Assembly: GCA_028689995.1 (NCBI GenBank)
Contig: JAQVCB010000015.1
Location: 5,866-38,164 of the forward strand
From: Candidatus Gastranaerophilales bacterium
Lineage (GTDB): Bacteria; Cyanobacteriota; Vampirovibrionia; Gastranaerophilales; UBA9579
DNA length: 32,299 nt
Reading direction: 5' to 3'
The notes beneath the pieces are model-generated. The model was not told the DNA's origin, did not search any database, and saw only the letters and a list, made by a program, of their open reading frames with translations. The translations under genes were made by a program, and so were the position numbers. Every line of letters begins with the position of its first letter. Position 1 is the first letter of the stretch. Positions 1 through 32,299 of the stretch are shown here, one piece after another.

Positions 1-313
1 TATTTTTAAATTTTTCAATAGTTTCTTTAACTGTTCCTTGAGCTCCGACATAAATTTTTATATCTGCTGCTGATAAAACTTTAAATGCTTTTGGTCCGCA
101 ATGACCTGTTATTAATGCTTCTATATCTTGATTAACTACTGTTTGTGCAGCTTGAATGCCTGCACCTTGTGCGGCTTCAATATTTTGCACATTATCAACG
201 AAATCATATTTATCGTTATCCAAATCGTAAATAATAAAGCCAAATGCTCTTCCAAATCTCAAATCAACTTTACTATCAAGATCTTTACTATTTGCAGTAA
301 TAGCTATTTTCAT
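1..313 (-). CDS. NifX/NifB-family dinitrogenase iron-molybdenum cofactor-binding protein (3' end beyond window)
   Basis: Reverse-strand reading MKIAITANSKDLDSKVDLRFGRAFGFIIYDLDNDKYDFVDNVQNIEAAQGAGIQAAQTVVNQDIEALITGHCGPKAFKVLSAADIKIYVGAQGTVKETIEKFKN; FGRA, QGAGIQAA and GHCGPKAF patterns typical of the family; RBS AGGAG before ATG. Runs off the window so absent from the ORF track. Confidence 0.88.
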   Translation of the reverse strand, partial: MKIAITANSKDLDSKVDLRFGRAFGFIIYDLDNDKYDFVDNVQNIEAAQGAGIQAAQTVVNQDIEALITGHCGPKAFKVLSAADIKIYVGAQGTVKETIEKFKN

Positions 314-352
314 TGTAAACTCCTAATATACATGTTAATATTATACTATAAC

Positions 353-372
353 TTGACAATTATAATTGTCAA
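353..372. promoter_or_regulatory. Perfect 20-bp palindrome TTGACAATTATAATTGTCAA, candidate shared operator
   Basis: Exact self-complementarity; located between divergent NifX-like and MerR genes and contains both -35 boxes. Confidence 0.7.
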
Positions 373-381
373 CTGTATTAT
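353..381 (+). promoter_or_regulatory. Sigma70-like promoter for the MerR gene: TTGACA - 17 nt - TATTAT, overlapping a palindrome and a divergent promoter
   Basis: TTGACA at 353-358, TATTAT at 376-381, spacer 17 nt. Opposite strand also has TTGACA (372-367) with TATAGT 16 nt further (350-345). Confidence 0.65.
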
Positions 382-431
382 AAATTAAAATTTTTATAAC
401 TTAGTTAAATTATAATTTGTATGAGGGAAAT

Positions 432-818
432 ATGCAAGTCAATGGAAATTTACCTGTTTATCCTATGGGAGTAGCTGCAAGGCTTCTTGATGTTCACCCA
501 AGAACACTAAGAATCTACGAAGATGAGGGATTAATAAAGCCTTCTCGTCATGGCGGAAAGAGAATGTTTTCTCAAAATGATCTCGTATGGATACAATGCT
601 TGAGAAAACTTATTCATGATGAAAATATAAGTATTCCGGGAATCAAAAAATTATTAGAGCTTATGCCTTGTTGGAAACTAAAAGATTGTCCTCTTGAAAC
701 GAGGGCAAATTGTGCTGCTTTAAAAGAAAGAGAAAAAAGATGTTGGGAGCTTGCTCAAAAAGCATGTGAAAAATCCTGCCTGAACTGTGAAGTTTATTTA
801 AAAGAAAATTCAAAATAA
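432..818 (+). CDS. MerR-family transcriptional regulator with Cys-rich C-terminus (HspR-like N-terminal HTH)
   Basis: YPMGVAARLLDVHPRTLRIYEDEGLIKPSRHGGKRMFSQNDL is a MerR HTH; ATG at 432 preceded by GAGGGA is a better start than 417. Confidence 0.88.
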   Translation: MQVNGNLPVYPMGVAARLLDVHPRTLRIYEDEGLIKPSRHGGKRMFSQNDLVWIQCLRKLIHDENISIPGIKKLLELMPCWKLKDCPLETRANCAALKEREKRCWELAQKACEKSCLNCEVYLKENSK

Positions 819-855
819 AGAAATCCGCTGAGTTAAATTAAGGCGTTTATTCTGC

Positions 856-1989
856 TTATTCTATAAACTCTGCCAGAATTGTATTGCTGATCAAAATACC
901 TTCTGTGGTCAGTCTTAGATAGCCTTCTTTTATATCCATAAAACCTAAATTAATGTACTTGTTAATTACACTCTCATATTTTTCCATTAAATTTATTCTA
1001 TATTCAGAGTTAAATTTATTAACATCTATTCCTTTTGTCAGTCTCAAACCAAGAAATATCCCTTCTTCTATAGCTTCCTGTATTGTTACTTTATGTTCAG
1101 AAGCTTTTTCAAAGGGATTTTCTATATATTTTTCAATAGAACAGGTGTTTGAATATCTGATTCCATCTGTATAACCATGAGCTCCGAGCCCAAAACCAAA
1201 ATATTCTTCATTATGCCAGTAAGCAAGATTGTGTTTTGACTCTCGATTAGATTTTGCAAAATTGCTTATTTCATAATGCTCAAAGTTATTTTTTTTAAGA
1301 ATCCCTATTGTTTTTAAATACATTTCAACTGACATATCTTCATCAGGCAGATTTGGAGGAGTTTTTTCTGCAAAGACAGTTCCTTCTTCAATTTTTAATC
1401 CATAAGTTGAAATATGCTGAATATCAAGCTTTATAGCCTGATTTAAAGTATCTTCCCATATATTCAGATTTTGACCCGGAAGTCCATATATTAAATCTAT
1501 GCTTATATTATCAAAACCAGCGTTTTTTGCCATATTAACTGCTTCAGCAGCTTCATTTTTATTATGGATTCTATTTATAGATTTTAAAATATCATCATTA
1601 AAACTTTGAATGCCTATACTTAAACGATTAATCCCAAGTGATTTAAGGCTTTTTAAATAATCAGCATCAATTGTTCCAGGGTTAACTTCAATAGTAATTT
1701 CGGCATCTTTTGAAATATTAGATAGTGAGTTTATTCTGGAGAATATCAGCTCAAAGTATTTAATTTCAAGCAAAGAAGGAGTTCCGCCTCCAATATAGAT
1801 GGAATCTAGTTTTTGACTTTTATGACTGTTTAAAACTTCATCCATCTCTGCCAGAACAGCATTTATGTAGTTTTCCTTATAATTGTTTTTATCAACAAGA
1901 GAAACAAAACTGCAATAAAAACATCTATCCTTACAAAAGGGGACATGCAGATAAAGGCTATTTAGTGGTTTTTTTACACTTATTACCAT
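856..1989 (-). CDS. hemW: Radical SAM heme chaperone / oxygen-independent coproporphyrinogen III oxidase-like HemW
   Basis: LYLHVPFCKDRCFYCSF (CX3CX2C), YIGGGTPSLL, EVNPGT, RLSIGIQSFNDDILKSINRIH, DLIYGLPGQ motifs. Confidence 0.93.
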   Translation of the reverse strand: MVISVKKPLNSLYLHVPFCKDRCFYCSFVSLVDKNNYKENYINAVLAEMDEVLNSHKSQKLDSIYIGGGTPSLLEIKYFELIFSRINSLSNISKDAEITIEVNPGTIDADYLKSLKSLGINRLSIGIQSFNDDILKSINRIHNKNEAAEAVNMAKNAGFDNISIDLIYGLPGQNLNIWEDTLNQAIKLDIQHISTYGLKIEEGTVFAEKTPPNLPDEDMSVEMYLKTIGILKKNNFEHYEISNFAKSNRESKHNLAYWHNEEYFGFGLGAHGYTDGIRYSNTCSIEKYIENPFEKASEHKVTIQEAIEEGIFLGLRLTKGIDVNKFNSEYRINLMEKYESVINKYINLGFMDIKEGYLRLTTEGILISNTILAEFIE

Positions 1990-2121
1990 AATTATTAAAT
2001 TTTACCATTAATAAAAGTTTATAAAAAAATGAAATTTTAGAAGTCTTTGTAGTATTTTTTATTTCTCGAAGTATCATAGATTTTACCACTTTTAAATTTT
2101 TTCTAGACGAGAGGTTTTAGT

Positions 2122-2259
2122 ATGGGGATATCTAAAAAAATCGTTGGTTCAGGGTTAATTATGCTTGCAATTTTATTTTGCCAGTTCTTAAATGTTTCAA
2201 ATACCAGTCAGACTATGCAACATCATGTTTCCGTAGAACTTACCGGCACAATAAGTTAA
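2122..2259 (+). CDS. Small 45-aa hypothetical protein with one hydrophobic segment (possible secreted or membrane peptide)
   Basis: ATG at 2122 to TAA at 2257-2259: MGISKKIVGSGLIMLAILFCQFLNVSNTSQTMQHHVSVELTGTIS; GAGAGG upstream; too short for the ORF track. Confidence 0.4.
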   Translation: MGISKKIVGSGLIMLAILFCQFLNVSNTSQTMQHHVSVELTGTIS

Positions 2260-2310
2260 AAGCTGTTTTTCATTTTTGAGACGACTTCTAAAAATATTAA
2301 TTAAAAAAGT

Positions 2311-2351
2311 TTTATACTAAAAATTTCAAGAATGAACCACAAATTTTTTTA
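2311..2351. repeat. Dispersed direct repeat copy 1 (TTTATACTAAAAATTTCAAG[A]ATGAACCACAAATTTTTTTA)
   Basis: 40/41 identical to 31380-31420 by direct comparison. Confidence 0.85.
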
Positions 2352-2354
2352 TAC

Positions 2355-2597
2355 TTATTTATTATGAAAATTTCTGATTCTTAGTTCCTGATAAGCAAGT
2401 TTTTGAGGGCTTATTTCAAAATTAAAATCATTGATTTCGGATTTCATATTTTTATAATCTTCAATAGCTGATTTATCACAATAATAAGATTTTTTTGCAG
2501 GTTCATTCTGCATATGGCTGTTAAAGCCAAGCTTATTATTTTTTAAATTGCTGTCAATATTAGATATTTTAGTTAAAAAATCATTTTCACTTTTCAT
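2355..2597 (-). CDS. Hypothetical 80-aa protein
   Basis: Internal ATG at 2597 (MKSENDFLTKISNIDSN...) preceded by AAGGGAG; the ORF-track extension to 2702 reads through a GC-rich segment and is probably not coding. Confidence 0.5.
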   Translation of the reverse strand: MKSENDFLTKISNIDSNLKNNKLGFNSHMQNEPAKKSYYCDKSAIEDYKNMKSEINDFNFEISPQKLAYQELRIRNFHNK

Positions 2598-2938
2598 GAA
2601 GATACTCCCTTTTACTTTGCCTTGGGTGCAATTTAGTATCAAGGCATGCCGCCGGCTTATCGTCGCCGCCGAGCCTTTCACTTTTTCAAAGATCGACCGC
2701 AAATCTTTATTTTTTGCAAAAGTTATAGTTATATAGCGGTCTCATAATTATATAAAAACATTGTAAGGACAAAAATTGCCTCAAAAAATTGATAAAATTT
2801 TAAAAAATATAAAAATAATCCCATTAATACCGTTGAAAAAATTAGAATAATAATGCTATAAATAAATAAACAAAGTCATTTTCAATATAATCCAGCCATA
2901 AAATATTGATTTAGCTATAAAATAATAATAAGCAGGTT

Positions 2939-4267
2939 TTGAAGCTATTGAAACATAAGAAAACCAGATTTATTACCAAAACTTTACAAAATAGACTCTT
3001 TTTTATAAAAATATCAAAGAAAAATGCGGATATATCCGATATACATGGTATGAGTACGCCTAATTTTATACAAAATATTAAAAAACCAACTGCGGGATTT
3101 AAAATTCTCAATAAATTGTCAGAATTTTTTTTGAGATGCTTTAAAAAATCCGGCAGGAAATATAAGTTTTCAATGTATGAAGAAATATGGCAGCAGCCTG
3201 AAATCATCAAGGAACTTGCTAATAGGTATTTGCCGGTTAATGAGTCTGTTCAAAATATCTGCCTTGAAATGCCAATTGAAGATATTAAAAATCTTTCTAA
3301 AGTCTATATAGTTGCAAGCGGTTCTTCAAGAAATGTTGGAAATATTGCAAAATATTTTATTGAAACCATAGCAAAACTTCCTGTAGAAGTTGATTTTGCG
3401 AGCGAATTTGCTCATAGGGATACTATTTTGTCTGCAAATGATCTTGTGATTGCTATATCTCAATCAGGTAAAACAGCAGATACGCTTGCAGCACTGGAGT
3501 CTGCAAAAGGAAAAGGAGCACATACTTTTGCTTTGACTAATAATCCTGATTCAGCAATACATAATGCTGCAGAGTCCAAAATGACAGTTGGAGCAGGTGT
3601 AGAAAAAAGCATTGCTGCTACAAAATCATTTACTGCACAGTTGCTTAATCTTTATGCTCTTGCTTTATATCTTGGAGAACAGAGAGAATCAGTTACCCGG
3701 GAAAGAGTAAAGGAACTCAAGCTTGAACTACATATTTTGATCCATAAAATAGAAAAATTGCTCAGAAACGATATAAATATAGAAAAAATTGCAGGCAAAA
3801 TTAAAGAATCAAAAAATTTGGTAATTCTTGGCAGAGGGACTAACTATGCCGCTGCGCAGGAAGGTGCTTTAAAAATAAAGGAAACAAGCTATATAGATGC
3901 AAATGGATATCCAACAGGAGAATTTTTACACGGGCATATGGCTGTTTTGAATGAAAATACTCCGGTTATTTCTATAATTGTCCATAATAAAGCAGGTGAT
4001 ATTAATTATAATCTTGCAATTAAAAACACCGAAGAAATTAAGCATAAACTAAATCCAGATCTAATAATAATTAAAAACCAGAAAGATAAACATATTGAGA
4101 CTTTATTTAAAGGCGCCGGTTTTATAAATATACCTGAATCAGATGAACTGATTTCTCCGATGTTAACGGTAATAACCCTGCAAATTTTAGCCGTTAAAAT
4201 GGCTGATTTACTCGGACGAGACGTCGATCATCCAAGAGGTTTATCCAAAGCAGTTACAGCTGAATAA
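2939..4267 (+). CDS. SIS-domain protein resembling the isomerase half of GlmS (no glutaminase domain)
   Basis: MYEEIWQQPEIIKELANRYL, VASGSSRNVGNIAKYFIE, ISQSGKTADTLAALESAKGKGA, GRGTNYAAAQEGALKIKETSYIDANGYPTGEFLHGHMA, LLGRDVDHPRGLSKAVTAE. Start uncertain: TTG 2939 or ATG 3173. Confidence 0.88.
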   Translation: MKLLKHKKTRFITKTLQNRLFFIKISKKNADISDIHGMSTPNFIQNIKKPTAGFKILNKLSEFFLRCFKKSGRKYKFSMYEEIWQQPEIIKELANRYLPVNESVQNICLEMPIEDIKNLSKVYIVASGSSRNVGNIAKYFIETIAKLPVEVDFASEFAHRDTILSANDLVIAISQSGKTADTLAALESAKGKGAHTFALTNNPDSAIHNAAESKMTVGAGVEKSIAATKSFTAQLLNLYALALYLGEQRESVTRERVKELKLELHILIHKIEKLLRNDINIEKIAGKIKESKNLVILGRGTNYAAAQEGALKIKETSYIDANGYPTGEFLHGHMAVLNENTPVISIIVHNKAGDINYNLAIKNTEEIKHKLNPDLIIIKNQKDKHIETLFKGAGFINIPESDELISPMLTVITLQILAVKMADLLGRDVDHPRGLSKAVTAE

Positions 4268-4313
4268 TAATAGTAAACAGGCAGGAAACATTTCCTGCCT
4301 GTTTACTATTATT
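4266..4313. terminator. Bidirectional terminator-like hairpin between convergent genes
   Basis: AATAATAGTAAACAGGCAGGAAA (4266-4288) is the exact reverse complement of TTTCCTGCCTGTTTACTATTATT (4291-4313). Confidence 0.85.
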
Positions 4314-4324
4314 GATGTCTTATT

Positions 4325-4861
4325 TTAAGCTGTAGTAACTATTTCGTTTTCTTTTACTTTTTTTACCTGTGATATATTTTCTACAGCTTTAGTCACTTTT
4401 TTAAGATTAGTTATTTCATGAGTATTAAGAAATTTCTTTGGATTAATCAAAATTAATAATCTGTTTTCAAATTTGCCGACTCCCCACAGAAAATCTGCAT
4501 CTTCTGACATATCAATCGGAGGTGGTTCTATGTCTTCTGTATTAAGATGAATTACTTCAGATACTTCATCTACAATTAATCCTATAATTTCGTTATCTAT
4601 ATCCACCACCATTATTCTTGAGCCGGTTAAATCTGTTTTCTTAACATCAAGCATAAATTTTTTCTTTCCATCAATGATAGGTATAATATGTCCACGCAGA
4701 TTTATTATACCTTCTACAAATGATGGAGATTTAGGTATGTGTGTTGGAGTTTGGGGCATTATTATTTCATGAATACATGTAATAGGTACAGCATATTCTT
4801 CATTTCCAAGTCGGAATATTATCATCTGAACCTTTTTTAGACCTTTAAATTCTTCTATCAT
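4325..4861 (-). CDS. cheW: CheW-like chemotaxis coupling protein
   Basis: IIFRLGNEEYAVPITCIHEIIMP, VEGIINLRGHIIPIIDGKKKF, IVDEVSEVIHL: classic CheW-domain motifs. Confidence 0.9.
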   Translation of the reverse strand: MIEEFKGLKKVQMIIFRLGNEEYAVPITCIHEIIMPQTPTHIPKSPSFVEGIINLRGHIIPIIDGKKKFMLDVKKTDLTGSRIMVVDIDNEIIGLIVDEVSEVIHLNTEDIEPPPIDMSEDADFLWGVGKFENRLLILINPKKFLNTHEITNLKKVTKAVENISQVKKVKENEIVTTA

Positions 4862-5049
4862 GTTTCACCTGCTTTTACTCTTTAACTAACTTTCTTTTCA
4901 ATTATACAGTTATACAGTAAATATTGGAACTTGTTTTTTTACATATATATATATTTGTTGAATATATATAATTTTATAAATTCAGTTCTTATATTTATTA
5001 ATGATAAATAGTATTGTCATAAGGATTACAAAATATTTTAAAAAAGTTC

Positions 5050-6165
5050 TTATTTTTTCTTAATGGAAACACCAAAAATTGATTTGACCTTCTTTTGAAT
5101 ACCGCCGATAGTCTTATAAGGTAATAATAATCTTACTTCAGTAGCAGTCTTATCAAGATTTGCTTTCAGTATTTCAAGTTCTTCTTCTTTCCATGGTCGA
5201 CACCAGCCTTTAGAAGCCCAGGTAAATCGGCCTCTTTTTATGCCAAGCAAATATGCTCTCATATTAATTGCAGATAAAGATCGGCCTGGTATGAGTTGTT
5301 GCAATTCTTCATTAGGTTTATTATCATAATATTTGATTAAAGTTTTAATTTCTCTGTCTGTCCAGGGAGGACATTTTGTGTAAGGATTGCCTTCTATCGG
5401 CTTTCTGGGAAATCCAAGTTTTCTGATAAGCTGTTTTAATCCGCTTTCAGTGCGATTAGGAAGTAATCTAAGTAATTCTTCTCTTGTCATTGAATAATAA
5501 AATTTCTTTACTAAATCTAATTCATCTTCAGTCCAACGTCTGTTTTTAATTTCTTTAGGAGCCGGTTTACGCTTTGCTCTTCTTATACCTAATCTTGAAG
5601 CTTTATGTACAAGTGAGGAATAGGTTTTGCCGGGGAATAATTTTAGTAGTTCTTCATTAGTTATGTCTGCAGGATAATATTGTTTTAATCTGTTGATATC
5701 ATCCTCTAACCAGACTTCTGGTCTTTTTAATTTTAACTTGTAAGCGTAGAAAATTATTGCTTCATGACTACGACCAGGCAGCAACTTTAATAAATCTTCA
5801 GAGTTAATATCTGAGGGGTAGTACTGTTTTAGTATTTTGATTTCTTTTTTTGTCCAATAGTTTTTTCGACTTAATTTATATATAGTTGCTTTGCGTTTAA
5901 TCGCTCTATAGGTACGTCCGGGAAATAGTTTTAACAGGTCTTCAAATGATTCAGCAGCAGAATAATTATCCTTTAAAAGTTGAATTTCTTCGGCTGTCCA
6001 GTAATTTCTTGATTTAGTTAAATTTAATTTTTTGATTTGGTGCTTAATTGAAGGAATTGTACGATTTGGGAACAGTTCAAGAAGTTCTTGTAGAGTTTTG
6101 TGTGACAAACAATATTTTGTTAATATTTCTATTTCATCTGACGACCAAGGAATAGGTTTATTCAT
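5050..6165 (-). CDS. Protein of seven tandem Myb/SANT-like helix-turn-helix repeats
   Basis: Repeating unit [W]-x-x-[ED]-E-[IL]-x-x-[LV]-K-x-[YF]-Y-x(5,7)-[ED]-[ED]-L-L-x-L-[FLI]-P-[GN]-[RK]-[TS] seen seven times, linkers vary from short to about 15 aa. Confidence 0.8.
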   Translation of the reverse strand: MNKPIPWSSDEIEILTKYCLSHKTLQELLELFPNRTIPSIKHQIKKLNLTKSRNYWTAEEIQLLKDNYSAAESFEDLLKLFPGRTYRAIKRKATIYKLSRKNYWTKKEIKILKQYYPSDINSEDLLKLLPGRSHEAIIFYAYKLKLKRPEVWLEDDINRLKQYYPADITNEELLKLFPGKTYSSLVHKASRLGIRRAKRKPAPKEIKNRRWTEDELDLVKKFYYSMTREELLRLLPNRTESGLKQLIRKLGFPRKPIEGNPYTKCPPWTDREIKTLIKYYDNKPNEELQQLIPGRSLSAINMRAYLLGIKRGRFTWASKGWCRPWKEEELEILKANLDKTATEVRLLLPYKTIGGIQKKVKSIFGVSIKKK

Positions 6166-6300
6166 TTTCCTTCTCCACTCAAAAACAAAAAGATAAGTAT
6201 TGATTAGTATATTATTAAAACACGCTTATTACCATATTTTGTAAAATTTATTTTAATAAAATAGTACTTTGATTCAAAAGTTTTGACGAATTGTTATCTG

Positions 6301-6390
6301 AGCGACTAAAAGGAGCGAAGAATCTCATTATTTGAGTATTGAAAATTTTGAGATCCTGAGGGCAAAGTCCTCATGCAGGATTGACACCTT
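6301..6390. repeat. Intergenic hairpin-forming element (degenerate copy of a GATCCT...CTCAGG type repeat)
   Basis: GGAGCGAAGAATCTCA...TGAGATCCTGAGGGCAAAGTCCTCATGCAGGAT; arms ATCCTGAGG (6353-6361) and CCTCATGCAGGAT (6369-6381) pair with a CATG bulge. Confidence 0.45.
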
Positions 6391-6516
6391 AACTTTAATG
6401 AAACAATGAAATAGTTTAGAAAATTAATTAAATCGTCAGGGGTTTTTTATTTTGATAACTTGTTTGTAAAAATTAATTAAAATATAATAACAATAAGATC
6501 CAAGTGGAGAGGATTT

Positions 6517-8367
6517 GTGGAATATATAAAAAAATATAAATCAGATATATATGTATTTTTAACAATTTTAATTATTTTTTATATATTATGTCCTATATTT
6601 ATAGGGCATCAAGGACATCCGATCATAGATAACGGGCGGGAAGCCTATATTCCAATGGAAATGTTAAAAGGAAAAATTCTGTATAAGGATATAATTAACC
6701 TGTATGGTCCTCTTTCTTACCAAATAAATGCTATTCTTTTTTTTATTTTTGGTCAAAATCTTAATACATTATATTTTGCAGGAATTGCAAATTCGATTAT
6801 TATTTTATTATCTTTTTATCTTATAGCGAGAACTTTAACATCAAAAAAATTGAGCTGGGCGACTACATTTTTCATTCTTATTTCTTGTGTCTTTAATTAT
6901 TATCATACAAGTTATATTTTTCCGTATTGTTATTCTATTTCTTATGCATTAAGCGGATTTTTATTGTCAGTCTTGTTTTTTATTTACTATTTAAAGAATT
7001 CAAGACTGAGATATTTGCTTATTTCGGGATTTTTTATGGGATTATCTCTTGCATCAAAGACTGAATTTGTTCCATTTGTAATTATTTCGGGAATAATAAT
7101 ATTATTTTCAAAGTCATTTCAGATAAAAAATTTGATGCTTTACATTCTGTGTCTGCTTGCAGTTCCTTTAATATCAATTTTTTCGCTTATTTTTCAAGGA
7201 GTTGGGTTATCTGATTACCTTGAATATTCAAGATTTATGATAAATATAGTCTCACTACCGTCATTTAAATTTTTCTATACAAATGTTGTTGGATTTTTCT
7301 TCAGTAAGTCAGTTTTTTTTGAAAGTTTAAATCTATTTTTAATGTTTATAATAAAGTATTTTCAAAGTATAGCACTAATTTATATCATATTATTATTTCT
7401 GGACAATAAAATAGGTCATATAAAGTGGTATAAGGTAATTAAAATAATAAGTATTATTATTTTACTAATTATTATTCCAAAAAGTGGCATCAAATCTATT
7501 TCTACTGATAATAGTTTTTCCTGGCTTCCAATTAGTACCACGTTAATCCTGTTTTTTCTCATTATCAGACAATTTATCAATTTTATGAAATATAAAAAAA
7601 TATTAGAACCAGAAAACACTGAAAAAAATATGAAATTAGGATTAATTATTAAAAATATTTATACAATAATTGAAAGAATAGAAATTAAAGATAAAATTTT
7701 TATAACAATTGTCCTTGCTGGTTTAGTAGCTACTTTTAAATCATATTTTTTTATTAAGCTTCATGTTTTCGGAACATTCTTAATCCCTCTTGCTTTACTT
7801 GTTAATGTTGTTTTTGTAGCTGATTATTTGCCTAAATTATTTAAAATACCAAATAGAGAAGCATGGGCACTTGCCTGTGTAATGGTAGTAACTCTTATAG
7901 GACTTTTTATACAATCTGATTATACATATATATCTTCAAATATTAAAACCGTTCCGATAAAAACCGAACGAGGCGTGATTTATAGCGATAAATATTTTGG
8001 CATTCCTCTTAATGAAACTTTGGATTATATTAAAAATAATATTCCGAAGGATAAAACTTTTTTAATGATTCCCGAGGGACCTATGCTTAATTTTCTTACT
8101 GATAGAGCTTCTGATAATAAATATTACAACTTAATACCAACATTTGTGCTGGCTTATGGTGAAGATAAAATAGTAAATGATCTGTCTAAAAAGTCTCCTG
8201 ACTACATTTTTATAAATAACCGTGATACGCTTGAGCTGATTTATCAGTTTTTTGGTGTTGATTACGGCTTTAAAATACAGAATTTTGTTGATAATAATTA
8301 TAATTTTGTGACAGAATATGGTAATAATATGTTCAAAATAAAGATTTATAAGCATAAAATTTTATAG
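6517..8367 (+). CDS. Multi-pass membrane protein, GT-C (PMT/ArnT-like) glycosyltransferase
   Basis: GTG start after GGAGAGG; many hydrophobic segments; luminal-loop-like GHPIIDNGREAYIPMEMLKGKILYKDIINLYGPLSYQINA near N-terminus, soluble C-terminal tail. Confidence 0.7.
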   Translation: MEYIKKYKSDIYVFLTILIIFYILCPIFIGHQGHPIIDNGREAYIPMEMLKGKILYKDIINLYGPLSYQINAILFFIFGQNLNTLYFAGIANSIIILLSFYLIARTLTSKKLSWATTFFILISCVFNYYHTSYIFPYCYSISYALSGFLLSVLFFIYYLKNSRLRYLLISGFFMGLSLASKTEFVPFVIISGIIILFSKSFQIKNLMLYILCLLAVPLISIFSLIFQGVGLSDYLEYSRFMINIVSLPSFKFFYTNVVGFFFSKSVFFESLNLFLMFIIKYFQSIALIYIILLFLDNKIGHIKWYKVIKIISIIILLIIIPKSGIKSISTDNSFSWLPISTTLILFFLIIRQFINFMKYKKILEPENTEKNMKLGLIIKNIYTIIERIEIKDKIFITIVLAGLVATFKSYFFIKLHVFGTFLIPLALLVNVVFVADYLPKLFKIPNREAWALACVMVVTLIGLFIQSDYTYISSNIKTVPIKTERGVIYSDKYFGIPLNETLDYIKNNIPKDKTFLMIPEGPMLNFLTDRASDNKYYNLIPTFVLAYGEDKIVNDLSKKSPDYIFINNRDTLELIYQFFGVDYGFKIQNFVDNNYNFVTEYGNNMFKIKIYKHKIL

Positions 8368-8376
8368 AGAGATAAA

Positions 8377-9378
8377 ATGTCGGATAATTTTAAACAAACG
8401 GCACTTATAACCGGTGGAGCAGGTTTTATAGGCTCTCATTTAACTGATCTGCTTTTAGAAAAAAGTCATAAAGTAATAGTAGTTGATAATTTTTCTACCG
8501 GTAGATTACAAAATTTGCAGCATCAAAAAGATAATAAAAATTTAACTGTTATAGAACAGAATGTTCAGAATTATTCCAAAATAGAAAGTTTATTTGCAGG
8601 TGTTGATTGGGTATTTCATCTTGCAGCATTGGCAGATATCGTTCCTTCTATCGAAAAACCTGTTGATTATCATCAATCTAATGTTGAAGGAACAATTAGC
8701 GTGTTACAGGCAGCTAAAAAACATAATATTAAAAGATTTGTTTATTCTGCATCATCTTCCTGCTATGGGATTCCCGATGTTTATCCTACTCCTGAAACGG
8801 CAGAAATCAGACCTCAATATCCTTATGCTTTAACTAAAAATATTGCCGAGCAGTATGTAATGCACTGGGGTAAACTTTATAAGTTACCTGTTGTCAGTCT
8901 GCGTTTGTTTAATGTCTATGGTACTCGTTCAAGAACATCAGGAACTTATGGAGCTGTTTTCGGGGTATTTCTTGCGCAGAAGCTTGCAGGCAGGCCTTTT
9001 ACTGTAGTAGGTGATGGAACTCAGACTAGAGATTTTACATATGTAACAGATGTTGCCAGAGCATTTTATTCTGCAGCAGCTTCTAATCTGACAAATGAGA
9101 TTATGAATGTGGGTAGTGATAATACTTACAGCGTAAACAGACTTGTCGATTTACTGGAAGGAGAAAAAATATATATTCCAAAGCGACCGGGTGAACCTGA
9201 TTGTACTTATGCGGATATCAGTAAAATCAAAGAACTTTTAAACTGGAAACCCGAAATTTCTCTTGAAGCGGGTGTTCAAAAAATTCTTGAAAATATAGAT
9301 TACTGGAAAGAAGCTCCGGTCTGGGATAAAGAATCAATAGAGTCAGCAACAAGCAGTTGGTTTAAATATTTAGCGTAA
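8377..9378 (+). CDS. NAD-dependent sugar epimerase/dehydratase (extended SDR, UDP-glucose 4-epimerase-like)
   Basis: ALITGGAGFIGSHLTDLLL, VDNFSTGR, SASSSCYG, YPYALTKNIAEQY (YxxxK), DFTYVTDVARAF. Confidence 0.92.
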   Translation: MSDNFKQTALITGGAGFIGSHLTDLLLEKSHKVIVVDNFSTGRLQNLQHQKDNKNLTVIEQNVQNYSKIESLFAGVDWVFHLAALADIVPSIEKPVDYHQSNVEGTISVLQAAKKHNIKRFVYSASSSCYGIPDVYPTPETAEIRPQYPYALTKNIAEQYVMHWGKLYKLPVVSLRLFNVYGTRSRTSGTYGAVFGVFLAQKLAGRPFTVVGDGTQTRDFTYVTDVARAFYSAAASNLTNEIMNVGSDNTYSVNRLVDLLEGEKIYIPKRPGEPDCTYADISKIKELLNWKPEISLEAGVQKILENIDYWKEAPVWDKESIESATSSWFKYLA

Positions 9379-9399
9379 AATACATCCGGGTTTTAAAAA

Positions 9400-9975
9400 A
9401 TGAGTAATAAAGCAGTTTTCTTTGACAGAGATGGTGTTCTTAATGTTGATACAGATTATATCAGCTTGATCAGTTCTGTGGAATTATATGATGGAGCTGC
9501 TGATATAATTGCATATTGCAAAAATCTTGGTTATTGGACATTCATAGTTACCAATCAGCCAATAGTGGCAAGAGGTATCATTTCAGAAGAGGAATTAATT
9601 AAGTTCAATTTTGATTATAAGACACTTTTGCTTAAGCAGAATTGCAGGGCAGAGATTGATGAAATATTTTACTGCACGCATCACCCTGAAGCAGATGTTG
9701 AAAAATACAGAATATTATGTGATTGTAGAAAACCTAAACCAGGTCTTCTTATCAAGGCAATTGAAAAATACAGTATTGATCCGTCAAAAAGTTTTATGGT
9801 AGGTGATAGAATCTCAGATATAATAGCCGGATTTCTTGCAGGTTGTAAAACTATACAGTATAAATCCGGGAAACATCTTGAACCAATGATAAAAACAGAT
9901 CTTAATATTCCTGAAAATATACAGCCTGATTATATAATCGACAGGATTTCTGATTTAAGGAAGATAATTGTATGA
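9400..9975 (+). CDS. gmhB: D-glycero-D-manno-heptose 1,7-bisphosphate phosphatase-like HAD phosphatase
   Basis: FFDRDGVLNVDTDYI, TNQPIVARG, CTHHPEADVEKYRILCDCRKPKPGL (zinc-loop-like), MVGDRISDIIAG. Confidence 0.85.
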   Translation: MSNKAVFFDRDGVLNVDTDYISLISSVELYDGAADIIAYCKNLGYWTFIVTNQPIVARGIISEEELIKFNFDYKTLLLKQNCRAEIDEIFYCTHHPEADVEKYRILCDCRKPKPGLLIKAIEKYSIDPSKSFMVGDRISDIIAGFLAGCKTIQYKSGKHLEPMIKTDLNIPENIQPDYIIDRISDLRKIIV

Positions 9976-10694
9976 CTTATGCGATGATCTTATGTGCGGG
10001 ATTTGGTACCAGGCTTAATGAGTTAACAAAAAATTCACCAAAGCCGATGCTAAAACTTGGAGATAAACCTATTCTGGAATATACAATTGAGCATTTGAAA
10101 AGGCATGGAATAAAGGATATTATTATCAACCTTCATTACCTTGCTGATCATATTACTTCTCACTTTAAAGACGGCAGCAGTCTTGGAGTAAATATAATTT
10201 ACAGTTATGAAGAATATCCTCTTGGAACATCAGGAGCAGTTAAAAAAGTCCAGAATATTCTGTCAGAAACTGACAATTTTCTTATTTTATATGGAGATGT
10301 AGTTACAAATCAGAATTATACCGAGTTTATAAATTTTCATAAGTCTAAAACAAATGCTGTAGGCACAATAATTATTCATGAAAGAGATAAATCCAACAGT
10401 ATTGTTGAAATAGATACTGATAATAAAATTTTAAAATTTCTTGAAAGGCCGGTAGAGTCTGAATTAGAATTAAAAAAGCAGAACTGGGTAAATTCGGGAT
10501 TATACTGTTTTAACAAAGAAATTTTAAATCTAATTCCTGATGGTATTAGTGATTTTCCAAAAGATATTTTTCCAAAATTATTACAGACTGAGAGTTTATA
10601 TGGATTCCCTTTAAACGGTTATCGTTGTGCTGTTGACTCATCTGAAAGATATTTTATGTTACAATCGGATTATAATAATGGGATCGTTTTCTGA
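9972..10694 (+). CDS. Sugar-phosphate nucleotidyltransferase (HddC/RmlA-like)
   Basis: MILCAGFGTRLNELTKNSPKPMLKLGDKPILEYTIEHL, LYGDVVTN; 4-nt ATGA overlap with upstream gene. Confidence 0.88.
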   Translation: MTYAMILCAGFGTRLNELTKNSPKPMLKLGDKPILEYTIEHLKRHGIKDIIINLHYLADHITSHFKDGSSLGVNIIYSYEEYPLGTSGAVKKVQNILSETDNFLILYGDVVTNQNYTEFINFHKSKTNAVGTIIIHERDKSNSIVEIDTDNKILKFLERPVESELELKKQNWVNSGLYCFNKEILNLIPDGISDFPKDIFPKLLQTESLYGFPLNGYRCAVDSSERYFMLQSDYNNGIVF

Positions 10695-10706
10695 GGATTT
10701 TAAATA

Positions 10707-11348
10707 ATGGATTTAAAGGGTAAAATTGAGCAAAATTATTTGGAATTTACAAATATAATAAAAATGGCTGAATTTAGCAACGGATTGGAAGATATTCCTG
10801 CTGAAGAATGGTTTAAAATTGTTTTAAGCAGCTTAAATACTATTAAATTGTCGAAAAAGAAACTCTTCTTTCTTGGAAATGGAGCAAGCGCATCCATATC
10901 TGCTCATTTTGCTGCTGATTTTACTAAAAATGGTCTTATTCCATCGTTTTGTAATACGGAAGGAGCACTTTTAACCTGCTTTAGTAATGATTATTGTTAT
11001 GAAGATGCTTATATGGAGATGTTGAAAATAATAATGTCTGATGGTGATGGTTTAATTGCTGTTAGCAGCTCAGGGACATCTAAAAATATCGTTAATGCAG
11101 CAAATTTTGTAAAAGAAAATTTCAAAACAAGTCCAGTTATAACATTATCTGCATTTAATCCTGATAATGCTCTCAGAAAGATTGGGAATTTTAATCTCTA
11201 CCTTGCTGCAAATGATTATAATTATGCTGAATCAGGGCATGCATACTATCTTCATCTGTTGACAGATTTATTCTGTAATCAGAAAGAATATATCTCCAGG
11301 CAAATATCAACAATATTAATGGCTATTAATGAGGTTAGACAATCATAA
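10707..11348 (+). CDS. gmhA: SIS-domain phosphoheptose isomerase-like protein
   Basis: FLGNGASASISAHFAADFTKNG, AVSSSGTSKNIVNAANFVK, ESGHAYYLHLLTDLFC. Confidence 0.8.
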   Translation: MDLKGKIEQNYLEFTNIIKMAEFSNGLEDIPAEEWFKIVLSSLNTIKLSKKKLFFLGNGASASISAHFAADFTKNGLIPSFCNTEGALLTCFSNDYCYEDAYMEMLKIIMSDGDGLIAVSSSGTSKNIVNAANFVKENFKTSPVITLSAFNPDNALRKIGNFNLYLAANDYNYAESGHAYYLHLLTDLFCNQKEYISRQISTILMAINEVRQS

Positions 11349-12443
11349 ATGCAGGATAAATACAGAATAGATAATCATAAATTGATATTTCATCCTGATA
11401 GAGTTGCTCAATGGCAATCAGGATACAAAAACTGGGAAACGGCAAAAAAAATTTATCCTATTTATATGGAAATATCTCCTGTAGGTTATTGTAATCACAG
11501 GTGTATTTTTTGTGCTAAAGATTATATCGGGTATAAAAACAGGGAAATACCTTTTGACGTTTTAAAAAATCGTTTAAGTGAGATAGCTGAGCTTGGCATT
11601 AAAAGTGTAATGTTTGCAGGGGAAGGGGAATCAACATTATACAAACGTTTACCGGAAATTATTGAACATTGTATAAAAATAGGCATAGATACTGCGTTGA
11701 CAACTAATATGGTGCCATTTAACGAAAAAAATACAGAGGCTTTTGTAAAAAATTGTAAGTGGATTAAAGTTAGTATAAATGCCGGAAATTCTGAAACTTA
11801 TGCAAAAATTCACGGTACAAATGAAAATAATTTTAATATGGTTATAAACAATATGAAACGGGCAGTTTCCTTAAAAAAGGAAAAGGGGTATTCCTGTACT
11901 CTTGGAGCACAGATACTGCTCCTTCCCGATAATCACGATACAGTGCTTGAACTTGCTCAAATAACAAAAGAAGCCGGATTTGATTATCTTGTTGTAAAAC
12001 CATACTCTCAGCATTTATCCAGTAATACATATAAATACAAAGATATTAGCTATTCGAAGTATCTTTATTTGGATGAGCAATTAAAGTCCTATAATTCAGA
12101 CAATTTCAAGATAATATTTAGAAAGCAAACAATGAACAAGCTTTCTGATCCCGATGATAGATATTCAAAATGCAGAGCAGTTCCGTTTTTATGGGGATAT
12201 ATAATGGCTGATGGAAGTGTATATGGCTGTAGTTCGTATTTGGAAAATGATAAATTCTGTTATGGAAATATTAATGAAAATAGTTTTCAGGATATATGGG
12301 AATGTGATAGAAGAAAAGACTGTTATGAATTTGTAAAAGATAAAATGAATGCTGTAAATTGCAGAAAAAACTGTCGAATGGATGAGATTAACAGGTATTT
12401 AAGTGAGCTTGAAAATCCGGGTGAGCATGTAAACTTTATATAG
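11349..12443 (+). CDS. Radical SAM protein with SPASM-like C-terminal Cys cluster
   Basis: GYCNHRCIFCAKDY (CX3CX2C); C-terminal CRAVPFLWGYIMADGSVYGCSSYLENDKFCYGNI...DIWECDRRKDCYEF...CRKNCRMDE; ends in HVNFI; start abuts upstream stop. Confidence 0.88.
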   Translation: MQDKYRIDNHKLIFHPDRVAQWQSGYKNWETAKKIYPIYMEISPVGYCNHRCIFCAKDYIGYKNREIPFDVLKNRLSEIAELGIKSVMFAGEGESTLYKRLPEIIEHCIKIGIDTALTTNMVPFNEKNTEAFVKNCKWIKVSINAGNSETYAKIHGTNENNFNMVINNMKRAVSLKKEKGYSCTLGAQILLLPDNHDTVLELAQITKEAGFDYLVVKPYSQHLSSNTYKYKDISYSKYLYLDEQLKSYNSDNFKIIFRKQTMNKLSDPDDRYSKCRAVPFLWGYIMADGSVYGCSSYLENDKFCYGNINENSFQDIWECDRRKDCYEFVKDKMNAVNCRKNCRMDEINRYLSELENPGEHVNFI

Positions 12444-12454
12444 CAGGAAAACCA

Positions 12455-13993
12455 ATGTTTATAAAAGACAAAATCATTGATATAAATGAGTTAAAAAGTT
12501 ATTCAGTTATGCAAAAAAACCAGAAAAAAAATCTGGTACTTTGTCAGGGGCATTTTAATATTATTCATCCCGGACATTTAAGGTTTCTTGAATTTGTACA
12601 ACAGCAAGGAGATATTCTTATTGTTGCTGTTCAAGGAATAAACTGGCTTGAAGAAAAAAATAAATCTGTCTTTTTCGATGAAAAGGAACGGGCAAAAAGT
12701 GTTGCATCACTTCATAATGTTGATAAAGTAATTATTTTCAACGATATATCAATATTGGATGTAATTAAGGCAGTTAAACCCGATGTATATGTTAGGGGCG
12801 AAGAATTTAGCGATCAAATTCAACATATAAAAACTGAAATTGATCTTGTTGAAAAATTTGGAGGTAAGGTAGCATTTAGTGCAGGACAGGTAGAATATAC
12901 TTCTTCAAGTTTTCTGGATGATGATTTATCTGATCAGGATGCTAAAAACAGAAATCTTTTTAAGTCAGCTCTTAATCGGCAGAATATATCAATTTCTACG
13001 CTGAAAAATTATTGCAGTTCATTTGAAAAAGCAAATGTACTTGTTATCGGGGATACCATGGTAGATCATTATATTGCCTGTGATGCACTTGGTATGAGTG
13101 CAGAAGCTCCAATACTTAATATAAGGGAGCTTGAAGCAAAGAGCTTTGTTGGAGGCGCAGCAGTAGTATCAAGGCATGTTAAGGCTCTTGGTGCAAAATG
13201 CTATTATATATCAGCTATAGGAGATGATGATCCGGGCCGCTTTGTTCAAAATGAATTAAATAAAGATGATATTATAACTGAATTAATAATTGATAGTACC
13301 CGTCAGACAACTTTTAAAATCAGGTATATGGTTGGTAGTCAAAAAATAATAAGAGTTTCAAGACTTCAGGAACATCATATCAGTCAAAAAATACAGGATC
13401 AAATCCTGAATTATATAAGTTCACTTGCTAATAAGCTAGATGGCATTATAATGAGCGATTTTAACTACGGGACGATAACTCCTTACCTTATAAGTCAGAT
13501 TTATGAAATCTCAAATCGTTATGGTATAAAGCTTTTTGGAGATTCACAAAGCAGCAGTCAGATAGGTGATGTAAAAAAATTCATCAATTTTGATCTCATT
13601 ACACCTACTGAAAGAGAGGCTCGCATAGCACTTGGAGATAATTATAGTGGTCTTGAAAAAATTGCTATGACCTTGCTTGAAAAAACAAAAGTTAAAAATC
13701 TTGTAATAACATTGGGTGAAAATGGGTTTTTGGCCTATGAAAATCTTCCAAAAAATGGAGATAAAATAGTAAAATCACAACATTTTCCGGCATTGACTGT
13801 TAATCCGCCGGATGTGGTAGGTGCAGGTGATTCATTACTATCAGCATATAGTCTATCAATGTGTAGAGGGGCTAATTCTATGGAGGCATCAGCTATTGCT
13901 AATATTGTTGCTTCTATTGCGGTAAATAAAGTTGGAAATATTCCGGTTAAAGTTGATGAAGTTCAAAAATGGATTGACAAATTTGGAAAATAA
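12455..13993 (+). CDS. HldE-like bifunctional protein: N-terminal cytidylyltransferase-like domain plus C-terminal PfkB-type heptose kinase-like domain
   Basis: N-terminus LCQGHFNIIHPGHLRFLEF (HxGH); C-terminal VLVIGDTMVDHYIACDALGMSAEAPILNIRELEAKSFVGGAAVVSRHV and NPPDVVGAGDSLLSAYSLSM. Confidence 0.88.
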   Translation: MFIKDKIIDINELKSYSVMQKNQKKNLVLCQGHFNIIHPGHLRFLEFVQQQGDILIVAVQGINWLEEKNKSVFFDEKERAKSVASLHNVDKVIIFNDISILDVIKAVKPDVYVRGEEFSDQIQHIKTEIDLVEKFGGKVAFSAGQVEYTSSSFLDDDLSDQDAKNRNLFKSALNRQNISISTLKNYCSSFEKANVLVIGDTMVDHYIACDALGMSAEAPILNIRELEAKSFVGGAAVVSRHVKALGAKCYYISAIGDDDPGRFVQNELNKDDIITELIIDSTRQTTFKIRYMVGSQKIIRVSRLQEHHISQKIQDQILNYISSLANKLDGIIMSDFNYGTITPYLISQIYEISNRYGIKLFGDSQSSSQIGDVKKFINFDLITPTEREARIALGDNYSGLEKIAMTLLEKTKVKNLVITLGENGFLAYENLPKNGDKIVKSQHFPALTVNPPDVVGAGDSLLSAYSLSMCRGANSMEASAIANIVASIAVNKVGNIPVKVDEVQKWIDKFGK

Positions 13994-14009
13994 AAAGAGG
14001 AATTTGCAG

Positions 14010-14804
14010 TTGGAGAGAAAATTTGTAACAAATTTAAGAAAACAACTTGTTAAAATGCATCAAAAAGGGCCTCATTTTGGTTCCGCTCTTTCTGCTATTG
14101 ATATAATATCGGTGCTTTATTTTAATATAATGAATATACCTTCAGCTCATCATCCTGACAGAGATAGATTTATTCTTAGCAAAGGTCATTCAGTTTCTGC
14201 ATTATATACAGTACTTGCTGAAAAAGGATTTATAAATAAAGAAAAGCTTGATGAATATTTGGTTAATGGCAGTACTTTATTTGGACATCCAAAGAAAGAT
14301 AGTGTTCCAGGAATAGAAGCATCTACTGGATCACTTGGACATGGGCTTCCAATAGCTTCCGGCATGGCTATTGCTGCAAAAAATGACAAAAAAAATTATA
14401 AAATATTTGTATTAATGGGAGATGGAGAGTGTCAGGAAGGCAGTATTTGGGAAGCAGCCATGCTAGCCTCAAGGTTAAAATTGGATAATCTGGTTGTAAT
14501 TATTGATGCAAATAATCTTCAAGGTTTCGATATAGTTGAAAATGTTCAGCCAATTTCAACATTTAAAGCAAAATGGGAAGCATTTGGCTGGAATGTTAAA
14601 GAATCAAACGGACATGACCTGAATAAACTTACTGAGATTCTTTCCAATATACCTTTTAAAGCTGAAAAGCCATCGGTATTAATTGCACATACAATAAAAG
14701 GAAAAGATATTGCAATTGCTGAAAATAAAATGGAATGGCATTATTTTTCTGTCTCAAAAGATAAAGCAGATGCATTTATTGAGGAGCTTAACGAAAAAAT
14801 ATGA
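14010..14804 (+). CDS. Transketolase, N-terminal (ThDP-binding) subunit
   Basis: MHQKGPHFGSALSAIDIISVLYF, DRFILSKGHSVSALYTVLAEKGF, GSLGHGLPIASGMAIAAK, MGDGECQEGSIWEAAMLA. In-frame TTG at 14010 after AGAGG is a more plausible start than 13932. Confidence 0.9.
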   Translation: MERKFVTNLRKQLVKMHQKGPHFGSALSAIDIISVLYFNIMNIPSAHHPDRDRFILSKGHSVSALYTVLAEKGFINKEKLDEYLVNGSTLFGHPKKDSVPGIEASTGSLGHGLPIASGMAIAAKNDKKNYKIFVLMGDGECQEGSIWEAAMLASRLKLDNLVVIIDANNLQGFDIVENVQPISTFKAKWEAFGWNVKESNGHDLNKLTEILSNIPFKAEKPSVLIAHTIKGKDIAIAENKMEWHYFSVSKDKADAFIEELNEKI

Positions 14805-15727
14805 GGCATAGTTTCATAAAAAGACTTATAGAACTTGCAAAAGAAGATGAAAATATTTATCTTTTATCTTCTGATACTGGTTATACAATTCTTGAGGAAT
14901 TTATAAAATTATTTCCCGAGAGATATCTGAATATTGGAATATCTGAATCTAATATGATCGGTGTTGCGGCAGGGCTTGCAATGAGCGGGAAGACCGTTTT
15001 TGCTTATGCTATAGTTCCTTTTATTACTATGAGATGTTTTGAGCAGATAAGGGTTGATCTTTGTTATCAGAATCTGCCTGTTAAACTTGTAGGAATTGGA
15101 GGAGGATTAACATATGGTCCTGCAGGCCCAACACATCATTCAATTGAGGATATTGGTATTATGAGCTGTCTGCCTAATATGACTATTATTAATCCGGGTG
15201 ATCCTTTTGAAGTTAAAAAAGCTGTTGAGGCTTCATTAAATCTTAAAGGGCCATGTTATTTTAGATTGGGCAAAAGTGGAGAACCTGTTATACATAATGA
15301 GTCAAAATGTTTTGAAATAGGTAAAGGTATAAAAGTCCTGGAAGGGAAAGATATATCGATTATAGTAACAGGGAATATGCTGGAGACAGGATTGAAAGTA
15401 TCTCAAATGCTTCAGGATCAGGAAATTAATCCGGAATTGATAAGTATGCACACTATAAAACCTATTGATAAAGATTTAATTCTTGAGAGTGCCAAAAAAT
15501 GTAAATTTATGGTGACAATAGAAGAACATAATATTATTGGAGGATTAGGAAGTCAGGTTTCCGGTATTTTAACAGATAATAACTTACATGTTAGAATTAA
15601 AAGATTTGCAATACCTGATGAATATGTAGAGATAGCAGGTAGTCAGGATTATTTGAGAAATATTTACGGATTAACAGCAGAACAAATTTTCAATAGTATA
15701 AAGGATTTATTAAAGAATTATGAATAA
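14801..15727 (+). CDS. Transketolase, C-terminal subunit
   Basis: LSSDTGYTI, NIGISESNMIGVAAGLAMSGKTVFAYAIVPFITMRCFEQIRVDLCYQNLPVKLVG; ATGA overlap with N subunit. Confidence 0.9.
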   Translation: MRHSFIKRLIELAKEDENIYLLSSDTGYTILEEFIKLFPERYLNIGISESNMIGVAAGLAMSGKTVFAYAIVPFITMRCFEQIRVDLCYQNLPVKLVGIGGGLTYGPAGPTHHSIEDIGIMSCLPNMTIINPGDPFEVKKAVEASLNLKGPCYFRLGKSGEPVIHNESKCFEIGKGIKVLEGKDISIIVTGNMLETGLKVSQMLQDQEINPELISMHTIKPIDKDLILESAKKCKFMVTIEEHNIIGGLGSQVSGILTDNNLHVRIKRFAIPDEYVEIAGSQDYLRNIYGLTAEQIFNSIKDLLKNYE

Positions 15728-16814
15728 AATTACTAGAAAAACCGAGTTTACTCGTCTTTGGAACAGGGCCAGAACTTTATTTTATATTCTTTCTATAAAA
15801 GCATTTAATAAAAAGCCCTATCCATTCTACGTGAATCTGGTTATTAACAGCAGATGTAATCTGAATTGCGCTTATTGTTTTGGTCATTATTCACAAAGAC
15901 AGACACCCGACTGGAAATTAGAAGATTTAAAAAAGTTAATTGACAATCTGTATAAAAAAGGAACAAGATACATCCTGGTTCAAGGGGGAGAACCATTATT
16001 ACATAATGATCTTGGTGAAATTTTCAAATACATATACGAAAAAGGGATTGTAACAGCAATAGTTACGAATGGACAATTTCCGGAAAGAATCAAGAAAATA
16101 CCGGAAATATCATTACTTGATAACATATGTTTTTCACTTGACGGCGGCAAAGAAGGAAATGATATTGTAAGAGGCAAGGGTTGTTTTGATAAGGTAATGG
16201 AATCTATTGAAGCTGTTAAAGAGTTTCATAAAGTTCCGATTCGTATAAACTCGACTATATCAAAGTATGTTGTTAATGATATTGACTTCATGGCAGAATT
16301 TGTTAAAAAAAATAAAATTGAGTGGGGTATAAATTATTTATTTAAAGGTAATGAAGTTTTAGGAGAAGAAGATCTTGCTCCTACAGCAGATGAAATAATT
16401 GAATATCAACGGAAGATTCTTGAATACAAAAGAAAAGGTTATCCTATTTTTACAACTACCAAAATACTTAATTATGTACTTAATTGGCCTGTTGACTACA
16501 GACAAAAGTATCTAAATTACGATGAATCATCTAAAAAGTTGGGTAATAAAGCCATTAAATGTCAATATGGCTTTTATGAAATAGTTATAGATGAAGATGG
16601 ATTGGTATATCCCTGTCAGGGAATGCAGGGTTGCTTTGACGCAAAGAACATTCACGAAGTTGGTTTTGATGAAGCATTCAAACATCTTGAAACAAAACCA
16701 TGTTATACCTGTTATCTTCCTTCTCTAATTAATACATCTGCTATGATAAATTGGGATTTTAATGTAATTGGAGAGACAGTCTTTGAAACCTTTAAAAACA
16801 GGTTTCAGCTTTAA
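15720..16814 (+). CDS. Radical SAM/SPASM-type protein
   Basis: VINSRCNLNCAYCFGHY (CX3CX2C), LVQGGEPLLHND, FSLDGGKEGND; C-terminal CQYGFYEIVIDEDGLVYPCQGMQGCFD...CYTC. Confidence 0.88.
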   Translation: MNKITRKTEFTRLWNRARTLFYILSIKAFNKKPYPFYVNLVINSRCNLNCAYCFGHYSQRQTPDWKLEDLKKLIDNLYKKGTRYILVQGGEPLLHNDLGEIFKYIYEKGIVTAIVTNGQFPERIKKIPEISLLDNICFSLDGGKEGNDIVRGKGCFDKVMESIEAVKEFHKVPIRINSTISKYVVNDIDFMAEFVKKNKIEWGINYLFKGNEVLGEEDLAPTADEIIEYQRKILEYKRKGYPIFTTTKILNYVLNWPVDYRQKYLNYDESSKKLGNKAIKCQYGFYEIVIDEDGLVYPCQGMQGCFDAKNIHEVGFDEAFKHLETKPCYTCYLPSLINTSAMINWDFNVIGETVFETFKNRFQL

Positions 16815-16825
16815 CCAAACAGCTT

Positions 16826-16908
16826 TTAAGATATTTTCTCGAAGAAAAATATGTTATCATTTCCATGTTTTAAAATTGCTTCAGGTTTTAAGTTTTTATT
16901 CTCAATTA
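16826..16908 (-). pseudogene. C-terminal remnant of glycosyltransferase gene at left edge of the IS
   Basis: Reverse-strand frame VIENKNLKPEAILKHGNDNIFFFEKIS followed by TAA (16826-16828), open up to the IS end, same strand as the N-terminal remnant on the other side. Confidence 0.5.
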
Positions 16909-17918
16909 CAGGAGTTACGCAACATAAGATAAAGCATTATCATCATTGAATTTCACAGAGTAAACATTCTTCAAATAATCCTGACGAGCAGCTTCTATAC
17001 TCTTGTCAGGATATTTGTTTTTCAAGAATAAAAAAGCTTCCATACAGGCCTGTATATGATTAATTTGAGCTTTTAAACTTCTTGAAGAACATTCTTCCAG
17101 GTGTAAATATGACTTTAAGTTTCTGAATATTGTCTCAATAATCCATCGTTTTCGGTAGATTTTCCAACCCGAATGACTTTTAATTGGCTTTTCTAAATTT
17201 GTCATTATGTATCTGTTGCAGTGTTTTGCAATCTGTACTGTATGATAAATTCCTCTTGCCTTTCCATACAGGCTTTTTCCTCCGAAAAACTTGTGCGTTT
17301 GAACTTGTTGTTTTTCAAATATTTTATTTGATTTACATATGGTTAAATACTTCCAACCAAAGGAGTTGATAAGGTTTACATTTTTACAAGCCATATACCC
17401 ACAGTCAAATAATACTATTTCTGGTTTAAGACCTGCTTCGTATAGCTTTTTAAGTTCTTCTCTAATTACTTCATTTTTTGTACCTCTTTCTTTTTCCCAA
17501 ATAATATCTGCAAGATTATATATTTTATTGCCATGTACATAGATTATCTTAATTAAAGTATAGCCTTTAATCGCCTTATTTATTGATGAGTTCCAGACAT
17601 ACCTCACACCTTCTATATTTTTAGAAAATGATTTGTTGATTGATGTATCATCAAAGATTAATTGGCCTCCTTTTGGAAGGTTTTCAATCTTCGTTTCAGT
17701 CTTCACAGCATTATTTGATAGGAATCTTGTTAATTTATCATGACTAACATTTTCAACTTTGCACGCTGACTTATGGCAAGAAAATTTGCCTTCTTCTGAT
17801 AATAGTGCCATTCTGTAAGCATAATTAAGTTTCATAATAAAACCTGACATTCTTTTCAAAAAAAGGAAAGTCAGGTTTCTCTTTTTAAAATATTTTTAAT
17901 TATTTTGCGTAACTCCTG
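16909..17918 (-). mobile_element. IS4-type insertion sequence, about 1010 bp, 14-bp perfect terminal inverted repeats CAGGAGTTACGCAA
   Basis: CAGGAGTTACGCAA at 16909-16922 and its reverse complement TTGCGTAACTCCTG at 17905-17918 bracket one transposase ORF. Confidence 0.93.
16915..17859 (-). CDS. IS4-type DDE transposase
   Basis: LIFDDTSINKS (D), IVLFDCGYM (D), YRKRWIIETIFRNLK fits the IS4 YREK signature Y-(2)-R-(3)-E-(6)-K. Confidence 0.9.
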   Translation of the reverse strand: MKRMSGFIMKLNYAYRMALLSEEGKFSCHKSACKVENVSHDKLTRFLSNNAVKTETKIENLPKGGQLIFDDTSINKSFSKNIEGVRYVWNSSINKAIKGYTLIKIIYVHGNKIYNLADIIWEKERGTKNEVIREELKKLYEAGLKPEIVLFDCGYMACKNVNLINSFGWKYLTICKSNKIFEKQQVQTHKFFGGKSLYGKARGIYHTVQIAKHCNRYIMTNLEKPIKSHSGWKIYRKRWIIETIFRNLKSYLHLEECSSRSLKAQINHIQACMEAFLFLKNKYPDKSIEAARQDYLKNVYSVKFNDDNALSYVA

Positions 17919-18244
17919 TTTCCGGCTAAGTAGGCCGCAAATATTGATATAACACCGGAAATAATTGATAAAAGTCTTAAAGTTATATCATTATCTCCAA
18001 AGAACTTCATCCAAAAATGCAGTAAAAGATAATAAAATGGTGCCTGCAAACTATAACCGTCAAGAAATAATCTTTTTAAAAGTTTAAACGGAAAAGACAT
18101 TCTGGCTTCATAATGGCAATATAGTTCATCCCACCACATAAAAGGCTTATTAATATCAATTAGTCTTAAATATATCCCCAGTAATATGACCAGAGAAATA
18201 ATCAACCCATATTTATATTTGATGACTAAATTTCTTTCAGACAA
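17919..18244 (-). pseudogene. N-terminal fragment of a GT-C (ArnT/PMT-like) glycosyltransferase, truncated by the IS
   Basis: YGLIISLVILLGIYLRLIDINKPFMWWDELYCHYEARMSFPFKLLKRLFLDGYSLQAPFYYLLLHFWMKFFGDNDITLRLLSIISGVISIFAAYLAGN; WWDE resembles the first-loop acidic motif of PMT/ArnT enzymes; frame runs into the IS and stops. Confidence 0.75.
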
Positions 18245-18565
18245 AAACTTAGAACGAGTTTGGTTAAAGCCTCCAACGCCTTGCCAAGCAAGCCGTTTCG
18301 GCTTTAGCCAGCACTCCCGCTTCGCACGAGCTTTTACAGTTATAATTGGATTTTACAGTTTTTAACAAGACAGGCTCTTAGAGATCGTCTTATTATAAAC
18401 TATTAAAAACGATGGAGACATTATAAATTTGTAATAAAATTAATTTGAATATGTTAGATTGTTAGGTAAGCTAATGTTATATGATAGGAATATCAACAAA
18501 GTTTAATACAAAATCCTATATTATTGCTGGTTTTATGTGTACAAATTTTAATTAAGAGTTTCAAA

Positions 18566-19657
18566 ATGAGAATATTCAATATAGATTATGCAGATATATT
18601 CGATAAAGTCATATATAACTATGCCTCATTATCAAGTAAATTATGTAAAGATAAGTCATTTCTACCTATTAGATATAATCTGGAATTAACTTATAAATGC
18701 AACCTGAACTGTAATTACTGTTATATTGGTGAAAATAAAAATATTAATGAGTTAACTACGGAAGAATGGTTTAATGTAATTGACCAAATTCCTCCATTTG
18801 GTCTTATAACACTTGTAGGTGGTGAGCCTTTAATTAAAAAAGACTTTGATAAAATATTTGATCGGGCTGTTAAGAAACATAAAGTTAATATAGTATCAAA
18901 CGCAACTCTTCTTACAGATGAGCATATAAAGTCTTTTGTTAAAAAAAAGTTAACTTTAATTGGAGTATCAATTGACGGTATAGGTAAAAAACACGATTTA
19001 AACAGGAATAAACCCGGTATTTTTGATAAAATTACTGAAAATCTGGAAAAGCTAAAAATAGCAAAAGGTAATAAGCTTTATCCTTTAATAGATATTAAAA
19101 CACTTGTTTTAGACAATAATCTTGATGATCTTCCTGAAATTTATAAGCTGGCCAGTTATTTTAATGCTGATTTTTTAACCCTGTCTTTTCTCAGAGCAGA
19201 TAATTTTCTTCAGAATTCCAGCATTAAGAAAGAAGAATTTGAAAAAGATTTTTATAATACTGTATATCCAATTAAAAAATATTTTGATCTTGAACACTTT
19301 AAGAAAGTTTATAAGCAGGTCAAAACCCTTTCAAAAAAAGGTAAAACAAAATTAAGACTTTATCCCAGATTTAATGATAAAAACGAACTTGATCAGATTG
19401 TCAGATTTTATACAATGCCTGAAAATATTGACATCAAAGATATATACTATCCCTGTCTTCATCCATGGGTTAATGTTTCAATAAGTCCAAATGGAGATGT
19501 TTATCCTTGTTTGTGCTATAAAGTCGATAATATTAGAGAAAACAGTTTTAAAGAAATTTGGAACAATTCGAAATATAGAAAATTCAGAAGATATCTTTCA
19601 CAAGAGAAGGTTTTTAAGTCCTGTCAGGCTTGTTGTCAGTTAAGAGTTAAATATTAG
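18566..19657 (+). CDS. Radical SAM/SPASM-type protein
   Basis: LTYKCNLNCNYCYIGE (CX3CX2C), LVGGEPLIKKDF, GVSIDGIG; C-terminal CLHPWVNVSISPNGDVYPCLCYKVDNIRENSFKEIWN...CQACCQL. ATG at 18566 likelier than 18524. Confidence 0.88.
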   Translation: MRIFNIDYADIFDKVIYNYASLSSKLCKDKSFLPIRYNLELTYKCNLNCNYCYIGENKNINELTTEEWFNVIDQIPPFGLITLVGGEPLIKKDFDKIFDRAVKKHKVNIVSNATLLTDEHIKSFVKKKLTLIGVSIDGIGKKHDLNRNKPGIFDKITENLEKLKIAKGNKLYPLIDIKTLVLDNNLDDLPEIYKLASYFNADFLTLSFLRADNFLQNSSIKKEEFEKDFYNTVYPIKKYFDLEHFKKVYKQVKTLSKKGKTKLRLYPRFNDKNELDQIVRFYTMPENIDIKDIYYPCLHPWVNVSISPNGDVYPCLCYKVDNIRENSFKEIWNNSKYRKFRRYLSQEKVFKSCQACCQLRVKY

Positions 19658-19658
19658 T

Positions 19659-21146
19659 ATGGTTAAAATGGATATAAAAAAAATACTTTTAGTTAATTTA
19701 CCGGAAGATGGTGAAGTTGCCGACTTTTATACACCGAAATATGTTCTTTCATCTTTCCATGCTTACCCTCCTCTTGGAGTATTGTATATTGCTACAGCAA
19801 TAAAAGATGAATATCCGGTTAAAATAATTGATACTCACGCTTTAAATTATTCAATAGAACAAACTGTAGATGCTATAGTTAATGAATCACCTGAGTTATT
19901 AGGTATTTCTTGTCCAACACTACGTCTTTATACAATGTTAGAAATAATTAAGAGAGTTAAAGTTAAACTGCCAAATCTTGTTATAGTAGTTGGTGGACCT
20001 CATGTATCAATTTATCCTGTAGAAACAATTAATCTGCCGGGAGTAGATTATGCAATAGCAGGACAGGGAGAAATTACTTTTCTTAAACTTATTGATATTC
20101 TGTCCGGAAAAGTTTCTTCTAATCTCAAAGATTTAACAGGATTGATTTTTAAAGAAGAGGGCAGGGTTATACAAAATTCGGTTAATTATGATATCTCCCT
20201 GGATAATATAAAAATGCCTGATAGAAGCCTTTTAAATTATGACCTTTACTATACAGCAGCAGATAGTACAGAACAGATTGTGACTATGATTTCTTCAAGA
20301 GGTTGTCCTTTTCAGTGTATTTTCTGTGATGTTCAGGACAAGAAATATCGTTGGAGAAGCGCAAAAAATGTTGTAGATGAGATGGAACATATAGCAAATA
20401 CTTTTGATAATCCGCTTATAAATATTTTTGACGATACATTTAATCTTCTAAAAGATAGAGTTCTTGAAATTTGTGAGGAAATACAGAAGAGAAATTTAAA
20501 GGTCAAATGGACAACCAGAGCAAGAGTTCATCCTCTTGATGAAGAAATGATTGCTGCTATGAAAGCTGCAGGATTAAAGAGGATACACTTTGGCGTTGAA
20601 TCAGGTTCAGACAATACACTTAAAAAAATAAAAAAAGGTGTTAAAAGAGAGCAAATTGAAAAAGCTTTTGAGCTTTGTAAAAAATATAAAATAGATACTC
20701 TTGCCTACTTTGTCATAGGTTTTGACTGGGAAACAAAGAAAGATATAAACGAAACAATTTCTTTTATTAAAAAGATTAAACCTGACTATATAGCACCAAG
20801 TATTCTTTATCCACTCGCAAAGACTGAAGTATACGATGAGATGGTAAAAAATGGTAAGATAGATAGCGATTACTGGTACAAATTTGCTGTAAATCCAACC
20901 AAAGATTTTTCTTTACCTCTATTTAGAACCGAAAAAACCCAGAAATATTTAAGCCGAAAAATTGATGAAATTTATCTTACTTTTTATCTTTCACCCGGAT
21001 TCGTTCTAAAAAATCTAAAATCTAAAGGTAAAAATGAATTTGGCTTTTTATTCAAAATAAAGTTAGGTTTTTTAATAATAAAGTCTTATTTTTTAAATCT
21101 TTTCGCAGAAATAACCTGTTTTGGCGAAGGAAATGATATTAAATAA
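19659..21146 (+). CDS. B12-binding-domain radical SAM protein
   Basis: N-terminal Rossmann-like domain (PPLGVLYIATAI, VVGGPHVSIYP, YAIAGQGE) then SSRGCPFQCIFCDVQDKKYRWRSAKNV and IHFGVESGSDNTLKKIKKG. Confidence 0.92.
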   Translation: MVKMDIKKILLVNLPEDGEVADFYTPKYVLSSFHAYPPLGVLYIATAIKDEYPVKIIDTHALNYSIEQTVDAIVNESPELLGISCPTLRLYTMLEIIKRVKVKLPNLVIVVGGPHVSIYPVETINLPGVDYAIAGQGEITFLKLIDILSGKVSSNLKDLTGLIFKEEGRVIQNSVNYDISLDNIKMPDRSLLNYDLYYTAADSTEQIVTMISSRGCPFQCIFCDVQDKKYRWRSAKNVVDEMEHIANTFDNPLINIFDDTFNLLKDRVLEICEEIQKRNLKVKWTTRARVHPLDEEMIAAMKAAGLKRIHFGVESGSDNTLKKIKKGVKREQIEKAFELCKKYKIDTLAYFVIGFDWETKKDINETISFIKKIKPDYIAPSILYPLAKTEVYDEMVKNGKIDSDYWYKFAVNPTKDFSLPLFRTEKTQKYLSRKIDEIYLTFYLSPGFVLKNLKSKGKNEFGFLFKIKLGFLIIKSYFLNLFAEITCFGEGNDIK

Positions 21147-21178
21147 TTAAATTATAGTTGGGAGTTTATAAATTAAAA

Positions 21179-22600
21179 ATGGAATCTGCAAAAAAAATTG
21201 TAATAATTGGAGCAGGACCTTCAGGGTTAGCTGTTGCTTTAGATCTGGTCGGTAATTCAGATTTCAATATCACCATACTTGAATCAGAAAAAAATGTGGG
21301 AGGATTATGCAGAACGCTTGAACATAAAGGCATTCGTTTTGATATAGGTCCCCACAGACTTTCTCCTCAACTTCCTGAAATAGTTAAAATCGTTCAAGAT
21401 CTTTTAGGTGATGATTTATTAGCAAAAGAAAATTTGCATGGACTGTATTTTGACGAAATATTATATAATTATCCTCCTAAATTTTCTGATTTTTTAAATT
21501 TGAATTCAGTTAAAAATGCATTTATATTTGGTAAAAGTTTTATATTAAGACAATTTTTGAATATTATCTGTTTATCTTTTAGCAGCAAAAAAGAGAAATC
21601 TTTTGAAGATATTCTGACCGGACGTTTTGGAAAATGTTTTTACAACAGGCTTATATTGCCTATGGCATTGAAAGTCTGGGGAACTTCCGATCTTGATAAG
21701 GACTTTGTTGATACAAGAATTACAATTCCTACTTTTAGCAAGCTATTAAAGAAGATTTTTATAAAAAATGCCGCAATAAATGATAAGATTTTTTATTACC
21801 CTGTTAAAGGTTTTAGCCAGATATGGGATAAGATAGCAGAAAAATTAAGCCGAAATGGTCATTTAATAGAGCTTAATGTAGAAATAGAAAGAATAGAAGC
21901 AGATACATTAGACAAAGGACCATATAAAATTTATTATTTGAAAGATGGTGAAAAAAAAGTAGCAGAAGCTGATATTCTGGTAAGTACAATTTCAAATAAG
22001 GTTCTTTTAAATTATTTTTCAGAAACAAGCCTTACAAAGCCGATAATGCATCTGAGTAATCAATTTTCATCCAGAACGGTAAGGATAGGTGTGTTTTTGG
22101 TTAAAGCCTTTGATCTTCCTGTAAGAGTTACTATTTTCCCTGAACAAAAGCATATTTTTAACAGAATATCAGTAATGAACCATTTTGCTGATCTGGATTA
22201 TCCTGAAGGACAAACTGTGTTAATGATAGATGTTATTTATCATACAGATAGTAAGTATGCAGATATGTCCAAAGAAGAATTTAATGAATATCTTATTAAG
22301 TATGTCCTTGAGCTTGGTTGGTTTAAACAGGAAGATATAACTGATGTATTCAGCGTAATAGTACCTTATGCTTATCCTGTTATGAGTAAAAGCAGATATC
22401 AGGCACAGGACGAGCTGGAAAACTACTTTGCGTCGACTGATATAATATTATGTGGACGAGAAGCATCTTCAGATTATAATAATGCACATAATGCTATGGC
22501 AAAAGGACTTTTAACAGCAAAATATATAAGCGGAAAAATCAAATATGACGAATATATAAAACTGTCAAGAGAAATGGGTCGTTTACCTGTCAGAGAATAA
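21179..22600 (+). CDS. FAD/NAD(P)-binding flavoprotein of the amine oxidase / protoporphyrinogen oxidase-like superfamily
   Basis: KIVIIGAGPSGLAVALDL, ESEKNVGGLCRTLEHKGIRFDIGPHRLSPQ, YYPVKGFSQIWDKIAEKL, late ILCGREASSDYNNAHNAMAKGLLTAKYI. Confidence 0.82.
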   Translation: MESAKKIVIIGAGPSGLAVALDLVGNSDFNITILESEKNVGGLCRTLEHKGIRFDIGPHRLSPQLPEIVKIVQDLLGDDLLAKENLHGLYFDEILYNYPPKFSDFLNLNSVKNAFIFGKSFILRQFLNIICLSFSSKKEKSFEDILTGRFGKCFYNRLILPMALKVWGTSDLDKDFVDTRITIPTFSKLLKKIFIKNAAINDKIFYYPVKGFSQIWDKIAEKLSRNGHLIELNVEIERIEADTLDKGPYKIYYLKDGEKKVAEADILVSTISNKVLLNYFSETSLTKPIMHLSNQFSSRTVRIGVFLVKAFDLPVRVTIFPEQKHIFNRISVMNHFADLDYPEGQTVLMIDVIYHTDSKYADMSKEEFNEYLIKYVLELGWFKQEDITDVFSVIVPYAYPVMSKSRYQAQDELENYFASTDIILCGREASSDYNNAHNAMAKGLLTAKYISGKIKYDEYIKLSREMGRLPVRE

Positions 22601-22612
22601 GGAACTAAAAAA

Positions 22613-24028
22613 ATGAACAGAAAAGTATTATTAATATATCCACCAGGACAATTAATGAACAGGGAAGATCGCTGTCAAGTTCCTTCAAAAGATGTTGTAA
22701 TAGCTCCTCCGCTTCCACCCGGAGATCTTATGTATATGGCTGCTGTTGCTGAAGAAACAGGTTATACTTGTAAAATAATTGATTATACTCTTAATAACAG
22801 TTCTGTTGATAATTTTGTCAAAGATTTAAAAGAATTTCAGCCGGATTATCTTGTTATAAGCATAACAACTCCAACAATAAAGAACGATCTAAAAGTTTGT
22901 TCAATTACGAAAAAGACAATTCCAGATATCCAGATAATTGCAAAAGGTGCTCATTTTCTTAAATTTAATACTCAGATATTGGAAGAATTTACTGATCTTG
23001 ATATGGCAATAAGGGGAGAAACTGAAATTACCTTTAAGGAAATTTTATCAGGAAAGTTAAAATCTGAAATTATGGGACTTACATGGCAAAGTCCTGATGG
23101 TCCACACAATAATCCGAACAGACCCTTTAATGAAGATCTTGATTCACTTCCATATCCAGCCAGACACCTTGTAAATAATACTATATATGTTAGACCTGAT
23201 AACGGGAAAATACAGGGCATAATTAAAGTATCACGAGGTTGTCCGTTTAATTGCTTCTTTTGTCTTGCTTCACCTGTTTCTGGAAGAAAAGTCAGGGTTA
23301 GAAGTGTTAATAATGTACTTGGCGAAATTAAACAATGTATGGAACTATACGGGATGAAAGATTTTCTCCTTTGGTCTGATATTTTTAATCTCGATAAAAA
23401 CTGGGTAATAGAGCTGTGTAATATTATTTTGGAATCAAAGTTAAAATTTAACTGGGCTACAAATACAAGAGTAGATACGATGGATATTGATACAGCAAAA
23501 TTAATGAAAAAGGCTGGCTGTACACTTGTAAGTGTTGGCGTGGAAAGTGGCAATCAGGAAATTCTTGAAAAAATGGGTAAGAAAACCGATCTAAATAAAA
23601 TCAAAGAAGCCTTTAAAATATTTAAAAAAGCAGATTTAAAGACTTTTGCTTATTATATTATTGGTCTTCCCTGGGATACAAGAGAAACAGTTGAGGATAC
23701 AATAAGGCTAGCTATTGAATTGGATAGTGATTTTGCAAATTTCTTTACTGCAACTGCATTTCCCGGAACAAGATTTTATGACTACGCTATAGAAAATAAT
23801 CTTTTTGAATCTGATATCGATAATTATGAATTATTTATGAATACATATCATTATCCGACTGTAAAAGGGCATTATTTATCAAAAGAAGAAATTGTTAAAT
23901 TACATAATAAAGCGGTGAAAAGATTTTTTCTCAGGCCAAACTATATTATAAAATGCTTATTTAGAATTCGTTCATTAAAAGAAATTCAAAATTATATTAA
24001 AGCAGGTCTTTCGGTATTAAGACATTAA
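22613..24028 (+). CDS. B12-binding-domain radical SAM protein
   Basis: APPLPPGDLMYMAAVAEETGY, AIRGETEITFKEI, KVSRGCPFNCFFCLASPVSGRKVRVRSVNNV, VSVGVESGNQEILEKMGK. Confidence 0.92.
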   Translation: MNRKVLLIYPPGQLMNREDRCQVPSKDVVIAPPLPPGDLMYMAAVAEETGYTCKIIDYTLNNSSVDNFVKDLKEFQPDYLVISITTPTIKNDLKVCSITKKTIPDIQIIAKGAHFLKFNTQILEEFTDLDMAIRGETEITFKEILSGKLKSEIMGLTWQSPDGPHNNPNRPFNEDLDSLPYPARHLVNNTIYVRPDNGKIQGIIKVSRGCPFNCFFCLASPVSGRKVRVRSVNNVLGEIKQCMELYGMKDFLLWSDIFNLDKNWVIELCNIILESKLKFNWATNTRVDTMDIDTAKLMKKAGCTLVSVGVESGNQEILEKMGKKTDLNKIKEAFKIFKKADLKTFAYYIIGLPWDTRETVEDTIRLAIELDSDFANFFTATAFPGTRFYDYAIENNLFESDIDNYELFMNTYHYPTVKGHYLSKEEIVKLHNKAVKRFFLRPNYIIKCLFRIRSLKEIQNYIKAGLSVLRH

Positions 24029-25149
24029 ATAAAATTAATATGCTGGGGAAGATAGCTGGAACTATCATCAAAAATCGCATTATTAGCTTTTAAATCCCGT
24101 AAAAATTCATTTACTTTATGTTGTAGACAAAGTGTGCCGCAGTCTTTTTTTGCGTCAAATTCGTCAGAAGTGATATATCTCATAACTTCCCAGTATCTGT
24201 CACTTTGCCAAATTTCCTTGAAGGATTTTTCGTTTATATTGCCTATATGGAATTTTTCTTTATATTTATCATTAAACAACATGCCGCAAGGGGCAATGAG
24301 ACCGGAACCTGACATCTGAATAATAAAAGGAGGTCCATAACATTTGGAATAGGTTCTTTTACCTTTGCTTTCAATTTTAGACCATTTTGCTTTTACAAGA
24401 TAATCTTTTGAAGAATAGTTTTCTGCCTCTTTTAATTTTTCCATAAGATTATCATCATACTTATCATATTGAACTCCTAATGAACCTTCTTCATCATCAG
24501 AGCAGTGTTTTATAACAAGATAATCTACATCTAAATTTTTTCCTAAAATTGCAAGAGGGATAATATCATCTATAAAATCAGGCAGTAAAACCATCTGAAG
24601 CCCGATAGTTACTTCGAGATTTCGTTTTCTTTTTATCTCGACTGATTTTTTGATTGTTTCAATTACTTTATTATAAGCTTCAATATTAACGCCATGTATA
24701 TAAGCATACCTTTCAGCAGTACCGGCAGAAATATTAAATCTTAAATATGTTAAAGCTGGTAAAATTTCTTCAAGTCTTTCATCTTTTAAAGCAAAGCCGT
24801 TTGTTCCCATTGCCATATCAAGACCATTTGCTTTTCCGTGCAAAATAGCATCATAAACATGCGGACTAAGTGAACTTTCACCATCACTGACAAAGCTTAC
24901 AGCCTTAACTCCAATTTCTGCGGCATCGTCCAAAAACCTGAAAATAACATCTTTAGATAGATTATAACCTTTATTTTCCTGCAAAGTGCTATAACAATAA
25001 ATACATCTATAAGAACAAGCTCTTGTTAAAGCACAATCTATTGTAATAGGAGCAATTTTATCACCATTTAACCAGGATTTTACGCGATCTTTATGCCACT
25101 GAAGTTTATGACCATCTAGAATAAGCTTCTCATTTGTTATTTTAGACAT
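24025..25149 (-). CDS. Radical SAM/SPASM-type protein, paralogue of the 11349-12443 protein
   Basis: LTRACSYRCIYCYSTLQ (CX3CX2C), similar architecture to 11349-12443 and same terminal H[VI]NFI; ATG at 25149 overlaps the GT2 stop. Confidence 0.88.
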   Translation of the reverse strand: MSKITNEKLILDGHKLQWHKDRVKSWLNGDKIAPITIDCALTRACSYRCIYCYSTLQENKGYNLSKDVIFRFLDDAAEIGVKAVSFVSDGESSLSPHVYDAILHGKANGLDMAMGTNGFALKDERLEEILPALTYLRFNISAGTAERYAYIHGVNIEAYNKVIETIKKSVEIKRKRNLEVTIGLQMVLLPDFIDDIIPLAILGKNLDVDYLVIKHCSDDEEGSLGVQYDKYDDNLMEKLKEAENYSSKDYLVKAKWSKIESKGKRTYSKCYGPPFIIQMSGSGLIAPCGMLFNDKYKEKFHIGNINEKSFKEIWQSDRYWEVMRYITSDEFDAKKDCGTLCLQHKVNEFLRDLKANNAIFDDSSSYLPQHINFI

Positions 25150-25945
25150 TTGCCGGTTCCTTTGTTCTTTCTTCAAAAGAATTTCTTCGGATATAAGTTA
25201 TAGACTCCCTGCAAAGTTTTTTATAATCTTTTCTTCTTGATTCAATGCTTTTTATATGAATATCATAAGCAAGATTTAAATATCCGCTCATTACTTTAAA
25301 GAAAGATTTGAAACTTAATGCTTTTGAATTGCCATTATTTCTTTTATTTAAAAAATTAGGGACTTCAGCAAAAAGATAACCTTTTCTTATCAGTTTAATA
25401 AGAAGTTCAGCCTGATAAAAAAAGCCAAAACTTCTTAATTCAATGCTATTTAGGATACATCTTCTATAAAATACAGTTCCATTTGTATAATTCAGATTTA
25501 TCATAAAAGACATATTGATAATAAAAGAATACAAAACTGAAATTGCACGCCTGAACCTGTTTCTTATTTCAGTATTTTGTATAAAGGGTACAATAATATC
25601 TACATAATTCATTAAATAAAAGTAAGTTAAAGCATCTTCAGGATCATTTTCATTATCACCCGGAAACATAACTACGATATCCTTGTCAGAATGTCTGACG
25701 GCTTCCCAAAATGAATATCCAATACCAAGGGGTTTTTCATGATGAATTACTTTTACAAGCGGATTTTCATTTGCAAATTTTTCAACCAATTCACCTGTCT
25801 TATCTGTACTACCGTCATTTATAACCATAATTTCGCCGTTGATTTTCAATTTCTCAAAAGCAAATAATGTTGTTTCAATAGCTTCTTGTATATTATTTGC
25901 TTCATTAAGCGCCGGCATTATGACAGTTAATGACAGTATATTCAT
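25142..25945 (-). CDS. GT2 family glycosyltransferase (dolichol-phosphate mannosyltransferase-like)
   Basis: LTVIMPALNEANNIQEAIETTL, MVINDGSTDKTGELVEKF, VMFPGDNENDPED. Confidence 0.9.
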   Translation of the reverse strand: MNILSLTVIMPALNEANNIQEAIETTLFAFEKLKINGEIMVINDGSTDKTGELVEKFANENPLVKVIHHEKPLGIGYSFWEAVRHSDKDIVVMFPGDNENDPEDALTYFYLMNYVDIIVPFIQNTEIRNRFRRAISVLYSFIINMSFMINLNYTNGTVFYRRCILNSIELRSFGFFYQAELLIKLIRKGYLFAEVPNFLNKRNNGNSKALSFKSFFKVMSGYLNLAYDIHIKSIESRRKDYKKLCRESITYIRRNSFEERTKEPANV

Positions 25946-25947
25946 AA

Positions 25948-28272
25948 TTATTTTTTCCTATTTCTAAAATTATTATCCCATTTTCTAAAAAAGCATATAT
26001 ATATCAAGAGAATTAAACTCAATGCTGTAATTATTTTACCCCAAAATGAATACCAATCCCAGAAATAGAAAACAATTTTATGTTTGCCTTTATCCAGATA
26101 AACAGCTTGTAAAGCAGAATAAGCTCTCAATAGTTTAACCTTTTTATTATCTACAGACACATTCCATGCTGGAAACCAGATTTCTGACGCAACAAGATAT
26201 CCGGGAGATTTCATATCAACACTTAATTCTATATAATCTGATTTTCGTTTAATAATTTTAACTTTTTCATAACCATTATGTTTATATGAAACATTTTGCT
26301 GGGATAGATTTTTTCTTTCAAGAAAGACGTTTTTTCTGAGATCCTTACTAGTTGAAAATTGAAGTCCCAGTTTTAAATAGTTTTGATCATCAAAAAATAA
26401 TGCTCCATGGGTTATAAAATATCTGTCAAAAACATAGGGATTTCTGTAGATATTTTTTATTTTTGTTTTTATTAACTTTTTATCAGGATTGATTAAATAT
26501 AAATATTTAATGTTAAAAAGATCAATGAATGAAGATTTTTCAATAGGGATAGCTGCCTTAAAATAGTTTACAAAATATTTAAGAGTTGTTGGTTCATTTA
26601 TTGGCAAAGGTTCAAAAGCTATTTCTGCTGATGTATTTAAAGTCCATATATTGGTTTTTAAAGAAGTATTTTTAAAATTAATTATTCTATATGGTTCTTT
26701 TTCTTTTTCAAGTATAGGTTTCCATTTATTCAGATTATCATCAAAAAGTTCATGTATATTTTGTTTTACGTTATAAACATTAAATTTTGTAATATCCGAG
26801 ATGGTTATTGGGAGAAAAATATTAGGATAATTTGATATAACTTGTATTGTAAATAAAATATATATTATTAATATGTTGTATCCTATTTTATATTTCTTTG
26901 AATAGAGAATTATTACGAAATAAAAAATTCCTGTTAGTATTAAACAAGTCAAAAAAACAGTATAAAAAACTAAAGGTGTAATCTTATAAAGGAGTATTGA
27001 TCCAATAAGTATGTAAATAAATGTATTTATTCCGATTAGAATCAATGTTTTGTTTTTATTTGGTTGATTATAGAATGTTTTAAGATTATCAAGTCCGCAG
27101 GCTACGAAAAATGCTATTGCAAAAAGTAATATCCATGATGCTCTGAAAGGTAAACGCAGTGAAAATTTAGATAAATATGTATGTAACGGTACATATATAA
27201 AATCAGGCATGTAGTTCATATGCATTATTATTAAGGAAAATAATGCTGTTATAATCATAAACCACTTGCCTGCTATAGACTTTCCAGAAGTAAACAAACC
27301 AAGCAGGGATAATATTAGACAAGGAAATCCAATAAAGCAGTCAAAATCATCAAATATATTTTGTGCATTTAAAAAATGAGGATTATAAGAATACCACCAG
27401 TTTTTATAGAGAATAATAAGTATAGTTTTAATAGGATTAATATATCCAGTAAGATTAGATATATCAACAAATGACTGACGATTGTTTAAATCTGAATAAC
27501 CGAGAGATGGCAAGATTAGAACAGCAGCAATTATTATACCTATTATAAGAGCAATCAAAGCATAAAATGAGGATTTTATAAATTTTTGCAAGTTAAAAAT
27601 TTCTTTAAAAGAGCAATCAACCGTATACACGAAAAAAAACATTGGCGCAATTAAAAACAAGGGCATATTTATACCTGAAAGCAAAGATAAACCAATCATT
27701 ATGCCGGCAACTAATGCCCATCTTATTGAATTTTCTCTGTTTGCTTTAGTTAAAAATAAAAGCACAATAGGAATAAACATAAATGAATGTAAATAAAATG
27801 AATTAATTATTTTTATTCCTGCATGAATATGATCAAATCCGGTAAAAGCTATTATTATTGCACCTGCAATACTAGCAGTAAAACTTCTTCCCCAGAATCG
27901 AAATAATATATAAGTAAAGAAACTAAGTAAAAATAAAGATATTGCTGAATTAATCTGTAAAAGTTTGAGAGTTATAAGGGGATTATTACCGCATAAATTA
28001 ATAATAAAATGCATTAATATATTAAAAGGGAAATATTTTCCTATAATTGGTTGCCAGCCAAGATAACCTTGAATAGAATGCCAATCAGAATTAAGTAAAT
28101 TAGGATGGTTATGCCAATATAACTGATTATAAACGTCTGATTGAATAATAAAATGATTACTATAATATATTGAGCAAAAAATTGTAGTTAAAAAGATAAG
28201 AATTAATGCCCCATAAATCCAGACAGGTAATCGTTTTAACTTATTAATAAGACTCTCAACATTTAATTCCAA
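25948..28272 (-). CDS. Large multi-pass membrane protein, YfhO/GT-C-like
   Basis: 774 aa with many TM segments and a C-terminal soluble domain with YLVASEIWFPAWNVSVDNKKVKLLRAYSALQAVYLDKGKHKIVFYFWDWYSFWGKIIT, typical of YfhO-family proteins. Confidence 0.8.
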   Translation of the reverse strand: MELNVESLINKLKRLPVWIYGALILIFLTTIFCSIYYSNHFIIQSDVYNQLYWHNHPNLLNSDWHSIQGYLGWQPIIGKYFPFNILMHFIINLCGNNPLITLKLLQINSAISLFLLSFFTYILFRFWGRSFTASIAGAIIIAFTGFDHIHAGIKIINSFYLHSFMFIPIVLLFLTKANRENSIRWALVAGIMIGLSLLSGINMPLFLIAPMFFFVYTVDCSFKEIFNLQKFIKSSFYALIALIIGIIIAAVLILPSLGYSDLNNRQSFVDISNLTGYINPIKTILIILYKNWWYSYNPHFLNAQNIFDDFDCFIGFPCLILSLLGLFTSGKSIAGKWFMIITALFSLIIMHMNYMPDFIYVPLHTYLSKFSLRLPFRASWILLFAIAFFVACGLDNLKTFYNQPNKNKTLILIGINTFIYILIGSILLYKITPLVFYTVFLTCLILTGIFYFVIILYSKKYKIGYNILIIYILFTIQVISNYPNIFLPITISDITKFNVYNVKQNIHELFDDNLNKWKPILEKEKEPYRIINFKNTSLKTNIWTLNTSAEIAFEPLPINEPTTLKYFVNYFKAAIPIEKSSFIDLFNIKYLYLINPDKKLIKTKIKNIYRNPYVFDRYFITHGALFFDDQNYLKLGLQFSTSKDLRKNVFLERKNLSQQNVSYKHNGYEKVKIIKRKSDYIELSVDMKSPGYLVASEIWFPAWNVSVDNKKVKLLRAYSALQAVYLDKGKHKIVFYFWDWYSFWGKIITALSLILLIYICFFRKWDNNFRNRKK

Positions 28273-28337
28273 GACTTCTTTCCCTTAAAATTCATATAAT
28301 CAAGCCTGTAAAATTTTTTATAACTTTTCAAATAATT

Positions 28338-28375
28338 AATTTATTTAATTAAAGTATACTTTAATTAAATAAATT
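28338..28375. repeat. 38-bp perfect AT-rich palindrome
   Basis: AATTTATTTAATTAAAGTA|TACTTTAATTAAATAAATT, exact self-complementarity; between the 28272 minus-strand start and the tRNA. Confidence 0.85.
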
Positions 28376-28540
28376 TTTATAAGTTTATTTTATTTAGTTA
28401 TTAATTCTATTATTAGTTTTTCAGCTTTTTAAAATTCAAGAGACGTGTAATTAAAATGTAAAAAAGATTTTTATAATAGGAATTTGTGAAAACCCTTGTT
28501 TTTATTGATTGTAGTAGTACAATATTATTACAGTTCACAT

Positions 28541-28613
28541 GGGCTTGTAGCTCAATTGGTAGAGCATCCGGCTCTTAACCGGCAGGTTGTGGGTTCAAGT
28601 CCCCCCAGGCCCA
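28541..28613 (+). tRNA. tRNA-Lys (anticodon CTT)
   Basis: GGGCTTG TA GCTC AATTGGTA GAGC ... CCGG CTCTTAA CCGG ... GTTCAAGT ... CAGGCCC A; acceptor stem pairs (one G-T), loop CT-CTT-AA; followed by T-run. Confidence 0.92.
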
Positions 28614-29193
28614 TTTTTTAAAAATGAAATTCTATAGATTTGTCGGCAGTTTGTCGACTTTTTTATTTTTAAATCTTGATTTTCAGATAGAAAAATTTTG
28701 GTAGTGGATAAATATAAACTGATAAATAATTAAAATCTAGAATTTAATCATCTTGCATACATTTGTCACTGCGATAATTTTGGAGAAATCCATGGCAATT
28801 TTGCCGGTTTTCCTCTGTTATCTTCTGACTTTATTGGTAAGATCCTTCGACTTCACTTCGTTTCGCTCAGGAAGACATTTTAAGGATTTTTCGTTTTTAT
28901 TATACTAAAACGAGTTTATATTTTCGAAGGCTTGAACGAGTTATTAAAAACCTCCAGCTCCTGCTGATCGCAGCAGCTTCAGTTTTTTTACACTCCCACT
29001 ACCGTACATCGCCTCCGAAAATAACGCTCCTACTACCGAATACCATTTTTTATTTGTTGTTAAAATCCCAAATTCATTTTTGAAGTGGTATAGTTACAAT
29101 TTGACCATTAACAAAATTTTAACTACCTGACTAAAGACATAATAATAAATCTATTCTTAAATTTGTTATATAGGATAAGTTGGAGATAATAAA

Positions 29194-30117
29194 TTGCAAG
29201 AATATGATTCTTTTCCTTTAGTCTCAGTTGTTATGCCTGCGTATAACGCTGAAAAATATATTGAAGAAGCAATAAATTCTGTATTAAATCAAACATCTCA
29301 GGATTTTGAAATTATTGTTGTTGATGATGGATCAACAGATTTAACCAAAGAGAAAGTTTTAAGTTATTCTGATCCAAGAATTAAATATATTTATAAAAAA
29401 AATGGGGGTCCTTCTACTGCAAGGAATGCAGGAATAAGAAATGCAAGAGGCAAATATATAGCGTTTCTTGATTATGATGATATTTGGCTGCCGCAAAAAT
29501 TAGAAAAACAGTTGGCAAAGTTTTCTCTGGAGCCTGATCTTGGACTGGTTTACAGTTGGGTACAGTCAATCAATCCTGATGGAAGTGATAGATTTGTTAC
29601 TAAACCTGAGAATGAAGGATGGGTATATAACGATATTATTGTTGATAATTTCCAGCATAACGGAAGTATCCAGTTAGTAAAAAAAGAATGCTTTGAAAAA
29701 ACAGGATATTTTGACGAAAGTTTATTAAATGCTCAGGATTGGGATATGTGGATACGGTTGGCCAAGTATTACAAATTCGGGATTGTAAAAGAAATACTGG
29801 TTAAATATCGGGTACGTTCTGACAGCCTTTCAAAGATGCATAAAAGACTCAATAAGGCATTTATCAGGATAATGGAGAAGCATTTAAAGGATGCGGATAA
29901 ATCAGTAAAAAAACAAAAAAATAATCTTTATTCCGGTCATTATTATCTTATATACAGACGTTGCTATGTTTATGACAATGATAAATTATGTGCTCTAAAG
30001 TATTTATTTTTAAGCTTCTATTATGATCCGGTCTATTTTTTAAAGAAAACTATTTTTGAAAAAATTATTTCAAATTTTAAGTTTATATTGCCGGATGCAG
30101 CAAAAAAGGGAAATTAA
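29194..30117 (+). CDS. GT2 family glycosyltransferase
   Basis: PLVSVVMPAYNAEKYIEEAINSVLNQTSQDFEIIVVDDGSTD, GGPSTARNAGIRNARGKYIAFLDYDD; TTG start after GGAGATAATAAA. Confidence 0.93.
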   Translation: MQEYDSFPLVSVVMPAYNAEKYIEEAINSVLNQTSQDFEIIVVDDGSTDLTKEKVLSYSDPRIKYIYKKNGGPSTARNAGIRNARGKYIAFLDYDDIWLPQKLEKQLAKFSLEPDLGLVYSWVQSINPDGSDRFVTKPENEGWVYNDIIVDNFQHNGSIQLVKKECFEKTGYFDESLLNAQDWDMWIRLAKYYKFGIVKEILVKYRVRSDSLSKMHKRLNKAFIRIMEKHLKDADKSVKKQKNNLYSGHYYLIYRRCYVYDNDKLCALKYLFLSFYYDPVYFLKKTIFEKIISNFKFILPDAAKKGN

Positions 30118-30162
30118 TTTACTATTTAAGGGTTTGTAAATTTAATAACAGGGAGCTTGTAG

Positions 30163-31299
30163 ATGTCTATTATGGTTTTAAATGGTGACTGTAAAATTAC
30201 CAGAGCTTTGCTCAAAAATTGGTATAAATCACACAAATTAAGAGCTTCTTATAAAAGGAAAATTAATAAAATATATGATAATGTTGTAAAAAAGCAGATT
30301 TATCAAGACATTCAGCTGGATATAAATAAGCATAAAAACAGATGGGATGTATTGAATAATCATATAAATCCTTACTGGTATAAGACTTATTCCCTTGTTT
30401 CCGGCATTGAAGATATAAATTACGTTCCAGAAGACCTGTTTTACGGGATTATTGAACCTGCATTAAATGATTTTTCTCTATCTTCAGCCTATGCTGACAA
30501 AAATTTTTATAACAAATATTATTCCGATCTGGATATTTTCCCAAAAACCCTGTTAAGGAATATAAATGGGATATTTTATGACGGAAATTATGAATGCATA
30601 AAAGATAATATACAAGAATATTTTGAAGATGAGCCGAAACTTATCGTGAAACCATCTTTAGATTCAGGCGGCGGAAGAAAAATCCAGATTTTTTATAGGA
30701 AAAATGATAACTTTTACTATAATAAGCAGGGAGAAAAGCTCAGTATTGATTATTTAAAGAAGAATTTTAAAAGGGATTATCTGGTACAAAAATGCATTGA
30801 ATCTAACGATTATTTCCGAAAATTAAATCCAACATCACTGAATACAGTCAGAATATTTACATACCGTTCAGTAAAGACAAACAATATAATTATTAATAAC
30901 AGTGTACTCAGGATTGGTAAAAAGGGTGCAGAGGTTGATAATCAGGCATCAGGCGGTATTTCCTGCTTTGTTGATGAGAATGGGCAATTAAGCAAACATG
31001 CAATAGATAAATACGGTAATAAATACTTTAGTCTTCCTTCAAATCCTGATATAAAATTTTCTGATCTTGCTAAGGTTCCAAAATTTAATGAAATTAAGGA
31101 ACTTGCAAAGGAAATTGCAAAAAAAAACTATTATCACAGGTTATTAGGGCTGGATTTTTGTGTCGACAATGAAAATAATATAAAACTTGTAGAAATAAAT
31201 AACGAGGAAAGCGAGATAAATTTCTTTCAGATGTTCGGTTCATCTTTGTTTAAAGAACATACTGATGAGATAATTGAATACTGCATTAATAAAGTATGA
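30163..31299 (+). CDS. Sugar-transfer-associated ATP-grasp protein
   Basis: LIVKPSLDSGGGRKIQIF, LVQKCIESNDYFRKLNPTSLNTVRIFTYR, LLGLDFCVDNENNIKLVEINNEES: ATP-grasp signature of the type found in capsule/glycan loci. Confidence 0.82.
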   Translation: MSIMVLNGDCKITRALLKNWYKSHKLRASYKRKINKIYDNVVKKQIYQDIQLDINKHKNRWDVLNNHINPYWYKTYSLVSGIEDINYVPEDLFYGIIEPALNDFSLSSAYADKNFYNKYYSDLDIFPKTLLRNINGIFYDGNYECIKDNIQEYFEDEPKLIVKPSLDSGGGRKIQIFYRKNDNFYYNKQGEKLSIDYLKKNFKRDYLVQKCIESNDYFRKLNPTSLNTVRIFTYRSVKTNNIIINNSVLRIGKKGAEVDNQASGGISCFVDENGQLSKHAIDKYGNKYFSLPSNPDIKFSDLAKVPKFNEIKELAKEIAKKNYYHRLLGLDFCVDNENNIKLVEINNEESEINFFQMFGSSLFKEHTDEIIEYCINKV

Positions 31300-31379
31300 C
31301 CGACAAATAATAGGGATTTTACAGTAAATCCGTAAAAACCTTGCAAAATAAGGTGTTCAGGAAATATAAATTTAAAAAA

Positions 31380-31420
31380 TTTATACTAAAAATTTCAAGA
31401 TTGAACCACAAATTTTTTTA
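31380..31420. repeat. Dispersed direct repeat copy 2 (40/41 identical to 2311-2351)
   Basis: TTTATACTAAAAATTTCAAGATTGAACCACAAATTTTTTTA; direct comparison. Confidence 0.85.
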
Positions 31421-31511
31421 ATTCGCTCTTGAATAACGTTTGATATAAAAGACTTTTATCTTTGCAATCGCTCACCCCGCAAGGGGGAACAAAAAATTTG
31501 CTGTATTTACC

Positions 31512-31787
31512 GCTCATTACTGACTCTAATAAACTATTTTAAAGCTACAATTTTGCTTAAACTTATGTTCTGATTGAAGTTGATATAGTTTTAATTAAAT
31601 AAAAAGAAGATAAAAAAAAGAAACTTATTGAAAAATTGAAGTGAAGAGGAGTTGGCAGGTTGGCATAGAAACATAAGTTTAAGCAAAATCTCATGCGAAG
31701 CGGGAGCGTTTCAAAGGGAAACGATGAGTTTTCCTTTGAATAAACTCATTCTCGCAATAAAACAGTTTAAAGAGTCAATACATGAGC
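31512..31787. repeat. About 276-bp nested inverted-repeat element
   Basis: Outer imperfect arms 31512-31535 / 31764-31787; inner perfect 19-bp arms TTTTGCTTAAACTTATGTT (31551-31569) / AACATAAGTTTAAGCAAAA (31670-31688); further small hairpins between. Confidence 0.7.
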
Positions 31788-31880
31788 TTTTGACTATTTT
31801 TATTAGATTTTAGTACTATTGCATGATTCCTGTAAATAAAACCCTTGATAAATTTAAGATATTAATTTTACAATTAAGGT

Positions 31881-32299
31881 ATGAATATTCCTGATTGTGA
31901 ATTTTATAACAGAAACACCCTTGAAGTAGCAAAAGATCTTTTGGGATGCAGGCTTTGCCGAAAAATCAACGGGCAGGTTTTTTGCGGAACTATTGTTGAA
32001 ACCGAAGCTTACACTCAAAATGATCCTGCCTGCCATGCTTTTAAGGGCAAAACCCCAAGGGCGATAACTTTATTTAAAAAGCCCGGTATTGCGTATGTTT
32101 ATTTTATTTATGGCATGTATCACTGCTTTAATGTTATAACAGAACCTGAAGAAACGGCAGGGGCTGTATTAATAAGAGCCTTGGAGCCTATGCTTCCGCT
32201 TGTTAATACAAACGGGCCGGGTAAACTTTGCAGGGAACTGAATATAACAAAAGAGCTTAATGAAGTTGATCTTACTTCTCCTGATTCAAGTTTGTGGGT
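31881..32299 (+). CDS. 3-methyladenine DNA glycosylase (AAG/MPG family), 3' end beyond window
   Basis: MNIPDCEFYNRNTLEVAKDLLGCRLCRKINGQVFCGTIVETEAYTQNDPACHAFKGKTPRAITLFKKPGIAYVYFIYGMYHCFNVITEPEETAGAVLIRALEP: characteristic AAG family; runs off window so absent from ORF track. Confidence 0.92.
   Translation, partial: MNIPDCEFYNRNTLEVAKDLLGCRLCRKINGQVFCGTIVETEAYTQNDPACHAFKGKTPRAITLFKKPGIAYVYFIYGMYHCFNVITEPEETAGAVLIRALEPMLPLVNTNGPGKLCRELNITKELNEVDLTSPDSSLW

Follow-up and report, generated by a model that had tools for sequence, protein, structure and literature searches.

Cluster of six radical SAM genes

Why should a glycan locus of a Candidatus Gastranaerophilales bacterium encode six radical SAM enzymes, and do these act together? 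The window considered here, i.e. the whole stretch of DNA that was analysed, spans 32,299 nucleotides. A sequence-only reading of it had described six radical SAM genes within 14 kb, and had assigned all of them to a single pathway. The cluster itself is real: all six open reading frames are present (Table 1), each protein possesses one CX3CX2C motif and passes the Pfam Radical_SAM (PF04055) cut-off, and HemW is indeed separate. The start of rSAM3 used here is an ATG inside an open reading frame called from a TTG at 18524. The two B12-binding N-termini are borne out by PF02310 matches in B12-rSAM4 and B12-rSAM5. So are the four Cys-rich C-termini, by a Pfam SPASM match in rSAM1, rSAM3 and rSAM6, and by four C-terminal cysteines (residues 281, 299, 328 and 331) in rSAM2, which has no Pfam SPASM match. 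The source genome holds 45 PF04055 matches in 2.99 Mb; random placement of these 45 gave at least six within a 13.85-kb span in only 3 of 20,000 trials, and the clustering is therefore not due to chance. It had been expected that such genes would typically number zero or one per glycan locus; this is wrong for the present class, where related loci have at least three.

Table 1. Features of the window, with their positions, strands and supporting matches.
Feature	Position	Strand	Match or remark
HemW	856..1989	-	Apart from the six radical SAM genes
SDR, GalE/UDP-sugar epimerase-like	8377..9378	+	Pfam GDP_Man_Dehyd/Epimerase
GmhB-like HAD phosphatase	9400..9975	+	TIGR00213, 140 bits (cut-off 149.6); syntenic orthologues
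HddC/mannose-1-P guanylyltransferase-like nucleotidyltransferase	9972..10694	+	PF00483; HddC model, 109 bits (cut-off 300)
GmhA-like SIS isomerase	10707..11348	+	gmhA, 53.6 bits (cut-off 209); orthologues in cassette
rSAM1, radical SAM, single-cluster twitch domain, C-terminus HVNFI	11349..12443	+	PF04055 + PF13186
HldE-like fusion, nucleotidyltransferase then kinase	12455..13993	+	PF01467 + PF00294
TK-N, thiamine-binding subunit, split transketolase type	13932..14804	+	PF00456; start uncertain, overlaps HldE
TK-C, pyrimidine-binding + C-terminal subunit	14801..15727	+	PF02779/PF02780
rSAM2, radical SAM, last gene of cassette operon	15720..16814	+	PF04055
rSAM3, radical SAM/SPASM, neighbour	18566..19657	+	PF04055 + PF13186
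B12-rSAM4, BchE/HpnJ-like, neighbour	19659..21146	+	PF02310 + PF04055
FAD amine-oxidase-like protein, neighbour	21158..22600	+	PF01593
B12-rSAM5, HpnJ/AprD4-like, neighbour	22613..24028	+	PF02310 + PF04055
rSAM6, rSAM1 paralogue, twitch domain, C-terminus HINFI	24025..25176	-	PF04055 + PF13186
GT2a, polyprenyl-phosphate glycosyltransferase-like, rSAM6 partner, genes overlap	25142..25945	-	PF00535

Cassette members and neighbours

The six genes fall into two groups, with rSAM1, rSAM6 and rSAM2 being members of a cassette, and the other three neighbours not shown to belong to it. In the sister genus, rSAM1, rSAM2 and rSAM6 are found in one operon, and both rSAM3 and the FAD gene are absent. In the window, the cassette operon is set apart from rSAM3 and the two B12-rSAMs by an IS element and by the remnant of a truncated gene. 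No orthologue of rSAM3, B12-rSAM4 or B12-rSAM5 was found with the cassette in other genomes, and a comparison of the FAD protein with 288 further genomes from the class gave no match with E ≤ 1e-40. Gene-neighbourhood conservation, the check proposed for the sequence-only reading, holds for rSAM1 and rSAM6, extends to rSAM2 in two genera, and fails for the rest. A pathway shared by all six enzymes, for which the clustering beyond chance would argue, is highly improbable on this evidence and was rejected, as the distribution of rSAM3 and the two B12-rSAMs is not that of the cassette. Three other loci (L054, L085 and L086) do have broadly similar B12-rSAMs near rSAM6, but these are only 25–29% identical. 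Both domains are present in B12-rSAM4 and B12-rSAM5, neither of which reaches the HpnJ, BchE or AprD4 equivalog cut-off; the best PDB match of B12-rSAM5 is AprD4 (6fd2).

rSAM2 is found within the cassette only in the window's genus and the sister genus, where a 78% orthologue occupies the same position; two further genomes encode a 33% homologue.

The rSAM1/rSAM6 family

rSAM1 and rSAM6 are paralogues of one family, in which nearly all members end in H-x-N-F-I; the rSAM1 clade has a support of 100/100. Only seven cysteines are invariant in the alignment, three of them being those of the radical SAM motif and four auxiliary (C275, C294, C338 and C342, across 39 sequences). Since four invariant C-terminal cysteines amount to one cluster, the term twitch is more exact than SPASM, a full SPASM domain having two auxiliary clusters and at least seven conserved C-terminal cysteines. 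The family profile matches the twitch domain of BtrN (E 3.5e-12), the 2-deoxy-scyllo-inosamine dehydrogenase (PDB 4m7s/4m7t), and this similarity is significant over the auxiliary-cluster domain, where BtrN likewise has one cluster with four Cys ligands at similar spacing. BtrN is however about 100 residues shorter, and its substrate is an aminocyclitol; I know of no transketolase or nucleotide-sugar context for it.

A 36-sequence AlphaFold (AF2) model of rSAM1 (pLDDT 89), which replaced a poor nine-sequence model (pLDDT 66), has DesII as its best PDB fold match (E 3.9e-17). DesII (TDP-4-amino-4,6-dideoxyglucose ammonia-lyase, PDB 8hzv/8hzy) acts on a nucleotide-sugar and shows core sequence similarity to rSAM1, but with 16–18% identity, and is about 110 residues longer. 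Against the DesII model TIGR04426, rSAM1 and rSAM6 score 30.1 and 31.5 bits, for a cut-off of 450 bits. These similarities in sequence and modelled fold point to the pair being sugar-acting radical SAM enzymes akin to BtrN and DesII. rSAM6 is fused to a GT2 in Oligoflexia, and GT2a is fused or adjacent to rSAM6 in four loci (L029, L030, L052 and L053).

Distribution of the cassette

Sequence comparison reveals for this cassette a family membership, a co-occurrence of its genes, a fusion, a flagellar context and an altered transketolase site. rSAM1 and rSAM6 are found together in all ten genomes of the first scan (E < 1e-200), with one rSAM6 copy each, accompanied by orthologous GmhB-, HddC-, GmhA- and HldE-like enzymes, the SDR and a two-subunit transketolase. 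The SDR, which falls below the galE cut-off, has copies 57–75% identical in 12 of the 13 genomes that encode rSAM6, and 62% identical in Azospirillum. Of 22 fetched genomes, 21 have a two-subunit transketolase no more than about 5 kb away from rSAM1-family genes, and 14 have an HldE-type fusion accompanying the family, so the co-occurrence with heptose genes that had been expected is observed. The steadiest partner of rSAM1 is nevertheless the transketolase, which is absent from the sequence-only reading, not the heptose genes, and heptose as the defining partner is ruled out by eight Campylobacterota loci that have the radical SAM pair and the transketolase without HldE. Neither rSAM6 nor the transketolase is an absolute partner, since one genome (G537) has rSAM1 and transketolase twice but no rSAM6, and another (G401) has no transketolase on the contig of its rSAM1-family gene. 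Nor does the HldE fusion alone mark the module, as relatives of it from a different family within the phylum (L022 and L023) have no rSAM1 or rSAM6 within 20 kb. Of 289 sampled genomes of the window's class, none besides the source genome was found to have rSAM1, and the cassette is common to distantly related bacteria of several phyla. Phage matches are distant (25–26%).

The heptose-type enzymes are divergent. All four types fall below their NCBIfam cut-offs, the two parts of the HldE-like fusion scoring 215 and 79 bits for cut-offs of 345 and 182; the PDB matches of the HddC-like protein include 6jq8, from the 6-deoxy-mannoheptose pathway. A heptose identity for the sugar of the pathway proposed earlier is unproven, since the GmhA, HldE and HddC homologues are far below curated cut-offs. 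The GDP-heptose (GmhA-HldE/HddA-GmhB-HddC) and lincomycin GDP-octose pathways employ the same enzyme types, namely isomerase, kinase, phosphatase and nucleotidyltransferase, but the window's fusion has the nucleotidyltransferase first. The standard heptose pathway, unlike the cassette, has no radical SAM or transketolase pair, and the lincomycin pathway uses a transaldolase (PMC12945683).

The split transketolase

The best PDB match of TK-C is the split transketolase of Carboxydothermus hydrogenoformans (6yaj, E 1.5e-64), which consists of two chains, like TK-N and TK-C. TK-N retains the thiamine-binding motif (GDGE...QEG) and the GHP His, and TK-C the catalytic Glu. The canonical phosphate-binding Ser/Thr loop and Arg are altered in TK-C, and changed or missing in nearly all cassette transketolases: mostly, unlike in 6yaj, the loop is shortened and the Arg is replaced by Lys or absent. 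This Arg is present in all six housekeeping transketolases aligned. The whole C-terminal domain is missing from many cassette versions. Solidesulfovibrio is an exception, with canonical-looking phosphate residues, which counts against the explanation preferred below.

In the phylogeny, most cassette transketolases group into two clades that are distinct from the housekeeping enzyme, and TK-N of the window likewise stands apart from it. A separate housekeeping split transketolase is encoded in the source genome, and most cassette genomes also have a housekeeping transketolase. In Azospirillum, a pyruvate-dehydrogenase-type thiamine enzyme takes the place of the transketolase. The separate clades and this substitution suggest that thiamine chemistry is functionally required.

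Flagellar context

In many Campylobacterota, the radical SAM/transketolase core lacks heptose genes and adjoins genes for flagellin, Maf or FliS. FliS-, FlgN- and FliD-like genes adjoin it in UBP16-type bacteria and Sulfurimonas, and PseB/C/F are near the module in Solidesulfovibrio. The window contains no flagellin, Maf, FliS or other flagellar gene; its source genome has eight flagellin-domain and four MptE-like/Maf matches. Maf-dependent flagellin glycosylation islands, for pseudaminic or legionaminic acid, likewise lie beside flagellin, Maf and FliS genes, but the sugar of the module would apparently come from radical SAM and thiamine enzymes and not from a nonulosonic acid synthase. A literature search for links of radical SAM enzymes to heptose or GDP-heptose, to the glycosylation of flagellin or to transketolase found no relevant work, and the sugar built by the cassette is apparently undescribed. 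A Campylobacter survey includes radical SAM genes of C. fetus that are phase-variable in its list of glycan-type genes, their function not being given (PMC6321876).

Proposed pathway and alternatives

I tentatively interpret the cassette, with a confidence somewhat short of even, as a surface-glycan module, in many cases serving flagellin, that combines a paralogous radical SAM pair, a split transketolase and an SDR, here with a divergent heptose-type set. As to its substrates, step order, products and target, I infer the following. The GmhA-, HldE-, GmhB- and HddC-like enzymes would make a nucleotide-activated higher sugar (C7 or similar), from which rSAM1 and rSAM6 would abstract hydrogen at carbinol carbons to give carbonyls, with the auxiliary cluster as electron acceptor, by analogy to BtrN. 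The thiamine enzyme would then add a two-carbon ketol to this carbonyl, and the SDR would reduce or epimerise the resulting chain-extended or branched sugar. GT2a would load it on polyprenyl phosphate in the window's organism, and elsewhere its attachment to flagellin would probably involve Maf-type enzymes. That this sequence of activation, radical carbonyl formation and two-carbon extension or branching serves flagellin and other surface glycans in several phyla is possible, if doubtful.

The transketolase may instead only supply a C7 or C8 ketose phosphate to the GmhA/HldE route, with the radical SAM pair independently oxidising, deoxygenating or epimerising a nucleotide-sugar. The candidates would be sedoheptulose-7-P or, as in the lincomycin octose pathway, octulose-8-P. 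GmhA-, GmhB-, HddC- and HldE-like genes adjoin the transketolase in most loci, the GHP His is kept in TK-N, transketolase can make octulose phosphate (PMC5854111), and the lincomycin route proceeds via octulose 8-phosphate and GDP-octose (PMC12945683). However, the eight Campylobacterota loci lack HldE, most genomes already have a housekeeping transketolase, and the phosphate-binding residues of the cassette enzyme are altered, so that I regard this supply role as conceivable but not likely.

Sugar-directed radical chemistry, as originally suggested, is still the best reading of the pair itself. It is unlikely that rSAM1 and rSAM6 are epimerases, lyases or deoxygenases (NeoN-, DesII- or AprD4-like) and not dehydrogenases. 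DesII is the best fold match and, by the name of TIGR04426, removes ammonia from a nucleotide-sugar, but the auxiliary cluster pattern is similar to that of the oxidase BtrN. NeoN uses a Cys thiol as hydrogen donor, and no conserved donor of this kind is present, because no cysteine beyond the seven cluster ligands is invariant. That the proteins are peptide or metalloenzyme maturases, placed in glycan loci by coincidence, is barely credible, even though many of their NCBIfam matches are such maturases and SuiB and SkfB rank high among the fold matches: all these NCBIfam matches are far below cut-off, the surroundings of the core showed no recognisable gene for a precursor peptide or a leader-binding protein, and the constant partners are sugar enzymes.

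A radical SAM and transketolase module thus appears to recur, across several phyla, in loci for surface glycans and for the glycosylation of flagellin. Its signature is easy to score: a radical SAM pair ending in H-x-N-F-I beside a split transketolase. If the proposed pathway is true, it would represent a new carbon-skeleton-building route in bacterial sugar biosynthesis, and would predict unusual monosaccharides on the flagella of cultivable bacteria, within reach of mass spectrometry.

Radical SAM genes of the window

All six radical SAM genes that the sequence-only reading placed at a glycan locus are present, as confirmed by an open reading frame check and Pfam, and the two B12-binding domains it proposed are located by Pfam in the genes starting at 19659 and 22613. 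A SPASM-like C-terminus had been claimed for four of the six; Pfam recognizes SPASM in rSAM1, rSAM3 and rSAM6 (11349, 18566 and 24025), while at the C-terminus of rSAM2 (15720) there is just a pattern of four Cys. The window genome, a 2.99-Mb draft in 201 contigs (89% complete, 6% contaminated), contains 45 radical SAM domains, and six such genes fell within 13.85 kb in 3 of 20,000 random placements.

Comparison with locus L013, from another genus of the same family, separates these genes into two groups. In L013, ten contiguous genes lie on a single strand, in the order rSAM6, SDR, GmhB-like, HddC-like, GmhA-like, rSAM1, HldE-like fusion, TK-N, TK-C (the two subunits of a split transketolase) and rSAM2, and their products are 60–78% identical to the window counterparts. 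The nine genes from SDR to rSAM2 follow the identical order in the window, and rSAM6 is found 7 kb further along, on the opposite strand, overlapping the family-2 glycosyltransferase gene GT2a. The interval contains a truncated glycosyltransferase and an IS4-type transposase, followed by rSAM3, the two B12-rSAM genes and a flavin enzyme; L013 includes no orthologues of these last four genes. The transposase and the glycosyltransferase remnant (114 aa, GT39-like) divide the conserved cassette from the rSAM3/B12-rSAM group. Elsewhere in the window, a 371-aa ORF has several similar repeats which, judged by eye only, resemble Myb/SANT-type DNA-binding repeats.

Coordinates of features in the window, in other loci (L) and in phages
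Feature	Location	Strand
ORF with Myb/SANT-like repeats	window 5050-6165	
SDR to rSAM2, nine genes	window 8377-16814	
rSAM1	window 11349-12443	+
rSAM2	window 15720-16814	+
Transposase and glycosyltransferase remnant	window 16915-18244	
rSAM3	window 18566-19657	+
B12-rSAM4	window 19659-21146	+
Flavin enzyme (FAD amine-oxidase-like)	window 21158-22600	+
B12-rSAM5	window 22613-24028	+
rSAM6	window 24025-25176	-
GT2a	window 25142-25945	-
Tandem membrane-protein pair	L013:15143-16160	
Tandem membrane-protein pair	L029:1836-2860	
Tandem membrane-protein pair	L030:6513-7568	
Tandem membrane-protein pair	L052:8990-10016	
Tandem membrane-protein pair	L053:3847-4877	
EF-hand-repeat protein	L053:1-3712	
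Distant rSAM1 relative	LR756501.1:323236-324246	
Distant rSAM1 relative	MW202801.1:19640-20701	

The rSAM1/rSAM6 family

In the family tree, rSAM1 and rSAM6 fall into two distinct, fully supported clades. Seven Cys are invariant in all 39 family members: three belong to the radical SAM motif and four are in the C-terminal part. The proteins end in H-x-N-F-I, apart from two that differ at one residue. The four C-terminal Cys match BtrN, whose single auxiliary cluster has four Cys ligands. The family profile aligns to the BtrN domain with E 3.5e-12 and to the core of DesII with E 3.2e-15, and DesII is the best fold match of a confident predicted structure (pLDDT 89, pTM 0.88). The substrates of BtrN and DesII are sugars or cyclitols, and BtrN catalyses a two-electron oxidation. 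Because the family has no invariant Cys beyond the seven, an epimerase that relies on a Cys as hydrogen donor appears disfavoured.

Scanning public genomes with rSAM1 revealed eight additional loci, in Melainabacteria-type cyanobacteria, UBP16, ADurb.Bin243 and a relative, Sulfurimonas and Oligoflexia; the nearest named orthologues include 'Cyanobacteria bacterium UBA9971', with a Melainabacteria genome more distant, and on this basis the window's source is probably a Melainabacteria-type cyanobacterium. All ten genomes known after the first scan possess one strong rSAM6, which is a single protein with GT2a in two Oligoflexia loci, and is adjacent to GT2a and SDR in two Melainabacteria-type genomes. 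In the phylum of Sulfurimonas, 14 of 249 genomes have the family, with two members in each; in the Campylobacterota genome G537 both are rSAM1, and rSAM6 is not detectable. That genome has two rSAM1/transketolase/HldE loci (L082 and L083), 85 kb apart. Plasmids of Azospirillum oryzae and Solidesulfovibrio carbinolicus encode more members, within sugar-biosynthesis loci. Distant rSAM1 relatives (25–26%) are also found in a 735-kb phage (LR756501.1) and in a 40-kb Caudoviricetes phage (MW202801.1), the latter over an annotated glycosyltransferase.

Partner genes and flagellar context

The steady partner of the rSAM1 family is the transketolase. When the window proteins were mapped onto all fetched loci (22 genomes), 21 genomes had a split transketolase at most ∼5 kb from a gene of the rSAM1 family; the exception is a fragmented draft (G401). 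The HldE-type fusion occurs in 14, and is absent from eight Campylobacterota loci within the stretch read; an SDR orthologue (57–75%) is present in 12 of the 13 rSAM6-bearing genomes. Flagellin and Maf glycosyltransferase genes flank the core in those Campylobacterota loci to which Pfam was applied; in Sulfurimonas and UBP16-type bacteria the flanking gene is FliS, accompanied by FlgN- and FliD-like genes. Flagellin is encoded in nine of the first ten genomes and a Maf-type protein in eight, and the window genome has both. Radical SAM enzymes acting on sugars, split transketolases and islands for flagellin glycans have each been described before; no description of their combination was found in the open-access literature searched, in which most subscription journals are not represented.

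Tandem ∼170-aa paralogous membrane proteins, with no Pfam match, lie beside GT2a/rSAM6/SDR in five genomes, and a glycan locus on a Lawsonia plasmid encodes two DUF2304 proteins in a comparable position. In a Melainabacteria genome, a 1237-aa EF-hand-repeat protein, a candidate surface protein, adjoins GT2a/rSAM6. Two genomes from a different family of the window's phylum (loci L022 and L023) possess the nucleotidyltransferase-first HldE fusion and GmhA/GmhB/HddC-like genes, without rSAM1 or rSAM6.

The thiamine enzyme and a proposed pathway

The nearest solved relative of TK-C is a split transketolase. Cassette transketolases form two clades. In one (the window, G001, which carries L013, and the flagellin loci of Campylobacterota) the C-terminal domain is complete; in the other the protein stops after the pyrimidine domain. 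Most cassette enzymes stand apart from housekeeping copies in the tree, the overall split being moderately supported (75/71), but the Solidesulfovibrio enzyme is placed next to the housekeeping copies, on a long branch. Both the catalytic Glu and the motif for thiamine are retained. In ordinary transketolases a loop and an Arg hold the substrate phosphate; both are intact in the housekeeping copies, while in nearly all cassette copies the loop is shortened and the Arg position is Lys or missing. In Azospirillum, a pyruvate-dehydrogenase-type pair occupies the place of the transketolase. Different thiamine enzymes repeatedly adjoin one radical SAM family, which suggests that the pathway involves thiamine chemistry. 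The window genome also has a third split transketolase (L103), 53% identical to the cassette TK-C and carrying its altered phosphate loop; the 4 kb read at this locus contain no radical SAM gene.

In the principal rival reading, the transketolase merely supplies sedoheptulose- or octulose-phosphate to a GmhA/HldE route, in parallel with lincomycin biosynthesis, which is fed by octulose-8-phosphate (PMC12945683). HldE genes are missing in eight loci, a separate housekeeping transketolase exists, and the phosphate site of the cassette enzyme is altered, all of which make a feeder role less likely. The heptose-like enzymes all score below curated cut-offs. The most economical reading is a sequence of activated-sugar oxidation, two-carbon transfer, SDR action and glycosyl transfer, in which rSAM1 and rSAM6 would oxidise the activated sugar to a carbonyl, the two-carbon unit would be transferred onto that carbonyl, and the SDR would act before the product is transferred by a glycosyltransferase.
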